DNA of 64,000 bases, from NCBI RefSeq assembly GCF_030036535.1, contig NZ_CP080388.1, positions 1,116,001 through 1,180,000 of the forward strand, written 5' to 3'. The notes beneath the pieces were generated by a model. That model saw only the letters and a list, made by a program, of their open reading frames with translations, was not told the DNA's origin and searched no databases. The stretch comes from Agrobacterium cucumeris. Its GTDB lineage: Bacteria > Pseudomonadota > Alphaproteobacteria > Rhizobiales > Rhizobiaceae. Positions 1 to 64,000 of this stretch are shown here, in pieces. How positions within the stretch are numbered: the first letter of the stretch is position 1; each line of letters starts with the position of its first letter. The position numbers were made by a program, and so were the translations under genes.

Positions 1-430
1 TCGCGCTGAAATATCCGTGCCCCAGCGCCCGCGCCGCATCCATCTGTCCGGCCCCAAGCGATACGATGCCAGCGCGCACAACCTCGCTCATGAAAGCGCC
101 CTGATAGATGACGAGCGTCGCCAGCATGGTAACGAAGCTCGGCACATCCGCCCCGGTCCACAGCGGAACGAGAAAATAGCTCCAGAGGATGAGCATCAGC
201 AGCGGAACGCCACGGGTAAAATACACCACGGCGGTGACTGGCCAGCGCAGGAGCCGCCATTTCGACAGCCGCGCCAGCGCCATCAGGATGCTGACGGGAA
301 AGGCGAGCGCGATGCTGAGCGCCGACAGGATGAGCGTGTTGGCAAGGCCGCCCAGTGGGCCGTTCGGATATTGGCCAATCAGCAGAAGCAGCCAGTAATC
401 CTGCACGATTGCGATCATGTCATGGATCAT
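1..430 (-). CDS. Amino-acid ABC transporter permease (partial, runs off window start)
   Basis: This is the 5' part (about 143 codons) of an inner-membrane permease of the polar amino-acid uptake family (HisM/GlnP type). The ATG at 430 overlaps the TGA of the upstream permease (ATGA), so the two are translationally coupled and probably form a heterodimeric channel. The visible part has several hydrophobic segments and, at the window edge, the start of the cytoplasmic EAA loop (GAGQMDAARALG), which docks on the ATPase. That loop is nearly the same in the upstream gene, so the pair are paralogues. The C-terminus, the ATPase and the binding protein are not in view. The substrate cannot be read from the sequence. 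Confidence 0.9.
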   Translation of the reverse strand, partial: MIHDMIAIVQDYWLLLLIGQYPNGPLGGLANTLILSALSIALAFPVSILMALARLSKWRLLRWPVTAVVYFTRGVPLLMLILWSYFLVPLWTGADVPSFVTMLATLVIYQGAFMSEVVRAGIVSLGAGQMDAARALGHGYFSA

Positions 431-1134
431 GCCCGTGCCCTCCGCAGTGGATCGACACGCATGGAGATATAGGCTCCGAGACCCATGATCAGCAGCGAGA
501 AGAACAGATAAAGCACGGTGGCGACCAGATAGACTTCAAACGTCCGGAAGCTCAGATTTTCGACTTCCTTGACCGCATGGGTGAGTTCCGGTGCGCCGAT
601 CAGGACGCCGAGGCTGCTGTTCTTGAACAGCGAGGTACTGTGGTTGATCAGCGGCGGCAGTGCGTTGCGAACGCCCTGCGGCATGATGACGAAACGCATG
701 GCCGAGACATAGCTATGCCCGAGCGCACGCGCCGCTTCCATCTGGCCGGGATTGATGGAACGCACGCCGGAGCGCAGATCTTCGCTGAAATAGGCTGCCT
801 GACAGAGGCCGAGACCGATAATGGCGAAGATCGCTTCGGCATTGTGGCTGGAAAGCCAGTTGGCCAATCCGCTTGGCAGCAGCGTGAAGACGCCGAAATA
901 CCACAGCATCAGCTGCACGAGTGTCGGAACGTTGCGGTGATAGGAAACATAGGCCGCCACCAGCGGATCACCGAAGCGGAAAGGTGACAGGCGAATGGCA
1001 AGCAGCACAATGGCCAGCGACATGGCGAGCAGCCATGAGCCGGCATAGATGATGAACGTCATCTGGATGCCATGCAAAAGCATCGAGACGTAGTCCGCAT
1101 TGCTCAGGATTGCCCAGAGGTCAAAACCGCTCAC
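427..1134 (-). CDS. Amino-acid ABC transporter permease
   Basis: This 235-residue inner-membrane permease belongs to the histidine/glutamine/arginine/opine uptake family, with the usual length for that family. It starts with a short cytoplasmic or amphipathic stretch, then has about five membrane segments. The EAA loop lies near residues 128-150 (PGQMEAARALGHSY, then PQGVRNALPPL). The ATG at 1134 overlaps the stop of the upstream SDR gene by 4 bp, and its own stop overlaps the next permease by 4 bp. This is therefore a tightly coupled operon. A substrate cannot be assigned; the SDR gene upstream may act on the imported compound. Confidence 0.92.
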   Translation of the reverse strand: MSGFDLWAILSNADYVSMLLHGIQMTFIIYAGSWLLAMSLAIVLLAIRLSPFRFGDPLVAAYVSYHRNVPTLVQLMLWYFGVFTLLPSGLANWLSSHNAEAIFAIIGLGLCQAAYFSEDLRSGVRSINPGQMEAARALGHSYVSAMRFVIMPQGVRNALPPLINHSTSLFKNSSLGVLIGAPELTHAVKEVENLSFRTFEVYLVATVLYLFFSLLIMGLGAYISMRVDPLRRARA

Positions 1135-1934
1135 GCGACTTTTCCTCCGGCTCCGCCCGCCGCGGCCTTATTTTCAGCCGGTCGACTTTCAATCGTCTGT
1201 GGCTTGGCAGTCTGCAGCCCGCCCATGACCTGAAGCGTCGGGGTAATTTCCATGTGGCCGATATTCATGGCCACGGGCGCAGCGATGGCAAAGGCAATCG
1301 CTTCAGCGATATCGGATGCCTGCGGCAGCTCGAAACCATCGATGAAGCGCTCGCGAATGCTCGGATCATCACCATGCACATGGTTGAAGATATCGGTTGC
1401 GACGCGGCCGGGGCAGATTTCCGTTACCCGCACGCGTTTGCCGAAAGCATCGATGCGCAGCTGGTTGGACAGCATCGCCACGCCCGCCTTGCTGGCATGA
1501 TAGATGGAGTTGCCGCCGAAATTGTAATTGCCGGCGATGGAAGAGATGTTGATGACATGGCCACGATCGCGCGCCACCATGCCCGGTACTACCATGCGGC
1601 ACAGATGCAGCACGGCGCGCAGGTTGACGTCGATCAGCAGATCGATATCGCTTTCATCCGCCTCCAGAAACTTCTTCGGACGATCGACGCCGGCATTGTT
1701 GACGAGGACATCGAATGCAACCTCACTGGTGAGCTTCGCAAGCGCCGGCCGGTCCGTCACATCAATGACGTGGGCAAAGCAGCCCGTGCGCTTCGCCAAC
1801 TGATTAAGAGCATCCGCACTTCTGGCAACCGCATGGACTTCCAGCCCCTCACGGCAAAGGCGCTCGACAACGGCGGCGCCAATTCCGGAAGATGCGCCGG
1901 TCACGAGTGCGGTCTTGTAGTCTGAGAATGGCAT
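1131..1934 (-). CDS. Short-chain dehydrogenase/reductase (SDR)
   Basis: A 267-residue classical SDR: a cytosolic NAD(P)-dependent oxidoreductase. The Rossmann cofactor motif TGASSGIG is at about residues 12-19, NNAG at 79-82, and the catalytic Ser132, Tyr145 and Lys149 (YHASK) are all present. The C-terminal 25 residues are rich in Ala, Gly and Lys and lie outside the usual SDR fold. It is the first visible gene of an operon with the two permeases downstream (4-bp overlap), which suggests that it oxidises or reduces the transported compound. The ATG at 1934 has a GGGGA Shine-Dalgarno a few bases upstream. The substrate is unknown. Confidence 0.88.
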   Translation of the reverse strand: MPFSDYKTALVTGASSGIGAAVVERLCREGLEVHAVARSADALNQLAKRTGCFAHVIDVTDRPALAKLTSEVAFDVLVNNAGVDRPKKFLEADESDIDLLIDVNLRAVLHLCRMVVPGMVARDRGHVINISSIAGNYNFGGNSIYHASKAGVAMLSNQLRIDAFGKRVRVTEICPGRVATDIFNHVHGDDPSIRERFIDGFELPQASDIAEAIAFAIAAPVAMNIGHMEITPTLQVMGGLQTAKPQTIESRPAENKAAAGGAGGKVA

Positions 1935-2116
1935 GTTTGTCCCCTATCGTTGACCAAACATTAGTGAAGCTTTCATCGCTTGCCTAAGACCGATTTTTTT
2001 TGGAGTAATAAGCAACTTGTATGGATGATGGATGCGAGCGCTACTTTCGACACTGCATCAGTCCGGCCGGCGAAAAGGCACAACCGCCGCGCCACCGCCC
2101 CAAGCGGCGAAATCGC

Positions 2117-3052
2117 CTAGACGACCGGCGTCGGCAAATCTTTCCCCGCAAAATGAGCGTCCAGATTAGCGAGAACCAGAGCGCCCATTTCCAGCCGCGT
2201 TTCATGGGTCGCAGCGCCGATATGTGGTGTGAGAACCACATTGCGCATGCCGAACAGTGCCTCGGGAACATGCGGTTCGTTCTCGAAGACATCGAGCGCC
2301 GCACCTTTCAACCCACCCGCCATGAGAATATCGACCAGCGCCTTTTCATCGACGAGCGATCCTCTGGCGACATTGATGAGGGCCCCGTCCGGCCCCAGCG
2401 CCTCCAGCACCTCTCGGTTGACGACATGTTTCGTCTCCGACGTCGCCGCCGCTGCGACGATCAGGACATCGCACGCACTCGCGAGTGACACCGCTGTCGA
2501 ATGATATTCATAGGCCACGTCCTGCTTCTGTCGGCTGAAATAGAAGATTTCCGCATTAAAAGCCTCCAACCGTACCGCAATGGCACGACCTATGCGGCCA
2601 AGCCCGTAAATGCCGTAACGCCGCCGCGAGGCCTTGTTGCCGAGCGGCATCTCGCTTCTTTTCCATGCACCGGAGCGGACATGGTGGTCCGCATTGACGA
2701 GTTGGCGCAGCAGCATGACACAAAGACCGATGGCAAGATCGGCCACATCTTCGGTCAGCACATCCGGTGTGTTCGTCACCCTGAAGCCGCGTGCGCGGGC
2801 CTGATCGAGATCGACCTTGTCAAAGCCGACGCCGTTGATCGCGACGATTTCAAGAGCGGGCAGGCAGGCAGCGAGTTCAGGGGCGACCCCGATATGGCCG
2901 CCGGTAACGACAGCCTTTATCGACGCCGCCTCCGCCTGCAGAAACGCCTGTTTGTCGGATATTTCGTGCCATCGATGGACCCGGAAGCGCTTTTGCAGTT
3001 CAGCTTCTATCTGTGGCTGAAGCGGATAGGTTTGCAGAAGATCGGGCTTCAT
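2117..3052 (-). CDS. D-isomer-specific 2-hydroxyacid dehydrogenase
   Basis: A 311-residue NAD(P)-dependent dehydrogenase of the glyoxylate/hydroxypyruvate reductase family, of usual length. The nucleotide-binding motif GLGRIG is near residues 150-155. The catalytic triad is complete: Arg230 (NVARGS), Glu259 (DVFENEP) and His277 (TPHIGAA). It is cytosolic and interconverts a 2-oxo acid and the D-2-hydroxy acid. It is the last gene of a long operon holding a tripartite carboxylate transporter, a DenD-like enzyme and an SDR, which fits reduction or oxidation of an intermediate of an imported hydroxy acid. The exact substrate is not readable. Confidence 0.9.
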   Translation of the reverse strand: MKPDLLQTYPLQPQIEAELQKRFRVHRWHEISDKQAFLQAEAASIKAVVTGGHIGVAPELAACLPALEIVAINGVGFDKVDLDQARARGFRVTNTPDVLTEDVADLAIGLCVMLLRQLVNADHHVRSGAWKRSEMPLGNKASRRRYGIYGLGRIGRAIAVRLEAFNAEIFYFSRQKQDVAYEYHSTAVSLASACDVLIVAAAATSETKHVVNREVLEALGPDGALINVARGSLVDEKALVDILMAGGLKGAALDVFENEPHVPEALFGMRNVVLTPHIGAATHETRLEMGALVLANLDAHFAGKDLPTPVV

Positions 3053-3061
3053 GCGCGCTCC

Positions 3062-3817
3062 TTAGCCGCGACCGACGAAAGGCATGCCGCTCGCCATCAC
3101 GGTCATGGTCAGCACATTCGCTTCAAGTGGCAGCGAGGCCATGTGGACCACGGCCTTGGCGACGATGCCGGCGTCGATGGTCGGCTCAATGGCGGTGCTG
3201 CCATCCGCCTGCAACACGCCGGTCGCCATGGCGCGGGTCATCTCGGTGCTGGCATTGCCGATATCGATCTGCCCGCAGGCGATGTTGAACGCCCGACCGT
3301 CCAGAGCGGCGGATTTTGTAAGTCCGGTAATGGCGTGTTTGGTCGCTGTGTAAGGCGCGGACCGCGGACGCGGCGTGGTGGCCGAAATCGAGCCATTATT
3401 GATGATGCGCCCGCCCTGTGGTGACTGCGCCTTCATCTGGTGAAACGCCGCCTGCGTGCAGAGGAAAGCGCCAGTGAGGTTGGCCCCGACCACCGCGTTC
3501 CAGGTTTCGAACGGCACGTCTTCGATATGGACCGCCGGTGCCGACATGCCGGCGTTGTTGACCAGAAGATCGAGACGGCCGAAACGACCGGTGACCTCGG
3601 CGAACAGCCGTTCGACATCGGCCGGAACGGAAATATCGGCCGCGACGGCCAGAACGCGGTCTCGATGTTCGCGCCATTCGCCGACAGCGGCGTCCAGAAT
3701 CTCACGCCGCCGCCCCGTGATCGCAACGCTGTAACCATCTTCCAGAAGCGCCTCGGCAATCGCCTTGCCGACGCCTGTTCCTCCACCCGTGACGAGCGCG
3801 ATCTTTCCCCCACTCAT
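3062..3817 (-). CDS. Short-chain dehydrogenase/reductase (SDR)
   Basis: A 251-residue classical SDR. The cofactor-binding motif TGGGTGVG is at about residues 10-17, followed by NNAGMS near 88, a catalytic Ser and YTATK near 158-162. It lies 9 bp before the 2-hydroxyacid dehydrogenase, and its start overlaps the stop of the DenD-like gene by 4 bp, so it belongs to the same operon. The likely role is oxidation or reduction of a hydroxyl group on the imported acid. It is not a close paralogue of the SDR at 1131-1934. The substrate is unknown. Confidence 0.88.
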
Positions 3818-4800
3818 GCTGTTTTCCCTTCCAGTTCATCTTCCACATGCGCCTGAATGATTTCGGCAAAGGATGTTTCCGCCCGGAAGCCGAGGGACAG
3901 AGCGAGCTGCGGATCGTAATCCTCGGCCCAGCCGTCGACGATCCGGATGATCCGCTCGTCGGGAACACGCTTGATAAGCGCCACAGCCTTTTCCCCAGCG
4001 AAGGCACGCAGAGCCTCGATCTCGTCGGCAACCGTGGCCGAAAGCCCCGGCATGATGAGATTGCGACGAACGCCAAGCCCGGAAAGATCGACGGTCGCGG
4101 CGCGCAGCAGGAAGGCGACGGCCGAACGCGGGCTGGCGAACCAGTGGCGCACGGTATCGGCAACGGGCAGCACCGCTTGCTGGCCCACCAGCGGTTCGCG
4201 CAGGATATTGGAGAAGAAGCCGGAGGCGGCCGCGTTCGGCTTGCCGGGGCGGATGCAGATGGTGGGCAAGCGGATGCTGACGCCATCGAAGAAACCACGA
4301 CGGCTATAATCCGCGAGCAAAAGCTCCACGATCGCCTTCTGCGTACCGTAGCTGGTCAGCGGAGCCGTCAGGAACTCATCGCCGATCACCTTCGGGAATG
4401 GCGAGCCGAACACGGCGAGCGACGAGCAGAACACCACGCGCGGCCGGTATCCGTCCTTCTGATGCTCCAGTCGAATGGCTTCGAACAGCGAACGTCCGCC
4501 ATCGAGATTGATACGATAGCCCTTCTCGAAATCGGCCTCCGCCTCGCCCGAAACCACGGCGGCGAGATTGAAGATCACATCCGGCCGTTTTGCGATCAGC
4601 TTTTCGGCCACGCCGGCATTCGACAGATCGCTGCGCTCGAGGGTCACCGTGCCGCCAAAACCTTTCGGTGCAACCGGCTCGAAAACATCCGTCAGCGTCA
4701 TTTGGCTGATCTTCACACCGCCAAGCGTTCCATCCGCGGCAAGGCGTTGTGTCAATTTACGGCCGATCATTCCGGCCGCGCCGATTATAAGAATATGCAT
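3814..4800 (-). CDS. denD: DenD-like NAD-dependent epimerase/dehydratase-family dehydrogenase (possible D-erythronate dehydrogenase)
   Basis: A 328-residue extended SDR. The N-terminal motif GAAGMIGRK (residues 7-15) and the YGTQK catalytic motif in the middle mark the epimerase/dehydratase family. Overall layout and the tetronate-type context match D-erythronate dehydrogenase (DenD), which oxidises D-erythronate to its oxo form in four-carbon acid-sugar catabolism. The kinase and decarboxylase partners of that pathway (OtnK, OtnC) are not in this operon, so the route here may differ. The ATG at 4800 is preceded by AAAGGTG. It is translationally coupled to the SDR downstream. The family assignment is firm; the substrate is inferred. 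Confidence 0.68.
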
Positions 4801-4842
4801 GGTTCACCTTTGATTGACCGGCATTGCCGGCTCGATTGATTG

Positions 4843-6354
4843 TCAGTCCTCGTCACCCTGAAATACCACTTCGCGGCGGCGCATGATCGCCGGCATCGCC
4901 ATCATGATGACGACGATGGCAGACAAAGCGAGCAGGGTGGCGCTGATCGGATGGGTGACGAATGTCGAAAAACTACCCTGCGAGATCAGCAGCCCGAGGC
5001 GCATGTTCTGTTCCAGAAGCGGACCAAGCACGAAGCCCAGCACCAGAGGTGCCGGCTCACAGCCAATCTTGCGCAGGAAGAAGCCGACGATGCCGAAGAC
5101 CGCGCAGAACAGAACATCGACGACGCTGTAAGACAGGCCATAGGCGCCGATGGCGCAGAACATCAAAATGGCGGGGCACAAAAACCGGTAGGGAATGCCG
5201 AGAAGGCGAACCCAGATGCCGATCAGCGGCAGGTTCAACACCAGAAGCAGCAGATTGCCCACCCACATGCTGGCGATCAGCCCCCAGAAAAGGTCTGGCC
5301 GCGACTGCATGACTTCAGGTCCCGGTGTAATGCCCTGGATCATCATCGCGCCTACCATCAGCGCCATCAGCCCGTTGGCGGGAATGCCGAGCGTCAGAAG
5401 CGGAATGAAGGAGGTCTGCGCGCCGGCATTATTGGCGCTTTCCGGCCCCGCCAGCCCTTCGATTGCGCCCTTGCCAAACCGGGACGGATCCTTGGCGATC
5501 TTGCGTTCCAGCGCATAACTCGCGAACGAACTCATGATCGCACCACCACCGGGCAGCACGCCGAGGAAGGAGCCGAGCGCGGTACCGCGCAACACGGCGG
5601 GAAAGGCCTGTTTGAAATCCTGCCGGGTCGGCATCAGCGATCCGGTCTTTGCTGCCCCTGCATCCCGCTCCACGCCCTGCTGCAGGTTGAAGAGAATTTC
5701 GCTGACGCCGAGCAACCCGATGGCAAGCACGACGAAGTCGATACCGTCGAACAGTTCCGCCATGCCGAAGGTAAATCTTTGCTCCCCGGATGTCGGATCG
5801 ATGCCGACGAGGCTGAGCGCGATACCGAACGCGACCATGCCGACCGCCTTGACCGGTGATCCGCTCGACAGGAACACGGCAAACAGCAACCCGAAGATCA
5901 CGAGACTGAAATAATCGGCCGGCCCGAAGGCGAGCGCAACGGCAGAAAGCGGCTTTGCGACAACGACGATCAAGACAGTCGCTACCGTTCCAGCAAAAAA
6001 CGACCCGAGCGCCGCCGTGGCCAGCGCCACACCCGCCCTGCCCTGCCGGGCCATTGCATAACCATCGATGCAGGTGACGACGGACGAGGATTCGCCCGGC
6101 AGGTTGACGAGGATCGCCGTTGTCGAGCCACCATATTGCGCGCCATAAAAAATGCCCGCGAGCATGATCAGCGCCGCCGTATCCGGCATCGTATAGGTGA
6201 TGGGCAGAAGCAGCGCGACGGTGGCGGAAGGGCCGATGCCCGGCAGGATGCCGATCATCGTGCCGAGCGTGACGCCGAGCAGACAGTAAAAAAGGTTTAT
6301 CGGCGTGACGGCCACACCGAAACCGAGAACGATATTGGAAAGAAGATCGGTCAT
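4843..6354 (-). CDS. tctA: Tripartite tricarboxylate transporter, large permease subunit TctA
   Basis: A 503-residue integral membrane protein with about 10-12 hydrophobic segments. It carries the conserved TctA features: an N-terminal GILPGIGPSATVALLLP segment and a second proline/glycine-rich repeat, GVLPGGGAIMSSF, near residue 265. It forms the secondary-active channel that takes substrate from the periplasmic protein TctC. Its ATG overlaps the stop of tctB by 4 bp. The transporter family carries citrate, aromatic acids and other carboxylates; neighbours here point to a hydroxylated carboxylate. Confidence 0.95.
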   Translation of the reverse strand: MTDLLSNIVLGFGVAVTPINLFYCLLGVTLGTMIGILPGIGPSATVALLLPITYTMPDTAALIMLAGIFYGAQYGGSTTAILVNLPGESSSVVTCIDGYAMARQGRAGVALATAALGSFFAGTVATVLIVVVAKPLSAVALAFGPADYFSLVIFGLLFAVFLSSGSPVKAVGMVAFGIALSLVGIDPTSGEQRFTFGMAELFDGIDFVVLAIGLLGVSEILFNLQQGVERDAGAAKTGSLMPTRQDFKQAFPAVLRGTALGSFLGVLPGGGAIMSSFASYALERKIAKDPSRFGKGAIEGLAGPESANNAGAQTSFIPLLTLGIPANGLMALMVGAMMIQGITPGPEVMQSRPDLFWGLIASMWVGNLLLLVLNLPLIGIWVRLLGIPYRFLCPAILMFCAIGAYGLSYSVVDVLFCAVFGIVGFFLRKIGCEPAPLVLGFVLGPLLEQNMRLGLLISQGSFSTFVTHPISATLLALSAIVVIMMAMPAIMRRREVVFQGDED

Positions 6355-6803
6355 GGCAGCAACGGTATCCTCTGTCCGAGGCCGACAACGAAAATGAGGA
6401 TGCAGGCAAGAATGAGCACCGCCGAAAGCAGCAGAACTTCAACCGGCCGGATCCTGCCATAGGCGATGCAGGCGAGCACGATCAGCACGAAAGCGGCGGC
6501 AATGAAGCCCAATGGCTCGATCAGCAGCGCAAAACCGACAATGCCGGCGACCGCCAGAAACGGACGCATTTTCGGCGCCACCCAGGCTTCGGACGGTGTC
6601 TTCCCCAGCAAATCCTGCAAAAGCAGCGTGATGCCGAGTGCGAACATTAAAGCCGCGATGACCGTCGGCATATAGCCGGGTCCGGGCTGGAAATTAGTGC
6701 TCATGCTCAGCGGCCGCGCGCCGTAATAAAGCCCCGCGGCGGCCACCAGAAAGAAAGCCCCGGACAGAATATTCGCCGTCAGTTTCGAGCCGTGTTCGGC
6801 CAT
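6351..6803 (-). CDS. tctB: Tripartite tricarboxylate transporter, small membrane subunit TctB
   Basis: A protein of about 150 residues with four predicted membrane helices, the standard TctB size. The start at 6803 is chosen because a strong AGGGGAG Shine-Dalgarno lies just upstream; the open frame extends further 5' but would overlap the RraA-like gene. The product partners TctA in the inner membrane. Its stop overlaps the tctA start by 4 bp. Confidence 0.9.
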   Translation of the reverse strand: MAEHGSKLTANILSGAFFLVAAAGLYYGARPLSMSTNFQPGPGYMPTVIAALMFALGITLLLQDLLGKTPSEAWVAPKMRPFLAVAGIVGFALLIEPLGFIAAAFVLIVLACIAYGRIRPVEVLLLSAVLILACILIFVVGLGQRIPLLP

Positions 6804-6876
6804 GATTATCTCCCCTCCATATTGAGAAATACGCCGCGCCTCCCGACACGGCGTATTCAGATGCCGGATTGCTGGC

Positions 6877-7545
6877 TCAGTCGGCCCAGACACATCCCTT
6901 CGAGCGCATCATTTCGTAGCGATCCTCGATATCCATCTTGCCCTGACGGTGCAGTTCCATCATGTGGTTCTCGTGATCGTCGCGCTCCCGGCAGGCCTTG
7001 ACGAGTTTCGAGATATCGCTCTCGCGAACGACGACAACGCCGTCATCATCACCGCAGACGATATCGCCGGGGCTGATCAATTCGCCGCCCACCACGACCG
7101 GATGGTTGATGGTGCCGAGCGTGTCCTTTGAGGTGCCCTTCATGCAAAGGCCGAGTGAGAAAACCGGGAAACCGATCTCGCGCAGACCCTTTCCATCACG
7201 CACGGCGGCGCTGACCACGAAGCCGACAATGCCCTTGCCGATGCAGGCGGCAGCCAGCACATCGCCGAAGCCGCCCTGATTGGGATTGTCACCGCCATCG
7301 ATGACCAGCACGTCACCGGGCTTTGCCAGATTGATGGCCTCGAAAATCATCAGATTGTCGCCGATATGGCATTTCGCGGTGATCGCAGGGCCGCAGATTT
7401 TCAAGCCCGGCTTGATCGGCTTGATACGATAATCGAGCGCGCCAAGCTTGCCCTGCGCCTCATGAATGGTGGCGGGGCTGAACTTGCTGATCGCCTCGAC
7501 ATCGGCCCTCGAAGGGCGCTGGAAATTGCGGATGACATGGGCCAT
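6877..7545 (-). CDS. RraA-like / HMG-CHA aldolase-family protein
   Basis: A 222-residue protein of the RraA/class II pyruvate aldolase fold. Typical features are a GD loop (residues around VIDGGDNPNQGGFGDVL), the conserved AAVRD with the catalytic-site Arg-Asp, and a C-terminal GDIVCGDDDGVVVV strand. The family includes 4-hydroxy-4-methyl-2-oxoglutarate/4-carboxy-4-hydroxy-2-oxoadipate aldolases and the RNase E regulator RraA. Placement between tctC and tctB argues for a catabolic lyase or decarboxylase rather than an RNase regulator. The start at 7545 is preceded by AAAGGAAC; the longer frame has no ribosome site. Confidence 0.82.
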   Translation of the reverse strand: MAHVIRNFQRPSRADVEAISKFSPATIHEAQGKLGALDYRIKPIKPGLKICGPAITAKCHIGDNLMIFEAINLAKPGDVLVIDGGDNPNQGGFGDVLAAACIGKGIVGFVVSAAVRDGKGLREIGFPVFSLGLCMKGTSKDTLGTINHPVVVGGELISPGDIVCGDDDGVVVVRESDISKLVKACRERDDHENHMMELHRQGKMDIEDRYEMMRSKGCVWAD

Positions 7546-7641
7546 TGGCCGGGTTCCTTTCAACAGTGGGTCATGCCCGGACCAAACGCGGCCCAAGCGT
7601 CATTTTGATTAGGGGTGAGAGAAGCGGTCGGTACCGGCCGC

Positions 7642-8595
7642 TTATTTTGTCCAGGGCTTGCTTTTCCAGAGCTCGGCCAGATTGGCGTTGCCCTTCTTGA
7701 GCGCCTCGGCAAATTCGGCCTGGGTCAGCGGCAGCATGGTCAGTTCGCGCTTTTTGGCGTCGGCAAGATAATCCGGGTCCTTCAGCGCCTTCTGGAAGGC
7801 ATCAACCAACTTTGCCTCCACATCCTCAGGCAGACCTTTGGGCGCTCCGAAACCGGCAAGCAGGCTGAACTGAACATCGTAGCCGGCCTCCTTGAAAGTC
7901 GGAACGTCAGGTGAAAGCGGCGAGCGCTCGGTACCTGATGTGGCCAGTACACGAAGTGCGCCGGAACGATTGTCGGCAAAAACCTCGTTGAGGTTCATGA
8001 AACCGAGCGTGACGTGGTTACCAAGCATGGCGAGCCTTGCCGGTCCGCCGCCATTGAAGGGTACGAAGTTGAGCTTCACGCCCGCCGCATCTTCAAACAG
8101 CAGAGCAGTGATCTGGCTCGGATGACCGATGCCGGTCACGCCGACGACGACCGGGTTCGCCTTGGCCGCTTCGACGAATTCCCTGGCGGTCTTGATCGGC
8201 GACACCTTGTTGACGGTCAGCGCCAGATCACCGCCGATCTGGTTTGCGAGCGGCGTGAAGGCGTCCTCCTTGTAGCTGGCGTTGCCCTGCACGATCGGCG
8301 AATACATGGACGGAAAATTCAACGCACCGATGGTGTAGCCATCAGGCTTGGCATTGGCGATATAGGTTGCGCCGATCAGCCCGCCGGCACCTTCGCGGTT
8401 TTCCACCACGACCGATGTGCCGAGATATTTTTCAAGATAGGGCACCAGCGCCCGCGACTGGATATCGGTGCCGCCACCGGCCGGATAACCGATGACCAAC
8501 GTCACCGGCCGCTCCGGATATTCCGCCGCCGCCCCTCCCGCAGCAAAGATTCCCGCTGCCGCCAACACACCAAGCAGAGATGTCTTCAAACGCAT
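7642..8595 (-). CDS. tctC: Tripartite tricarboxylate transporter, periplasmic substrate-binding protein TctC
   Basis: A 317-residue exported protein. A Sec signal peptide (MRLKTSLLGVLAAAGIFAAGGAA) ends near residue 23 and the mature part starts with YPERPVTLVIGYPAGGGTD, the hallmark of the TctC/Bug family. It binds a carboxylate in the periplasm and delivers it to TctAB. The start at 8595 is set by a GGGGAGGAAA ribosome site. It is the first transport gene after the LysR regulator, 95 bp downstream of the regulator's stop on the same strand. Confidence 0.93.
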   Translation of the reverse strand: MRLKTSLLGVLAAAGIFAAGGAAAEYPERPVTLVIGYPAGGGTDIQSRALVPYLEKYLGTSVVVENREGAGGLIGATYIANAKPDGYTIGALNFPSMYSPIVQGNASYKEDAFTPLANQIGGDLALTVNKVSPIKTAREFVEAAKANPVVVGVTGIGHPSQITALLFEDAAGVKLNFVPFNGGGPARLAMLGNHVTLGFMNLNEVFADNRSGALRVLATSGTERSPLSPDVPTFKEAGYDVQFSLLAGFGAPKGLPEDVEAKLVDAFQKALKDPDYLADAKKRELTMLPLTQAEFAEALKKGNANLAELWKSKPWTK

Positions 8596-8689
8596 ATCTT
8601 TTCCTCCCCGATACGCTTTCACCGGGGAGGCTAGGAACAAGCCATCAACAACACAAATACCGAGTTTTCAAACTATCCATACAAATCTT

Positions 8690-9577
8690 TTATGGGTTGA
8701 AAGAAGGTTCGCGCCTTGCGACCGACCGCAGCAGGTCCCGAAACAGCCTGAAGGTGCGCTCATCCACCTCCCTGCCCTTCAGTAGATGGATGGAGCGATA
8801 AATAACCGGATCGGTTATATGCGCGGCCTGAAGCTGGCCGGCCTCCTGCTCCTGCTGAACCGAATTCCATGACAGGATCGTCGCACCGATGCCGGCGCCG
8901 ACGGCACGTTTGATCGTATCCTGCCCGTCTATCTCCATCGTCACATTCAGGCCAATACCGGCGCGGGTAGCGGCCTCGTCTATCGATTCGCGCAGCGGAT
9001 TATCCCTCGGCGGCAGGATCAGATTGAGCTGAGCCGCAGCCTCAAGCGGCATCGACCGGCCGAGTGGCCTTGAGGAAACTGCAAACAAGCTCTCCTTGAC
9101 GATGAGATCGTCGGCCTTCTCTTCCGCACCGACAAGCGCAACCGCCATATCCACCTTGCCAAGACGAATGAGTCGCAGCGATTCATCATTGCGTGCCTCT
9201 ATCAGCCGCAGCGAAACCTTGGGCATCGAAGCGGCAACTTCACTGATGATGCTTGGTGCAAAGGCCGTGGCCCAGGAGGGGATGAGGCTCAGCCGGATCA
9301 CCCGCTCATCCAGATAGGCCATGGCGCGAATTTCCGCTTCCGCCTGCCGAACTTTCTCGGTGATCTCCCGGGCATGGGCGAGAAGCACTTCGCCCTTCTC
9401 CGTCGCCTTCACGCCGCGCGCCAGCCGGTGCAGCACGGAAAAACCCACCAGCCGCTCCAGTTCCGTGATGTGGTGGCTGAGCGCCGGCTGGGCGATCCCC
9501 AATTGCCGCGCCGCAGCCGACATGGAGCCGCAATCGGCAATCGCGACCAGATATCGCAGCCTGCGCAAATCCAACAT
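8690..9577 (-). CDS. LysR-family transcriptional regulator
   Basis: A 295-residue LysR regulator. The winged-helix N-terminus (LDLRRLRYLVAIADCGSMS, then AARQLGIAQPALSHHITELE) is followed by a periplasmic-binding-like effector domain. The start at 9577 has GGGAGGTGG upstream; the longer frame adds residues before the canonical start. It lies upstream of and on the same strand as the tct operon, so it probably regulates it in response to the carboxylate, though it is also divergent from the EamA exporter at 9776. Confidence 0.92.
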   Translation of the reverse strand: MLDLRRLRYLVAIADCGSMSAAARQLGIAQPALSHHITELERLVGFSVLHRLARGVKATEKGEVLLAHAREITEKVRQAEAEIRAMAYLDERVIRLSLIPSWATAFAPSIISEVAASMPKVSLRLIEARNDESLRLIRLGKVDMAVALVGAEEKADDLIVKESLFAVSSRPLGRSMPLEAAAQLNLILPPRDNPLRESIDEAATRAGIGLNVTMEIDGQDTIKRAVGAGIGATILSWNSVQQEQEAGQLQAAHITDPVIYRSIHLLKGREVDERTFRLFRDLLRSVARREPSFNP

Positions 9578-9775
9578 GCCCGCTTCCACCTCCCGCCGGT
9601 TCAAGAGGTCATCATGACACCAAATCGCCGCCATGACCTAGGGCAAAAAGCCCTTTTCCGCGGAAGGTGGGCAATGGGGCAAGTGATGGGGTAAGACAAG
9701 ATTCTTATGACAGCCGGCTAAGGCTTTTCTCTGCTTCTTCCCCATGACACGGTCCTGGCTGCGATGGGGAGCGGA

Positions 9776-10693
9776 ATGGATCCTAAGACCGGTATTTTGC
9801 TCAAGCTGACGGCCATGCTGGCATTCACAGTCATGTCCGCCTGTGTGAAGGGCCTGGACGGGGCGATCCCGGTTGGCGAAGTTGTCTTCTGTCGGGGATT
9901 TTTTGCCCTCATTCCCCTCTGTCTCTGGTTCATCGCCTCGTCCGAGCGGATAACCGTGCCGGCCCGGAAAAACATCGGCAGCCTGCTCGCGGGCAGTTCG
10001 GCCGGGCTGGGCGGCATGTTCTTCGGCTTTCTGGCGCTCGCCTATCTACCGCTGGTGAATGTCACAGTGTTGAGCTACACGACGCCGCTTTTCACCATCA
10101 TGCTGGCAGCGCTGCTCTTGCGCGAAAAGGTGCGGATTTACCGATGGTCCGCCGTGCTCACCGGCTTCATCGGCGTCTTTATTACCTTGTCACCCAATCT
10201 GGTCTTTGATGCCGCATCAGGCCCGACCCAGATCGACGGCGTTGCAATGATCGGAACCGCACTGGCACTGACCGGTGCGCTTTGCGCTGCCTTTTCCTCC
10301 ATCGCTGTCCGCCACCTGAACAGTATCGAAAAGCCGTCACGCATCGTGCTCATCTATACGCTGACGGGAGTTGTCGCCGGCTTCACCACGATCATATTTG
10401 GATGGAAAATGCCGGATTTTCACCAGTTCCTGCTGCTCGCTGGCGGCGGCCTCGCCGGCGGCATCGGCCAGATCACCATGACGCTCAGCCTGCGGCATGC
10501 CCAGGCCTCGCTGCTCGCGCCTTTCGATTATACGACGATGATCTGGGCGATCGCCCTCGGTTATCTCCTCATGGCCGAAGTTCCGACGGGCGCGACCATC
10601 GTCGGCGCACTGACAGTCATTGCTGCCGGACTGTTCGCCATGTGGCGCGAAAACCGGCTGGCGAAACAACCCATCACGGAGCCGAAAGCGTAA
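9776..10693 (+). CDS. DMT-superfamily EamA transporter
   Basis: A 305-residue inner-membrane protein with ten hydrophobic segments arranged as two EamA repeats, typical of drug/metabolite exporters. The ATG at 9776 follows GGGGAGCGG. The protein starts MDPKTGILLKLTAMLAF, very like the N-terminus of the convergent gene at 10674-11600, and the two proteins share stretches throughout (for example ASLLAPFDYTTMIWA). They are clearly paralogues. The 3' ends overlap by 20 bp. The substrate is unknown. Confidence 0.9.
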   Translation: MDPKTGILLKLTAMLAFTVMSACVKGLDGAIPVGEVVFCRGFFALIPLCLWFIASSERITVPARKNIGSLLAGSSAGLGGMFFGFLALAYLPLVNVTVLSYTTPLFTIMLAALLLREKVRIYRWSAVLTGFIGVFITLSPNLVFDAASGPTQIDGVAMIGTALALTGALCAAFSSIAVRHLNSIEKPSRIVLIYTLTGVVAGFTTIIFGWKMPDFHQFLLLAGGGLAGGIGQITMTLSLRHAQASLLAPFDYTTMIWAIALGYLLMAEVPTGATIVGALTVIAAGLFAMWRENRLAKQPITEPKA

Positions 10694-11600
10694 GCTCATC
10701 GGTGATACGCTTTTTATGCAGCCGCCTTTCCCGCCATAACGTGAACAAGCCGGCAGCAACCACGATCGATGCTCCCATAATGGTGGTGAGCGCCGGCACC
10801 TGATCCATGAAGGTGTACCCAATCAACAGCGCCCAGATCATCGTCGTGTAATCGAACGGCGCCAGCAGCGACGCCTCCGCATAACGCAAGCTGAGCGTTA
10901 CCAATATCTGCGCGGTTCCGCCGATGAGACCGGTGCCGATCAGCAGTGCCCATTGCCACGCGGTCGGCATTGTCCAGCCCATCCCGATGCTCGCAAAACC
11001 GATGACGGTGGTGAGCAGGGTGAAATAGAAGATGATCGCGCCGGTATTTTCCGTCTGCGTCAGATGCCGGATCTGGATCATCGATATTGCGGAGAAAAAA
11101 GCCGCCGCGAGCCCGAAAAGGCCGCCGAGCATGGCGACGCGGGTGCCAGAAGTGATATCCGCAACATCGAAGGAAAAATGTGGCGACAGGATCAGCACGA
11201 TGCCGCAAAGCCCGAAGACCACCGCGGTCCAGCGGTACATCCTGACGACTTCCTTCAAAAGCAGCACCGCCAGAATGACCGTGAAGAGCGGTGTCGCGTA
11301 GCTGATGGCCGTAGCATCGGCGAGCGGAATATAGGCCAGCGCCAGATAGCTGAAAACCATGCCGCCGGTGCCGGAGAAACTCCGCACCAGATGCCCGCCA
11401 ATGTGGCTTGTGGCCACCTGCCTCCGGAAACCGCCCTGCGAAGCCATCCACAGACAGAGCGGCAGCATGGCCACCGCCGACCTGAAAAAGACGACCTGGC
11501 CGATGGGGATCTCGCCCTTGAGACCGCTGATACAGGCGCCCATCAACACCAGAGCAAGTGCTGCGGAGATTTTAAGGAGAATGCCTTTGCGGGGTTCCAT
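10674..11600 (-). CDS. DMT-superfamily EamA transporter (paralogue of the convergent gene)
   Basis: A 308-residue inner-membrane exporter with two EamA repeats and about ten membrane segments. The start MEPRKGILLKISAALAL at 11600 has GGAACG upstream; the longer open frame adds a non-hydrophobic tail and is unlikely. The sequence is close to the protein at 9776-10693 in both repeats. The two genes face each other and overlap by 20 bp at their 3' ends, which suggests an inverted duplication followed by divergence. The substrate is not known. Confidence 0.9.
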   Translation of the reverse strand: MEPRKGILLKISAALALVLMGACISGLKGEIPIGQVVFFRSAVAMLPLCLWMASQGGFRRQVATSHIGGHLVRSFSGTGGMVFSYLALAYIPLADATAISYATPLFTVILAVLLLKEVVRMYRWTAVVFGLCGIVLILSPHFSFDVADITSGTRVAMLGGLFGLAAAFFSAISMIQIRHLTQTENTGAIIFYFTLLTTVIGFASIGMGWTMPTAWQWALLIGTGLIGGTAQILVTLSLRYAEASLLAPFDYTTMIWALLIGYTFMDQVPALTTIMGASIVVAAGLFTLWRERRLHKKRITDELTLSAP

Positions 11601-11795
11601 GGTTCGTTCCTTCGGACGTCTTTGAACCGTTTCACCACGCAAAGGCTGGATATCAAACCTCAAAGCAGTGTCCATAGGAACTTCGTCTGACCCCATTAAT
11701 GCTGCCCACATGGTAGCTATTGCTGATGGACAGGCTGCGGATTCCGCTCCGTTTGCCCGTCGCCGTGGGGATACAAAAAGACGTTGGAAACCAAT

Positions 11796-12260
11796 ATGGA
11801 TCTGGAAAAGATCAAGAAACTGATCGAGTTTGTCGGCTCTTCGCGAGTGTCCGAATTGACCGTGAGCCAGGAGGGAACCACGGTCCGGATCATTCGTGAA
11901 AACAGCGCCGTTTCACTGCAATCGCCATCCCCGCAGCCCCAGCCTGTTCCGGTGGCGCAAACAGCATCCGAGACACCGCGCGCCGAAGAACAGGCGCCGG
12001 CCTCCACCGTCACCGCTCCGGTACCATCCGGCATCGTCGCAGCGCCCTCATTCGGTCTTTTCCATCGCGCGCCAAGCCCCGGCACGCCGCCTTTCGTCGA
12101 AGCCGGCGATGAGGTCAGGCATGGACAGGAACTCTTCATCATCGAAGCAATGAAGGTGTTCAACACCGTGAGAGCCGAGCGCAGCGGCAGGATCGCCAGA
12201 TTCATTGCCAATGACGGCGAAGATGTCGAACTCGGACAGCCGGTGCTGGAGTTCGAATGA
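11796..12260 (+). CDS. accB: Biotin carboxyl carrier protein (AccB-like)
   Basis: A 154-residue biotin carboxyl carrier. A short N-terminal helix is followed by a Pro/Ala/Gln-rich linker (about residues 45-80) and a C-terminal biotinyl domain in which the lysine of EAMKV is the biotin attachment site. It has the thumb-type PSPGTPPF segment of AccB. The ATG at 11796 follows GGAAA; an upstream in-frame TTG exists. It heads an operon with biotin carboxylase and pxpBCA, without carboxyltransferase genes accA or accD, so it probably serves a dedicated carboxylase and not fatty-acid synthesis. Confidence 0.92.
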
Positions 12261-13651
12261 TGAACGCGTCACTCCCAAAGGCAGCGGCCGAACAAAGAGC
12301 ATTCGACAGTGTCCTTATCGCCAATCGTGGCGAGATCGCACTGCGCGTGCAACGCGCCTGCCGCGAACTCGGCCTGAAGACCGTCATGGTCTATTCGGAA
12401 GCCGATAAGGACGCAGATTATCTGAAGGCGGCCGACACCGCCATCTGCATCGGCCCCGCCTCTCCCGGCCAGAGCTATCTCAACGCGCCGGCCATATTGC
12501 TCGCAATGGAGCTGACCGGCGCTGGCGCGGTTCACCCCGGTTATGGTTTTCTATCCGAAAGAGCGTCTTTTTCGGAGGCCGTGGAGGCGGCGGGAGCGGT
12601 CTTCATCGGCCCACGCGCCGACGCCATCCGCACCATGGGTGACAAGATCGCAGCGAAGCGGGCGATGATGGAGGCTGGCGTGCCCTGCGTTCCGGGCCCC
12701 GATTCCGCCCTGCCGGATGACATGGCCGAAGTCTCGAAAATCGCCGCCGACATCGGTTATCCCGTCATCGTCAAGGCGGCCGGCGGCGGCGGTGGGCGCG
12801 GCATGCGCGTCGTTCGAGAGGCTTCCGCCCTTCAGGATGCCGTTCTCGTCACCCGCGAGGAAGCAAGCCGTGCTTTCGGAACGCCGGAACTCTATATCGA
12901 GAAATTCCTCGAACATCCGCGTCATGTCGAAATTCAGGTTCTCTGCGATGGCCAGGGCGGCGGCGTCTGGGTGGGGCTGCGCGACTGCTCGATGCAGCGC
13001 CGGCACCAGAAGGTCGTTGAAGAAGGCCCTGCCATCGGCATCCCGCCTGATGTGGCCGCTTTCGTCGGCAATCGCTGCGTCGAAGCCTGCCGCCAGATCG
13101 GTTATCGCGGCGTCGGTACCTTCGAGTTTCTTTATGAAAACGGTGAATTCTATTTCATCGAAATGAATACCCGCCTGCAGGTCGAACATCCGGTCACGGA
13201 AATGACGTCAGGTGTGGATCTGGTGCGCCAGCAGCTTCTCGTCGCTCTTGGCCATCCGCTCGAGATTTCGCAGGAAGACATCACCTGCGAAGGGCATTCG
13301 ATCGAATGCCGCATCAATGCCGAAGACCCCTATAATTTCATTCCCTGCCCCGGTCTGATAACGGCCCTTCACCTGCCGGGCGGCCCCGGCGTGCGGGTCG
13401 ATACCCATGTGACGGCGGGTTATCGGGTTTCGCCCCACTACGATTCCCTGATCGCCAAGCTCATCGTCCACGCGCCGACGCGCGAACAGGCGATTCTGCG
13501 CATGCGCCGCGCGCTTGGCGAAATGCGCATCGAAGGCGTCTCCACCAACCTGCCGCTACATCGGGAAATATTGGACGACCCGGCCTTCTCCGAAGGCGGC
13601 ACGGATATTCACTACCTCGAACATTGGCTTGCAGCGCGGAGTGCCCAGTGA
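12257..13651 (+). CDS. accC: Biotin carboxylase (AccC-like)
   Basis: A 464-residue ATP-grasp biotin carboxylase. The N-terminal motif [11 protein letters not shown], the glycine-rich ATP loop ([12 protein letters not shown]), the biotin/bicarbonate-site segment [14 protein letters not shown] and the C-terminal B_C domain are all present. It carboxylates the biotin on the carrier protein with ATP and bicarbonate. The ATG overlaps the stop of the carrier gene (ATGA). The association with PxpB/PxpC, which share folds with the carboxyltransferase part of urea carboxylase, suggests a special carboxylation of an amide or lactam. This role is inferred. Confidence 0.93.
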
Positions 13652-14088
13652 AACGACAGCCTGTTTCCATATCCCGCTACAGCAAGCCCGGCACGATTGC
13701 CGATCTTGCCGCTCACCTCGAGCGCAACAACGTCTCCGCCATCGAGATCGAGACCCCCGATGGGTCACTGAAGATCGTTGCCATGGCAGGCGGTCAGGCC
13801 TCTGCGGCACAGCAGCCCATTGAAGCGACCAAAGCGCCGGTAAAGGCGGGGGATATTCTTGCCCGTGCACCGATGGCCGGCATCTTCACAGCCGCCCATC
13901 CGCAGCGCCCAGACCGGGCGGTTCAGGCAGGACAATCCGTAGCGAAAGGCGAGATCGTCGCATTCATCGCGGCTGGACCCGTGCTTGTTCCGGTCATCGC
14001 CGAAAAAGCCGGCACCGTCAGCGAAATCGTGGCGGAAACTGGTGTGCTTGTCGGCTATGGCTCCACCCTTCTCAAGACCGAAACATGA
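13648..14088 (+). CDS. BCCP-like protein lacking the biotinyl lysine
   Basis: A 146-residue protein with the same plan as AccB: an N-terminal helical segment with [13 protein letters not shown], a linker and a C-terminal biotinyl/lipoyl-like domain (ARAPMAGIF to YGSTLLKTE). Where AccB has the EAMK biotinylation motif, this protein has AAGPVLVP, so no lysine is available. It therefore looks like a structural or regulatory homologue. The GTG start at 13648 overlaps the accC stop (GTGA), and the pxpB start overlaps its stop. An ATG-less alternative upstream TTG frame is less likely. Confidence 0.8.
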
Positions 14089-14798
14089 TGGTGACGTCGA
14101 TGAGCAACCTCCCGCTGAAAACGCCCCACCTCACCCCCGCCCATCTGGGCCTGCCGAAAATCTCGATGATAGGCAACAGGACCTTTCTGATCGAAGCGCC
14201 CGGCGAGCTGGACCTGCCCGCCCAGCGGCGTATCTGGGCGCTGACGCGTGCGCTGAAAGATCGTCCCGAGGTGCTGGAACTCATACCCGGCATGACCAAC
14301 CTGCTGATCGTGCTGCGCGGTACGCCTGAAGATGCCGGGCATCTGCAGGACGAGCTTCTCGACCTCTGGCAAAGGACGGCGGAGCTCGATCTTCTCGGCA
14401 AGACCATCGAAGTGCCCACGACCTATGGCGGCGAACACGCCATCGACCTTGCGGCGATCTGCGATTATTCCGGCCTACCCGATAAGGAGGTCGTGCGCCT
14501 TCACTTCGAGCGCACCTATACGGTTTTCGCCGTCGGCAGCGCGCCCGGTTTCGGTTATCTCGGCGGTCTCGATCCACGCATTTTCATGCCGCGCAAGAAA
14601 GTCCCTTCGCTGCGCATGCTGAAGGGCATGGTGACGATCGGCGGCATGCAGTCCGGCATCTCGGTTCTGACCGGGCCAAACGGCTGGAATTCGCTGGGTT
14701 TCACCGAAATCACCATGTTCGACGCCACGGCCGAACAGCCAGCTGTGCTGGCGCCCGGCGACCGGGTTCGCTTCCTTCCCGAAAGGATCGAACTATGA
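14085..14798 (+). CDS. pxpB: 5-oxoprolinase subunit PxpB (KipI/AHS1 family)
   Basis: A 237-residue protein of the allophanate hydrolase subunit 1 (AHS1/KipI) family. Conserved features include FAVGSAPGFGYLGGLDP and the C-terminal GGMQSGISVLTGPNGWNSLG block near the substrate site. In PxpABC it forms part of the ATP-dependent enzyme that opens 5-oxo-L-proline to L-glutamate. The AHS1 fold is also half of the carboxyltransferase domain of urea carboxylase. It overlaps its neighbours on both sides by 4 bp. ATGs at 14088 and 14100 are alternative starts. Confidence 0.92.
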   Translation: MMVTSMSNLPLKTPHLTPAHLGLPKISMIGNRTFLIEAPGELDLPAQRRIWALTRALKDRPEVLELIPGMTNLLIVLRGTPEDAGHLQDELLDLWQRTAELDLLGKTIEVPTTYGGEHAIDLAAICDYSGLPDKEVVRLHFERTYTVFAVGSAPGFGYLGGLDPRIFMPRKKVPSLRMLKGMVTIGGMQSGISVLTGPNGWNSLGFTEITMFDATAEQPAVLAPGDRVRFLPERIEL

Positions 14799-15793
14799 TC
14801 CATATTCTTGCCTGCGGACCGCTGAACACAGTGCAGGATCTCGGCCGCGCGGGTTACCGCAATATCGGCATCACCGCCACGGGCGCGATGGACCCGATTG
14901 CGCTCAGGGTCGGCAATCTTCTCGCCGGCAACGGCGAAGAGGCCGCGGCGATTGAAATCCAGACCTTTCCTTTCCGCATCGAATTCGAAGAGGCGCTGAC
15001 CTTCGCGGTAACCGGCGCGGATTGCGCTGCACGGCTCGATGGTGCGGATTTACCGCCTTACTGGTGTGTGCGGGCCGAGAAGGGTCAAATCCTCGAGCTT
15101 TCGACCCCGCTGAAAAATGCGCGGGCCTATCTCTGCCTTCAGGGCGGCGTCGATGTTCCGGTGGTGATGGGATCGCGCAGCACTTCTCTTCGCGGCTCAT
15201 TCGGCGGTCACGAAGGACGGCATCTCACCACTGGCGACAGGTTGCCCGTTCTGCCATCCGAGTCACTCGCTCTGCCTGCAAGCGGCCTTGGCCTTACGCC
15301 GCTTGCAGAAGCGATGCCGGACATGTTTCCGGTGTCCGACACCGGCGAATTGCTGCTGAGAGCCATTCCAGCCGCCGAACATGATCTTTTCGGCGACAAC
15401 GCCGAACGTTTCTGGTCGGAAGCCTGGAAAATCACCTCACAGAGCGACCGCACCGGTTACCGGCTGGCCGGAACACCGCTGACCCTTTCGGCTCCCGTGG
15501 AACTACGTTCCTATGGCGTCATCCCGGGCGTGGTTCAGGTGCCGCCAAGTGGCGAGCCGATCATCCAGATGAGCGACGCCAACACGGCCGGCGGTTATCC
15601 CAAGATGGCCGGCATCATCGACAGTGACCTGTGGCGTCTCGGCCAGGCCCGCATCGGCAGCCGCATCCGCTTCGTGCAGGCAACGGTACGGGAGGCGCTG
15701 GAGATCGAGAAGGCGATCGACGCCTATTTCGCGGATATCCGCAGAACCCTGCCGCTGGTTACCGCCGCACTCGGCACGCTGACAAAACGATAA
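14795..15793 (+). CDS. pxpC: 5-oxoprolinase subunit PxpC (KipA/AHS2 family)
   Basis: A 332-residue protein of the AHS2/KipA family, of normal length. It begins with the characteristic GPLNTVQDLGRAGYR segment and carries the internal DRTGYRL and GVIPGVVQVPPSGEPI blocks. It partners PxpB as the second half of the 5-oxoprolinase ATP-dependent component and matches the second half of a urea-carboxylase carboxyltransferase domain. The ATG overlaps the pxpB stop by 4 bp. Confidence 0.93.
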   Translation: MIHILACGPLNTVQDLGRAGYRNIGITATGAMDPIALRVGNLLAGNGEEAAAIEIQTFPFRIEFEEALTFAVTGADCAARLDGADLPPYWCVRAEKGQILELSTPLKNARAYLCLQGGVDVPVVMGSRSTSLRGSFGGHEGRHLTTGDRLPVLPSESLALPASGLGLTPLAEAMPDMFPVSDTGELLLRAIPAAEHDLFGDNAERFWSEAWKITSQSDRTGYRLAGTPLTLSAPVELRSYGVIPGVVQVPPSGEPIIQMSDANTAGGYPKMAGIIDSDLWRLGQARIGSRIRFVQATVREALEIEKAIDAYFADIRRTLPLVTAALGTLTKR

Positions 15794-15818
15794 TCCTGAA
15801 GAACAAGGAGAGGGAACC

Positions 15819-16586
15819 ATGAAGATCGATGTTAATTCCGACATGGGCGAAGGTTTCGGCGTCTATAAGGTCTGCGACGACGAGAAGCTTATGGAAGTCG
15901 TCTCTTCGGCGAATGTCGCCTGCGGTTTCCATGCCGGCGATCCGGAAATGATGGCGCGCATGGTGCGTCTGGCCAAACAGAACGGCGTCGGCGTCGGCGC
16001 CCATCCCGGCCTCGCCGACCGTCTCGGCTTCGGCCGCCGCGAAATTCCCGTCGACGCGGAAGAAATGGAACAGCAGGTTCTCTACCAGCTCGGCGCGCTT
16101 TCGGCGATTGCCAGGGCGCAGGAGGTTGCGCTCTCCCATATCAGCTTCCATGCCGCCATGGGCAACATGATCAATCGCGATGCGGCGCTTGCCGAACGGA
16201 TCATGAAAAAGATCAGGGCGGTCGATCCCAATCTCATCGTCTTTTCGATGCCGGACATGCTGATCGAAAAGGCGGCGCTGGATTGCGGGCTAAAAGTGCT
16301 CAATCTCTTCCTCGCCGACCGCGCCTATGATGTGAAGGGCCAGCTCGTGCCACGCAAGCTGCCCAATTCCGTCATCAAGGAAGAGGGAAAAGTTCGCGCG
16401 CGGGTGCGCCAGTTTCTGGAAAAAGGCACGGTCACGACCATCGAGGGCGAGATCATTCCCGTTCGCGCCCGGTCGATCCTTGTTCACAGCGACACACCCG
16501 GCTCGCTGGAGCTTGCCCGCACGGTGCGTAGCGAAGTGGAAGCCTGCGGCGGCAGCGTCGTGCCGGCTCGCGAAGTGATCGCCTGA
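15819..16586 (+). CDS. pxpA: 5-oxoprolinase subunit PxpA (LamB/YcsF family)
   Basis: A 255-residue LamB/YcsF-family protein. It starts MKIDVNSDMGEGFG, the family signature, and has NVACGFHAGDP and GVGVGAHPGLADRLGFGRR blocks with the acidic and histidine residues of the deacetylase-like metal site. It works with PxpB and PxpC to hydrolyse 5-oxoproline. A clear AAGGAGAG site lies upstream of the ATG. It is the last gene of the operon; a strong hairpin follows at 16623-16665. Confidence 0.95.
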   Translation: MKIDVNSDMGEGFGVYKVCDDEKLMEVVSSANVACGFHAGDPEMMARMVRLAKQNGVGVGAHPGLADRLGFGRREIPVDAEEMEQQVLYQLGALSAIARAQEVALSHISFHAAMGNMINRDAALAERIMKKIRAVDPNLIVFSMPDMLIEKAALDCGLKVLNLFLADRAYDVKGQLVPRKLPNSVIKEEGKVRARVRQFLEKGTVTTIEGEIIPVRARSILVHSDTPGSLELARTVRSEVEACGGSVVPAREVIA

Positions 16587-16622
16587 AGCGGGGGCACGCC
16601 TCATATTCTGACGTACCAAAAG

Positions 16623-16665
16623 TTACGGCACCGCATTCCATTCAGGAGCGCGGTGCCGTAATTTT
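16623..16665. terminator. Hairpin terminator between convergent operons
   Basis: A perfect 12-bp stem (TTACGGCACCGC with its complement) and a 15-base loop, followed on the + strand by TTTT and preceded by AAAA-like bases on the other side. It lies 37 bp after pxpA and 76 bp after the stop of the convergent ABC ATPase gene, so it may end transcription from both sides. Confidence 0.75.
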
Positions 16666-16740
16666 GCCGGCTATGCAATTACGATGTGGATTTGCGCCCT
16701 TCACAAGCCGGGCCGCATGAGCGCCCCGGCCATAAAACCA

Positions 16741-17844
16741 TCAATTCAGCTGGATCACGTGGTTGCTGTCGCTCGTCCAGCTCAGTCTCACCCGGTCACC
16801 GGCGGCGCTGACGGCATTGGTGAAACCTTCCGTCTGGGTCTGCCGGTAAGCGATCATCGGCTCGCCATTGTCGAGACGCAGATAGTAATGCAGCATGAAA
16901 CCGCGATAGACGACCTGCTCCACCCGCGCCGTGGTGGAATTGCTGGCGTTTTCATCTACGCCCACCGCAAGCGGTGAGACCGAGATCGCTTCGGGGCGAA
17001 CGGTGACGACGACCTTTTCGCCCTGAACCGCCCCAATATCCTCAACATCGAGCCGCACGCCCGAACCGGTGACCAGCCTTGCGGAACGACCATTGCGCTC
17101 TGCCACGCTCGCCTCGAAGAAGTTCGAAGCGCCGATGAAACCGGCGACGAAGCGTGTCAGCGGCTTCTGGTAGATTTCGCCGGCCGGTGCGATCTGCTCG
17201 AGATTACCATCCCGCATTACGGCGATCTGGTCCGCCATGGTCAGGGCCTCGTCCTGATCGTGGGTTACCATGATGGTGGTGAGACCAAGTCGCTGCTGCA
17301 GGCTGCGGATTTCAACCTGCATGCTTTCTCTCAGGCCCTTGTCGAGTGCGCCGAGCGGCTCGTCGAGAAGCAGCATGGAAGGTTCGATCACCAGGGCACG
17401 GGCCAGAGCCACACGCTGCTGCTGGCCGCCGGAGAGCTGCGCCGGCAGCCGGTCTCCGAAGGCATGCAACTGAACGAGATCGAGCGCCTGTTTAACGCGC
17501 CCTTCCCGGTCGGACTTGGAGATACCCCGCATCTCGAGACCGAAGGCAACGTTTTCGGCAACGGTCATATGGGGAAACAGGGCATAGTTCTGGAAGAGCA
17601 TGCCAACGTTGCGGCGGTGAACCGGGGTGCGCGTGGTCGGCTTGCCGCCGACCACGATTTCACCCGAGGTGGGATCGACAAGCCCCGCAATCATGCGAAG
17701 GCAGGTCGTTTTCCCGCATCCGCTCGGACCGAGAAGCGCGAGAATCTCCCCTGCCTTGACGGTCAGCGAAACATCATCGACGGCAACGACCTGACCGCCG
17801 TAGTGTTTGGTCAGTCTTTCCAGGCGGACTTCTACGGATTTCAT
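16741..17844 (-). CDS. ABC transporter ATP-binding protein (polyamine/phosphonate/opine importer type)
   Basis: A 367-residue ATPase of the PotA/FbpC type. Walker A is GPSGCGKT (about residues 39-46), the signature is LSGGQQQR, Walker B is MLLLDEP and the switch is the histidine of VTHDQDEA. A C-terminal TOBE domain spans roughly residues 280-365. It powers an importer with the two permeases and the binding protein encoded upstream. It is the last gene of that operon. The substrate class (polyamine, opine or aminophosphonate) cannot be separated by sequence alone. Confidence 0.93.
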   Translation of the reverse strand: MKSVEVRLERLTKHYGGQVVAVDDVSLTVKAGEILALLGPSGCGKTTCLRMIAGLVDPTSGEIVVGGKPTTRTPVHRRNVGMLFQNYALFPHMTVAENVAFGLEMRGISKSDREGRVKQALDLVQLHAFGDRLPAQLSGGQQQRVALARALVIEPSMLLLDEPLGALDKGLRESMQVEIRSLQQRLGLTTIMVTHDQDEALTMADQIAVMRDGNLEQIAPAGEIYQKPLTRFVAGFIGASNFFEASVAERNGRSARLVTGSGVRLDVEDIGAVQGEKVVVTVRPEAISVSPLAVGVDENASNSTTARVEQVVYRGFMLHYYLRLDNGEPMIAYRQTQTEGFTNAVSAAGDRVRLSWTSDSNHVIQLN

Positions 17845-17853
17845 CAGCGTTCC

Positions 17854-18930
17854 TCAGCCGTTAAAAGTCTGGTTGTATTTTTCGAGCCACTGGGCGCGGC
17901 GCGGAATGATGTATTTCCAGTCCGGCGTGAAGAGGTTCAGCGATTCCATTTTCGCTTCCGGATAAGCGAGGAATTTCGCGGTATCTTCGCCAAACGAGAC
18001 ATCCTTGACCGAAGGCGCGCTGAGGGTGGCTTCCGAAAGCATCTTCTGCACGCCGGGGTCGAGAATGCGGTTGATATAGGCAAGCGCGAGATCGCGGTGC
18101 GGCCCGCCCTTTACCAGCGCGATGGAGTTGATGCCGGTGAAAGCGCCTTCCTTCGGGAAGGTCATGTCGAGCGGCACGCCCTTCTTGGTGTGCGGATAAA
18201 CCGCCTTGGAATATTCGATACCGCCGAAATCCGCCTGGCCCTGCGCCACCATCATCGTCTGCGCTTCCGCGTCATAGATTGAGAGCACGTTCGGCTTCAG
18301 ATCGGCCAGTTTCGCCCAGCCGGCATCCGTATCATATTGCGCTTCTTTCAGTGGCTTGCCGGTTGCAAGGGCGGCCGCCACCATCAGCATCAAAACGCTT
18401 TGCGTGTTCTTCGGTGTGTTGAGCAGCATGCGGCGAGCATATTTCTTGTCGAACATCTGTTCGTAACTCTCGAACGGCTTGCCCGTCGTCGGATTGTAAA
18501 ACAGGCCGGCGATAGAGATCGCAAAACCGACACCGAAATTGTCTTCGAAAAGATAACGGGAATAGACATTCTTGAGGTTGGGGATTTCGTCCATCGGCAA
18601 TTGTTCGATCAGGCCTTCCTCCTTGGCCTGGGGAACGCCGACATCGTCCATCGACATCACGCTATATTGCGGATTTTCGCGGGTGGCGCGCAGCGTGGCG
18701 ATATTGGCAAGCGTCGCGCCTTCGGTTGTCAGCACCCGGCACTTATATTCCTTTTCGAAAGCCGGGATGACTTCCTTCTTGATCAGCCCGCCCTGCGCCG
18801 AATTATAGACGCCGACATACATGGTGCGGTCCTGTGCGGAAGCCGCGGTATAAAAATAGGGTGTGGCGAGCGCGCCTGCGGCGACTGTCAGGAAACTGCG
18901 CCGTTTCATGATGATGGTCTTGTCTGTCAT
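17854..18930 (-). CDS. ABC transporter periplasmic substrate-binding protein
   Basis: A 358-residue extracellular solute-binding protein of the spermidine/putrescine/iron (family 1) type. The N-terminus has KRRSFLTVAAGALATPYF, a signal peptide with two basic residues that is close to, but not a clear match for, a Tat motif. The start at 18930 is preceded by GAGGGG. It lies between the permeases and the ATPase in one operon. It captures the substrate in the periplasm; its nature is unknown. Confidence 0.9.
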   Translation of the reverse strand: MTDKTIIMKRRSFLTVAAGALATPYFYTAASAQDRTMYVGVYNSAQGGLIKKEVIPAFEKEYKCRVLTTEGATLANIATLRATRENPQYSVMSMDDVGVPQAKEEGLIEQLPMDEIPNLKNVYSRYLFEDNFGVGFAISIAGLFYNPTTGKPFESYEQMFDKKYARRMLLNTPKNTQSVLMLMVAAALATGKPLKEAQYDTDAGWAKLADLKPNVLSIYDAEAQTMMVAQGQADFGGIEYSKAVYPHTKKGVPLDMTFPKEGAFTGINSIALVKGGPHRDLALAYINRILDPGVQKMLSEATLSAPSVKDVSFGEDTAKFLAYPEAKMESLNLFTPDWKYIIPRRAQWLEKYNQTFNG

Positions 18931-18955
18931 TTCCGGTACCCCTCTTGTTGTTGAT

Positions 18956-19759
18956 TTACATAGCCATTGCCCGGCGCAGACCCACCAGCCTGTCGAGGAC
19001 GAGCACGACGGTCACCGCCAGAAGGATGATGATGGTGGACATGGTCGCGACCGAAGGATCAAAGACCGTGCCGATCTGGCGATAAAGAACGATGGGCACG
19101 GGCAGGTTCGCGGAATCGGCCAGCCACATCGAAACGGGATAATTGTCGAAAGAAACCATGAAGCAGAAGATCGAGCCGGAGGCGACGCCGGGCGCGATCT
19201 GCGGAAAGATCACTCGCGTGAAGGTTTTCCAGCGGGTGGCGCCAAGCGTGCGCGCCGCTTCCTCAAGGCTGACATTGACGAGCTGGAGGCTGGTCAGCAC
19301 CGTGCGGATCACATAGGGCGAGGTGACAACGGTGTGGGCGATCAGAAGTTTCAGCTTGGTATCCATCCAGCCATAGCCGGAAAAGAGCTGCAGCAGCGCA
19401 AGACCGGTCACCAGCACGGGAAAGATCAGCGGCGAAAGCAGCAGCCCTTTCATCAGCGAGCGGCCGATGAATTTTCCCCGTGAGAGCGCAAAGGCTGCGG
19501 GAACACCGAGCGCCAATGAAAGAATGGTGGTGGCGACAGCCAGCGCCGCGCTGAAGGTCAGGCCGGCGGTGAATTCCTCGTTCTGCATTACCGCCGCATA
19601 CCAGCGGAAGGTGAAGCCCTGCGGCGGGAAGGTGACGAAGTAGCTGTCGGAAAACGAGATGGCGACGACGAGGACAATCGGGGCCAGGATGAAGACCATC
19701 ATGGCGGCAGTGACCGCATAAAGGACGATGGCGGAAGTGCCTGTCAGCTTGTTGTTCAT
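18956..19759 (-). CDS. ABC transporter permease (PotC-like)
   Basis: A 267-residue inner-membrane permease with about six helices. The EAA loop lies near residues 165-185 (SLEEAARTLGATRWKTF). This is the PotC/second-permease type. Its start overlaps the stop of the upstream permease by 4 bp. It forms a heterodimeric channel with the product of 19756-20688. Confidence 0.93.
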   Translation of the reverse strand: MNNKLTGTSAIVLYAVTAAMMVFILAPIVLVVAISFSDSYFVTFPPQGFTFRWYAAVMQNEEFTAGLTFSAALAVATTILSLALGVPAAFALSRGKFIGRSLMKGLLLSPLIFPVLVTGLALLQLFSGYGWMDTKLKLLIAHTVVTSPYVIRTVLTSLQLVNVSLEEAARTLGATRWKTFTRVIFPQIAPGVASGSIFCFMVSFDNYPVSMWLADSANLPVPIVLYRQIGTVFDPSVATMSTIIILLAVTVVLVLDRLVGLRRAMAM

Positions 19760-20688
19760 GACGCGCTTGCCTTGATACGACGCCCGCCGAGCAGCCTCAT
19801 CGAGACGGCGTTGATGAGAATGACGATGAAAACGAGGATGGTGGCGATGGTAGCGCCGAAGGGCCAGTCATAGACCGCGAGAACCTGTTGCTCGACCATG
19901 TTGCCGAGCATCTGCGAGCCGGGACCGCCGATAAGGGCGGGAATGACATAAGATGCCGAGGCCAGAGAGAAGACCAGCGTGAAACCTGCGACGAGGCCGG
20001 GAAGGCTGAGCGGGAAGGTGATCCGCAGGAACACTTTCCATGCCGGCGCACCGAGCGTGCGGGCAGCCTGCTGCAGGTTCGGATCGATCTTGCCAAGCGC
20101 GGAGGACAGCGGCAGCACCATCATCGGGAAGAAAATGTGCAGGGAGCCGATGATGACGGCAGCATCGGAAAACAGCAGCGTCAGCGGACTGTCGATAATG
20201 CCGAGATTCATCAACACATAATTCAAGAGACCCGTTGGGCCATTGCCGAGGATGAGCTGCCAGCCATAAGCGCGAACCACGACGCTGACAGCCAGCGGTG
20301 CGATAACAATCAGCGTTATGATGCGGGTCGTGGTGATATTGCCGCGCACGAGAACGGTCGCGACCGGATAGGCCAGTATCGCGGCGATGATGGAGGTGAT
20401 GAGACTGATACGGATCGTCGCCCAGAGCACCTTCTGGTAAAGATCGACCTCGAAAAACCTGATGTAATGGGCAAGCGTGAAGGGTGTACCGATCAACCCC
20501 TGCGAATTCTGCGTCATGACGCTGAAGGTCATCAGGCGGATGGCCGGAAGGAAGAAAAAGAACAGCAGAAAGATCAAAAGCGGCAATATGAGTATGCCGG
20601 GCGAAAACAGCCGACGTTCAATGGCTTTCCAGCCGGAGATTCCACGGCGTGGCGGGGCATGGGGTTTCATGATCGCAATATCCGACAT
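19756..20688 (-). CDS. ABC transporter permease (PotB-like)
   Basis: A 310-residue inner-membrane permease with six main helices after an N-terminal cytoplasmic arm rich in proline and basic residues. The EAA loop is NLQQAARTLGAPAWKVFLRI, near residues 210-230. It is the first gene of the four-gene importer operon, which is divergent from the aminotransferase at 21121. Confidence 0.93.
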   Translation of the reverse strand: MSDIAIMKPHAPPRRGISGWKAIERRLFSPGILILPLLIFLLFFFFLPAIRLMTFSVMTQNSQGLIGTPFTLAHYIRFFEVDLYQKVLWATIRISLITSIIAAILAYPVATVLVRGNITTTRIITLIVIAPLAVSVVVRAYGWQLILGNGPTGLLNYVLMNLGIIDSPLTLLFSDAAVIIGSLHIFFPMMVLPLSSALGKIDPNLQQAARTLGAPAWKVFLRITFPLSLPGLVAGFTLVFSLASASYVIPALIGGPGSQMLGNMVEQQVLAVYDWPFGATIATILVFIVILINAVSMRLLGGRRIKASAS

Positions 20689-21120
20689 CTATACTCCCGT
20701 CGCGTTGAATACGGCACGAGGCATCGCGTTGAGCCGAACGACGGGGTCGTCCGAGCCCTATGACTAGAATTTGCTGGGTGTGCTCCCTGTCCAGGTATCC
20801 GGTCTTTTGCCGATACCCGTCGCATGTTTCTGCTTGCTCGCGTCGGTTACCTCTTTGGGCAATATTGCCCGACGCGTCGTTCCCTTGGTTGTTACGCAGA
20901 GCTTAGGGTCTAAGCCGACGGGCTGCATAATATTTTATTGCTCTGAGGTCATCGCATACGAATATGGACTTCACATCCGTCTGAAGGCGATGCATCAAAA
21001 TCCTGTATGACCTCACATCGAAGTCGTATTGGGGAAAAGGCGGAAAATTCCCGTAACCTCTTTGTCATGCACTGGCATCGCGACGATGCCTGCCTTCACC
21101 GTTACAATCGGAAATCATCC
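20689..21120. promoter_or_regulatory. Divergent regulatory region with a 14-bp palindrome
   Basis: This 432-bp gap separates the ABC importer operon (leftward) from the aminotransferase (rightward) and must hold both promoters. At 20857-20870 lies the perfect palindrome GGGCAATATTGCCC, directly followed by the 8-bp palindrome GACGCGTC. A weaker inverted repeat, GGTATC...GATACC, lies at about 20797-20820. These are candidate operator sites. No gene or convincing RNA was seen. Confidence 0.45.
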
Positions 21121-22323
21121 ATGCCCACTATCGCCCAGCGCCTCAACAACGTCACCGTTTCGGCCTCGCTCGCCATGACCCAGAAAGCCCGCGACCTTGC
21201 AGCTCAGGGCATCAAGGTCATCAGCCTGTCTTCCGGCGAACCGGATTTCCCGACCCCTGCCCATGCGGTCGAGGCGGCGCATGCGGCAGCCCTTGCCGGC
21301 GATACGAAATATCCGCCGGCTGACGGAACGCCTGCTTTGCGGGCCGCGATCCAGCGAAAGTTCAAGCGCGACAACAATCTCGACTACGATCCAAGCCAAA
21401 TTCTGGTGGCAGGCGGCGGCAAACAGATCATCTTCAACGCCATCATGGCAACCTGCGACCCAGGCGATGAAGTCGTCATCCCCGCACCGTCGTGGATCAG
21501 CTATGCCGATATCGTCAAGTTTGCCGGAGCGGTGCCTGTGCCGGTGGTTTGCCCGGAGAATAACGGTTTCCGCCTGCGGGCCGAAGATCTCGAGGCCGCC
21601 ATTACCCCGAAGACCAAATGGCTGCTTTTCAACTTCCCCAACAACCCCACCGGTGCCGCCTGCTCCCGTGCGGAGATGAAAGAAATCGCCGAGGTCATGC
21701 TGCGGCATCCGCATGTCTGGATCATGACTGACGACATGTATGAGCACCTCATCTATGACGACTTCGAATTCTGCACCATCGCCGAGGTCGAGCCACGCCT
21801 TTACGACCGCGTCCTGACCGTCAACGGCGCATCGAAGGCCTATGCGATGACCGGCTGGCGCCTCGGTTTCTGCGGTGGCCCGAAAGATCTCATCAAGGCC
21901 ATCAGCAACGTCAACACCCAGAATAGCGGCGGTGTCGCCACCATCGTGCAGGCTGCCGCCGTTGCGGTTCTCGACGGCCCGCAGGATCTGCTGAAAGAGC
22001 GCGCCGATATCTATAAGACGCGCCGCGACTTCGTGCTCGGCAAGTTGGCCGAGATCGACGGCCTTCGCTGCCACAAGCCCGAAGGCGCCTTCTATATCTT
22101 CCCGAACATTGCGGCGCTGATCGGCAAGACCACGAAGGGCGGCACGAAGATCGAGAACGATACCGATTTTGTCATGGCGCTGCTCGCCGAACATCACGTT
22201 GCGACGGTGCAGGGCGCGGCCTATGGCCTGAGCCCCTTCTTCCGGCTTTCCTATGCCACGAGCATGGAGAACCTCGCCGAAGGCTGCGCCCGCATCGCCG
22301 AATTCTGCAACGGAATGAAATAG
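21121..22323 (+). CDS. Pyridoxal-phosphate aminotransferase (aspartate/aromatic class I)
   Basis: A 400-residue fold-type I aminotransferase. The N-terminus has SLSSGEPDFPTP, the middle NNPTGAACS, and the PLP-binding lysine is in NGASKAYAMTGWRLGF near residue 240. This matches the class of aspartate/tyrosine/aromatic aminotransferases of rhizobia. The start MPTIAQRLN at 21121 is typical of the family; the longer frame upstream is not. It lies 10 bp before an SDR gene and opposite a polyamine/opine-type importer, suggesting use of the amino group of the imported compound. Confidence 0.93.
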   Translation: MPTIAQRLNNVTVSASLAMTQKARDLAAQGIKVISLSSGEPDFPTPAHAVEAAHAAALAGDTKYPPADGTPALRAAIQRKFKRDNNLDYDPSQILVAGGGKQIIFNAIMATCDPGDEVVIPAPSWISYADIVKFAGAVPVPVVCPENNGFRLRAEDLEAAITPKTKWLLFNFPNNPTGAACSRAEMKEIAEVMLRHPHVWIMTDDMYEHLIYDDFEFCTIAEVEPRLYDRVLTVNGASKAYAMTGWRLGFCGGPKDLIKAISNVNTQNSGGVATIVQAAAVAVLDGPQDLLKERADIYKTRRDFVLGKLAEIDGLRCHKPEGAFYIFPNIAALIGKTTKGGTKIENDTDFVMALLAEHHVATVQGAAYGLSPFFRLSYATSMENLAEGCARIAEFCNGMK

Positions 22324-22333
22324 GGAGAACAGC

Positions 22334-23026
22334 ATGCTGGGAGGAAGTGGCCGTGTGATCATGGTTTCCGGTGCATCGCGAGGCCTTGGCCTTGCGATCA
22401 CCACAAGGCTTCACGAAGCCGGTTTCACCGTCGCGGCGGGAGCGCGAAATCCATCCGCCGTTGCGGTGAAGGACAGGCTTTCCGCCGACCGATATGATGC
22501 GGAAGAGGCGGGATCGGCAGAAGCCTGGGTTGATGCCGTCGCCGCCAGATACGGCCGGATCGATGGGCTGGTGAATTGCGCCGGCATCAATCCCAAGGTT
22601 CGGGTCATGGATACGGGCGAAGAAAGCCTCGACCAGATGTGGCGTATCAACGTCAAGGGTCCGCTCAGGGTCACCCGCGCCGCCATCCCTCACCTCGTGA
22701 AGACCGGACAGGGCAGGGTCATCAATGTCGCCTCGCTGGCGGGGCGGCGTGTCGGCTCGAATGTCGGTTATGCGATGACGAAATTTGCCGTCGTCGCGCT
22801 TACCCACGGCATCCGGCAGGAATTGTGGGACAGCGGCGTGCGCGCCACCGCCCTCTGCCCCGGTTACATCGCAACCGATATGACAGCTGGCGAAACCGAA
22901 GTCCGCCGCGAGGATATGACCCAGCCGGCAGATCTCGCCGAAATGGTGGAAACGCTGCTTTGCCTGCCGAACAATCTTTCGGTGGCCGAATTGCTGGTGA
23001 ATTGTCGCAAGGAATCGATGCTTTAG
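22334..23026 (+). CDS. Short-chain dehydrogenase/reductase (SDR)
   Basis: A 230-residue SDR, at the short end for the family. It has SGASRGLG at residues 13-20, NCAGIN near 81 in place of NNAG, a catalytic Ser in VASLAG and YAMTK as the catalytic Tyr-Lys pair. The ATG at 22334 follows AGGGAGAAC. It is co-oriented with and 10 bp downstream of the aminotransferase, so the oxo product of transamination is a possible substrate. Confidence 0.87.
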   Translation: MLGGSGRVIMVSGASRGLGLAITTRLHEAGFTVAAGARNPSAVAVKDRLSADRYDAEEAGSAEAWVDAVAARYGRIDGLVNCAGINPKVRVMDTGEESLDQMWRINVKGPLRVTRAAIPHLVKTGQGRVINVASLAGRRVGSNVGYAMTKFAVVALTHGIRQELWDSGVRATALCPGYIATDMTAGETEVRREDMTQPADLAEMVETLLCLPNNLSVAELLVNCRKESML

Positions 23027-23033
23027 TCTTTTT

Positions 23034-23068
23034 TCACGCGCCGGGCCGGAAAACAGGCCGGCGCGTGA
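23034..23068. terminator. Stem-loop between convergent SDR and LysR genes
   Basis: An 11-bp GC-rich stem (TCACGCGCCGG with its complement) plus two more pairs after a one-base bulge. The T-run lies 5' to the stem on the + strand, so neither direction has the textbook hairpin plus U-tract. Position between two convergent stop codons supports a terminator-like role. Confidence 0.45.
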
Positions 23069-23086
23069 TCACAAGCCGGTGCGCCT

Positions 23087-23992
23087 TTATTTCAGCGTTT
23101 CCGCCAGCTGCAGCAGTATTTCCTTCACGGCAAGCGCGGGCTCGGAGAGCGGCGTATTATCCGATACGCAAAAGGACAGGGTTTCCTCGATCATCGGGCT
23201 GGCGATCTGCCGGACGACAATTTCCTCATTGGATTCCGCCACGATACGGTCGGCGATAGCCTTGGGCGTTATGGTCGCGCCAAGCCCGGCATCCACACCA
23301 CGTGCGATGGTCCTTACCGATTCCAGCTCGGCCATCACGAGCAGATCCTTGCGGCTGCGGGTGAAGGCGAGATTGATGGCCCGGCGCACGAAATTATAGG
23401 TCGGCGGCAGAAGAAAGGGCAGATATGCCAGATCAGCAACTGTGATAGGTGCATCGCCGGGCTCCACGCCGAAGCTGCGATGCACGACCAGCACGAATTC
23501 CTCACGCAATAACGGCGTGAACTTGACGCCACGGATCGGCCCGGTGCCGTGGATCAACCCCATCTCCAGACGACCATTCATGATCATCTGGCTATAGGGC
23601 TGGCTGACGCTTTCCGTGATGTGCAGCAGAATGCCGGGATGAAGCCGTTTTGTTTCCTCCATCAGACGCAGCGCCAATGTGGCGGCGCTGCTGAAGGGCG
23701 CAAGCCCGACCGATACCTTGCCGGACAGCACCGCGCCCGCTTCCAGCGCCTCCGCCTGCGCCTGCTCCATCTGACGCAAAATCACCTGGGCATGCCTGTA
23801 AACGACCTTGCCAGCATCGGTCATGACGACGCCCTGCTGGCTTCGGGTCAGCAGTTTCTGGCGGAAATGTTCCTCGATGCTCGCCAGCTGCTGGCTCAGC
23901 GCCGGCTGGGCGATATGCAACACATCCGCCGCTCTTGTTATGCTCCCCATATCGACAATCGTTATAAACGATTTCAGACGCCTGATATCCAT
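23087..23992 (-). CDS. LysR-family transcriptional regulator
   Basis: A 301-residue LysR regulator. It begins MDIRRLKSFITIVDMGSITRAADVLHIAQPALSQQLASIE, the winged-helix DNA-binding domain, and continues with the effector-binding domain. This subfamily resembles nitrogen-assimilation (Nac/Cbl-like) and ModE-unrelated LysR proteins. It is convergent to the aminotransferase-SDR pair, which it may control; no LysR box was verified. Confidence 0.92.
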   Translation of the reverse strand: MDIRRLKSFITIVDMGSITRAADVLHIAQPALSQQLASIEEHFRQKLLTRSQQGVVMTDAGKVVYRHAQVILRQMEQAQAEALEAGAVLSGKVSVGLAPFSSAATLALRLMEETKRLHPGILLHITESVSQPYSQMIMNGRLEMGLIHGTGPIRGVKFTPLLREEFVLVVHRSFGVEPGDAPITVADLAYLPFLLPPTYNFVRRAINLAFTRSRKDLLVMAELESVRTIARGVDAGLGATITPKAIADRIVAESNEEIVVRQIASPMIEETLSFCVSDNTPLSEPALAVKEILLQLAETLK

Positions 23993-24143
23993 CTGCTGCT
24001 GCTTATCCCATTACTGCTTGCAGGGATAAGATGCGCAATTTGCCGATAATGTCCATCTTGCATTTCCCCGCCTGGCCCCGCCCGCATTGCGGCACGGGGA
24101 CAGTGATCCACACTGTGCGTGAAGAGGACCGTCAGGCCGCCAT

Positions 24144-26348
24144 TCAGGCTGCCTTCAGAGACCCCCGATAAACGTCCGCTCCCGAACCGAGTTCAAACTG
24201 GCCGAGCAGCCGGTTCAGCGCATCGACCTCCCCCGCCAGAGTGTGGCTTGCGGCAGTCATTTCCTCGACCATCGCAGCATTTTTCTGCGTGTCCTGATCC
24301 ATCTGGTTAACGGCGATGTTGATCTGCTGAAGGCCGGACGATTGCTCCTGCGCGGATTCGACGATCGCGGCGACGTGCTGATTGATCTCCTGCACCTCGG
24401 CGACAATCACGTCGAGCGCCTTGCCGGTATCGCCGACAAGATGCACGCCCTCCTCCACCTGCTGGTTCGACTTGGTGATCAGCGACTTGATCTCCTTCGC
24501 CGCACCGGCGGAGCGTTGCGCCAGCTCGCGGACCTCCTGCGCGACGACTGCAAACCCCTTGCCCGCCTCACCCGCACGCGCCGCCTCAACGCCGGCATTG
24601 AGCGCCAGAAGGTTGGTCTGGAAGGCAATCTCATCAATTACGCCAATGATGCTGGAAATCTCGTTTGACGATTTCTCGATCCGCTCCATGGCGATGACCG
24701 CCTGGCGTACGACCTCGCCCGATCGTTCGGCGCCGATACGCGTGCGGGAGACGAGCCGACCCGCCTCATGCGCCCTGCTGGCGGCATCCTTCACCGTGAC
24801 AGTGATCTCTTCAAGGGCTGCGGCCGTTTCTTCCACGGCGGCAGCCTGCTGCTCCGTGCGCCTTGCCAGATCATCGGCCGCCGCCTTGATTTCATGAGCG
24901 CCCGAATCGATGCCGGAGGCGTTTTCCGACACGCGCAGCAGCGCATTCTGCAACTTTCCGGAGGAGCCGTTGAAATCATTACGAACCGCATCGAGCTGTT
25001 CGACAAAGGGTTCATTGATACGGCACGACACGTCGCCCTCGGCAAGTTTTGCCAAGGCGTAGGCCAGACTGTCGACAGCAAACCGGATGTTGCCCGCCTC
25101 ATCGGCGGCCTGGCGTTCGCGGGTCAAGCGCTCCTGTTCCCCGAGAGTGCGATTGGTCTCTGCTTCCTGCTCAAGCGCGGCCTTTTGCCGGTTGCTTTCA
25201 CGAAGGACATCCAGCGAGCGGGCCAGATCACCGATCTCATCCCTGGTCGCAATATCCTTCAATGTCAGCTGGAGGTTTCCCTGTGCGATCTGGGCGGTCT
25301 CACCGATGATGTTCGTGATGCGGCCGATGAACCGCCGGGCAATGAACCAGCCAGCCAGCGCCAGAAGCACCGCTGCCGTCATGATCGTCAAGGCAGCATC
25401 GCGCATCATCGCATGCAACTGCGCAAAGACCGTATCTTCCGGCACCGAGACGATTGCGTACCATTTCATGTCCCCGGTCAGCGTGACCGGCGAGGCAACG
25501 TTAAGCGAAACCGTTCCGTCCTGCGCCGTCATTTCCCGCTCGACGCCGGGATTGGCGATCAGCTGATCCCAGCCGGCGGTTTGCGTACCGCCATCCGCGA
25601 GGCTTTTTCCCATTATCGCCGCATCCGGATGGCTGATGATCTTGCCGCTGCCACTGACAAGGCTCACGAAACCCGTTCCCATGGGCCGAATGGTCGACAG
25701 CGCCTTGCTCGTTTCCTCCAGCGAAAGATCGAGGCCAGCGACCCCCAGTGGTTTACCATCGACGACAACCGGCTTGGCAACCGAAGTTATAAGAACCTCC
25801 TTGCCGTCGATCGCATAAGCATAGGGTTCGATGACGACGGTTTTCTTCTGTGTGAAGGGCAGTTGATAATAATCACCCGGGCCTGCAGTGGTATAGTCCG
25901 TCAACGCGGTATTGCTTATTTTGCCACCGCTGCGCACCCAATAGGGCACATAACGACCGGTTGCGTCATATCCCGCCTTGTTGACGAAGTCCGCATCCCT
26001 GCCATCGAAGGCGTTCGGCTCCCACCCGGTCCAAAGGCCAAGGACTTCAGGGTTGTTCGCCAGCATGTGCTGGATAAGCTGATCAGCCTTGCTCCGATCG
26101 GCCTCGCCCGACTGCTTCATGGATTCCAGAACGGAAGCGAGACTGTTGACGATATGAATGGTGCCACCGATCTTCTTTTCGGTCACCAGGGCTTCGGCAT
26201 GCGCTATCTGCCGCATACGCTCAAGGCTGTTGGCCTTTGTATCCTCAAAGGAGCGATAAAACAGCACGGCAGAGGCCGCGATTGTTGCAATTACGCCGCA
26301 CGCGGCGACCGCGAAGATATTGCGGCCCGTAGTCGATTTAAACAGCAT
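24144..26348 (-). CDS. Methyl-accepting chemotaxis protein with a periplasmic double-Cache domain
   Basis: A 734-residue chemoreceptor. A first membrane helix near residues 10-30 is followed by a periplasmic domain of about 290 residues with features of dCache sensors (a WTGWEPNAFDGRD block and a GVAGLDLSLE block). A second membrane helix near 320-340 is followed by a HAMP segment and the cytoplasmic signalling domain, with the invariant hairpin tip EIAFQTNLLALNAGVEAARAG near 590. The start at 26348 has GGGGGAAGGG upstream. No C-terminal CheR-tether pentapeptide is present. The ligand is unknown. Confidence 0.94.
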   Translation of the reverse strand: MLFKSTTGRNIFAVAACGVIATIAASAVLFYRSFEDTKANSLERMRQIAHAEALVTEKKIGGTIHIVNSLASVLESMKQSGEADRSKADQLIQHMLANNPEVLGLWTGWEPNAFDGRDADFVNKAGYDATGRYVPYWVRSGGKISNTALTDYTTAGPGDYYQLPFTQKKTVVIEPYAYAIDGKEVLITSVAKPVVVDGKPLGVAGLDLSLEETSKALSTIRPMGTGFVSLVSGSGKIISHPDAAIMGKSLADGGTQTAGWDQLIANPGVEREMTAQDGTVSLNVASPVTLTGDMKWYAIVSVPEDTVFAQLHAMMRDAALTIMTAAVLLALAGWFIARRFIGRITNIIGETAQIAQGNLQLTLKDIATRDEIGDLARSLDVLRESNRQKAALEQEAETNRTLGEQERLTRERQAADEAGNIRFAVDSLAYALAKLAEGDVSCRINEPFVEQLDAVRNDFNGSSGKLQNALLRVSENASGIDSGAHEIKAAADDLARRTEQQAAAVEETAAALEEITVTVKDAASRAHEAGRLVSRTRIGAERSGEVVRQAVIAMERIEKSSNEISSIIGVIDEIAFQTNLLALNAGVEAARAGEAGKGFAVVAQEVRELAQRSAGAAKEIKSLITKSNQQVEEGVHLVGDTGKALDVIVAEVQEINQHVAAIVESAQEQSSGLQQINIAVNQMDQDTQKNAAMVEEMTAASHTLAGEVDALNRLLGQFELGSGADVYRGSLKAA

Positions 26349-26567
26349 GCCCTTCCCCCCAAAAGTCCCTGCCGCGACGGCGGACGCCGCTACGGGTGCC
26401 CGCAACTGTCAGTGATCGGGCTGGAAGGTAATATTAGAAAACTATGCTTAAAAATTACTTTCCACCCTGCATTTAAGCAGTTCAAGGGAAGTGAGATACA
26501 TCATGAAGTTGTATTATTCCAGTATATACAAAATATTGCGCGATATTCGGAATCTCGAAAACGCAAT

Positions 26568-26591
26568 GCGGTGCGCGTGATTGCGCACCGC
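26568..26591 (-). terminator. Hairpin downstream of the FGGY-kinase operon
   Basis: A 9-bp stem (GCGGTGCGC with GCGCACCGC) and a 6-base loop, 15 bp after the kinase stop on the minus strand and followed by ATTGCGTTTT. It probably ends the sugar operon. The remaining 219 bp up to the chemoreceptor start hold its promoter region and show no gene. Confidence 0.6.
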
Positions 26592-26605
26592 GGGGCCGGA
26601 AGTCT

Positions 26606-28105
26606 CTATTCCTGCAAGCGAAGAGCATTCCAGAAGCCTCGCAACTGGCCGGTCAATTGTGTGTAGAGACCATAACGCCGACGGTAATGCCGAACTTGGT
26701 TCTCTTTCGGTTCGTAGGCGCTCGCCACGCGCGTCATCGCCGCAACCGCTTCCTCATAACCGGGATAGAGACCGACAGCGACGGCTGCGCCGATCGCCGC
26801 CCCAAGCGCACCCGTTTCGCGGGCTTCGGCGACACGCAGGGGAATTTCCAGCACATCCGCCATGATCTGCGGCCAATGCTGGCTGCGGGAACCGCCGCCG
26901 GACATCACGGCATTTTCGACCGGCAGGCCGGCTTCACGCAGGACACCGATATGGCGACGATGTTCGAAACAGACGCCTTCGAACAGGGCACGCAACATAT
27001 GACCTTCGCCATGCCAGCCGGCCAGACCGTAAAAGCCGCCGCGGAATTCCGCACCCAGCCGCGAACCGAAGATGAAGGGGTGAAAGAACGGATCGTCGGC
27101 GCGCGGCGTAACCGAGCCGACGAGGTCGTTACACCGGTCGAAGGCATGATCGCCATGGTCGTCGCGAATGCGGTGTACGTACCATTCGAGATTGGCGGCG
27201 GATGTGGCGCTGGATTCGATATTGACATAGCGGTCCCGGCCGAATGTCGTCACCATGAAGACATCCGGGCTGATGACCGGTTTGTCTGCGAAAACCTGAT
27301 TGATGCTCCAGGTGCCGGCAATGATGGAAGCTTCCCCTGCATTGATGACACCCGACCCCATGGCGCTGGAGACGACATCGAAATACCCGCCAATGACGGG
27401 CGTGCCTTCGGAGAGCCCGGTTGCTTCTGAAGCCTCGCTTGTGATGCGGCCGACGATGTCAGCCGATTCCACGAGACGCGGGAAAAAGGCAACGGCATCA
27501 TCAAGCCCATAAAGCGACAGGAGTTCCCGGTCGAGCCTGGCTTCGGGGAAGGCAAGCAATCCCGCACCGCTGAGGTCGGAAATGTCATTGGCAAGGCAGC
27601 CCGTCAGACGGAAATTGACGAAATCCTTGCAGAACAGCACCGTTCCGGTCTGCGCGTAAATGTCGGGTGCATGCCGTTTTACCCAGGCAAGCAGGCTGGG
27701 CGTTTGCGCGGGCCATGGCCGCTGCAGGCAGCGTACCTGCAGCAAGTCTCCGCTTTTCCCGTCAAGCTCGGCCGCAATATCAGCGGCACGGCTGTCGAGC
27801 GACTGGATTCCGAGCAAGGGCTTTTGCCGCTTGTCCAGCAGGTAAAGACCATTGCCGTGACCGGCGCATCCCACCGCCACAATGCTTCTGGGATCGACCG
27901 AGGATTTTGCCAGAAGCTGGCGGATCGCCTCGCAGCCATTGCGCCATAATTCTTCAAGGTCGCGCTCGACATAACCGGGCTGCGGAAATGTCGAATGGCC
28001 GTCGATGGCATGTTGTGCGACCTGCCGGCCCGCCGTGTCGAACAGCACGGCCTTGATGACCGTGTTGCCGACATCCAGACCCAATATGTGATTTTTCTCA
28101 GCCAC
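26606..28105 (-). CDS. FGGY-family carbohydrate kinase
   Basis: A kinase of about 499 residues of the FGGY family (xylulokinase, glycerol kinase, erythritol kinase group). The N-terminal phosphate loop LGLDVGNTVIKAVLFD and the C-terminal MSGGGSRSQHWPQIMADVL adenine-binding segment are clear. The GTG at 28105 is chosen because it overlaps the aldolase stop by 8 bp and begins just before the phosphate loop; a longer frame would overlap it by 50 bp. It phosphorylates a sugar or polyol. It is the last gene of the operon. The substrate is unknown. Confidence 0.88.
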   Translation of the reverse strand: MAEKNHILGLDVGNTVIKAVLFDTAGRQVAQHAIDGHSTFPQPGYVERDLEELWRNGCEAIRQLLAKSSVDPRSIVAVGCAGHGNGLYLLDKRQKPLLGIQSLDSRAADIAAELDGKSGDLLQVRCLQRPWPAQTPSLLAWVKRHAPDIYAQTGTVLFCKDFVNFRLTGCLANDISDLSGAGLLAFPEARLDRELLSLYGLDDAVAFFPRLVESADIVGRITSEASEATGLSEGTPVIGGYFDVVSSAMGSGVINAGEASIIAGTWSINQVFADKPVISPDVFMVTTFGRDRYVNIESSATSAANLEWYVHRIRDDHGDHAFDRCNDLVGSVTPRADDPFFHPFIFGSRLGAEFRGGFYGLAGWHGEGHMLRALFEGVCFEHRRHIGVLREAGLPVENAVMSGGGSRSQHWPQIMADVLEIPLRVAEARETGALGAAIGAAVAVGLYPGYEEAVAAMTRVASAYEPKENQVRHYRRRYGLYTQLTGQLRGFWNALRLQE

Positions 28106-28946
28106 GATTATAGATGTCCCATGCTTCCTCACCGCTCGCACCCTCATGGATGATGGCCATCAGGGCCGCAACAACGGCCTTCGGATTGTCATGCTGATAG
28201 ATGTTGCGACCATAAACCAGTCCGTTCGCCCCTTGAGCCATCAAGGCCGCCGATTTTGCCAGCACGTTGCGCAAATCCTCTCGCCCTCCGCCTCGCACCA
28301 GCACCGGGCAGCGCGCCGCCTCGATCACCCGGTGAAAATCCTGCGGATCACTGGTGGGATCGGCCTTGATGATATCGGCACCCATTTCCGAGGCAAGGCG
28401 CACCAGCGTAACAATCTTTTCGGCATCGCCATCCACCTGATAGCCCCCGCGCACATCGTTGGGCAGCATTACCAGCGGCTCGATCATCAGTGGCATGCCG
28501 AAGCGGTGGCAATCGGCCCGCACACGGCTGATATTTTCGACACATTGGCGAAACAGTTCCGGCTCATCCGGCAGCATGAACAGGTTCACGACAACGCAGG
28601 CCGCGTCCATTTCCAGCGCGCCGATGATTGGATCGTGATAATTCTGGAGCTGCGACCACATGGTTCTGTGGCGCGTGGAATTATAGGGGTTGCCCATATC
28701 TATGCGCATGACGAGGGCCGGCTTGTCCCGCTCCGGCCTCTGCTGCAACAGATCTGCCTGCCCGTAGACCATCTGGATGGCATCGGGACCGGCCTCAACC
28801 AGCTTTTCGACGGTCTGCGGCATATCCTCAAGCCCGATGAGGAAACTCGGCTCGTTGCAAACCCCGTGATCGATGGCCACATCAAGGCATCCGCCATTGC
28901 GGAACAACCGGTTCATGCGCGCCTTTTTCGAAATCCGCATCATCAT
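28098..28946 (-). CDS. DeoC/FbaB/LsrF-type class I aldolase
   Basis: A 282-residue TIM-barrel aldolase. The Schiff-base lysine is probably in GADIIKADPTSD near residue 195, and the phosphate-binding region GGGREDLRN and GLVYGRNIYQHDNP is typical of FbaB and LsrF. The ATG at 28946 overlaps the stop of the GlpD-like gene and follows AAGGAGAATGC. It may cleave a phosphorylated ketose made by the kinase and flavoenzyme of the same operon to DHAP and an aldehyde. That sequence of steps is inferred. Confidence 0.85.
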   Translation of the reverse strand: MMMRISKKARMNRLFRNGGCLDVAIDHGVCNEPSFLIGLEDMPQTVEKLVEAGPDAIQMVYGQADLLQQRPERDKPALVMRIDMGNPYNSTRHRTMWSQLQNYHDPIIGALEMDAACVVVNLFMLPDEPELFRQCVENISRVRADCHRFGMPLMIEPLVMLPNDVRGGYQVDGDAEKIVTLVRLASEMGADIIKADPTSDPQDFHRVIEAARCPVLVRGGGREDLRNVLAKSAALMAQGANGLVYGRNIYQHDNPKAVVAALMAIIHEGASGEEAWDIYNRG

Positions 28947-30667
28947 GCATTCTCCTTGCATCTGTGTTGAAGCATTGCCGGACTGACCCCATAAAAGGTC
29001 TCCAGCTCATGAATAAGCCGCTGCCGTTCTTCCACCGCCTGGCTTGATGACCAGCCCAGTTCCCGTGCCGTGACGCCGAGGATTGCGTCGATCAGATCCG
29101 CGTCGATGCGACCGGTTATGGCAAGTGTGGTTCGCCGCAGAATGAGATCGGTCAGGTGCCGGACATGTTCGGAACGGATCAGCCAGATCACCTCCGCAAC
29201 CGTGACGGGCAGTTTTTCGCAAAGCGGTGTGTCATCCGCGCGGCCCCGGCAAAAGCCCATCAATTCAAGCGCACGTGAACCATAGGCCGACGCCAGATGT
29301 TCGGCCCGGTCCCTGCCGATCGAAAACTCCTCTGATAGCAAGGCGGGCAGACGTCCGGCACTGGTTGGAAAATTCCTGCCGCCGCCGATTGGGCGACCCA
29401 TCGTGCCGGTCAGCCGCTTGCGTCCGAGAAAGGCCAGAACCTCGTCGGTCACCTGCTCACCAAAAGCCCTGAAGGTCGTCCACTTGCCGCCGATCATGCA
29501 AAGCTGCGGCGGATCGCCTGCGACGCGGTGAATGAAATGGCTGCGCGATATTCTCCCGGTAAAGGCGGCATCGCTGCGCGGTAGCGGACGTATGCCGCTG
29601 AAGCTAAAGACGATGTCGGAATGGTCGATAGCGATATCCGGAAAAACCTGTCGGATCGCATCGAGAATATAGTCGCGCTCCTCCGGCTCGCATCGCACCC
29701 GCTCAGGACGATCTACCTTTATATCGGTCGAACCCGCGAGAACCCGGCCGAGATAGGGAAAGAGGATACAGACACGGTTATCAGCATTCTCGAAAAAAAT
29801 CATATGCCCGTTCAGGGCTTTGAGAAGCGCCTCGTTCGCCAGGATCAAATGGGATCCCTTGGTGCCGGAAACCGTAGGTTTTGCTTTCTCCGCAGTCGGA
29901 GCTTCCGTCAGCGCGCCGATCGTCTCGTCGATCCACGCACCCGTGGCATTGACAATGATCCGGGGCCGGATGGCCAGACTTTCTGACGTTTCCTCCACCC
30001 GAAGACGATATTCATCCCCGGTGCGAACAAGCTCCACATAGTTGAGCGCAATGCTTTGCGGTGCATCCGTATAAGTATCGATCAGGAGTTCCAGCGCTAA
30101 CCGTTCAGGCTGGCTTATCCATGCATCGTAATAGGTGGCCGAATATCTGATGTCAGGTGTCAGGCCCGGCCAGTGCTGCAGCGTCTTGCCGGCGCTGCGA
30201 AACTCATGGCGGGGCAGGATCCGGTTTTTGCGGGTAACGAAGTCATAAAGCGTGAGGCCCGCCTTGATGGCCAGCGCCCCCCGGCTCGCGGGTTTGCCGC
30301 CGGAGCCGAAAAAGGTCGCTGCCGCGTTGAACAACCCGCTGAAAGTCGAGAAAATCGGGATCGTCGTCGGCAGCGGATGAACCATGTGCGGTGCGAGCGT
30401 CAACAGCGCATCGCGCTCCCGCAAAGATTCCGCCACGAGGCCGAATTCGCCGTTTTCGAGATAACGCAGGCCACCATGGATCATGCGTGACGGCGCCGCA
30501 CTGCAGCCGGAGGAAAAATCGTTGCGCTCGACCAGCAGTACCCGCAAGCCCTGCAAGGCGAGATCGCGATAGGCGGCGATGCCGTTGATGCCGCCGCCGA
30601 TGACGACGGCATCAAAATCACCATCTTGCCGGATGCGACGCAGAGCGTCCTCGCGAAAACTGGGCAT
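28943..30667 (-). CDS. GlpD-like FAD-dependent polyol-phosphate dehydrogenase
   Basis: A 574-residue flavoprotein of the glycerol-3-phosphate dehydrogenase family. It has the FAD-binding GGGINGIAAYRDLALQG motif near residue 25, VERNDFSSGCSAAPSRMIHGGLRYLE, and a C-terminal domain of the GlpD type. A polyol operon with a FGGY kinase and a SorC regulator resembles the eryA-eryB-eryD arrangement of erythritol catabolism, where the GlpD homologue EryB oxidises erythritol phosphate. The enzyme here is therefore probably a polyol-phosphate dehydrogenase that passes electrons to quinone. The start at 30667 is tentative; the upstream site is weak. Confidence 0.85.
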   Translation of the reverse strand: MPSFREDALRRIRQDGDFDAVVIGGGINGIAAYRDLALQGLRVLLVERNDFSSGCSAAPSRMIHGGLRYLENGEFGLVAESLRERDALLTLAPHMVHPLPTTIPIFSTFSGLFNAAATFFGSGGKPASRGALAIKAGLTLYDFVTRKNRILPRHEFRSAGKTLQHWPGLTPDIRYSATYYDAWISQPERLALELLIDTYTDAPQSIALNYVELVRTGDEYRLRVEETSESLAIRPRIIVNATGAWIDETIGALTEAPTAEKAKPTVSGTKGSHLILANEALLKALNGHMIFFENADNRVCILFPYLGRVLAGSTDIKVDRPERVRCEPEERDYILDAIRQVFPDIAIDHSDIVFSFSGIRPLPRSDAAFTGRISRSHFIHRVAGDPPQLCMIGGKWTTFRAFGEQVTDEVLAFLGRKRLTGTMGRPIGGGRNFPTSAGRLPALLSEEFSIGRDRAEHLASAYGSRALELMGFCRGRADDTPLCEKLPVTVAEVIWLIRSEHVRHLTDLILRRTTLAITGRIDADLIDAILGVTARELGWSSSQAVEERQRLIHELETFYGVSPAMLQHRCKENA

Positions 30668-30788
30668 AGAAATACCGTTCGCTGGTGGATGACCAGCGTC
30701 CCAATGTTGTTGACCGTTCAAAGCGACAGGAGAGACGGGCGGTGAAAATTATCTGCTATTCGCCGTAAGACCCGTCCCGACTACGTGT

Positions 30789-31787
30789 TCAGCTATCAAG
30801 CCCCACAAGATGCTCGGCAACGCCGGCGCTGATGAGGGCCACTTCACTGTCCGTGAGGCGCAGGCGGGCTGCCGCGGCGTTTTCGACCGCCTGGGCTGGA
30901 TCACGCGCACCGCACAGTGAAAATGTGATGCCTGGCTGAGCAATCGTCCAGGCAATCACCACCTGCGCGACCGAGGCCCCATGCCCGGCCGCCACCGGTT
31001 CCAGCACACCCATCAACCGGGCGATCTTCTGACGGTTCGACTGGCTGAAACGGGGATTGCCGTGACGTTGATCATCCTCTGCAAAGATCCGCTCAGGCCC
31101 GACCTTGCCCGACAGCAGACCAAGCGCCAGCGACGAATAGCTGAGCACGGAAACGGCATTCTTTCGACACAGAGGCAGGAGCGTCGTTTCGATGTCCCGT
31201 TTCACCATGGAATATTCTTCCTGAATGGCATCGAGCGCACCGGTGTCGATATAGGCCTCAAGATCGCCAGGCGAGACATTGCTTGCCCCGATCGAGCGTA
31301 TCTTTCCCTCCTCCTTCAGCCGCACCAAAGTCTCAACCGTTTCGGCAATCGGGGTCGTGGCGTCCTGCCAATGGGTGACGTAGTGGTCGATATAATCGGT
31401 TCCGAGCCGCTTAAGACTCTCTTCAACCTCATGCCGGATCGACGCCGCGCCGAGATAACGGTGAACGGGCTTGCCATCCTGATGGAAGAAATAAGCGCCC
31501 TCGTTCACATGCCAGACGAGGCCGCATTTAGTGACCAGCACCACCTTGTCGCGCCGGCCGGCAATCGCCTTGCCGACAATGGTTTCCGCAAGCCCCATGC
31601 CATATGCCGGTGCGGTATCGATGAGGGAGATGCCGGCATCGATGGAGGCTTGAATGGCGGCGATGGACTGCCGCTCATCAGTGCCGCCCCACATCCAGCC
31701 ACCAATCGCCCAGGTGCCGAGCCCCACGACTGAAGCGCTGATGCCACTGCCGCCAATCGTCCGGGTCAATATAGCATTGTCCGTCAC
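30789..31787 (-). CDS. Aldo/keto reductase
   Basis: A 332-residue NADP-dependent aldo/keto reductase. The N-terminal GLGTWAIGGWMWG and the tetrad residues (Asp and Tyr in SLIDTAPAYGMGLAE, Lys in VLVTKCG, His in DYIDHYVTHWQD) are visible. The GTG at 31787 overlaps the stop of the SorC regulator (GTGA) and follows GGGGAAA. It probably reduces or oxidises an aldehyde or sugar of the operon's pathway. A 121-bp gap separates it from the GlpD-like gene. Confidence 0.9.
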   Translation of the reverse strand: MTDNAILTRTIGGSGISASVVGLGTWAIGGWMWGGTDERQSIAAIQASIDAGISLIDTAPAYGMGLAETIVGKAIAGRRDKVVLVTKCGLVWHVNEGAYFFHQDGKPVHRYLGAASIRHEVEESLKRLGTDYIDHYVTHWQDATTPIAETVETLVRLKEEGKIRSIGASNVSPGDLEAYIDTGALDAIQEEYSMVKRDIETTLLPLCRKNAVSVLSYSSLALGLLSGKVGPERIFAEDDQRHGNPRFSQSNRQKIARLMGVLEPVAAGHGASVAQVVIAWTIAQPGITFSLCGARDPAQAVENAAAARLRLTDSEVALISAGVAEHLVGLDS

Positions 31788-32764
31788 GAAGTTTCCCCTT
31801 CTTCCTGATCCAGTAAATAGCCAGCGATCGCCTCGTCCACGACGAGCGACGTCAGATATCGGCCCACAAGCGTGGCCGCCACCGGCCCTGCCTTGATGGC
31901 GCCCGCCGCCACACCAATGATGTTCGGGCACCGGGCAAGCTGCCCGGGGTCGAGCGCCACCACGCGCGAGTTGAGATCGATCCGCGCCAGCTGCCCGTCC
32001 GCCATGGTAAGGTGGGCGAGGAATTCCCCGGCAATGCCCGCATCCACCAGCGCCTGCCCGCCGCGGGCCACATCCGGCAGAAGGTCGTAATAACCGGAAC
32101 CCGGCGCCTCCACCGAACCGATACCGACCAGCGCCACCTGCGCCTGCCGCGCCAGATCAAACACTTCGCGGATCGATGCGACATTCATCAGCAGATCACG
32201 CTGCTCCTCATCCTCGGCAAACAGCGGCGCATGCAGAAGCGAGGCGCTGCCGCCGAGCTTTTCCGCCAGCTGCGTGGCGAGATGGTTCACATCCGTATAG
32301 TGTTTGCCCTGCACACCGCCGGTCAGCGGCACCACCCGCACATCGAAGCGGCGCTCCGCCTCCAGGTTGTCGACAACCGCGCTTACCGCCTTGCCGCCGG
32401 TAATCGCGATTACGTCACCGTCCCGGATCGTCTCCAGCAAATGATTGGCAGCCACCCGCCCGACCATCTGCAGCGCGGTTTCGGGATTATCGGAAACCGT
32501 CGGCGTCACCACCGACTGCCTGAGACCGAAACGGCGGGTGATCTCGTTTTCGAGATCCACCAGCCGCTGATAGGGGCTGGCGATGGTGATCTTCACCATG
32601 CCGGCCTTGCGGCCGGCGGCAATCATGCGGTTTACCTTGGTATGGGAAAGATTGAGCCGCTCGGCGATCTCCGACTGTTTTACACCCTCGATGAAATGCA
32701 GCACGAGGACGGAATACACCTGTCTCTGTTGATCGAAGTCGTCCTTGATATCCAGCATGATCAT
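31784..32764 (-). CDS. SorC/DeoR-type sugar-binding transcriptional regulator
   Basis: A 326-residue regulator of the SorC family (EryD, LsrR, SorC). An N-terminal helix-turn-helix (EGVKQSEIAERLNLSHTKVNRMIAAGRKAG) is followed by a phosphosugar-binding domain with VIAITGGKAVSAVVDNL. It most likely senses a phosphorylated intermediate of the operon and controls it, probably through the palindrome at 36459-36489. ATGs at 32764 and 32758 are both possible; the GGAGAAAG site favours the second by spacing. Confidence 0.9.
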   Translation of the reverse strand: MIMLDIKDDFDQQRQVYSVLVLHFIEGVKQSEIAERLNLSHTKVNRMIAAGRKAGMVKITIASPYQRLVDLENEITRRFGLRQSVVTPTVSDNPETALQMVGRVAANHLLETIRDGDVIAITGGKAVSAVVDNLEAERRFDVRVVPLTGGVQGKHYTDVNHLATQLAEKLGGSASLLHAPLFAEDEEQRDLLMNVASIREVFDLARQAQVALVGIGSVEAPGSGYYDLLPDVARGGQALVDAGIAGEFLAHLTMADGQLARIDLNSRVVALDPGQLARCPNIIGVAAGAIKAGPVAATLVGRYLTSLVVDEAIAGYLLDQEEGETS

Positions 32765-32810
32765 CTTTCTCCAGTTACCTTCAGGCGTTCAATGCGCGCT
32801 CGATGGGCGC

Positions 32811-33812
32811 TCAGCGGCGACGCCTGACCAGATAGTGGTCGAACAGAACCGCTGTCAGCAATATGCTGCCCCTGATAATGTCCTGCCAGTAGACAGACAC
32901 ATTGAGCAAGGCAAGCGAGCTGGAAACGACCGACAGAAGGATTGCCCCGAGGATCGCACCTAGAATGGTGCCCGAGCCGCCCGAAAGGCTGGCGCCGCCA
33001 ATGACCGCCGCCGCGATGACGTTAAGCTCCATGCCAATACCGAAGCTCGGCTGGGCGGACCCGAAGCGAGCCATGTAGATCACGCCTGCGACGCCGGCCA
33101 GCATCGAACACAGCGTGGTGGTGGCGAAGACCACCCGACCGACGCGGATGCCGGAATAGGCCGCCGCCTTGGGATTGCTGCCGGTATAGAACACCTTGCG
33201 GAAGGCGGTCGTGCGCCGCAGCAATAGATCGAACGAGACCACCACCACCGCGAAGATGATCAGCACCAGCGGAATTCCACCAAGCGCGCCCTGGCCGATG
33301 AACTTGAATTCCGGCGGCAGGGAAAAGAGCCCGAGCGGTCGACCACCCGTTGCCAGCAGGCAGACACCGCGGGCAATCACCATCACGCCCAGCGACACGA
33401 TGAAATGATGCAGGCCGATAACCGTTGTCAGGAAGCCCATGGCCATGCCGACCAATGTGGTGAGGCAGATCGCCAGTCCGGCCGCCACCCAGGGATCGAC
33501 ACCGTTGAGGAACAGCCAGCCGGCGGCGACCATGGCAAGTGCCGTGACGGAACCAACTGACAGATCGATACCACCGGAGATCAACAGGATCGTCATGCCG
33601 ACCACGACGATGCTTTCGATGGCGAAAACCATGGCCATGGCCCGCAGATTGTCCACGGTCAGAAAATATGGTGATATGAACGACATCACCGCGAAAAGCG
33701 CGAGGATGATGACGATCAGTCCGGTTTCCCGTGCTTTCAGCGCCGGCTCCCACCACGCAGTACGGCGAACCGCCGTCTCGGCAAGGCTTGAAGGTGTTTC
33801 CGATGTTGCCAT
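32811..33812 (-). CDS. Ribose/sugar-type ABC transporter permease (RbsC family)
   Basis: A 333-residue inner-membrane permease with eight to ten helices of the RbsC/XylH/AraH family. The conserved [16 protein letters not shown] segment near residue 80 and [21 protein letters not shown] near 275 are present. It partners the ATPase at 33825-35345 (13 bp upstream) and the binding protein. The imported sugar or polyol is not readable. Confidence 0.94.
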
Positions 33813-33824
33813 TTTCCCGCTCCC

Positions 33825-35345
33825 TCAAGCCCCGGCCGGGCTATGCACAATATTGATCGATGCAAGCTGCATGATCTTCTCCTCCGTCATGTCCTCTCCC
33901 TGCACCTCACCGGCAATGCGCCCTTCGCGCACGACCAGCACGCGATCGCTGACGCCGATGAGTTCCGGCAGCTCCGAGGATATGACCACCACGCCGACGC
34001 CTTCGCGCGCCAGTTCCCGTATCTGGCGGTGGATTTCGGCCTTTGCACCCACATCCACCCCGCGCGTCGGTTCATCCAGAAAGACGACCTCGGGTTCCAC
34101 CGAGAGCATCTTTGCCAGAGCCACTTTCTGCTGGTTGCCACCGCTCAAGGTGGAGACAGCGTCGCCAACGCTATTGGCCCGCAATTTCAGCCGCTTGCCC
34201 AACTCATCGGCGCGCTTCATTTCCTTGCGCCGCTCGATGAAGCCCATGCCGTTCGATATCCTGCCGACATCGAGTGCCGAGACATTTTCGGCGATGGACA
34301 TATTGAGGAAAAGCCCGTCACCCTTGCGATCCTCGGACAGGTAGACGAGCCCCTCGCGGATGCTGTCGCGATAGTCCTTGAGCCTCAGCGGCCGACCGCG
34401 CAGCGTAACTTCGCCGCTGGGTTTCCCTTCCAGCCGGCAAACCGCTCGTGCGATCTCGCTTCGGCCCGCACCGATCAGACCGGCAAGACCGAGGATTTCA
34501 CCGCGACGCAGATCGAAATCGACATCAAAAACCCGCTTTCCTTCGTTCAATCCCCGAACGGACAGAATGACTTCGTCCGACTTTTCATCGTCCGAGAGTT
34601 TCAGCGGATAAAGCTTATCCAGAACCCGCCCGACCATGCTGTTGACGACCTCCTCCGGGGAAATCTCCGCGATATTCGCCGTCTTGATGTGACAACCGTC
34701 GCGCATGACAGTGATGCGGTCGCAATGCTCGAAAATCTCCGCCATCCGGTGCGAAATATAGATGATCGCAATCCCGCGTTCCGCCAGCCGATGCATGATA
34801 CGAAAAAGCGTCTGGGCTTCAGTTTCGGTCAGAGCCGCCGTCGGCTCATCCAGGATCAGGATACGGCAATCCAGCGTCAGCGCCTTGGCGATTTCGACTA
34901 TCTGCTGTTGCGAGATCGACAGATCACCGGCGCGGCTGGCGGGGTCGATATCGCCGATTTCCCGCAGGATGGTTGCGGCCCGCTTGCCGAGATCGCGATA
35001 ATTCATGAACAAGGAGCGGCTTTGGCCCGTCTCCGACATGAACATGTTCTCGGCAACCGAAATTTCCGGGCAAAGGGCAATTTCCTGATGGACAAAACCG
35101 ATGCCGAGCCGGTTCGCCGCATTGGGCGAAGATATCCGCACCGGTTTGCCGTCCAGCAGGATTTCGCCGCCATCCGGCTGCAGAATGCCATCGATAATAT
35201 GCATCAGCGTCGACTTGCCGGCACCGTTTTCACCCGCCAGCGCGTGGATTTCACCACGCCGCAATTCGAGTGCGGCACTGCGCAACGCCCGCACGGGGCC
35301 GAACGCCTTATGAATATTCGTCATGCTGAGGATGACCTCGCCCAT
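33825..35345 (-). CDS. Ribose/sugar-type ABC transporter ATPase (RbsA family, two ATPase domains)
   Basis: A 506-residue tandem ATPase. The first domain has Walker A GENGAGKST near residue 39, signature LSISQQQ and Walker B ILDEPTAAL. The second domain is degenerate in its first motif (GLIGAGRSE), as usual for RbsA, with LSGGNQQK and FLDEPTRGVDVGAK intact. It energises the importer. A stem-loop separates it from the binding-protein gene upstream. Confidence 0.95.
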   Translation of the reverse strand: MGEVILSMTNIHKAFGPVRALRSAALELRRGEIHALAGENGAGKSTLMHIIDGILQPDGGEILLDGKPVRISSPNAANRLGIGFVHQEIALCPEISVAENMFMSETGQSRSLFMNYRDLGKRAATILREIGDIDPASRAGDLSISQQQIVEIAKALTLDCRILILDEPTAALTETEAQTLFRIMHRLAERGIAIIYISHRMAEIFEHCDRITVMRDGCHIKTANIAEISPEEVVNSMVGRVLDKLYPLKLSDDEKSDEVILSVRGLNEGKRVFDVDFDLRRGEILGLAGLIGAGRSEIARAVCRLEGKPSGEVTLRGRPLRLKDYRDSIREGLVYLSEDRKGDGLFLNMSIAENVSALDVGRISNGMGFIERRKEMKRADELGKRLKLRANSVGDAVSTLSGGNQQKVALAKMLSVEPEVVFLDEPTRGVDVGAKAEIHRQIRELAREGVGVVVISSELPELIGVSDRVLVVREGRIAGEVQGEDMTEEKIMQLASINIVHSPAGA

Positions 35346-35374
35346 AACGCCCTCCCGAAGCTGCTTCCCATTTG

Positions 35375-35400
35375 ACCGGCGAGGCTCAAACCCCGCCGGT
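35375..35400 (-). promoter_or_regulatory. Intergenic stem-loop after the sugar-binding protein gene
   Basis: A 7-bp ACCGGCG/CGCCGGT stem in the 69-bp gap between the binding-protein gene and the ATPase gene. Such hairpins often protect the binding-protein mRNA or partially terminate, giving more binding protein than ATPase. No T-run follows. Confidence 0.5.
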
Positions 35401-35414
35401 TCAAGGGCGACGCG

Positions 35415-36428
35415 TCAGCGCCCCTTCATATAGTCGTTGAGATCAAACGAAGCGGCATTCGCCTTGGTAATCACGGCAAAACCATTGTCCATCGACGGAA
35501 CCTGCATCGGGTTGAAGCCCGACACCTTATAGTCGTTGAACGGGTCGATCAGATCCGAATGGGCACCCAGAAAGGTGTTCATGAAACCCATAAAGCCCTG
35601 TACGCCCTGATTAGGATTGATGGACATGTAGATATTGCCCTGCTTGATATGCTCGAGCGTCGCAGGCGTAATGTCCGCGTGCAGGATCAGGACCTTCTTC
35701 TTTGCCTCCATAACAGCGGCCGTCGCGCCTTCGGCCGAACCGGCCTCGGGAATCCACAGGGCGCCCAGATTGGGGTTGGCCTGCAACAATGCGCCAGTTG
35801 CCTGATAGGCGAGGTTCGAATCCTGATTGGTCGCCTGACGGCCAACCAGCTTCATCTGCGGGTAGGTGCGCCCCATATAATCGATGAGGGCGGTGACGCG
35901 CAGATCGTGGTTACTCTGGCCCGGATTTTCCAGAACCGCATATTCGCCTTTTTCGCCGATCTTCTTGACGATTTCATCAGCCGCGAATTTCGCCTCGGCA
36001 ACATTGTCCGAGGTGATATAGGCGGTGCGCTTCGACTTCGGAGAGTCAGCCGCGAAGGTCGTCACCGACACACCTGAGGCAATAGCCTTGTTGATCGGTT
36101 CGATGAAGGGATCAGCCTGCATTGGATGCAGCAAAATGCCTTTCGGCTTTTTCACCAGTTCCTGTTCGAAGGACGCGATCTGCTTGGTGATGTCATATTC
36201 GGGCGTGCCAGTGAAAACAGCCTCACAGCCAAGCGCCTTGGCGGCCTGCTTGAACCCTTCAAAGACCGGCACCCAATAGGGGTGGCTGGAAACCATGACG
36301 TTCATCACATAGGTCTCACCCGGTTCGCAGGCGAATTTGCCCGCAGCGGCGGCCGGTGAAGCCACGCCAGCGGAAACCGCCACGGCAAAAACACCCGCGG
36401 CAACGGTCGATTTCAGAAAAGCCAACAT
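35415..36428 (-). CDS. Sugar ABC transporter periplasmic binding protein (RbsB family)
   Basis: A 337-residue exported binding protein of the ribose type (peripla_BP_4). A Sec signal peptide ends near AAAAG at residues 27-31. The mature part has YVMNVMVSSHPYWVPVFEGFKQAAKALG, followed by the usual two-lobed fold. The ATG follows GGGAGGGGAAT. It is the first gene of the eight-gene operon to 26606. Its upstream region holds the palindrome at 36459-36489. Confidence 0.93.
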   Translation of the reverse strand: MLAFLKSTVAAGVFAVAVSAGVASPAAAAGKFACEPGETYVMNVMVSSHPYWVPVFEGFKQAAKALGCEAVFTGTPEYDITKQIASFEQELVKKPKGILLHPMQADPFIEPINKAIASGVSVTTFAADSPKSKRTAYITSDNVAEAKFAADEIVKKIGEKGEYAVLENPGQSNHDLRVTALIDYMGRTYPQMKLVGRQATNQDSNLAYQATGALLQANPNLGALWIPEAGSAEGATAAVMEAKKKVLILHADITPATLEHIKQGNIYMSINPNQGVQGFMGFMNTFLGAHSDLIDPFNDYKVSGFNPMQVPSMDNGFAVITKANAASFDLNDYMKGR

Positions 36429-36458
36429 ATTCCCCTCCCAAGGACAATGAGCTAGTCC

Positions 36459-36489
36459 GCAATAAATTTTGAACTTTGTAATTTATTGC
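36459..36489. promoter_or_regulatory. Candidate operator of the sugar operon (inverted repeat)
   Basis: A perfect 10-bp inverted repeat, GCAATAAATT and AATTTATTGC, with an 11-base spacer, 31 bp upstream of the binding-protein ATG. The same AATTTATTGC half recurs at 36556-36565. SorC/EryD-type regulators bind such AT-rich repeats, so this is the likely site of the regulator encoded at 31784-32764. The binding is inferred. Confidence 0.6.
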
Positions 36490-36711
36490 ATGAGTATGAG
36501 ATATCCGCAAACCGAGTGGGCGTCAATGTGGTTTGAATTTTATTTTGTTATGTGAAATTTATTGCAATCAACGCAAACGTTGTCGGGGAAGATTGGCGAT
36601 AAGGTCCCATCGGGGGCAATCTGCCGCTTGCGGATATTCACGCTTCGAGACGTTGTGAAAACCTCTTGCGGATCATGTGGGGAGATTGAACTGACGCAGG
36701 CCAGAAACGAA

Positions 36712-36743
36712 AAAAGGGTTTCTGATCACTCAGAAACCCTTTT
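36712..36743 (-). terminator. Original terminator of tRNA-Val, now separated by the island
   Basis: A 14-bp stem (AAAAGGGTTTCTGA with its complement) and a TCAC loop, followed on the minus strand by a T-run. It lies 5 bp outside the left repeat of the island. In a strain without the island it would sit directly downstream of the tRNA 3' end. Confidence 0.75.
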
Positions 36744-36747
36744 CATG

Positions 36748-36803
36748 AATTCGGATGGTGGGCGTGACAGGGATTGAACCTGTGACCCCTACGATGTCAA
36801 CGT
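36748..36803. repeat. Left attachment-site repeat (fragment of tRNA-Val 3' half)
   Basis: Identical over 56 bases to 57766-57821. The copy holds the CCA end, T-arm and 3' half of the anticodon arm of tRNA-Val in minus orientation, then diverges inside the anticodon loop region. It is not a functional tRNA. Downstream to 37036 there is no visible gene. Confidence 0.9.
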
Positions 36804-37036
36804 CTATGAACATCAACGAATACAGAGCTAGCTGATAGCAAATGCTACTACCGCCTGCCAGCAGCTATCCACCATTACCAACAGTTTCCAGAGGTTCACG
36901 TGTCACCCGCGTGTAGGTGCCCGCGCGATCACTGTCTCGGGAACGAAGGCGTGTCCGCGGCTCGCAGCTGGGGCTCATCTTTACGACCTCGCCCATTTTA
37001 CGGCTAAAGAACAGCATCCATAGGAATCCTCAGTCG

Positions 37037-37735
37037 ATGTCACAAAATAGCAAAGAAGCATTAGCGGTCAACAGTAAGGAACACGTCGAAAAAGCGATAA
37101 CCACTGCTCAAAAGCACTCGTTCGCAAAAGCGCCGTCGCAAAAGGTTGGCGCTATCCAAAAACTCGTAGGTCAGCTCACCACTGCCGAACCTTACAACCA
37201 CAATGGTTTTGTGTGGGCGAAAAGGCCACAAGCTTGGTGGGTTAGTACACTTGGCTTTTCGGTAGAAACGTTCCGCCGACTGATCTCTAAACCGCCGTTC
37301 GTTCGGGAATGTGTTTTAGACCCTGATACAGGCAAGAAAGTTACACTCATTCGTGAAGGCGTTTACGGGGTAAAAACCAAGAAGCACGTCCAAAATATCC
37401 TTGCCAAAATATGGCTGTCCAAAACTGGTCGGAGGATAAATGGTGCCCAATATGGCCATTTGGGTGGCCTTGCAGACGAGTGGGGTATGGAGAAAGCTCC
37501 AGAGATATTCAAGCTCGTCCTAAACGATGTACCAGCATTTATGGCGGGAGCAAAAATTCAGATCGCACTACTCGGTGACGAAGGCTACTTCCGATACTAT
37601 GATGATTTCCCTCCGACGAGCTTCATTCTACGCTTTAACTCCGTCGGAATAGAAATGCATTTGATGAAAGAGCAAAAGGCTTACTCGGCGAAAAGCAGTC
37701 AAAAGACGCTATCAACGCTGACACACATCAAATGA
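37037..37735 (+). CDS. Hypothetical protein, island
   Basis: A 232-residue soluble protein, not recognised. The N-terminus is rich in Lys, Gln and Ala. The middle (about residues 75-110) has WWVSTLGFSVETFRRLISKP, which looks like a helix-turn-helix, and the C-terminus is basic. The start at 37037 has AGGAATCC upstream; an ATG-less extension lies before it. It is the first gene inside the left end, and a double hairpin follows its stop. A DNA-binding or replication-related role is only a guess. Confidence 0.6.
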   Translation: MSQNSKEALAVNSKEHVEKAITTAQKHSFAKAPSQKVGAIQKLVGQLTTAEPYNHNGFVWAKRPQAWWVSTLGFSVETFRRLISKPPFVRECVLDPDTGKKVTLIREGVYGVKTKKHVQNILAKIWLSKTGRRINGAQYGHLGGLADEWGMEKAPEIFKLVLNDVPAFMAGAKIQIALLGDEGYFRYYDDFPPTSFILRFNSVGIEMHLMKEQKAYSAKSSQKTLSTLTHIK

Positions 37736-37757
37736 CCGAATGCATTATGCCCCCTAT

Positions 37758-37828
37758 TGTAATATAAGATACCTATTTCTATCTTATATTACAGGGGACA
37801 TAATATTTCGGTCAAAGATAGAAATAGG
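37758..37828. promoter_or_regulatory. Two mutually exclusive 14-bp stem-loops
   Basis: Stem 1 pairs TGTAATATAAGATA (37758-37771) with 37780-37793 around an 8-base loop. Stem 2 pairs CCTATTTCTATCTT (37772-37785) with 37815-37828. The two use overlapping bases, so only one can form. This resembles an attenuator or a tight terminator/antiterminator switch. The rest of the 366-bp gap to 38101 shows no convincing gene. Confidence 0.6.
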
Positions 37829-38101
37829 CCATACGCTCGGCAAGCCTCGCTATGGAGACGGGAAGAAACTTGAGCTTTCGGAGAAATTCCTTACCCGAAA
37901 TAACAGGTTACAAGCTACGGGTTAGAGACACACATTGGCGGAACATAGCGTTTTCAGCTATCTCCTTTCAGCAAAAGAAAATTTCATTTTTTTAATTGGG
38001 TGAAAGCGTTCTAATTTCTTGAATAGACAGATTTGCTAGCTATCGTCCTTATTGGGTCGCTCGATGATGGATGACCTCCCTGTAACAACAAGGAGGTTTG
38101 A

Positions 38102-39193
38102 ATGCCCGACATAAAATCTTTATTACCTGCAATCGACGCATGGACCGCCAGCTCATTGCTCCAAAAAGCTGTACGGCGTGGCGAGACAGAATACGCCCAA
38201 GCGGCGGCCATCAACTTCCACAAACTACGAGGCAATGCAATCTGGCGACGATTAACACTCATCGCCTATGAAGACATCGGCATCGGCGATCTCCCCCTTT
38301 GCGGCGACATTGCGCGATATGCGATTGATCGAAACGTCCGGAGACAAGCTGGAACAGATGGTGAGATAATTTTAGAGCTCACAAAGCAGATGAGCACAGC
38401 ACCTAAGAATCGAGAGACCGACTACCTGATATGCACCGCTAAGCAGGCCACCTTCACAGAGGGCCTCAGAGCGTCCGTGGCGGGGAGATCAATAGCGCAG
38501 ATGGTGGAGACAGCCACCGACCCCCGCACGCCGCTCCTAGAGCGCGCTACGGCAGCGTGGATGGCATCCGGTATCAACGGAGGCGGGCCACGTGTTCTAT
38601 CGAAGGGTGATTTACCAAGCCTAATGCGGGCATTGGAAGAAATTGGTTTGCCACCCGGTGTGTCCACCGCAATCGAGGGGGCTTCTGAAAAGACTCTCGA
38701 GCCAATCGTTGTGATGGTGGCTCTGTTATGGGTAGCTATTCGCGAAACACGTGAAGCGCCAATGATATTACGGGAGCCCGCGCCACGGTCAGTGCTATGC
38801 GGAGGTTTGCCGAGTTACACCTTCGACAAACATACCCGATTGGGAAAGCAAGCCATAAGACAACTTTTACGCGAGAGCAGCGTCGTCAGGGACTGCATTG
38901 CTGACTTTGTGCCTGAGTATAAAGCGATCGAAGTGGCAAGCATGGCCGCATTCTATGCAGATGCGATAGCCTTGAACCACAGGATAACTTGGACCAAATC
39001 CGACGCGCTTTTCGCTCTTGGTCGTAAAACCGACATGACAAAGATAGGCACACCAGACCCAGGAGTAGAGGCAATCACAAATATAGTGCTCGCCAACCTC
39101 GACCACCTCAATGAAATTCGCAGAAGGCTCCGAGAGGCACCGAAATCTTATAACGGCTTGACCGGAACCGTCGCACTGAGGGATGAAGCATGA
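38102..39193 (+). CDS. RarA/MgsA C-terminal-domain-like protein
   Basis: A 363-residue helical protein. The segment WTASSLLQKAVRRGETEYAQ and then IWRRLTLIAYEDIGIGDL resembles the C-terminal domain of the RarA/MgsA recombination factor (where it is RRLVRLASEDIGLAD), but the AAA+ ATPase part is absent. The ATG is preceded by AAGGAGG. The stop overlaps the next gene, a tyrosine recombinase, by 4 bp, so both belong to one operon. A role in recombination or in loading the recombinase is inferred. Confidence 0.6.
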   Translation: MPDIKSLLPAIDAWTASSLLQKAVRRGETEYAQAAAINFHKLRGNAIWRRLTLIAYEDIGIGDLPLCGDIARYAIDRNVRRQAGTDGEIILELTKQMSTAPKNRETDYLICTAKQATFTEGLRASVAGRSIAQMVETATDPRTPLLERATAAWMASGINGGGPRVLSKGDLPSLMRALEEIGLPPGVSTAIEGASEKTLEPIVVMVALLWVAIRETREAPMILREPAPRSVLCGGLPSYTFDKHTRLGKQAIRQLLRESSVVRDCIADFVPEYKAIEVASMAAFYADAIALNHRITWTKSDALFALGRKTDMTKIGTPDPGVEAITNIVLANLDHLNEIRRRLREAPKSYNGLTGTVALRDEA

Positions 39194-40188
39194 GCGATCT
39201 AACCCACGATAACTCTCATTATCAGGGGTTAAACCTCCTGAGATTTGAAAGCAGCGAAAATTTGCAATCAATTGCACAAGTCCCTGGTTTGGAATTTTTG
39301 GGAAAGTCAGTTCGAGAGTTTGTCTCCCAGAGTGTTGCGCTCAATACCCGTCGTGCGTATGCGTCAGACGTTGGGCGTTTCGAGCGCTGGGGAGGAGGAA
39401 TTCCGTGCAGTCCAGAGCTCGTTGCGACGTATGTCGCCACCCATGCGAAAACCCATAAAGCAGCCACACTTAGAAGATGGGTCGCGTCACTTTCATACGC
39501 CCATAGCGCTATCGGCCTGCAGGACCCTACGAAGACCAATATTGTTCAGGCAACACTCAAAGGCATCAATCGTTCAGTTGGTGCCGCCCCCAAAATGGTT
39601 AATCCTCTTTTGCGGGATGATCTGCTTTCGATTCTCGATGCAATGGCAATTAACCCTCGTGATTTCCGCGACAAGGCCTTACTCTTAATCGGATTCGCAG
39701 GAGGCTTTCGACGTAGTGAACTAGTTGCCCTTGACGTCGCTGACATTAAGGTCGTTCGCAGAGGGCTCATAATCAACATTCGCCGTAGCAAGACAGACCA
39801 AGAGGGCAACGGCCGACAGATTGCCATCCCGTTTGGTAGAACTCGTCATTGCCCTGTTGCTGCGTTTGAAGCTTGGCTGGAAACGTCTGGCATCCGGTTC
39901 GGGCCCATATTCAGGCCAATCAACCGGCACGGACGTATTTCGGAGGTACGTTTGCGTGATGGCTCCGTTGCAAAGATAGTGAAAGAGAGAATAAGTGCCA
40001 TCGGCGTCGATCCGTCGCTCTTCTCTGGTCATAGTTTGAGAGCCGGTTTCGCAACAAGCGCAGCACAGGCTGGAGCGTCGAGCTGGCAAATACGCCGCCA
40101 AACAGGGCACCAATCAGAGCAGATGCTGGCTCGCTACATTCGCTTAACGGAGTTGTTCGAGAGCAACGCTGCAAGCGCTGTCTTGTGA
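39190..40188 (+). CDS. Tyrosine recombinase/site-specific integrase (XerC/D-like)
   Basis: A 332-residue tyrosine recombinase. The N-terminal SAM-like domain (VREFVSQSVALNTRRAYASDVGRF) is followed by a catalytic domain with the Arg in GGFRRSEL, HSLRAG (His and second Arg), the third His in TGHQS and the nucleophile Tyr in MLARYIR. All catalytic residues are present, so it is probably active. It is translationally coupled to the RarA-C-like gene. It differs clearly from the end integrase at 56629-57759, and it may serve another recombination site. Confidence 0.9.
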   Translation: MSDLTHDNSHYQGLNLLRFESSENLQSIAQVPGLEFLGKSVREFVSQSVALNTRRAYASDVGRFERWGGGIPCSPELVATYVATHAKTHKAATLRRWVASLSYAHSAIGLQDPTKTNIVQATLKGINRSVGAAPKMVNPLLRDDLLSILDAMAINPRDFRDKALLLIGFAGGFRRSELVALDVADIKVVRRGLIINIRRSKTDQEGNGRQIAIPFGRTRHCPVAAFEAWLETSGIRFGPIFRPINRHGRISEVRLRDGSVAKIVKERISAIGVDPSLFSGHSLRAGFATSAAQAGASSWQIRRQTGHQSEQMLARYIRLTELFESNAASAVL

Positions 40189-40339
40189 AGGTTTACGGGA
40201 TGTACTGCGAGTCATAGGAGTCAAGTAGTGGCGATTCGGGATTCAATCGCCGCTATCTAACATTTAGCTGTCAGGATGGAGCCCGTCTTAATTGCGGTCG
40301 GCTTCTGACAAGACGATTACTTCTTCCGTGAGATTTTGC

Positions 40340-40810
40340 TTACAGAGCAAGTGTTGGATTTATATTTCCTATGGTTTCAGGAGGTGTCCCGGTCACATAG
40401 TAGTTTCCTGCGTTTTCGAGTTTCTTTAAAAAGCCACCGTCTCTGTCTGTAAGACCAATTCTTGAAGTCTCAGCGCCTGAAAAATCACAATTCGTAAAGC
40501 TGTTATTTTCGATAAAATCCTGCGCTAAGAATTTGATGTGGCAATCGATAAATGCGCATCCCTTAAACGACCAAGCTTCCTTTGCAACGACCGCCGTTTT
40601 CACTGTGGCATCTCTTAACTCCAGCAACATCTCCGCTCTGATCTTCTCGTATCTGGAGCCGGCGATGGTACCACCCGTTACTCGTAACCTCGAGCAGCCC
40701 AATATAGTTGGTATCGGTTTTTGAGGCTCCGAGCTTAAGTCGATTTTGATAGTTCTATTTGATGTGTGCCCAACTCCGCTCGCAGCTCTTAATGCACGGC
40801 GACAAGCCAT
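40340..40810 (-). CDS. Hypothetical protein with a degenerate pentapeptide-like segment
   Basis: A 156-residue protein of unknown role. Residues 85-120 (FKGCAFIDCHIKF, then FIENNSFTNCDFSG) show spaced Cys and Phe residues as in pentapeptide repeats, but too few repeats to be sure. No good ribosome site is seen. Its 5' end overlaps the 5' end of the divergent gene at 40762. A hairpin GGCGATT/AATCGCC lies downstream at 40226-40255 in the 151-bp gap to the recombinase. Confidence 0.45.
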   Translation of the reverse strand: MACRRALRAASGVGHTSNRTIKIDLSSEPQKPIPTILGCSRLRVTGGTIAGSRYEKIRAEMLLELRDATVKTAVVAKEAWSFKGCAFIDCHIKFLAQDFIENNSFTNCDFSGAETSRIGLTDRDGGFLKKLENAGNYYVTGTPPETIGNINPTLAL

Positions 40811-41394
40811 ATACTTGTAAATTCTATTTTTGTCAGCAGGGTCAGCGTGCGAAATTGCTCAAAATCGTTCTGGTCGAAGAAGGATGGTGTGAGCTAGTTC
40901 GTGCGTCTAAGGACATCGCATCCGTCCACGTGTGGGCTCATCTGGTCGCCGATGTCGAATTCTTCCAGCAATTTCCGAGAGGAGGTTGGAAGAGCCTTCT
41001 CATGCAGCGGTATACAATGGGTCCGTTGAGTGCTGCGTGCTTGATGGAACTCGGCATTCGTAATTATGCCGTCGACGATGTGAAAACGCTCGAAATCCGG
41101 CTGTATGGCGAATACTACAACGAAATCCTGAAACTTGACCTTCAGATCGGTCAAATCATCCGAGAAATGATCGACGATTACGATGATGCCGCAGCACTCA
41201 GCGTCGCGGACATGAAGGATGACGTCGTCAATCCTATAATAGCTGACCAATACAAAGTGCTGGCGCTGTTGGCTGAGCAGATCGCCAATTCGAAGGTTGA
41301 TATCGAAACCATCAATGGGAAGATCGCCGCGCTCGATGCCCGGAAGCGTGAGATCGGTGAAGCAATCATGGCCAGTCGATCATCGACAGTGTAA
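40762..41394 (+). CDS. Hypothetical protein, island
   Basis: A protein of about 210 residues, not recognised. It is mostly helical, with an acidic C-terminal half (residues 110-195, DYDDAAALSVADMKDD and AEQIANSKVDIETINGKI) that may form a coiled coil. The start is unsure: ATG at 40762 or at 40792, neither with a clear ribosome site. Its frame overlaps the divergent gene 40340-40810 at the 5' end. The downstream gap 41395-41749 holds repeats of CGTGCGTCAA-like text and one hairpin. Confidence 0.55.
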   Translation: MCAQLRSQLLMHGDKPYTCKFYFCQQGQRAKLLKIVLVEEGWCELVRASKDIASVHVWAHLVADVEFFQQFPRGGWKSLLMQRYTMGPLSAACLMELGIRNYAVDDVKTLEIRLYGEYYNEILKLDLQIGQIIREMIDDYDDAAALSVADMKDDVVNPIIADQYKVLALLAEQIANSKVDIETINGKIAALDARKREIGEAIMASRSSTV

Positions 41395-41749
41395 ATTGCT
41401 CGTCAATCCGTTTGCGTCACCGAAATTTTCAATCGTGCAATTCCGTTGCAATCGAATTTATCATCGGATTTCTTTTCGTGCGATTAACTGTGCGTCAATT
41501 CGTGCGTCAACGAAATTTCCAATTAATTTGACAAACACTCGTACATAGCCCATATCTCAATACGCCTTGTGTCATTTTATGCAGAGGGGTTTAACCTATT
41601 TATTTAGGTATCCCTCAGCCTGGCGTCTGTGTCGGTGGATTTTGAGCAGCGACAATGTCGTGATCTGATCTTACCGCAGCGGTGAAATGAAGTTCCGCAT
41701 AGGCCTTAGATTTCGGCGGGGACGTATTCGTACGTCCCCGTTCGCATTT
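41395..41749. other. Intergenic region with hairpin
   Basis: A 355-bp gap without a supported gene. Near its left end are several short direct repeats (CGTCAA, GTGCGTCAA). At 41718-41741 a 10-bp stem (CGGGGACGTA with its complement) with a UUCG-type tetraloop lies 9 bp after the stop of the minus-strand gene at 41750 and is a likely terminator for it. Confidence 0.6.
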
Positions 41750-42586
41750 CTACGTCATATAATCGTTCGGAAACATGTTGATATGTTTGCGCTCTTTGAT
41801 CGGGGTGGCCGTGCCGTGGCAATCATCGAAATTCCCGGCAATTTTTCCAGCTTCATTTGACACGTTGTAGTGCTTGCCGTGATCGTAACGCTTACCGAAC
41901 CGGAGCCTGGATGTGTAAGCACACGCGTCTCCATGTGGCGGATTCTTCGTTTCAGGTAGCGCGTGGTGCTCTGGACCATACGAGTAGAAATGATCGTTAT
42001 CGTCGACGTAATATGACGACTGGTCATTTGTTTTGATCGTTTTCGGTTTTTGTCGGTTTCGCATTTTTCCATAGAACTGATTGATCGACAGGGGCAGCCC
42101 CTTCATCGGAACCCCCTGCAGGAAAACCTTCAGCAAATCCTGTAGCTCGTCAGCGTCGAAATTTCTTAGCGGTAGAAGAAACATCTTTCGACGCTTCTCA
42201 TTGTCAAACTCGCTCGCGAAGTAAGCGAACGTCTTGGATATCGGCGGCAAACACCGATTAAAATAGTTATGGACGCTCATTCCGCCGAGGTTGCGATCAA
42301 ATTTGACGACGAAGAATATGCGACCAAGTTCCACAACGATATCGCTAAAGGTGTCGTCGAGGAGGATCACCGCTCCACTGACTTCATCAAAGCCGTTAGA
42401 AGCGTGCTCGAAAATCATCTTTTTCGCTTCAGCAGAGGACGCCGCCTTTATCGAGTAAACCTCGAATTTGGCAAAAATCTCCGGAAGGCCAACTCTTAGG
42501 TCTTTCGGGAATATGTTCGTTCGCTTTACACCGACATATCGGAAGACGTCGTCGGATTGCGTGACAACGATAAATTGAACGGTCAT
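41750..42586 (-). CDS. Hypothetical protein with a His/Tyr/Asp-rich C-terminus
   Basis: A 278-residue protein, not recognised. Residues 1-165 look like an alpha/beta domain. From about 180 onward it is rich in His, Tyr, Asp, Asn and Lys (DDNDHFYSYGPEHHALPE, GKRYDHGKHYN), a composition suggesting metal binding or disorder. Its ATG directly follows the TAA of the OST-HTH-like gene (TAAATG), so the two are one operon and probably work together. Confidence 0.6.
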   Translation of the reverse strand: MTVQFIVVTQSDDVFRYVGVKRTNIFPKDLRVGLPEIFAKFEVYSIKAASSAEAKKMIFEHASNGFDEVSGAVILLDDTFSDIVVELGRIFFVVKFDRNLGGMSVHNYFNRCLPPISKTFAYFASEFDNEKRRKMFLLPLRNFDADELQDLLKVFLQGVPMKGLPLSINQFYGKMRNRQKPKTIKTNDQSSYYVDDNDHFYSYGPEHHALPETKNPPHGDACAYTSRLRFGKRYDHGKHYNVSNEAGKIAGNFDDCHGTATPIKERKHINMFPNDYMT

Positions 42587-43018
42587 TTATTTTTCTTTGA
42601 CGAGCTTTGCCAATACGAACGCGGGAATGACGACACCACGAAGGTCTTCATCATCCAGAGTAGCGAGCGCCTGCAGGAAATTCAGGACAACATACTTGTT
42701 GGAGCGCCGTCGTTCTTTGCTCTTGGTCTCAGCCACTTCCTGCGCCACTTCGGCGGCTTCAACGACCTGATCGAAGGAATACGACTGAGCCGCTGGTATC
42801 AGGCCGATCTTGGCCTTCTTCGACGAATGCTGAACGACCTTAATTCTGTCGCTCAGTCCGCTGGCAAACTGTTTCAACGTGAGTGGAGCAATAATATCGC
42901 GATAGCTTCCGAGCTTCGGACCCAGCTCAGCCAATAGATACGGCGATTCTTCATCAGCCCAATATTTTTCGGTCATTTTGACTATCTCATCCGCGAGGGT
43001 CTTCTGCGGGTCATCCAT
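42587..43018 (-). CDS. Small OST-HTH/LOTUS-like protein
   Basis: A 143-residue basic protein. Residues 26-70 (PYLLAELGPKLGSYRD, then LKQFASGLSDRIKVVQ) match the pattern of OST-HTH/LOTUS domains (xLLxxLGxxL...xLxxFLxxxxdxFxv), which bind RNA in known proteins. The remainder is helical with a Lys/Arg-rich stretch. It is the first of two coupled genes with 41750-42586. The assignment is by pattern only; no database search was possible. Confidence 0.5.
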   Translation of the reverse strand: MDDPQKTLADEIVKMTEKYWADEESPYLLAELGPKLGSYRDIIAPLTLKQFASGLSDRIKVVQHSSKKAKIGLIPAAQSYSFDQVVEAAEVAQEVAETKSKERRRSNKYVVLNFLQALATLDDEDLRGVVIPAFVLAKLVKEK

Positions 43019-43196
43019 GTGGTGTCACTCTCTTCAAATCTGTTCTGCGACCAGGAATTGCATAGGCGCAGCGATTTTTCCAGCGATTTCAGCTTGCCTG
43101 GGCAGCTCTATTGCTCTCTGCGATCAAAGCGTTGACTTCACAGCCATTATAAAGCTCACTGCTCTGTAAACAGCAACTTTGTAGTGCAGGATAAAT

Positions 43197-43871
43197 ATGG
43201 CTGAGTACCGCATAGCGAAAGTGAGATTTTCCGAAGATGGAAATCCCTATCCTGTGAACTGCAAGTTCGGTGTTGAACCGAATGATTTCGTGATTGTCCG
43301 GCTGGAAGGCAAATTCACCCCACTGCAGAAGGCTCAGGTTGTCGCAGTGGAAACTTGGCGTGGAGAATGCAAACATAGCATTGTCTGCCGTGCCGACGAC
43401 ATCGATAGATATGGTGCCGGACCAGATGGCGTTTCTGACGAGGCAACTTTGGAACGTTTCCTGGTCGAATTCTTAAAAATGAAGAAATTTAAGGTCGTCT
43501 ACGAAAAATCTTACAAAGTCATCGAGGATCATCCGCGCTGGAACACGGCGTATGTTTTCGACCGTTACTATGGTTGGAACGAAAACAAGAGAAGCACCGT
43601 GCCGATGTTACTGCTCATAGGCAACGAGGGAATAGCTCATCGGGCACCTGATGCTGGAGAATGGATTGAGATGCGAGATGGGGCGATGCTCTTCAGGGAG
43701 GACCAGTTTTTTCTCACCCTGAGCCCAGATCGTGGCAATATCTACAAACAGGCAGCTGAGCGGGCTGAAGGTCCTCTGGCCCCTGATTTAAACCCGTACG
43801 ACAATACAAGAGGCCAGATAAGAGACGCTATCGGTGGCGATGGCTATCTGTCAGATGGAGAGTACGTCTAG
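43197..43871 (+). CDS. Hypothetical protein, island
   Basis: A 224-residue protein, not recognised. The N-terminal 60 residues (RIAKVRFSEDGNPYPVNCKF, then FVIVRLEGKFTPLQKAQVV) look like a beta-rich small barrel. The middle includes VVYEKSYKVIEDHPRWN and the C-terminus has many Asp and Gly residues. It overlaps the convergent gene at 43868 by 4 bp. No function is proposed. Confidence 0.6.
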   Translation: MAEYRIAKVRFSEDGNPYPVNCKFGVEPNDFVIVRLEGKFTPLQKAQVVAVETWRGECKHSIVCRADDIDRYGAGPDGVSDEATLERFLVEFLKMKKFKVVYEKSYKVIEDHPRWNTAYVFDRYYGWNENKRSTVPMLLLIGNEGIAHRAPDAGEWIEMRDGAMLFREDQFFLTLSPDRGNIYKQAAERAEGPLAPDLNPYDNTRGQIRDAIGGDGYLSDGEYV

Positions 43872-44443
43872 GCTTGGTCGTCCCAGTCGGGTGGTTGTTC
43901 GACCCAAAGACCTTCACCGACCAAGAAGTCGTGCCATTGCTCTGCCATGCTGTCGAACAGATCGAGGACGTTGATTTTCTCACCACCTGGCTCTTTTTGG
44001 ATGTATGCGGTTGGGTGGGTGTCAGTGAGCTTCTTGTCTTTCCAGATTAGCTTCACGGTACTCCCGATGGCCATGTCCTTCATCGGACCGCCTAGCTCCG
44101 ATGTCCTGTGCTTCACGTTATTGGCGATCCGTCGACAATAATCGATTGCGGGCATTTCCTTTTCATTGAGGTGGATAAAAGTCTGGATCGGACCAACTTC
44201 GCCCTTCTTGATCTTCTTGCCCTTCTTTAAGCCGGTGAGCCGCAGGTAGGCTTTAGAATCCAGCTCAACCAGCACCCAATCCAAAATATGTGATCCGGTC
44301 ACGGCTGCGTCGATGGCAGCATATTGGATGGCCGTCGAACTGTTGGCATTACGCAGACGTTCGATGTCGTAGACCAATTTCAGAAATAGGTCTGTCGACG
44401 ACCTCAAGCCAAAATACTTTTGTTGTCGAGGCGTCCTGGTCAT
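43868..44443 (-). CDS. Hypothetical protein, island
   Basis: A 191-residue protein, not recognised. It has a helical N-terminus (DLFLKLVYDIERLRNANSS), then a Lys-rich strip (GLKKGKKIKKGE) and a Trp/Pro-rich C-terminus. The arrangement of helices resembles HEPN-like or AbiV-like small proteins, with IDYCRRIANNVKHRT as a possible RxxxxH-like site (R-I-A-N-N-V-K-H is one residue too long), so this is weak. It is convergent with 43197-43871. Confidence 0.55.
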   Translation of the reverse strand: MTRTPRQQKYFGLRSSTDLFLKLVYDIERLRNANSSTAIQYAAIDAAVTGSHILDWVLVELDSKAYLRLTGLKKGKKIKKGEVGPIQTFIHLNEKEMPAIDYCRRIANNVKHRTSELGGPMKDMAIGSTVKLIWKDKKLTDTHPTAYIQKEPGGEKINVLDLFDSMAEQWHDFLVGEGLWVEQPPDWDDQA

Positions 44444-44480
44444 CTTGGCTCATCCTTACGCATGCCGTCATCCGGACTCC

Positions 44481-45032
44481 TCAGTTCGCAGAGCTGTCGA
44501 AGAACGAAACCATGACCATGCCATCCAGACCTGGCCCAGCGTGAACTTGCTGGACGCTGAAGTTCTTAGGTGATGAGAAGCCTAACAACTCCGCGCTGTA
44601 GACAGCAATGGTCGTACCACCCTGCTTCTGGTCTGCAATTTTCCGTGTTTTGTAGGTCGTCTCAATGTGCGTCCGGAGATCAGCAACCGCCTTATCATCT
44701 GCCTGGGTCACGATAGAGCAGCTTATGCTTGGCATGCCATCGACAATCTTCTTTGCAAACGCGATGGCGAAAGACCGGTCGTCTTTTCCGATCAGCCAAC
44801 CTGATGTCGCATCGGGATTTACCGATGGCAGCATGTCCGCCTCCATTTTCATGGATTTTGCTCCAAAATGGGCGGCTGTCTGTTTCACGAAAGGCTCAAG
44901 TAGCTTTTCATCGAGGCGACTGCCAATGCAGATGTTTTCCAGCAAGCCTTGTGCTGTCGGCACTTCATCTGCGGCATAAGCTGTTGAAACGCTGCTGATG
45001 CAGATGGCTGACAAGATTTGTAGAAAACGCAT
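44481..45032 (-). CDS. Secreted/periplasmic hypothetical protein
   Basis: A 183-residue protein with an N-terminal signal peptide (MRFLQILSAICISSVSTAYA) and a probable cleavage after YA near residue 20. The mature part starts with VPTAQGLLENICIGSRLDE. Two or three cysteines are present. The ATG at 45032 follows GGGGGATCGA. The product would be exported. The family and role are unknown. Confidence 0.7.
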   Translation of the reverse strand: MRFLQILSAICISSVSTAYAADEVPTAQGLLENICIGSRLDEKLLEPFVKQTAAHFGAKSMKMEADMLPSVNPDATSGWLIGKDDRSFAIAFAKKIVDGMPSISCSIVTQADDKAVADLRTHIETTYKTRKIADQKQGGTTIAVYSAELLGFSSPKNFSVQQVHAGPGLDGMVMVSFFDSSAN

Positions 45033-45102
45033 TCGATCCCCCTGATTGCAATTTCCAGTAGCGCAGAAATTGCTGTTTTTCCAGCGGTTTCGAGATCGCG
45101 GC

Positions 45103-45690
45103 CTAAGCTGCGATCTTCACCATCTTCCGAAGCAAAACCCCGATGTTCATACGCTGCTGACCAGGATTGAGGTGATCATACCGCTTCGTGACACCATGCT
45201 TTTCAGCGACCTCATAAAGCTTATTGAGGTCGAGTTTACCGTCGGTGCGCACCTGTTCATCGAGCCACTTATTGAACGGCGACTGCGCCGTGTTTTTCAG
45301 CCAAGCTTCACGCTGTTCCTTAGTGATCCGCATTTCGGATTTCACGTCATTGCGATATGTGCTGCCGGAGGAGAATAGGCCCGGACGTGTGATCTGGAGG
45401 CTCTTGCGATCATGCTGGTAGCCGATGTGCTCCATGATCTGCCTAGCCATGTGGCCGATCATCTGCTTGATCCGGTCGTCAATGACGTCCTCACCGAACT
45501 CTTTTACCAGGTATTTGCCCAGGGGTTCGACGGCGACACGCTCCAGCTCGGTTGCGGTCTGCATCCGGACCACGTTGACCGGATGCGTCATGAATTTCAG
45601 GATTTCCTGGCCCAGTTCGGTCTCAGCCAGTTCACGGAAATGCTGCGAGTCATATGCAAAGTCGGTCAAATCAAAATCGATATGGTCCAT
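45103..45690 (-). CDS. Hypothetical protein, island
   Basis: A 195-residue protein, not recognised by function. The C-terminal 50 residues (NKLYEVAEKHGVTKRYDHLNPGQQRM) look like a small helical domain of the kind seen in phage and island proteins. The start at 45690 is chosen from an AAGGATAATGGT site; a longer frame with ATGs at 45723 and 45717 exists. It is co-oriented with the secreted protein and the small membrane protein. Confidence 0.6.
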   Translation of the reverse strand: MDHIDFDLTDFAYDSQHFRELAETELGQEILKFMTHPVNVVRMQTATELERVAVEPLGKYLVKEFGEDVIDDRIKQMIGHMARQIMEHIGYQHDRKSLQITRPGLFSSGSTYRNDVKSEMRITKEQREAWLKNTAQSPFNKWLDEQVRTDGKLDLNKLYEVAEKHGVTKRYDHLNPGQQRMNIGVLLRKMVKIAA

Positions 45691-45780
45691 ACCATTATCC
45701 TTGGTGTGAATTATCATGCCCATGATATATACATCTGCTTTTGGTCGCGCAAGGGGTGGATTCGACAATTTCGACTTGTT

Positions 45781-46083
45781 TCAGTTTCTGCCAGAATTCG
45801 CGTCGTTCTGGCGCTTTTGTTGTTTGATTTGCTCTGAGTTGAGCTTGCCGCGCCATATGGCAGCACAAAATGTCACGATGGCAACTGCGCCAACAAGAAA
45901 GGGTGCAAAGGCCTGCGAAATCTTTTGTTTGGTTTCCGCGTTAGGCTGAGTGGCGACTGTGATACCGCTGCAAAGAAAAAATATGAACCCTAGTGCAGCG
46001 GCGATCAATGTTAACTGGAACCAACCATTTGCAGACAGATTGAAATCTTCTTCCGTTGTCGCCGCAAATAACCTCGAAATCAT
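45781..46083 (-). CDS. Small membrane protein
   Basis: A 100-residue protein with two membrane helices (LTLIAAALGFIFFLCSGI and PFLVGAVAIVTFCAAIW) and a charged C-terminal tail (KLNSEQIKQQKRQN). The start at 46083 follows GGGGGAAAGG; the longer open frame is not credible. It lies 90 bp upstream of the minus-strand gene at 45690. The 319-bp region 46084-46402 beyond it shows no gene. Confidence 0.6.
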   Translation of the reverse strand: MISRLFAATTEEDFNLSANGWFQLTLIAAALGFIFFLCSGITVATQPNAETKQKISQAFAPFLVGAVAIVTFCAAIWRGKLNSEQIKQQKRQNDANSGRN

Positions 46084-46402
46084 GCTACCTTTCCCCCAAT
46101 TTGCGAAGCTTGGAATAGCAGGCCGACGGTTAAAAGATCGCTGTTTATCGATCGACAAAAGCGAGCCTGTGTTTGTGACAGGTAGGTTGCTATAAAACGC
46201 CATACGCTGGTGAACTAAACGCACGGTCGCCAATATTGCGCCTTCGCCTCAGTCAAAGTCTGCCTGCTCCACACACGCCAAAAATTGTTAACTGAATGCG
46301 GTAGAACGCGCCATGCCATGCAACTTCCATATGATTAGGGAAAAGGGAGAAACCGCGTGCGCCAACTGTCCACAGCGGAGATAAATCAATCGCCTTAAAA
46401 TC

Positions 46403-46796
46403 ATGGTCGATAATTTAGACTTAACGTCGGATGTCTTCTCTTTACTACCTCCTGATGGAAAACCTCATGACGATGAGAAGTAACTCTGGGATTACAAAGA
46501 AAAAGTTGCTAAAGAGCCAACTGAAGGGTTGAGGGTTTCGTAGGCAGTTTGATATTGAGACATCCGAAATCATAAAGGATGCGGTTGCATTTCATAACGC
46601 ATTTGGTGGCTATATTGTTTTTGGCGTAGCTGACAAAGGTAAATCTCGGCTTAGAGGTGTAGATAACGATTTCAACTGCGCCGACTTCAATAACAGACTT
46701 AACTCAGTTATCGCCGATAATTCTGTTGAATGTGACTTCAAGGTATTTCCTTTAAGCAAGCTTGAAGCACAGCTCACAAGACTCGCCAAACCTTAG
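46403..46796 (+). pseudogene. Truncated, disrupted AlbA_2-domain gene
   Basis: The text reads MVDNLDLTSDVFSLLPPDGKPHDDEK, then a TAA stop, then LWDYKEKVAKEPTEGLRVS, then a stop, and after a frame change QFDIETSEIIKDAVAFHNA and GGYIVFGVADKGKSRLRGV to a TAG at 46796. The WDYKEK and DAVAFHNAFGGYIVFGV blocks match AlbA_2 (Schlafen-type) domains of helicase-related defence proteins. The remaining C-terminal part is missing. The gene is broken by at least one in-frame stop and one frameshift. Confidence 0.75.
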
Positions 46797-47131
46797 ACTG
46801 AAACCTTGGCGGTTTTCGCTCAGGCGGGTCACGATTTGGCATTTAGAGGGGTGAAATACGGAAGATCTGCGTGAGCGCCTTCAACCCAATGGCGCTCAGA
46901 GCAACTGATCGTTCCTCGGCGCCTAGACCATTTAGGTCGTTAGTTTTGAAATCGCGTCAAAAATCCGAGGGGGCACATGATTGCTACCAGAACGCCTGCC
47001 GAGAATTGCAGGTGGAAAAATCTTGCAAATACCAAACCATATCCAAAAGTGTGCTATCACCTTGATAGCTGCTTCGGCGTTTTTTGCCCGCGATCTGGTG
47101 GCAAAACCCGATGGAATGGGAAGGAACCTTT
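46797..47131. other. Intergenic region upstream of the methylase gene
   Basis: This 335-bp stretch follows the AlbA_2 remnant and must hold the promoter of the methylase gene. A 73-codon frame from 46977 has a good GAGGGGGC site but overlaps the methylase start and is not convincing. No repeat or RNA gene was recognised. Confidence 0.4.
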
Positions 47132-48382
47132 ATGTCAATGCAAGCCCTTCGCTCTCAAGAAATACCAGTTACGTTTGAAAAGCGGGAATACCCGCTAGTG
47201 ATCAAGTATATGGGTTCGAAAGCGAAATTGATGGATTTCGTACTTGAAGGGCTTAACATCGCTGCTATTGGAGACACGGTTTGCGACTTGTTTGCGGGCG
47301 CATGTAGCTTGTCAGGCGCAATCGGCGATCAAACGAGAATTGTAACCAACGACATCCAGAATTATTCTAGAGTAATAGCTCATGTGTATCTCCACCGTCT
47401 ATCGGATAAAGCCGCGACTCTAGACATCCATCGAATTTGCGAGGAAGTTGCCGCTTCAGTTAAACACACCCTCAGTACATTGGGTAAGGACTACTCATAT
47501 CCCACGTCACCGTCGCTAGAAGAGTTCAACGCGATTGAGAACCGCAACAGGGGTCTCATTGAGTTAAGCTTTGATCATAAATACCATCTCTTCCTCAAAA
47601 ATTACGCAGGAACGTGGTGGTCTGCTGAACAATGCGCTTGGATTGACGCGATTCGTAGTGCGATTGATGGCTTGCTGGAGCGTAGCGAGGTGAATGAAGG
47701 TGACCATGCCATACTTTTAACATGCGCGATGCATGCTATGGCATATTGCGGGCAAGGTACGGGTCACTACGCACAATATCGCGACGCTAAAACTCAAAGT
47801 TCTATGCGCGACATAAACATCTACCGACAAAAGAGCTTTCGCAGCTATTTTGAGCGCAAATTTCTCGCAATCCGAGACTGGAACCTAAGGTACGTCAGCT
47901 CACAGCCAAACCATCGGTTCGAAGCACTCGATTACCGAGATTGCATAGCTGAACTGAGCGAGGCCACGGTTTACGCTGACCCACCTTATGCGTTTGTCCA
48001 CTACAGTAGATTTTATCACGCGATCGAGACATTTGTGCTCTACGATTACCCTGACCTTCAGCTAAAAGCAGGGCAAGTTGTTAAGGGACGTTACAGAGAA
48101 GAACGACATCAATCGCCATTTAGTATTCGTAGCAAGGTTCCTACAGCGTTCGAAGAAATGTTTGATGGAGTTCGCCTCACAGGGTCCAACGTTGTGCTGA
48201 GCTATAGCAACACGGCCCTTCTCGATCTCATACAAATCGGCTCTATAGCAGCCGATGTGTTCGGTACTTCTTATTCAGTCGAAGTCCTCACGAAGGATTA
48301 TCAGCACATGACTATGGGACGACGGGCCGACCGTATGCGCGATGTTGAAGAGGCTCTATTGATAGCTCGACGTCTTTCTTAA
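47132..48382 (+). CDS. DNA adenine methylase, D12/Dam class
   Basis: A 416-residue N6-adenine methyltransferase. The order of motifs is VIKYMGSKAKL (family-specific N-terminal motif), the SAM-binding DLFAGACSLSG (near residue 57) and the catalytic motif IV DPPYAF near residue 288. The target-recognition part lies between them. The ATG at 47132 follows AAGGAAC. It faces a PD-(D/E)XK nuclease gene with a 4-bp overlap of stop codons. Together they probably make a type II-like restriction-modification system. The specificity is unknown. Confidence 0.88.
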   Translation: MSMQALRSQEIPVTFEKREYPLVIKYMGSKAKLMDFVLEGLNIAAIGDTVCDLFAGACSLSGAIGDQTRIVTNDIQNYSRVIAHVYLHRLSDKAATLDIHRICEEVAASVKHTLSTLGKDYSYPTSPSLEEFNAIENRNRGLIELSFDHKYHLFLKNYAGTWWSAEQCAWIDAIRSAIDGLLERSEVNEGDHAILLTCAMHAMAYCGQGTGHYAQYRDAKTQSSMRDINIYRQKSFRSYFERKFLAIRDWNLRYVSSQPNHRFEALDYRDCIAELSEATVYADPPYAFVHYSRFYHAIETFVLYDYPDLQLKAGQVVKGRYREERHQSPFSIRSKVPTAFEEMFDGVRLTGSNVVLSYSNTALLDLIQIGSIAADVFGTSYSVEVLTKDYQHMTMGRRADRMRDVEEALLIARRLS

Positions 48383-49515
48383 ATCCTATCGCTTAGAGCC
48401 CCGGTCACTGCGTCAATTGTCTCGTGAAAAATCGGGATTTCGAATGTTTCTCGGAGCAAACTGAGATATTGGCGAGCTTCAGAAGTGGATTTATTTGGGG
48501 TGACGACAATTAGCTGCGCTGCGCGCTTCGCAGAGGGCCAATAAGCATACTCAAGAAGCTGCGGAAGCGCCTCTCTCACGGCTTTCTTGAGCGAAACAAC
48601 GGTTTTTATTTCGTAGAATATAAAGTCGTTTCCGTCGCGCCTTACCAAATCAATTGACGTGTCAGAGGCTCCTGTAGGAACTTCAGTCCCAACATTGTCT
48701 TCGCCATAGTTCCCGCTGAGATATGCATAGAGCGCGTTTTGTAACGCGTTGTGTAGCAGTCGGGCTTTGGGATGCTTTCCAGAGCCACGACGAACAACGT
48801 CATTGGTGCTTCTGTTAACGTGGCCCGCTTTAAAGCTGAAAGCCTTCACGACTTCAGTCTCAGGGTCGACTTTATTGGGGAGCTCATCTTCATCGCGGTT
48901 TGCGGCTGGCACGTTAGTAAGCCAAGAACGAAAATCAGCTTCGGAAAGGGCTAGAACTCGATGAAAATTGAGCGATACGCACTCGTCAATAATATCATTA
49001 GTTCCAGGCCATTTCGCTGCAATCAGTTTTAGGCGCATTAACTCCACCACGAGTGGAGCCAGATTTGAATCACCAGTAATTGCTGAAAAATCATAGCTAA
49101 ACTGCTCCTCGTCGGCGGTCTCGGAGTATCCAAGCTCGACGAAGTTATTTTTCAAATTGGTAAATGCTTTTGCAGCAGTTAGCTGCCCACGTTTAATGCT
49201 ACCCTTGTTACGGCTTTTTACTCCAGCCTGGAACACCGAAATCAATTCAGAATGGCTGAAAACTATCGCAAGCAAAACAAGCGCCTTGATCGATTCAGGC
49301 CCATGCTTTTTCGCCTCATTCCAAAGGCCAGGTAATGTTCCATCCGGTAGTGCGGACAAGATTTTAGCCGCTTGAGCACGGTCAATTCGAATGCCGTCGT
49401 ATGTATCCCATGTGTTTTCGAGAACCGCATCAACGTCAAAATGCTCGATCAGTCGAGCTACTTTGTATGCACCGTGTTTTGTCAGCGAAACAGATAGCTT
49501 TTCAATCTCAGTCAT
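48379..49515 (-). CDS. Predicted PD-(D/E)XK restriction endonuclease
   Basis: A 378-residue protein. The C-terminal third has DTSIDLVRRDGNDFIFYEIKTV, the D...ExK signature of restriction-type nucleases, followed by a helix and LIVVTPN strand of the same fold. The N-terminal 250 residues are helical and unrecognised; they may bind DNA or a partner. It is convergent with the D12 methylase gene. A pairing as cleavage and protection enzymes is inferred from position and fold. Confidence 0.8.
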   Translation of the reverse strand: MTEIEKLSVSLTKHGAYKVARLIEHFDVDAVLENTWDTYDGIRIDRAQAAKILSALPDGTLPGLWNEAKKHGPESIKALVLLAIVFSHSELISVFQAGVKSRNKGSIKRGQLTAAKAFTNLKNNFVELGYSETADEEQFSYDFSAITGDSNLAPLVVELMRLKLIAAKWPGTNDIIDECVSLNFHRVLALSEADFRSWLTNVPAANRDEDELPNKVDPETEVVKAFSFKAGHVNRSTNDVVRRGSGKHPKARLLHNALQNALYAYLSGNYGEDNVGTEVPTGASDTSIDLVRRDGNDFIFYEIKTVVSLKKAVREALPQLLEYAYWPSAKRAAQLIVVTPNKSTSEARQYLSLLRETFEIPIFHETIDAVTGALSDRI

Positions 49516-49810
49516 GCGGTACCGGCCAAATTGCGTTGCATGGTACTGGACAATATGAGGCGGTCGTAGTCAACAAAGAACCCAGAGTTTTTACAACCCT
49601 AGTATGCAGCAAGCCCGACTCAGGTTCCAAAGTTTGGATCTCTCGGAAAGCGCACCCTCTAGGCAATCCGCATCGAAGGAAAAGGGATCTTGAATGTAGT
49701 TTGCGACAATTGGGCATCAGAGTAAGCGGTGCTTTTGCGCCAATTGCGGTCTTCCGCTTTGCGCCATTAGCGAACGTTACAGACTTCTGGCCGCACACCG
49801 CAATTTGTGG
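49516..49810. other. Intergenic region
   Basis: This 295-bp gap contains the promoter region of the nuclease gene. At 49784-49817 an imperfect inverted repeat (TTCTGGCC...GTGGTCAGAA) overlaps the stop of the gene at 49811 and may end its transcription. No gene was supported on either strand. Confidence 0.45.
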
Positions 49811-51709
49811 TCAGAAGGACCCAGCTTCGATCGCTGGTGCCACATACTGAGCCCAACTTGGTATGAGCGGGACGCAGACCAGGAAATAAATGAGGCAGCA
49901 GGCGTAGTAGATTACCGGGTCCCCGTAGCTCCGATCACCTACTTTTCCGTGAGCAAATTCGTGTCTAAGAGCAGGACCTGGGCGATGATTGAAGATTAGG
50001 TCGATGTGCAGCACGATGTCTTCGCCGAAGATCGCGACCAACTCGTTTCGATAAGTCTCTAATAATGTGGAGAGCGACCGATCCTCCTGCGTCAGATCAT
50101 TCCGCATCGTTGAAGTGTCGGTACTACTGTTGACCAGCACGTGTCGGAGGCAGTGTTCCAGTTGAGGAATGAGGATCGGCCCTGCCGAGAGCGTATCTCC
50201 CTGCATCAGACGTGCAAATCCAAGAGCAAACGTTGCAGCGTGATGGGGTGGGACGAATGGGCTTTGCAACACGATCAAGCGAAAGTGCCGCTCGGATAAT
50301 GGGAATTCTCCTGCGAGGAACCGTCGGGCGGGTTCGAGCTCGCCTTTCACAGCAATCTCTATCGAGATCTGCAGATGCTGGATCATCTTGCTTTTGATCC
50401 AAGCCTCGCTTGGCGGCGATCCGTCGAGTGGTGCTCCCTCGATCTCAGCGATGATTTTCCCCTCGCTGTCTAGGTGGGTGGCCGCGAACATGTCTACGAA
50501 GCTGCCCTCCTTTTCAGTAGCTTTCTTTCTCATCTCCGTCGCGCTGGCAGGACGAATTAACAACGCGAACTGCTTGAGCCCTTCTGGTAGAGATAGTTTT
50601 TCGAAAACCTCAATTGTGCCACTGACGACATCGGACAAATCAATCGGCATCTCGAACGAACCCATCTCTTCGAGTGATTTCTCCTGTAGGTTCCGCATTT
50701 CTTTGCGAAGCTCTTCGCGCCGCTCTTGAGTCCCTGGTATCTCCCGCAACTCCCCAATTGCTTGTCGATACCAGTGCGCGGAACCGGACGACGAGCCTAT
50801 CTGTGCCGCCATCTTGAGCGTCTGCTCTACGGCAGCAAGTTGACAGCGTCGCCGATCTTCAGGCCGATTGGCTTGCTTATGAGCAAACGCTGCAAGGTCC
50901 CATAACTCCTTGATAGCTTCCGGATAGGAATCGGGTTTATGCTCGGCTGCAGTTGCTGCCGCCTCTATATCGGCAGCGAGCTGGTCCAGCGTTATCAGAG
51001 AATGTCGTAAAAGCAGCGTTGCAATCCGATTCAACGGCACGACGTCGACGTGGAAAAGAGCGCGGCTGTAGAGCGAGTTGAGCAGCGCCGCGACACGATC
51101 GTGCATCGGTGCAGTCCGCTTGTTCGACCTCACGTGTATCTGAGACGCTCGCTCTATAAGATCGACCTCTTCTAGGGAAACCCCGTTATTAGTCTCGAAG
51201 CGGTGTTCGTAGGTTCCGTTCATGAGGCTTTCCACGCACTCACAGTACGCGTCCACCGCAATCGTGGCGGCCTTGCCTTTCTTGCGGTCGTTTGTCCAAA
51301 CCACATCAGCCAGCCGAGCCCGGAGTGCTGGGTGTTCAACCTCATCCACAATCTCAAAGAAATAGTCGGTCTGCTCACCAAGCCAGTCCTCGGGTATGGC
51401 CGTGCGCCGATTCCCGATCGACATTTTCGCGCCGAAAGCACCCGCCTTATCATGCAAACGAAAGTGCAGACTGCAAACAGACGCGAGCAGACGGTAAACG
51501 CTGAATGCGGGCTCATTGTCATGGTTGAGTCGCATTGCCTTCATGAACTCATTCTCAAGGCGGCTACCGTAGGCAGACTTTAGGTCGCGCACGATCGCGT
51601 TGTAGTCAATGCTCCGGAGGTCCGCTGGCGTGACAGTGGCTTGTGGCGACCGCGAAGCCTCTTTTGTTTCGTCCGACGTTACCGGCTCTTCATCTGCATC
51701 GTCCATCAT
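49811..51709 (-). CDS. Large DUF4209/DUF7380-type HEPN-like protein
   Basis: A 632-residue soluble protein. The acidic N-terminal 25 residues are followed by a long helical region. The C-terminal part has FEEDIVLHIDL-like text (GEDIVLHIDLIFNHRPGPALRHEFAHG near residues 575-602), which matches the DUF4209 signature; RHEFAH has the RxxxxH spacing of HEPN ribonucleases. Two hydrophobic segments near the end (IYYACCLIYFLVCVPLI) may be structural. It is upstream of neither partner in frame but is co-oriented with the LA2681-like HEPN gene. The role is probably defence. Confidence 0.75.
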   Translation of the reverse strand: MMDDADEEPVTSDETKEASRSPQATVTPADLRSIDYNAIVRDLKSAYGSRLENEFMKAMRLNHDNEPAFSVYRLLASVCSLHFRLHDKAGAFGAKMSIGNRRTAIPEDWLGEQTDYFFEIVDEVEHPALRARLADVVWTNDRKKGKAATIAVDAYCECVESLMNGTYEHRFETNNGVSLEEVDLIERASQIHVRSNKRTAPMHDRVAALLNSLYSRALFHVDVVPLNRIATLLLRHSLITLDQLAADIEAAATAAEHKPDSYPEAIKELWDLAAFAHKQANRPEDRRRCQLAAVEQTLKMAAQIGSSSGSAHWYRQAIGELREIPGTQERREELRKEMRNLQEKSLEEMGSFEMPIDLSDVVSGTIEVFEKLSLPEGLKQFALLIRPASATEMRKKATEKEGSFVDMFAATHLDSEGKIIAEIEGAPLDGSPPSEAWIKSKMIQHLQISIEIAVKGELEPARRFLAGEFPLSERHFRLIVLQSPFVPPHHAATFALGFARLMQGDTLSAGPILIPQLEHCLRHVLVNSSTDTSTMRNDLTQEDRSLSTLLETYRNELVAIFGEDIVLHIDLIFNHRPGPALRHEFAHGKVGDRSYGDPVIYYACCLIYFLVCVPLIPSWAQYVAPAIEAGSF

Positions 51710-52010
51710 TTTTCCTCCACGTTGCTTTGCGTGCTAGTTCTTTGTCTGTCGCGTATCTTAGAAAATTATGCCGAACCTGGTGTTGCTTAGCCATGTCCGC
51801 TTCGGGCGAATGGCCGACATGGGCGGTCGGAGCAAGCGGACGCGATGCGTAGCGGGTATCAAGAATGCAGTTTCTTCAATGATTCGCTGAGGATTGGCAC
51901 CTCATGCTTCACGGTAAAGCGCGAGCGGGTCGAGGGACACAATCCTTGAGAGTGATCGACGCCCTGCTTGGGAACGATGGCACGATAGCCGCTTGGCACT
52001 TCACCTGCGT
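51710..52010. other. Intergenic region with nested hairpin
   Basis: A 301-bp gap between the two HEPN genes. At 51795-51841 an 8-bp stem (GTCCGCTT with AAGCGGAC) encloses a second 5-bp stem (CCGAC with GTCGG). It lies downstream of the LA2681-like gene and could end its message or act in the leader of the next. No gene was seen. Confidence 0.5.
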
Positions 52011-53540
52011 CTATACTTTCCACTTATCATCCCATGTGTCGAAAATCATCGGCATCGAAATTGCGTTTTCGCTTTCATTCTTCCTGAGGCTCTCTTCTCG
52101 ATGAACAGCCAAGCAAAGGTAGATTATCGCGGCGCGTGCGAGTCCCATTAGCCTCAGCGCCTTTGCCTCAAAATCTTGCCTTCCGATGTGAAGTCCGACC
52201 TGTTCGGTTTCTGCATCGTCTAAATCAAGAACGGTCGCGCCCCATTGCTCATGAATCTGGCAGTATTTGTGTTCGAGATAATTGCGCAGATGCGCCAGTG
52301 CTTCCGCGTCCGGTTCCGTGGCTTCCTGAAACTCACGATCATAAAGGTCTTTGGATAGCCAGAATAAGCCTCGAAGCGGCCAATTCTCCCGATCCAGGAA
52401 GAACGGACGGAGCGGTTTTGGATTTCCTTTCTCCTCATACCAGATCGAGCGGAAGAAGACCTTATTCTCGGAAATGCCAAGTTCGAGGTAGTGGTTTAAG
52501 AAGAAAGCAATCTTATCGAACAAGGCATACGTCATTCGAAAGGCCTGTCGCGCCTTTTCGACGTTCACCCCATAGCTCGGATAGTCGAGCGTGTTTGCAA
52601 GCTTCACGCCCTTGTCGGCGAAGTGCGCTGTATTGGCTGTCATAGCCTCAAAAAGGAATAACCTTGCCGTAGTGAATTCCTGCTTAAGCTGATTGAAAAG
52701 CCCGAAGACAGCCGGTGGCAGCGCTCCCCCCTTGGCGATCGGAAGTCTGATGGACGGCAGAACCAAGTTGTCTGTTGCGGCAATCGAATATGTGCCAAGG
52801 TCATTCATGGGATTGAGAAACAGCCGCTTCTCCAGGCACCAACGACGGTAGACCATCTCTGCCCTTGAGCGGCCTAGACTGTGTTCCTCCGCCAAATTCG
52901 CGTTGGCGGATGCCACGTTGAGCCACTTTGAAATATTCTTCGCTCGCTCAGCAAAATGAGGAACAAGCTCCGCGTTCTCCGAACTTTCGTGCACAGCATC
53001 CGGAGCTGTTCCTGCCACAAAGTTATCGTAAGCTTGCGCAGCGATGAGTTGAGAGTGTCCGGGATCGCTGACCGAGTCTGCATAGCTCAGAAGTCCCGAA
53101 CCTTTGTTAAAGAGCGCCATGGCAAAACGTCCCTCAATCGCGAGCGCTTTGTTCCAATAGTGCAGGGCTTCAACAGGGCGACCGACTGAATTGAGCTTAC
53201 TACCGAGATTAGTCAAAATTTGGCAGCGCCGGATCGGGCCGAGTTTTTCAAACCCCTTATGCCTAGCAGCCTTGCGTAATTCGAGCAGTTCGCTCTGGAG
53301 GTGCTCACTTTCCCATTGCCAGGACCGCTCTAGCCCGGCTTCGTGCTGTCGGTTGTTGAATGCGTTGGCTCGAAAGTAATGCAAGAGGACCGCGTCGTCA
53401 TCGCGGATAATCTTGCGTGCGGCGAGCTTGTCGAGAGCCGCGAACGCCCGGTCAGTGAGTTGTGGATCGCTCCGGTCAAATCCGTCGTCGATGTACTGAC
53501 CCGCCTTATCGAGTGATTTCTGGAATGTGGATTTGGCCAA
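52011..53540 (-). CDS. LA2681-family HEPN-domain protein with a TPR-like N-terminus
   Basis: A 509-residue soluble protein. Residues 100-220 have a tetratricopeptide-like helical pattern (ALHYWNKALAIEGRFAMALFNKGSGLL). From about 325 the sequence follows the LA2681-like HEPN domain: NVEKARQAFRMTYALFDKIAFFLNHYL, NWPLRGLFWLSKDLYD and LRNYLEHKYCQIHE, in which RNYLEH has the RxxxxH catalytic spacing of HEPN ribonucleases. The family is linked to antiviral or toxin systems. Activation by sensing an invader through the N-terminus is inferred. Confidence 0.85.
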   Translation of the reverse strand: MAKSTFQKSLDKAGQYIDDGFDRSDPQLTDRAFAALDKLAARKIIRDDDAVLLHYFRANAFNNRQHEAGLERSWQWESEHLQSELLELRKAARHKGFEKLGPIRRCQILTNLGSKLNSVGRPVEALHYWNKALAIEGRFAMALFNKGSGLLSYADSVSDPGHSQLIAAQAYDNFVAGTAPDAVHESSENAELVPHFAERAKNISKWLNVASANANLAEEHSLGRSRAEMVYRRWCLEKRLFLNPMNDLGTYSIAATDNLVLPSIRLPIAKGGALPPAVFGLFNQLKQEFTTARLFLFEAMTANTAHFADKGVKLANTLDYPSYGVNVEKARQAFRMTYALFDKIAFFLNHYLELGISENKVFFRSIWYEEKGNPKPLRPFFLDRENWPLRGLFWLSKDLYDREFQEATEPDAEALAHLRNYLEHKYCQIHEQWGATVLDLDDAETEQVGLHIGRQDFEAKALRLMGLARAAIIYLCLAVHREESLRKNESENAISMPMIFDTWDDKWKV

Positions 53541-53860
53541 TAGGTCTCGCCGATATGGAGTGGGTTTGCGTTGACCAATTTTAAGGCCAACGCTGTGCGA
53601 GCGGCAATAACTTCACTCCAAATTTCAGTGCGAAGCTGCACAGACCCGATCGAAGCATGCGCTTAGGGTCGGCGAGAGAAAGATAAGTCAGCATTTCGTA
53701 CACTATCGGGTACCAGCGAGAAACACTCGGACGGCCGAGATGTAGGCGCGAAGGCGACTTAACGAAGTTGCCGGAGCGGTGTCTTCTTTCGGAAAATGCG
53801 ATCAGGCGGCCAGCGGCCAACATGAGCGCGCGTTTTGCCGCTGCTAGTTTTTCTTATAGA
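53541..53860. other. Intergenic region
   Basis: A 320-bp gap upstream of the HEPN gene. It must contain its promoter. No convincing gene, repeat or hairpin was found. Confidence 0.3.
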
Positions 53861-54379
53861 TCACGTATGGTCGCGGAAATTCAGTATCGATGCGCGGACG
53901 TATTGCGGAATATTTAGGTATGCAGACCAAGCTGATTTTCCCAGATGACCTCGCAGCTTGACTTCACTGCTCAATGGATTTTCGGCGGGGTTGCCGCAAT
54001 CTGGGACAATGTGGACGGCGTGGATGATTTTGTTACAGGCTTGCTCGAAGGTAAGCGGCACCTCCCGGTTGCTGCTTAAGATGTCCGGTTGGAGCGATCC
54101 ACAATGCAAAGTAATTGGCTGGTGCCTCAGCTCTGCTGGATCAGCGCGTAAAAGGCTCATGTGTTCTGCATGAATGCGATTAGCGACCGCGGTGCCAACC
54201 AGCAAATGGATAATCTCGTCTGCGAAGTGATCGTCGCGCATCAGCCTAAGAGGATCGTCCGGTGCAGGTGCAAGGTCAAAAAGCTGCCCATCGCCGCTAA
54301 ATACTAAAAACAAACGATATATGTCACGGATTGCAATCGCAGAATTTAGTTCGAAGTTATTGCGCCCATAAGCAGTCAA
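53861..54379 (-). CDS. Hypothetical protein, island
   Basis: A 172-residue protein, not recognised. The N-terminal half (RNNFELNSAIAIRDIYRLFLVF) is helical and the C-terminal half includes FEQACNKIIHAVHIVPDCG. It precedes, on the same strand but 320 bp away, the LA2681-like HEPN gene. The 273-bp gap after it (54380-54652) shows no gene. Confidence 0.55.
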   Translation of the reverse strand: MTAYGRNNFELNSAIAIRDIYRLFLVFSGDGQLFDLAPAPDDPLRLMRDDHFADEIIHLLVGTAVANRIHAEHMSLLRADPAELRHQPITLHCGSLQPDILSSNREVPLTFEQACNKIIHAVHIVPDCGNPAENPLSSEVKLRGHLGKSAWSAYLNIPQYVRASILNFRDHT

Positions 54380-54652
54380 GATTTATTACCTTTACCGTTG
54401 CTTAAGCCGCGACCGGCCAACCTGTTTGGTTTCTACGTCCGGTTTTAGCCTCTTCTAGCAGATGAGGGAACATCTGAGATGAAGACACAAAACCGCCGTT
54501 GGACGAGTTCATCCCTAATGACCAGTTTGGGCCGACAGCAGACTTTAGCCGTTTGGTAATCCTGCAAAATTCTACGGCAAAAGCTCATCATTGCGTGCGC
54601 GCGGGACATCGGACGAGGCTCTCTTCCCCACTAGCGGCTAAACAGATAGTGG

Positions 54653-54985
54653 CTACCGGGGGCGGGGCTTCAACGCGGCGTCAACGATTGCTGATAGCCA
54701 AATCAGATCGCCCTCTGAGAGCGCCGCCAGCTTGTTTACAACAGTGTTAAGCTGCGGATTAAAGCGAGGATCGGTCTCATCAATCCGAAACAAACTTGCA
54801 GCATCCACGGCAAAAAACCTCATGAACCTCTCGATTGTTGCGAAACTCGCCCCAATTGCTCCGCTTTCAATTTTCGCTACCGTATCGATAGACATGCCCG
54901 TCTGATCGGCCAGCTGTTGCTGCGTTAACTTTAGCCTGTGCCTATGCGCCTTAACGCATGACCCAAATGTTGAACGAAGGTCCAT
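54653..54985 (-). CDS. XRE-family transcriptional regulator
   Basis: A 110-residue regulator with a Cro/C1-type helix-turn-helix at residues 12-45 (AHRHRLKLTQQQLADQTGMS, then IDTVAKIESG). The C-terminal half has no clear domain. It is co-oriented with the HEPN-side genes and may regulate them or the element's maintenance. An adenine-rich promoter region separates it from the + strand gene at 55123. Confidence 0.85.
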   Translation of the reverse strand: MDLRSTFGSCVKAHRHRLKLTQQQLADQTGMSIDTVAKIESGAIGASFATIERFMRFFAVDAASLFRIDETDPRFNPQLNTVVNKLAALSEGDLIWLSAIVDAALKPRPR

Positions 54986-55122
54986 GATTACGTCTCCAAG
55001 AGGAGATGTAAAACGGGAGAAACGCTAGGCGTTATGGATTAAAAATACGTATTTGCAATTAATTGCATTTCAAAGGAAGCATGCTATCGTCAATTTGAGA
55101 TGATATGCTGCTGGGGACAAGA

Positions 55123-55875
55123 ATGGCTGAAAAAAAGCCGGAACCACTTACTGTTGGCGGAACCACCACCTCAAAAAACAACGAGGATCGCGGCGTTCGC
55201 TTTTCTGAGAAGGTACGGGATCAACTCAAATCAATAGAAAACGGCAAAGCTGACGTTTCCAGAGTGACACGGACGACGACAAATTCTCCGGCGGCATGGC
55301 TGGTCCTGATCGCGGTATCACTGATAGTACTGTTCACTGTTTCGACAGTCCGGTCGTCTTTGCGCTCACCTAACCACCATGCTCCGGCGCCAGTAAACGC
55401 AGATGCTCTGCGTTCACGTTCCGACATTATGGTTCCAGCGTTTCGCTACATCGTGGAGCAGGACTCTTTCACGGGATTAAATGTAGATTTTGCTCGCGTT
55501 GAAAACGACCAAGGGCAGTCTCTATACATAGGGAAACCAGACAAGAGACGACAAGATTTTAAGGAAAATACAGCGTTTGTAATTCATCCGGGGAGCTATA
55601 TCTGCACGATTGGCGGAGATTGGCTTGTCATCGATTTCATCTCGCTAAGAGACGGTCTCGTTTCCCAACCGATGCAAATGCGTTGGGACGTTTCTAGAGA
55701 CAAGCGACGACTGAAAATCGAACCAGGCACTCGATCCGACAAATTCCTGAACTCCATCGTCGGCGCAGATGAAATTAGATTAAGATATGAAGACGACTGC
55801 GGACATGTCGAAACACTGATTTTCGACACCGATGGGCTTGAAGGTGCCCTTTCCAAATTACGGGCTGGTTCGTAG
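55123..55875 (+). CDS. Hypothetical single-pass membrane protein
   Basis: A 250-residue protein with one membrane helix near residues 65-86 (AAWLVLIAVSLIVLFTVSTV). The N-terminal 60 residues are cytoplasmic and Lys/Glu/Thr-rich; the larger C-terminal part is likely periplasmic. The ATG at 55123 follows GGGGACAAG; an ATG at 55105 adds six residues. The family is not recognised. It stops 3 bp from the convergent Arc-type gene. Confidence 0.65.
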   Translation: MAEKKPEPLTVGGTTTSKNNEDRGVRFSEKVRDQLKSIENGKADVSRVTRTTTNSPAAWLVLIAVSLIVLFTVSTVRSSLRSPNHHAPAPVNADALRSRSDIMVPAFRYIVEQDSFTGLNVDFARVENDQGQSLYIGKPDKRRQDFKENTAFVIHPGSYICTIGGDWLVIDFISLRDGLVSQPMQMRWDVSRDKRRLKIEPGTRSDKFLNSIVGADEIRLRYEDDCGHVETLIFDTDGLEGALSKLRAGS

Positions 55876-55878
55876 GAA

Positions 55879-56205
55879 CTAGCTACGCTCGCCGCGCTCC
55901 AACTTGTTTAGTCTAAAAATAACTTCTTTAAGCCGTCGCTCTAGATCCGTTCCACGAGCCTCCTCGGCACGAAGTCCGGCGCGCAAATTTTCGAGCTCAA
56001 TCTCCGTCTTATCGCGCCTTAGAGCGCGTCTCGATTGCCCTTCTCCAAAGTCAACGTTGGGAAAGGACGCCTCCAGGCGAGAAATTATCTCAGAGTTTAG
56101 CGAACGGTTCGACTCCGTAGCACTTTTCTCGATTTGCTCTTTTAGTGCCTGCGATAGGCGAATTTTCATCTGCGTATAGCTAATCATCGCATCGGTATGG
56201 ATCAT
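55879..56205 (-). CDS. Arc-family ribbon-helix-helix protein with coiled coil
   Basis: A protein of up to 108 residues. Residues 13-50 (KIRLSQALKEQIEKSATESN, then RSLNSEIISRLEAS) match the Arc/MetJ ribbon-helix-helix fold. The C-terminal half (RRDKTEIELENLRAGLRAE onward) forms a coiled coil. The start could be 56205, 56187 or 56169. It is divergent from a smaller Arc-type gene, with the palindrome TGGTCTAGACCA between them, suggesting self-regulation of the pair. Confidence 0.8.
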   Translation of the reverse strand: MIHTDAMISYTQMKIRLSQALKEQIEKSATESNRSLNSEIISRLEASFPNVDFGEGQSRRALRRDKTEIELENLRAGLRAEEARGTDLERRLKEVIFRLNKLERGERS

Positions 56206-56207
56206 AA

Positions 56208-56219
56208 TGGTCTAGACCA
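56208..56219. promoter_or_regulatory. Palindrome between divergent Arc-type genes
   Basis: A perfect 12-bp palindrome TGGTCTAGACCA just upstream of the leftward gene, with a similar GGTCCTGAACC block near 56247-56257 before the rightward gene. These are likely operators for one or both ribbon-helix-helix proteins. Confidence 0.6.
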
Positions 56220-56270
56220 CAAGCTGGAATCTATGTACACCGTAACGGTCCTGAACCATAAAGGTGTAAT

Positions 56271-56423
56271 ATGAAGTTACTTTCTGCTTTCAACATTCGA
56301 CTCCCTCTCGAACTCAAAGCTTGGCTTTCCGATCAAGCTGGCAAAAACGGGCGAAGCCTAAACGCCGAGATCATCCAAATTGTAAAAACTGCAAAGAGCG
56401 CTAGCGCGGAGGATGAAGCTTAA
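56271..56423 (+). CDS. Short Arc-type ribbon-helix-helix protein
   Basis: A 50-residue protein (MKLLSAFNIRLPLELKAWL, then KNGRSLNAEIIQIVK) of the Arc/MetJ fold, shorter than the divergent one. The ATG follows AAAGGTG. The stop TAA overlaps the ATG of the excisionase-like gene (TAATG), so they are coupled. It resembles the N-terminal half of the gene at 55879-56205, and is a likely regulator of the recombination genes. Confidence 0.75.
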   Translation: MKLLSAFNIRLPLELKAWLSDQAGKNGRSLNAEIIQIVKTAKSASAEDEA

Positions 56424-56794
56424 TGCTGAAATTTCCTCGATCCCGCGCGTCTACGGAACCTGGTTCAGCTCATCTCCTCACCGAGACGCAGGCAGCCGAA
56501 CGCATACACAAATCCATCCACACACTCCGTAGGATTCGAAAACGGGGTGAAATCGGCTGCTACCAGATAGGTCGCTCCGCCTACTACACCCACCAGCATA
56601 TTGATGAATTTTTGAAAGGCTTAGAACTATGCAAAACGAACGGTACCAACTCGGCGAATATTGGCTCTCACAGCACAACAGCACCGTCTACAAAGCCACT
56701 TGGTACGACGCGGGCACTGGACAAACACGCCGCGCATCTCTTGGCACAAAAGACTTTCATGAAGCAAAAAAGCTCCTCGCAGAATACGCCCTGA
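56423..56794 (+). CDS. Excisionase-like helix-turn-helix protein
   Basis: A 123-residue protein. Residues 19-72 (HLLTETQAAERIHKSIHTLR, then RIRKRGEIGCYQIGRSAYYT and HQHIDEFL) match the HTH_17/MerR-type excisionase fold. The C-terminal 54 residues are read from sequence that also encodes the start of the integrase, a 166-bp overlap, and have no recognised domain. It probably directs excision of the island. Confidence 0.75.
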   Translation: MLKFPRSRASTEPGSAHLLTETQAAERIHKSIHTLRRIRKRGEIGCYQIGRSAYYTHQHIDEFLKGLELCKTNGTNSANIGSHSTTAPSTKPLGTTRALDKHAAHLLAQKTFMKQKSSSQNTP

Positions 56795-57759
56795 AGCAGA
56801 CAATACCTAAGGATCAAAGGGCCGCGGACATGCCACTAGGCCTCGTTTTCTACCGGTATTGGGAACACCATGCGAAGAACATTGCATCGGCAGACCAAGC
56901 AAAATACGCTTTATCGCTCTGGACCGAATTCTTGGGGGCCTCAACGGTTGCTGACCTCACGCCGCCAAAACAGAAAGAGTTCATTCTCTGGCTAAAGGCA
57001 AAAGGCTACAAGAATAGCTACGTATCTCGGACAATGTCCGTCGGACGGTCCGCTGTTCGCTTCTCATGGAAGAACGGCGAAATTAGCTCGGTGCCCTTTA
57101 TCTACGACGAGCCAGACAGGTCTGACGAGAAAGAACCCTATCTAGTCAAGCTCGCGGAGATGAGACGGCTACTAACTAAGGCGCAGGAGCGCCCTCATAT
57201 GTTCATCTATTGCATGATAGCACTGAACATCATGGCTCGACCGGAAGCCGCCCTCCAGCTTTCTCCGTCGCAGGTAGACCTTTCTGACCGGTGGATCAAC
57301 CTCAACCCAAAGGGCAGAAAACAGACGAAAAAATACCGTCCAATCGTCCCTATCACGAATACCCTACTACCCTTCCTCCAGCAGACAGATATCCCCGCAT
57401 TCGTGCTTTGGAACAGCAAACCTATAGCAAGCGTAAAAAAGACCTTTGCCTCCACCGTATTTGACGCAGGTCTGTCAAAAGAAATTACGCCGTATAGCCT
57501 GCGCCACACGATGGCTACTGAACTACGCCGTCGTGGTGTGTCGGCTTGGGAAATTGAGGGGCTTCTTGGGCACCGTAGACCAAGCACGACGGAGAAGTAT
57601 GCGCACTACGCGCCGGATTACTTGAGCGCAGGACGAATAGCCATAGACGCTTATTTCGAGACGCTCGGCTTGACCTACACTGTACCAAGGCTAGTTCACG
57701 TGTCAGAAGCGTGTCAGTCTCTAAAAATGAAAAATCCCCAGAAGGGGATTTCTCAATGA
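56629..57759 (+). CDS. int: Island tyrosine integrase
   Basis: A 376-residue tyrosine recombinase that inserts and excises the island at tRNA-Val. The N-terminal arm-binding and core-binding parts are followed by the catalytic domain with the first Arg in ARPEAALQL, YSLRHTMATELRRRG (His and Arg), GLLGHRRPSTTEKYAHYA with the third His and the nucleophile Tyr. All are present. It overlaps the excisionase-like frame and stops 6 bp before the right repeat; its last codons contain the hairpin at 57730-57751. Confidence 0.93.
   Translation: MQNERYQLGEYWLSQHNSTVYKATWYDAGTGQTRRASLGTKDFHEAKKLLAEYALKQTIPKDQRAADMPLGLVFYRYWEHHAKNIASADQAKYALSLWTEFLGASTVADLTPPKQKEFILWLKAKGYKNSYVSRTMSVGRSAVRFSWKNGEISSVPFIYDEPDRSDEKEPYLVKLAEMRRLLTKAQERPHMFIYCMIALNIMARPEAALQLSPSQVDLSDRWINLNPKGRKQTKKYRPIVPITNTLLPFLQQTDIPAFVLWNSKPIASVKKTFASTVFDAGLSKEITPYSLRHTMATELRRRGVSAWEIEGLLGHRRPSTTEKYAHYAPDYLSAGRIAIDAYFETLGLTYTVPRLVHVSEACQSLKMKNPQKGISQ
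57730..57751 (-). terminator. Terminator serving tRNA-Val, embedded in the integrase 3' codons
   Basis: An 8-bp stem (AAATCCCC with GGGGATTT) and a four-base loop, followed on the minus strand by a T-run. It lies 22 bp after the tRNA 3' end and within the last codons of int. It replaces the original tRNA terminator left at 36712-36743 on the far side of the island. Confidence 0.8.
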
Positions 57760-57765
57760 TATCAA

Positions 57766-57848
<83 letters not shown>

Positions 57849-57930
57849 TCCGTTGGCGGCGGATAGACCACAAAACCGGTTCATGCGTCAACTGCTTTTT
57901 TTCGGTTTTGTGAAGGTTTTTTAAGAGGCC

Positions 57931-58293
57931 TTACGCCACAAGGAGTTTGTTGACCTCATCCACCAGATCGCGCAGGTGGAACGGCTTGGAAAGCACCTTG
58001 GCGTCCTTCGGGGCCTTCGAATCGGCATTCAGTGCAACCGCGGCAAAGCCGGTGATGAACATGACTTTCAGGTCCGGGTCGAGTTCGGTCGCGCGTCGCG
58101 CGAGTTCTATGCCATCCATTTCAGGCATGACGATATCGGTCAGCAGTAGCGAAAAAGGCTCTTCGCGAAGCCGGTCGTAAGCGCTTGCGCCATTGTCGAA
58201 GGAAGAAACCTTGTAACCGGCTTTTTCCAGCGCCTTGACGAGGAAGCGGCGCATATCGTTGTCGTCTTCAGCAAGAAGAATTTTTTGATTCAT
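57931..58293 (-). CDS. cpdR: CpdR-type single-domain response regulator
   Basis: A 120-residue receiver-only protein: MNQKILLAEDDNDMRRFL with the acidic pair near residues 9-10, the phosphoacceptor Asp in LLTDIVMPEMDG near 51, a Thr in MFITGFAA and the Lys in VLSKPFHLRDL. This matches alphaproteobacterial CpdR, which controls ClpXP-dependent proteolysis in the cell cycle. The start at 58293 is the usual one; a longer frame adds eight residues. It lies next to tRNA-Val. Confidence 0.92.
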   Translation of the reverse strand: MNQKILLAEDDNDMRRFLVKALEKAGYKVSSFDNGASAYDRLREEPFSLLLTDIVMPEMDGIELARRATELDPDLKVMFITGFAAVALNADSKAPKDAKVLSKPFHLRDLVDEVNKLLVA

Positions 58294-58475
58294 GGTTAAG
58301 TGACCGTAACTGCTCAATGTTTGGAATACCCTAGCCCGATTATAGGATTTTCACGGTAAATATCCTGTGAACACGTGAATCGGTATAGCGCTGCTTTGGC
58401 GATAGTATGGACTTGCTGCACGGTAACTGGCAACATGAACATCCTGATAGTTTGTGACATGGTAAATGGGTCTGA

Positions 58476-59360
58476 ATGGACTGGGTAACGGGCGAATATG
58501 AGTTGTTTGAAGTAACGGAGCCTGCCGTTCAAACCCTGCCATTCGTCTATAACTCACCCCATAGCGGCCGCTGTTATCCCATTTCCTTCCTCGAATCGGC
58601 GCGGCTGGATTCACATGAGATTCGCCGCTCGGAAGATCATTTCGTCGATGAGCTTTTCGCCGCCGCCCCCGAGATCGGCGCGCCGCTTCTGAAAGCGAAT
58701 TTTCCCCGCGCCTATCTCGACGTCAATCGCGAGCCCTATGAGCTCGATCCGCGCATGTTCGAAGGCACCCTGCCGCCTTATGCCAATATCGGCTCCATGC
58801 GGGTTGCCGGCGGCTTGGGCACGGTGCCGCGCATCGTCGCCGAAAATATGGATATTTATGCTCACCGCCTGCCGGTCGATGAGGCACTATCGCGAATCGA
58901 GACGATCTACAAACCTTACCACGCCTGCCTGCGCCGGCTGCTTTCACGCACCCATGCCAATTTCGGCATGGCGGTGCTGATTGATTGCCATTCCATGCCC
59001 GGCAATATCCGCGTCGCCGGCTCGAACCTCCGGCCGGATGTGATCATCGGCGATCGCTACGGCACCAGCGCATCCCAGGAGGTCTCCCGAGCCGCCCTGC
59101 ATTTCCTGGAGGAGCTGGGCTTCATCGCGGTCTGCAACAAGCCTTATGCCGGCGGCTTCATCACCGAACATTACGGCCGGCCCATTCGCTCCCTCCACGC
59201 GCTGCAGATCGAGGTCAACCGGTCGCTTTACGTCGATGAGAAGACACTTTCGAAGAAAGCCGATTTTCCGGCCATTCAGGCATCGCTGGAAATCTTCATG
59301 CGTCAGCTCGGCGCTTTCGTTTCGGAATACGCGATCGAGACCTCGCTCGCCGCCGAATAA
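58476..59360 (+). CDS. N-formylglutamate amidohydrolase-family protein
   Basis: A 294-residue hydrolase. The conserved blocks VYNSPHSGRCYP, RSEDHFVDELF, NREPYELDPRMF and IDCHSMPG carry the metal-binding Asp and His residues. The family cleaves N-formyl-glutamate (HutG) or similar formyl-amino acids. It diverges from cpdR across a 182-bp gap holding both promoters. A role in histidine or formylated amino-acid breakdown is inferred, since no hut genes are adjacent. Confidence 0.92.
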   Translation: MDWVTGEYELFEVTEPAVQTLPFVYNSPHSGRCYPISFLESARLDSHEIRRSEDHFVDELFAAAPEIGAPLLKANFPRAYLDVNREPYELDPRMFEGTLPPYANIGSMRVAGGLGTVPRIVAENMDIYAHRLPVDEALSRIETIYKPYHACLRRLLSRTHANFGMAVLIDCHSMPGNIRVAGSNLRPDVIIGDRYGTSASQEVSRAALHFLEELGFIAVCNKPYAGGFITEHYGRPIRSLHALQIEVNRSLYVDEKTLSKKADFPAIQASLEIFMRQLGAFVSEYAIETSLAAE

Positions 59361-59419
59361 CGCGCCAAATTCCCGATATTTCAAATCTTTAGACGAGACC
59401 GTCTGGCGGCATGCCGGGC

Positions 59420-59496
59420 AAAAAAAACCGCGCTTTTGGCGCGGTCAAGTCTAGGGAGGAAACACCCAAGGAGGGTATTTACAGTCAAAGACTGCA
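59420..59496 (-). ncRNA. Candidate small RNA with anti-Shine-Dalgarno loops
   Basis: On the minus strand, a TTGACA -35 (59525-59530), a 17-base spacer and TAGCGT -10 (59502-59507) precede three stem-loops: CAGTC-TTT-GACTG, ACCC-TCCTT-GGGT and the 7-bp GC-rich terminator (59427-59445) with an eight-T run. The loop of the second and the single strand before the third carry CCTCCT and CCTCCC, complementary to ribosome sites. This is the layout of alphaproteobacterial sRNAs of the alpha-r14 type. No peptide is encoded. Confidence 0.6.
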
Positions 59497-59501
59497 GGGT
59501 C

Positions 59502-59530
59502 ACGCTACGCAGTGCGTGCACAATTGTCAA
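59502..59530 (-). promoter_or_regulatory. Promoter of the candidate small RNA
   Basis: TTGACA and TAGCGT hexamers 17 bases apart on the minus strand, about 6 bases before the inferred RNA start. The -35 is perfect, the -10 is only partly like the consensus. Confidence 0.5.
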
Positions 59531-59694
59531 TCATTTTATTTTATGCCTATTTTTTAGACTTATGCCGAAAATATGGAAACACCGGCTCCCGCATCCATAC
59601 GAGTGGACGGCGGATGTGATTCCGGTCTATGCATTTCGCCACGCAATTCAGGCCACATCATTCAGGCTCCACCATCCAGGCAATGAGGTTTCGC

Positions 59695-60471
59695 ATGCTG
59701 CCCGACCGGAATTTCTTCTTCAAACTTGCCGATGCAGCCAGTGCTGAAACGCTTCCCCGCTTTCGCACGGGCATTGCCGTCACCAACAAGCAGGATGGCG
59801 GCTATGATCCGGTGACGGAAGGCGATCAGGCAGCAGAAACCGCCATTCGTGCGCTCATCGAAGAGCATTTTCCGCAGCACGGCATTCTTGGCGAAGAACA
59901 CGGTAATGTCGGTCTCGACCGCGACCATATCTGGGTCATCGACCCGATCGACGGTACCCGCGCCTTCATTTCCGGCGTGCCGGTCTGGGGCACGCTGATT
60001 GGTTTCCATTCAGCCGGCCGCGCCACGATGGGCATCATGGACCAGCCCTTCACGAAAGAGCGTTATTTCGCAGATGGTGAAAGTGCCTGGTATTTCGGAC
60101 CCGATGGCGAAAAGAAAATCCGCACGCGTGATTGCGCGTCTCTGTCCGATGCGGTGCTGTTCACCACCACCCCGCATATCTTCACCGCGGAAGAAAAGCC
60201 GCTTTATGAAAAGGTAGAGAAACAGGTCCGCCTTTTCCGCTACGGTGTGGATTGTTACGCCTATTGCCTGCTGGCCGCCGGCCATGTTGATCTGGTGATC
60301 GAATCCGGTCTGAAGCCCTATGATGTCGGCGCATTGATCCCGGTGATCGAGCAGGCCGGCGGTATCATGACCACGTGGGATGGTGGGCGCCCGGAAAATG
60401 GCGGGCGCATTCTGGCAGCCGGTTCCAAGGCCGTGCACGAAGAAGCCCTGGCCATTCTCTCGAAACTCTAG
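59695..60471 (+). CDS. hisN: Histidinol-phosphatase/inositol-monophosphatase-family protein
   Basis: A 258-residue metal-dependent phosphatase of the IMPase fold. The metal-binding sites are in GEEHG near residue 66, WVIDPIDGTRAFISG near 85-99 and GLKPYDVGALIPVIEQAGG near 207. The match to rhizobial histidinol-phosphatases is good, so it probably catalyses the histidinol-phosphate step of histidine synthesis; other phosphatases of this fold remain possible. The start at 59695 is preceded by GAGGTTTCGC; a longer frame has no site. Confidence 0.85.
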   Translation: MLPDRNFFFKLADAASAETLPRFRTGIAVTNKQDGGYDPVTEGDQAAETAIRALIEEHFPQHGILGEEHGNVGLDRDHIWVIDPIDGTRAFISGVPVWGTLIGFHSAGRATMGIMDQPFTKERYFADGESAWYFGPDGEKKIRTRDCASLSDAVLFTTTPHIFTAEEKPLYEKVEKQVRLFRYGVDCYAYCLLAAGHVDLVIESGLKPYDVGALIPVIEQAGGIMTTWDGGRPENGGRILAAGSKAVHEEALAILSKL

Positions 60472-60490
60472 GAGCCTGGCTGAGCGGCGA

Positions 60491-61432
60491 TCACTCCGGC
60501 GCGAAAAACGCGTCGATGGCCGCGAGCGCCTGTTTGCGGAAAACATCGCGTTCATGCAGTAGTTCATGGCGCGCACCGGTGACGGGAAGAAGCTGTGCCG
60601 CCCGGAAATTGCGCGACAGTTCTTCCTGCGCCTTATAGGGCGTAATCGTATCCAGCATCGGCGCCAGAATGAGGGTCGGAATGGTGATGTTCGTCAGATG
60701 ATCCTGACGGGTCACCCGCGCCATGGCCTTCAAGGCTTCATAGACCCAGCGCGCCGTTGGCGCACCGATGAACAGTTCCGGAAATTGCCGGTGCAGCGAT
60801 AGATTTCGCGCAAAACGCTTCGCATCCGAGGTCAGCGGGTTGCCATCGAAATCCCGCTCACGTTGATCCTTGCCGAGCTGAATTCTTCCGAGGCCAATCA
60901 GACTTAAGACCGTCGAGACAAGCCGGATGACGGGCGAAGGAACGGATTGCTGGCTGTCCAGCTCGATGAATGGCGAGCAAAGCGCCAGTCGGTCTATCCG
61001 GTTGGACAGGTCGGGTGCCGCCGCAAGTGCTGCAAGCGCACCGGTGGAATGCGCGATCATGAAGAATGGCAGCCGTGTATCCGGCAACACCACCTGCTCG
61101 AGAAACAGGCTGATATCGCGCTGATAGTCGGAAAACCGCCGAACATGCCCGGCGCCCGGCCTCTTCAGCAGCCGTTCAGAACCGCCCTGCCCGCGCGTGT
61201 CGAAGGTCGCGACCCAGAAGCCCATGGCCGTCAGATCGGCAATCGTTTCGAAATATTTCTCGATACACTCGTTGCGGCCGTGCAGAAGAACCACCGTTCC
61301 GCGGGCAATATGGCGGCTGGCGCGAAAGATCGCATATCGAAGCTGCTTGCCGCCATGGCCGGCAAAATATCCGACGGTATGGTTGCCGGGAACCGGGTTA
61401 TCTTCACTGACGCGCAATGTGGCTTCGATCAT
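60491..61432 (-). CDS. Alpha/beta hydrolase, lysophospholipase-like
   Basis: A 313-residue hydrolase of the serine aminopeptidase S33 group (PldB-like). The nucleophile is in MIAHSTGALAAL near residue 125 (G-H-S-type elbow as AHSTG), the oxyanion region in VVLLHGRNECIEKYFE near 46 and the acid/His residues late in the sequence (LDTITPY and GARHELLHE). The start at 61432 follows GGAAAAGACCG. The substrate is probably a lysophospholipid or monoacylglycerol; this is inferred from family. Confidence 0.85.
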   Translation of the reverse strand: MIEATLRVSEDNPVPGNHTVGYFAGHGGKQLRYAIFRASRHIARGTVVLLHGRNECIEKYFETIADLTAMGFWVATFDTRGQGGSERLLKRPGAGHVRRFSDYQRDISLFLEQVVLPDTRLPFFMIAHSTGALAALAAAPDLSNRIDRLALCSPFIELDSQQSVPSPVIRLVSTVLSLIGLGRIQLGKDQRERDFDGNPLTSDAKRFARNLSLHRQFPELFIGAPTARWVYEALKAMARVTRQDHLTNITIPTLILAPMLDTITPYKAQEELSRNFRAAQLLPVTGARHELLHERDVFRKQALAAIDAFFAPE

Positions 61433-61669
61433 CGGTCTTTTCCGGCTTTTCAACTCTTTTCGGATAGGTCGGCGGCGACAGAAGGTCAAAGAAAAAATTG
61501 CCGGAACCGTCGGTTAAAGCAGTCGCGGTTCCGGCTAGTAAGACAGAAGAAGAAGGGACGTTATTGCTTCTGTCCACGGAGAATGTCTCCGATGACCGCA
61601 GTTTTATGGCGCTCAAACTGAACGATGCCGGAACCGGATGTTCAGCCATGGTTCATGTTGTGACCACCC

Positions 61670-61698
61670 CTTGACGCCGGCTCAAGCCATTCCCATCT
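61670..61698 (+). promoter_or_regulatory. Heat-shock (RpoH-type) promoter of hsp20
   Basis: CTTGACG at 61670-61676, a 15-base spacer and CCCATCT at 61692-61698 closely match the sigma-32 consensus. They lie about 100 bp before the hsp20 ATG, giving a leader of about 95 bases. Confidence 0.65.
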
Positions 61699-61705
61699 CC
61701 TTCAT

Positions 61706-61764
61706 GCGGTCGCCAGAACGGGACCGCGCCCTATGTCCGGCCGTTGCCAGAACGGGACGCCGGA
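61706..61764 (+). promoter_or_regulatory. Structured 5' leader of hsp20 with repeated motif
   Basis: Two stem-loops share the loop-side text GCCAGAACGGGAC: GCGGTC/GACCGC at 61706-61727 and TCCGGC/GCCGGA with inner CGTT/AACG at 61736-61764. Multiple hairpins before the ribosome site AGGAGG are typical of ROSE-type RNA thermometers in rhizobial small heat-shock genes. No hairpin clearly covering the AGGAGG was found, so this is tentative. Confidence 0.45.
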
Positions 61765-61799
61765 TTTAACCGCAAACAGTCGCTTCTTAGGAGGACACC

Positions 61800-62282
61800 A
61801 TGCGTCACGTCGATTTTTCCCCCCTCTATCGCTCCACCGTTGGCTTCGACCGTCTTTTCTCGATGCTTGACGGCCTCGGCCAGCCCGAACAGGCCCAGTC
61901 CTATCCGCCCTACAACATCGAGCGGACGGGTGAGAACACCTATCGTATCACCATGGCTGTTGCCGGTTTCGATGAGACCGAACTCAGCATTGAATCCCGC
62001 GCCAATGCGCTGACGGTGAAGGCTGAGAAGTCCGGGGACGAGAAGTCATCCGAAGGCGAATTCCTGTATCGCGGCATCGCCACGCGCGCTTTCGAACGCC
62101 GCTTCCAGCTTGCCGACCACGTCGAAGTCCAGACCGCTTCCTTAAAGAACGGCCTGCTCCACATTGATCTCGTCCGCAATATCCCGGAAGCCATGAAGCC
62201 GCGCCGCATCGCGATCTCGTCCGACAGCGCCGATGCGCCGAAGACGATCGAAGCCCAGATCACGCCGGCTCAGGTCAACTAA
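61800..62282 (+). CDS. Small heat-shock protein Hsp20
   Basis: A 160-residue small heat-shock protein of the IbpA type common in rhizobia. It begins MRHVDFSPLYRSTVGFDRLF, has the alpha-crystallin domain from about residue 40 to 135 (YNIERTGENTYRITMAVAGF at its start, LKNGLLHIDLVRNIPE near its end) and a C-terminal tail without a clear IxI motif. It acts in the cytosol, holding unfolded proteins. The ATG follows AGGAGG. A good RpoH promoter lies upstream and a terminator downstream. Confidence 0.95.
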   Translation: MRHVDFSPLYRSTVGFDRLFSMLDGLGQPEQAQSYPPYNIERTGENTYRITMAVAGFDETELSIESRANALTVKAEKSGDEKSSEGEFLYRGIATRAFERRFQLADHVEVQTASLKNGLLHIDLVRNIPEAMKPRRIAISSDSADAPKTIEAQITPAQVN

Positions 62283-62303
62283 ACTATCGTGAAATGCAAT
62301 CGG

Positions 62304-62330
62304 AACGGCCCCTTCACGGGGCCGTTTTTG
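62304..62330 (+). terminator. Rho-independent terminator of hsp20
   Basis: A 9-bp stem (AACGGCCCC with GGGGCCGTT) and a short TTCAC loop, followed by a T-run, 21 bp after the hsp20 stop. Confidence 0.85.
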
Positions 62331-62348
62331 TTTGCAGAAATTCTCGTG

Positions 62349-63368
62349 TCAGCGGGTGGATGCCGCCACGCCTTCTGCGGCAGCCGTTTCCATAATCGCT
62401 GCCTTCTCATGGGCCTTGCGGGCATAACGCTGGGCCAGCACGGCGCAGACCATCAGCTGAATCTGGTGGAAGAGCATGATTGGCAAAACGATTGCGCCAA
62501 TGCTCTGGCCGGCAAAGATCGCGCCCGCCATGGGCACGCCACTGGCAAGGCTCTTCTTGGACCCGCAGAAGGTGATGGTGATTTCATCCGCCTTGTTGAA
62601 ACCAAGCGCCCGGCTGCCGAACATCGTTACGCAGAGGACAAACGCCAGAAGCAGGATGTTGATGACAATGACCACGCCGATGTCGCGCAGGGAAAACGTC
62701 TGCCAGATACCCTCGATGACAGCATCGGAAAAAGCGAGATAGACAACCATCAAGATCGAGCCGCGATCAACGGGAGACAGCAGTTTTTTGCGCGCCCGGA
62801 TCCAGTCGCCAATCCACGGCTGCAACACCTGACCGACGATGAAAGGCAACAACAGCTGCAGGAAGATTTGCAGGAAAGCGTCCAGCGAAAACCCGTTGCC
62901 ATGGCCGCCGACCGTAAACAGCAGGCCAACCAGCAATGGCGTCAGGAACATGCCGAAAATATTCGATGCCGAAGCCGAGCAGATCGCCGCCGGCACGTTT
63001 CCGCCCGCCATGGAGGTGAAGGCGATGGAGGATTGCACAGTGGATGGCAGGACACAGAGAAACAGCACGCCCATATAAAGCGGCGCCGGCAGGATGTTTT
63101 CGGGAATGAAACCGATCGCCACGCCCAGCAACGGGAAAAGGCCGAAAGTGACGAGCAGGATCGCCAGATGCAGACGCCAGTGCAGGATGCCGGCAATCAC
63201 CACATCCCGCGAAAGTCGCGCACCATGCAGGAAGAACAGAAGCGCAATCGCCAGCTTCGTCGCAAGGCCGAAATATTCCGCCGGCTGACCGCTGATGGGC
63301 AGAAAGGAAGCCAAAATCACGGTGGCCACCAACATCATGGTGAAGCGGTCAGGCAGGAAGCGGGTCAT
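62349..63368 (-). CDS. Bile acid:sodium symporter (BASS)-family transporter
   Basis: A 339-residue inner-membrane protein with about nine to ten helices of the BASS/SBF-like (YfeH) family. Helical segments such as LAIALLFFLHGARLS, the crossover-type PSTVQSSIAFTSMAGGNVPAAI motif and LLLPFIVGQVLQP are visible. Transport of an organic anion is likely; the substrate is unknown. It is divergent from a LysR regulator which may control it. Between them the gap carries the repeated ATCATGA and ATCATGATT text. Confidence 0.9.
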   Translation of the reverse strand: MTRFLPDRFTMMLVATVILASFLPISGQPAEYFGLATKLAIALLFFLHGARLSRDVVIAGILHWRLHLAILLVTFGLFPLLGVAIGFIPENILPAPLYMGVLFLCVLPSTVQSSIAFTSMAGGNVPAAICSASASNIFGMFLTPLLVGLLFTVGGHGNGFSLDAFLQIFLQLLLPFIVGQVLQPWIGDWIRARKKLLSPVDRGSILMVVYLAFSDAVIEGIWQTFSLRDIGVVIVINILLLAFVLCVTMFGSRALGFNKADEITITFCGSKKSLASGVPMAGAIFAGQSIGAIVLPIMLFHQIQLMVCAVLAQRYARKAHEKAAIMETAAAEGVAASTR

Positions 63369-63467
63369 GGGAAAATCTTTCCGGCATCAGTTTTACTTGA
63401 AATGTCAGCCACTATCGCTAATCATGAATTCGAATGCAAAGACTAACAGTTATCATGATTTGAGATA

Positions 63468-64000
63468 ATGCTGAACCTTCAACATCTAGCCAGCTTCGTC
63501 ATGCTGCAGCAAACCGGCAGTTTCACTCTCGCAGCCGAGCGACTGGGTGTCGGCCAATCCACCGTCAGCCAGCATATTCAACGGCTGGAAGCCTCGCTTG
63601 GTCGCCGGCTGATTGCACGTAGTACCCATCAGGTAAAACTGACCGGTGAAGGCGAGGCACTGCTCGGTTATGCCCGCAATATGCTTGACATCGACAGCAA
63701 GGTCTCCTCGCTCTTCAGCGAAAGCCGCCTGCGCGGACGGCTGAGGCTTGGTGTATCCGAAGATTTCGTCGCCAGCCGGCTGACGGCCATTCTGGAAGAG
63801 TTCATCCGTCTTTATCCTCTAGTGGATCTGGAACTGACGGTTTCGCTGAGCGGCGTACTTTACCAGATGCAGGATAATGGCGAACTGGATGTGGTGCTGG
63901 CCAAACGCCGTCTTGGTGACAAGCTCGGACACTTCCTCTATCGCGAACCGCTGGTGTGGCTGGCGCGTGACCCCGAGCGCATGCTGAACCAGCCGGACGC
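63468..64000 (+). CDS. LysR-family transcriptional regulator (partial, runs off window end)
   Basis: The first 177 residues of a LysR regulator. The DNA-binding part is MLNLQHLASFVMLQQTGSFT, then AAERLGVGQSTVSQHIQRLE, and the effector domain starts with LRLGVSEDFVASRL. The ATG at 63468 is the usual family start. It is divergent from the BASS transporter, with a short gap of 99 bp, and probably regulates it. Confidence 0.9.
   Translation, partial: MLNLQHLASFVMLQQTGSFTLAAERLGVGQSTVSQHIQRLEASLGRRLIARSTHQVKLTGEGEALLGYARNMLDIDSKVSSLFSESRLRGRLRLGVSEDFVASRLTAILEEFIRLYPLVDLELTVSLSGVLYQMQDNGELDVVLAKRRLGDKLGHFLYREPLVWLARDPERMLNQPD

Follow-up and report, generated by a model that had tools for sequence, protein, structure and literature searches.

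A candidate split biotin-dependent lactam-opening enzyme, with a lysine-less second carrier, encoded by a six-gene operon of Agrobacterium cucumeris

PxpA, PxpB and PxpC are annotated in Escherichia coli as components of 5-oxoprolinase, and the E. coli genes have no biotin carboxylase (BC) gene beside them. In the 64,000-nucleotide stretch of the Agrobacterium cucumeris genome analysed here (the window; C2:1116001-1180000), homologues of all three are encoded together with a BC and a biotin carboxyl carrier protein (BCCP), which raises the question of whether these parts form one biotin-dependent enzyme and, if so, on what it acts. Operons of this type are not named in the titles or abstract beginnings found by literature searches. 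We consider it likely that the six genes specify a split biotin-dependent lactam-opening enzyme of the urea-carboxylase/5-oxoprolinase kind, with a substrate that is probably not 5-oxoproline.

Organization and conservation of the operon

The operon occupies window positions 11796-16586 and contains the following genes.

11796-12260, + strand: BCCP; Biotin_lipoyl domain, TIGR00531 117.8 bits (cut-off 115.2), biotin-accepting motif EAMKV
12257-13651, + strand: BC of the AccC lineage; TIGR00514 650.7 bits (cut-off 626.5)
13648-14088, + strand: lysine-less BCCP-like protein with A-G-P replacing A-M-K; Biotin_lipoyl 32.1 bits; proposed scaffold or adaptor, BADC-like
14085-14798, + strand: PxpB, carboxyltransferase subdomains C and D; PF02682 197.7 bits, TIGR00370 165.5 bits (cut-off 145.55), matches E. 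coli YbgJ (5DUD_B)
14795-15793, + strand: PxpC, carboxyltransferase subdomains A and B; CT_A_B 280 bits, Arg110 and Arg223 common to urea carboxylase
15819-16586, + strand: PxpA, predicted ring-opening (LamB/YcsF) subunit, diverged; PF03746 300.8 bits, NF003814 subfamily 334.7 bits (cut-off 226)

The first five genes are joined by four successive 4-base stop/start overlaps, followed by a 25-base gap to pxpA; they are separate frames and are not fused as the original prediction had it. The grouping itself is as predicted, with overlapping PxpB, PxpC, BC and carrier genes on one strand, and it is conserved: all six genes are present in 74 of 80 related named loci, and order and strand are the same in 72. 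The carrier gene is also present as claimed, except that there are two carrier-like genes, the second of which lacks the usual biotin site and had been overlooked. No match to accA or accD was found in the window, again as predicted, and these lie far away at C2:876 kb (accA) and C1:2690 kb (an accD-like match); this absence is a weak sign, as neither is seen within the 4.5 kb surrounding E. coli accBC.

Biotin carboxylase and the PxpB/PxpC carboxyltransferase fold

The active site of the BC and the biotin motif of the BCCP are intact. The window BC matches E. coli AccC at each of the 19 positions compared, a set that we take to represent the catalytic residues, and 17 of these are invariant across the BC sequences, with H236 and I287 (E. 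coli numbering) varying. Overall identity is 59.6% to E. coli AccC and 53.0% to the AccC of the same genome. The E-A-M-K motif of the BCCP is the same in all 20 aligned sequences, the fifth residue differing in some relatives (EAMKA in L093, EAMKI in L131).

Linkage of BC genes to pxp genes extends well beyond this operon. BC is present in 23 of 39 family pxp loci (24 with L116, where BC-BCCP lies in a 1121-residue frame) against about 0.8 expected, and in 11 of 48 phylum-wide loci against about 0.9 expected; the expectations are rough, being derived from the BC density of the A. cucumeris genome, and the loci are kin by descent, so that probabilities do not represent independent trials. BC-linked pxp genes are also found on a Lactiplantibacillus plasmid and a haloarchaeal plasmid. 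BC has been recruited to pxp loci from at least two lineages, one split and AccC-like and the other a fused BC-BCCP. We reject a chance neighbourhood, as BC linkage is far above expectation and gene order is kept in 72 of the 80 related loci.

The A. cucumeris genome has seven BC genes: one is AccC with its BCCP, the accA and accD genes lying elsewhere; two encode pyruvate carboxylases (1719.5 and 1721.8 bits to TIGR01235, cut-off 1114.45); two have a classical carboxyltransferase a few kb away (BC at C2:733 kb, carboxyltransferase at 731 kb; BC at C2:831 kb, carboxyltransferase at 835 kb); and the remaining two adjoin the only two PxpB/PxpC sets in the genome. The second of these pxp loci also contains an Nramp-type transporter, which we take to resemble YcsG/PxpT, and a D-glutamate-cyclase-type gene. 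These observations bear on whether the window accB and accC are simply a spare acetyl-CoA carboxylase module for fatty acid synthesis, included in the operon by happenstance. Both proteins do reach the AccB and AccC family cut-offs, and the AccB/AccC-like PA0493-PA0494 of Pseudomonas aeruginosa are tied to fatty acid synthesis in the available portion of one report, which calls their function unknown (PMC6249292). However, the genome has another accBC pair, accA and accD are distant, the gene order is maintained across 72 of the 80 loci and the neighbours are catabolic, and the A-type BCs (L212 excepted) form a clade separate from the AccC of the same genome, and we regard a spare module as highly improbable.

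The original prediction that PxpB and PxpC share the fold of the urea carboxylase carboxyltransferase agrees with homology and residue conservation. PxpC has the fold of the carboxyltransferase domain of urea carboxylase (TIGR02712; Kluyveromyces lactis 3VA7 and 5I8I), with conserved residues common to both. The window proteins differ from that enzyme in being encoded by separate genes, so that the BC (479.8 bits) and PxpC (169.4 bits) each score far below the TIGR02712 cut-off of 1303.85, and in the addition of PxpA and the lysine-less protein. Moreover, window PxpC has Ser239, Gln248 and Pro250 where eight urea carboxylases have Asp (8), Asp (7) and Thr (8), and the A, B and most C types of PxpC also differ from urea carboxylase at these positions. 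There is also a precedent for physical association: in PDB 9YX5, as read from its title and chain names, the PxpC and PxpB homologues MSMEG_0435 and MSMEG_0436 are bound to an AccA3-containing mycobacterial carboxylase, although there the BC-BCCP subunit is fused and lies inside a long-chain acyl-CoA carboxylase complex. A literature search found no paper for 9YX5. A partnership of BC with PxpBC is thus well supported by gene neighbourhoods, the genome accounting, the intact BC active sites and the 9YX5 precedent, and to this extent the idea of a split urea-carboxylase-like enzyme stands; the carboxyl transfer itself is predicted from homology and gene linkage.

The same three subunits constitute the PxpABC enzymes of E. 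coli (YbgJKL) and Bacillus subtilis, which differ from the window operon in having no dedicated BC, BCCP or lysine-less carrier; in the PxpC tree, the A-type clade is sister to a group made up of E. coli PxpC with a few C-type relatives. In the accessible part of a 2026 report the PxpABC proteins of B. subtilis and Corynebacterium glutamicum are described as an ATP-dependent 5-oxoprolinase, with PxpB and PxpC assumed to phosphorylate 5-oxoproline (PMC13274462). PxpBC could accordingly phosphorylate a lactam with ATP directly, leaving BC and BCCP to serve otherwise, such as in bicarbonate handling or enzyme regulation, and the 37 of 48 phylum-wide pxp loci with no BC in the stretch examined are compatible with this. 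We consider it quite unlikely in view of the urea carboxylase fold of PxpC, the repeated linkage to BCs of different lineages and the 9YX5 complex (again from title and chain names); in addition, a search for Walker A, the only ATP-binding motif sought, found none in PxpB or PxpC of either the window or E. coli.

In the biotin-dependent mechanism that we favour, BC would load the biotin of the BCCP with a carboxyl group at the expense of ATP and bicarbonate, as the intact motifs of both suggest. PxpB and PxpC would together act as the carboxyltransferase, passing this group on to the lactam ring nitrogen much as urea carboxylase does with urea; PxpA may then hydrolyse the activated N-carboxylated lactam, with the resulting carbamate losing CO2 to yield an open-chain amino acid. 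A broader form of this mechanism, which we put forward tentatively and do not regard as the probable outcome, is that PxpBC is generally a biotin-dependent carboxyltransferase, such that prokaryotic 5-oxoprolinase, including that of E. coli, spends ATP on N-carboxylation of its lactam in place of phosphorylation and borrows the housekeeping AccB-AccC or AccA3 where a dedicated BC is lacking, the only exception being the clade of PxpC proteins from which Arg110 or Arg223 has been lost, and with a bacterial BADC-like subunit organizing the complex in the window operon. In favour of the narrower mechanism, biotin genes are present in 36 of 56 loci in which PxpC has both Arg110 and Arg223 and in 2 of 29 in which it does not; these are 85 of the 87 loci, L122 and L233 being left out for want of a tabulated PxpC, L116 is counted as having no biotin gene, and we do not take the Fisher test as proof because the loci share descent. 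If PxpBC are carboxyltransferases, a widespread enzyme works differently from what has been assumed and many genes named as acetyl-CoA carboxylase are misnamed.

In the part available of an account of the Pseudomonas putida 5-oxoprolinase, component A consists of 64- and 51-kDa polypeptides and component B is 82 kDa (PMC8453981). The computed masses are 50.1 kDa for the window BC, 25.6 kDa for PxpB and 35.4 kDa for PxpC, and a BC of this size would fit the 51-kDa band of component A, a lead rather than evidence.

A BCCP-like protein without the biotinylated lysine

The second carrier retains the BCCP fold and N-terminal region, and AMK is absent in all 79 of its counterparts among the 80 related loci. 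It has conserved motifs of its own, including a conserved replacement at the biotin site; in the second carriers of L092 and L093 there is an AMKL, located only N-terminally, and the biotinyl site lacks the lysine. In L096 the protein is seen only as a match within a frame of 478 residues that overlaps PxpC. We considered and rejected a frameshift or gene decay, as the frame is open in 79 loci and the replacement motif is conserved. The protein was not found in the B-type or D-type loci searched (for the D-type loci L250 and L252-L254 this may be a limit of the search), and as a query against 150 genomes of the order it gave mostly weak matches, which we took for ordinary AccB. Four A-type loci (L094, L095, L097 and L098) have the carrier pair with no BC in the stretch examined, and in three enterobacterial loci the lysine-less protein occurs with neither BC nor BCCP in that stretch; these absences count against the explanation that we favour.

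We propose, from its descent and by analogy with the plant BADC proteins, that this is a non-catalytic scaffold or adaptor, which, having no biotin at the usual site, would join BC and BCCP and help bring both to PxpBC. BADC proteins are BCCP-like and lack the biotinylation motif, as does the lysine-less protein, and are reported, in the portion of the source available, either as a glue for BC-BCCP assembly or as an inhibitor (PMC11926652). They differ in belonging to the plastid acetyl-CoA carboxylase, and the likeness is to BADC as described in that source. The second of these published views suggests a variant of the scaffold step, not exclusive of it, in which the lysine-less carrier would push BCCP off BC and so act as an inhibitor. 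We think this somewhat unlikely given its retention in 79 of 80 loci, its own conserved motifs, and the three loci where it is present with no BC or BCCP in the stretch examined. With this protein, bacteria would have an equivalent of plant BADC that serves a different kind of carboxylase.

PxpA divergence, conserved neighbours and the substrate

The original prediction placed the biotin-dependent step in the breakdown of 5-oxoproline or a related lactam. Window PxpA and PxpB do reach their family cut-offs; PxpC scores 290.4 bits to the PxpC equivalog NF045499, below the cut-off of 500, as does PxpC of the second pxp locus (165.6 bits). Window PxpA has Ser109, Leu163 and Leu221 in place of Lys103, Glu157 and Cys215 of E. 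coli PxpA, and Lys, Glu and Cys are present at these positions in 67 of 67 PxpA proteins of the B, C and D types; the use of these three residues as defining a 5-oxoprolinase is our own choice. The operon is flanked by the following genes, with bit scores to the Rhizobium johnstonii neighbour where named and counterparts counted among the 80 loci.

2-430, - strand: second amino-acid ABC permease, truncated at the window edge; 257.7 bits, 73/80 loci
430-1134, - strand: amino-acid ABC importer permease; 439.4 bits, 72/80 loci
1134-1934, - strand: SDR oxidoreductase; 480.8 bits, 74/80 loci
6880-7596, - strand: RraA/CHA-HMG aldolase family protein; NF006731 202.7 bits (cut-off 179), PF03737; 238.6 bits, 70/80 loci
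21007-22320 (stop codon excluded), + strand: PLP-dependent aminotransferase; 759.5 bits to the R. johnstonii neighbour, 79/80 loci
23090-23992, - strand: LysR-type regulator; 398.4 bits, 80/80 loci, the R. johnstonii counterpart scoring over the NAC cut-off

The presence of the second pxp locus, the loss of the three PxpA residues and these conserved neighbours argue that 5-oxoproline is probably not the main substrate, and this part of the original prediction is not supported. A biotin-dependent complex that served as a second 5-oxoprolinase, with 5-oxoproline as its own substrate, is a variant of the preferred explanation and does not exclude it; apart from the PxpA and PxpB scores, it would be in keeping with two loci, L212 of the A type and one on a Moraxella plasmid, in which BC and both carriers lie beside an Nramp-type transporter as in type B pxp loci. 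It is unlikely given that an Nramp-type transporter and a D-glutamate-cyclase-type gene accompany the other pxp locus of the same genome, that window PxpA lacks residues kept in all B, C and D types, and that the neighbours differ.

The aminotransferase, SDR, amino-acid ABC importer and aldolase-type protein suggest instead an imported, amino-acid-like lactam other than 5-oxoproline; the three enzymes among these neighbours would process its open-chain product. The family name of the CHA/HMG aldolase prompts a guess that this is a gamma-substituted 5-oxoproline. The conserved catabolic neighbourhood occurs mostly in the Rhizobiaceae, and points to a lactam nutrient.

Organisation of the operon and biotin carboxylases of the genome

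Sequence and family matching identify six genes at 11796-16586, all on the + strand:

11796-12260, +: biotin carboxyl carrier protein (BCCP), biotinylation motif EAMKV
12257-13651, +: biotin carboxylase (BC), AccC-like
13648-14088, +: BCCP-like lysine-less carrier, with A-G-P at the A-M-K position of BCCP
14085-14798, +: PxpB, carboxyltransferase subdomains C/D
14795-15793, +: PxpC, carboxyltransferase subdomains A/B
15819-16586, +: PxpA, a LamB/YcsF protein

The original prediction of an operon of overlapping genes stands, although genes one to five are connected by 4-base stop/start overlaps and are not 'fused'. The split urea-carboxylase-like enzyme that it proposed is well supported as an architecture, and we infer that its catalysis is biotin-dependent. 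The carrier without a biotin-accepting lysine is a finding beyond that prediction. The operon is made up of known parts, in a combination that is uncommon and consistent.

The genome has seven BC matches (positions are on its contigs C1 and C2, the latter carrying the window). AccC lies at C1:1069 kb with BCCP adjoining (accA is at C2:876 kb and an accD-like match at C1:2690 kb); those at C2:733 kb and C2:831 kb have classical carboxyltransferases within a few kb (C2:731 kb, C2:835 kb); and two are pyruvate carboxylases. The remaining two adjoin the only two PxpB/PxpC sets in the genome, in the window and at a second locus, and PxpA is likewise found only at these two places:

~C2:1204-1210 kb (6195-12410 of L025, the fetched segment C2:1198000-1217000): Nramp-type transporter, PxpA, D-glutamate-cyclase-type 'putative hydro-lyase', PxpBC fusion, BC-BCCP fusion

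This second locus is another BC association within the same genome, and its BC-BCCP fusion carries EAMKM. We refer to its transporter and hydro-lyase as PxpT and PxpI, as name-based shorthand only; in PMC13274462, a 5-oxoproline transporter of Corynebacterium glutamicum is called PxpT.

Linkage of biotin carboxylase to pxp genes

Used as query, the window PxpB matched 41 places in 34 of the 101 family genomes searched, counting the own genome; 39 of these places lie outside the own genome. A script counted a BC gene in 23 of these 39 loci, where roughly 0.8 would be expected by chance from the BC density of the own genome, and a BC or carrier gene in 27; L116 also has a BC gene, on top of the script's count. 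The phylum-wide search matched 55 of 160 genomes at 76 places. Frames longer than ~1,100 residues were set aside as urea carboxylases, and four places in genomes G000 and G023 were omitted as already covered. BC is present in 11 of the 48 loci of this set, against ~0.9 expected by chance; three of the 11 belong to the same family as the window. The loci sorted show four architectures:

A: BCCP and BC as separate genes, plus a lysine-less carrier
B: fused PxpBC together with fused BC-BCCP
C: without biotin genes
D: PxpA-BCCP-BC-PxpB-PxpC

Four plasmid loci, chosen from the match lists as examples rather than as a count, are as follows:

Lactiplantibacillus plantarum: PxpB, PxpC, BCCP with AMK, BC, hydro-lyase, PxpA, Nramp-type transporter (48% identical to that of the second locus)
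Halomarina (archaeon): BC, PxpB, PxpC, small carrier with VMK, PxpA
Moraxella osloensis: transporter, AccB, AccC, PxpB, PxpC, PxpA, lysine-less carrier
Bradyrhizobium: A-type with lysine-less carrier

From its gene names, PA0492-PA0496 of Pseudomonas aeruginosa may be a D-type locus. Some of the names are given in PMC5521831, and PMC6249292 links PA0493/PA0494 to fatty-acid synthesis while describing their function as unknown.

A structural precedent came from a search of solved structures. In 9YX5 (released 2025-11-26), titled 'Structure of the long chain acyl-CoA carboxylase complex from Mycobacterium smegmatis with MSMEG_0435-MSMEG_0436 bound', chains named 'allophanate hydrolase subunit 2/1' match PxpC/PxpB and stand alongside an acyl-CoA carboxylase alpha3 subunit. 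By title and chain names, PxpB/PxpC homologues therefore bind a biotin carboxylase complex. A literature search found no publication on 9YX5; MSMEG_0435-MSMEG_0436 rise under nitrogen depletion, according to PMC4617892.

At L174, L177 and L204, from Lonsdalea, Brenneria and an Enterobacterales MAG, a lysine-less carrier accompanies PxpBCA, with BC/BCCP not seen in the stretch examined; their enzymes may rely on housekeeping AccBC. L131 (Agrobacterium vitis CG78 plasmid) has the lysine-less carrier directly after BCCP and no BC match, unlike its relative L132.

Evolution of PxpC and biotin carboxylase

With urea carboxylase as the root, the PxpC tree groups A-type proteins in one clade except for L212, which joins E. 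coli-like PxpC; B-type proteins form their own clade, including one C member (L118), and D-type proteins branch beside urea carboxylase. In the BC tree, which is midpoint-rooted with uneven deep support (0.175 at one node), A-type BCs group with E. coli AccC within the AccC lineage, a separate clade on the AccC side holds the D-type BCs, and the B-type BCs have the two pyruvate carboxylases of the own genome as their sister group. Recruitment to pxp loci thus drew on at least two BC lineages. Seventeen of 19 checked BC positions are identical in every sequence, the variable ones being H236 and I287 (E. coli numbering).

Apart from L212 and L119, every A, B and D PxpC and every urea carboxylase examined has both Arg110 and Arg223, which the window PxpC shares with urea carboxylase. 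In one C clade, each of the 21 members has lost one or both, in pxp loci without biotin genes. Biotin genes are nearby in 36 of 56 loci with both arginines versus 2 of 29 without, counts whose value as proof is limited by shared descent of the loci.

Substrate and neighbourhood

The window PxpA has Ser109, Leu163 and Leu221 where all 67 B, C and D type PxpA proteins have Lys, Glu and Cys. All three residues are absent in 14/14 A1, 2/2 A2 and 1/8 A3 proteins, and kept in the other 7/8 A3. Among the 80 loci related to the window operon, a motif pattern places Ser (69) or Gly (8) at the Lys position in the 77 matched, with three giving no match. Because of this residue loss and the second pxp locus, 5-oxoproline is unlikely to be the main substrate of the window operon, and its predicted role as substrate needs correction. 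The A-type architecture itself is compatible with 5-oxoproline, since L212 and the Moraxella locus are A-type sets with an Nramp-type transporter.

Neighbours in the 80 loci are a LysR regulator (80), an aminotransferase (79), an SDR, an ABC ATPase and a substrate-binding protein (74 each), permeases (72 and 73) and a CHA/HMG-aldolase-family protein (70). The window itself has the two permeases, an SDR, an aldolase-type protein, an aminotransferase and a LysR regulator, some of them as far as 10 kb away, with a Tct-type module interposed. At 2120-8640 (-), genes for a hydroxyacid dehydrogenase, two SDR/epimerase-type proteins and TctA and TctC transporter components surround an RraA-type protein; they resemble a distinct module for carboxylates or sugar acids inserted in the neighbourhood. 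Two related, convergent genes at 9764-10690 (+) and 10677-11711 (-) encode putative DMT-type permeases, and a relative of the first is present in 13 of the 80 loci.
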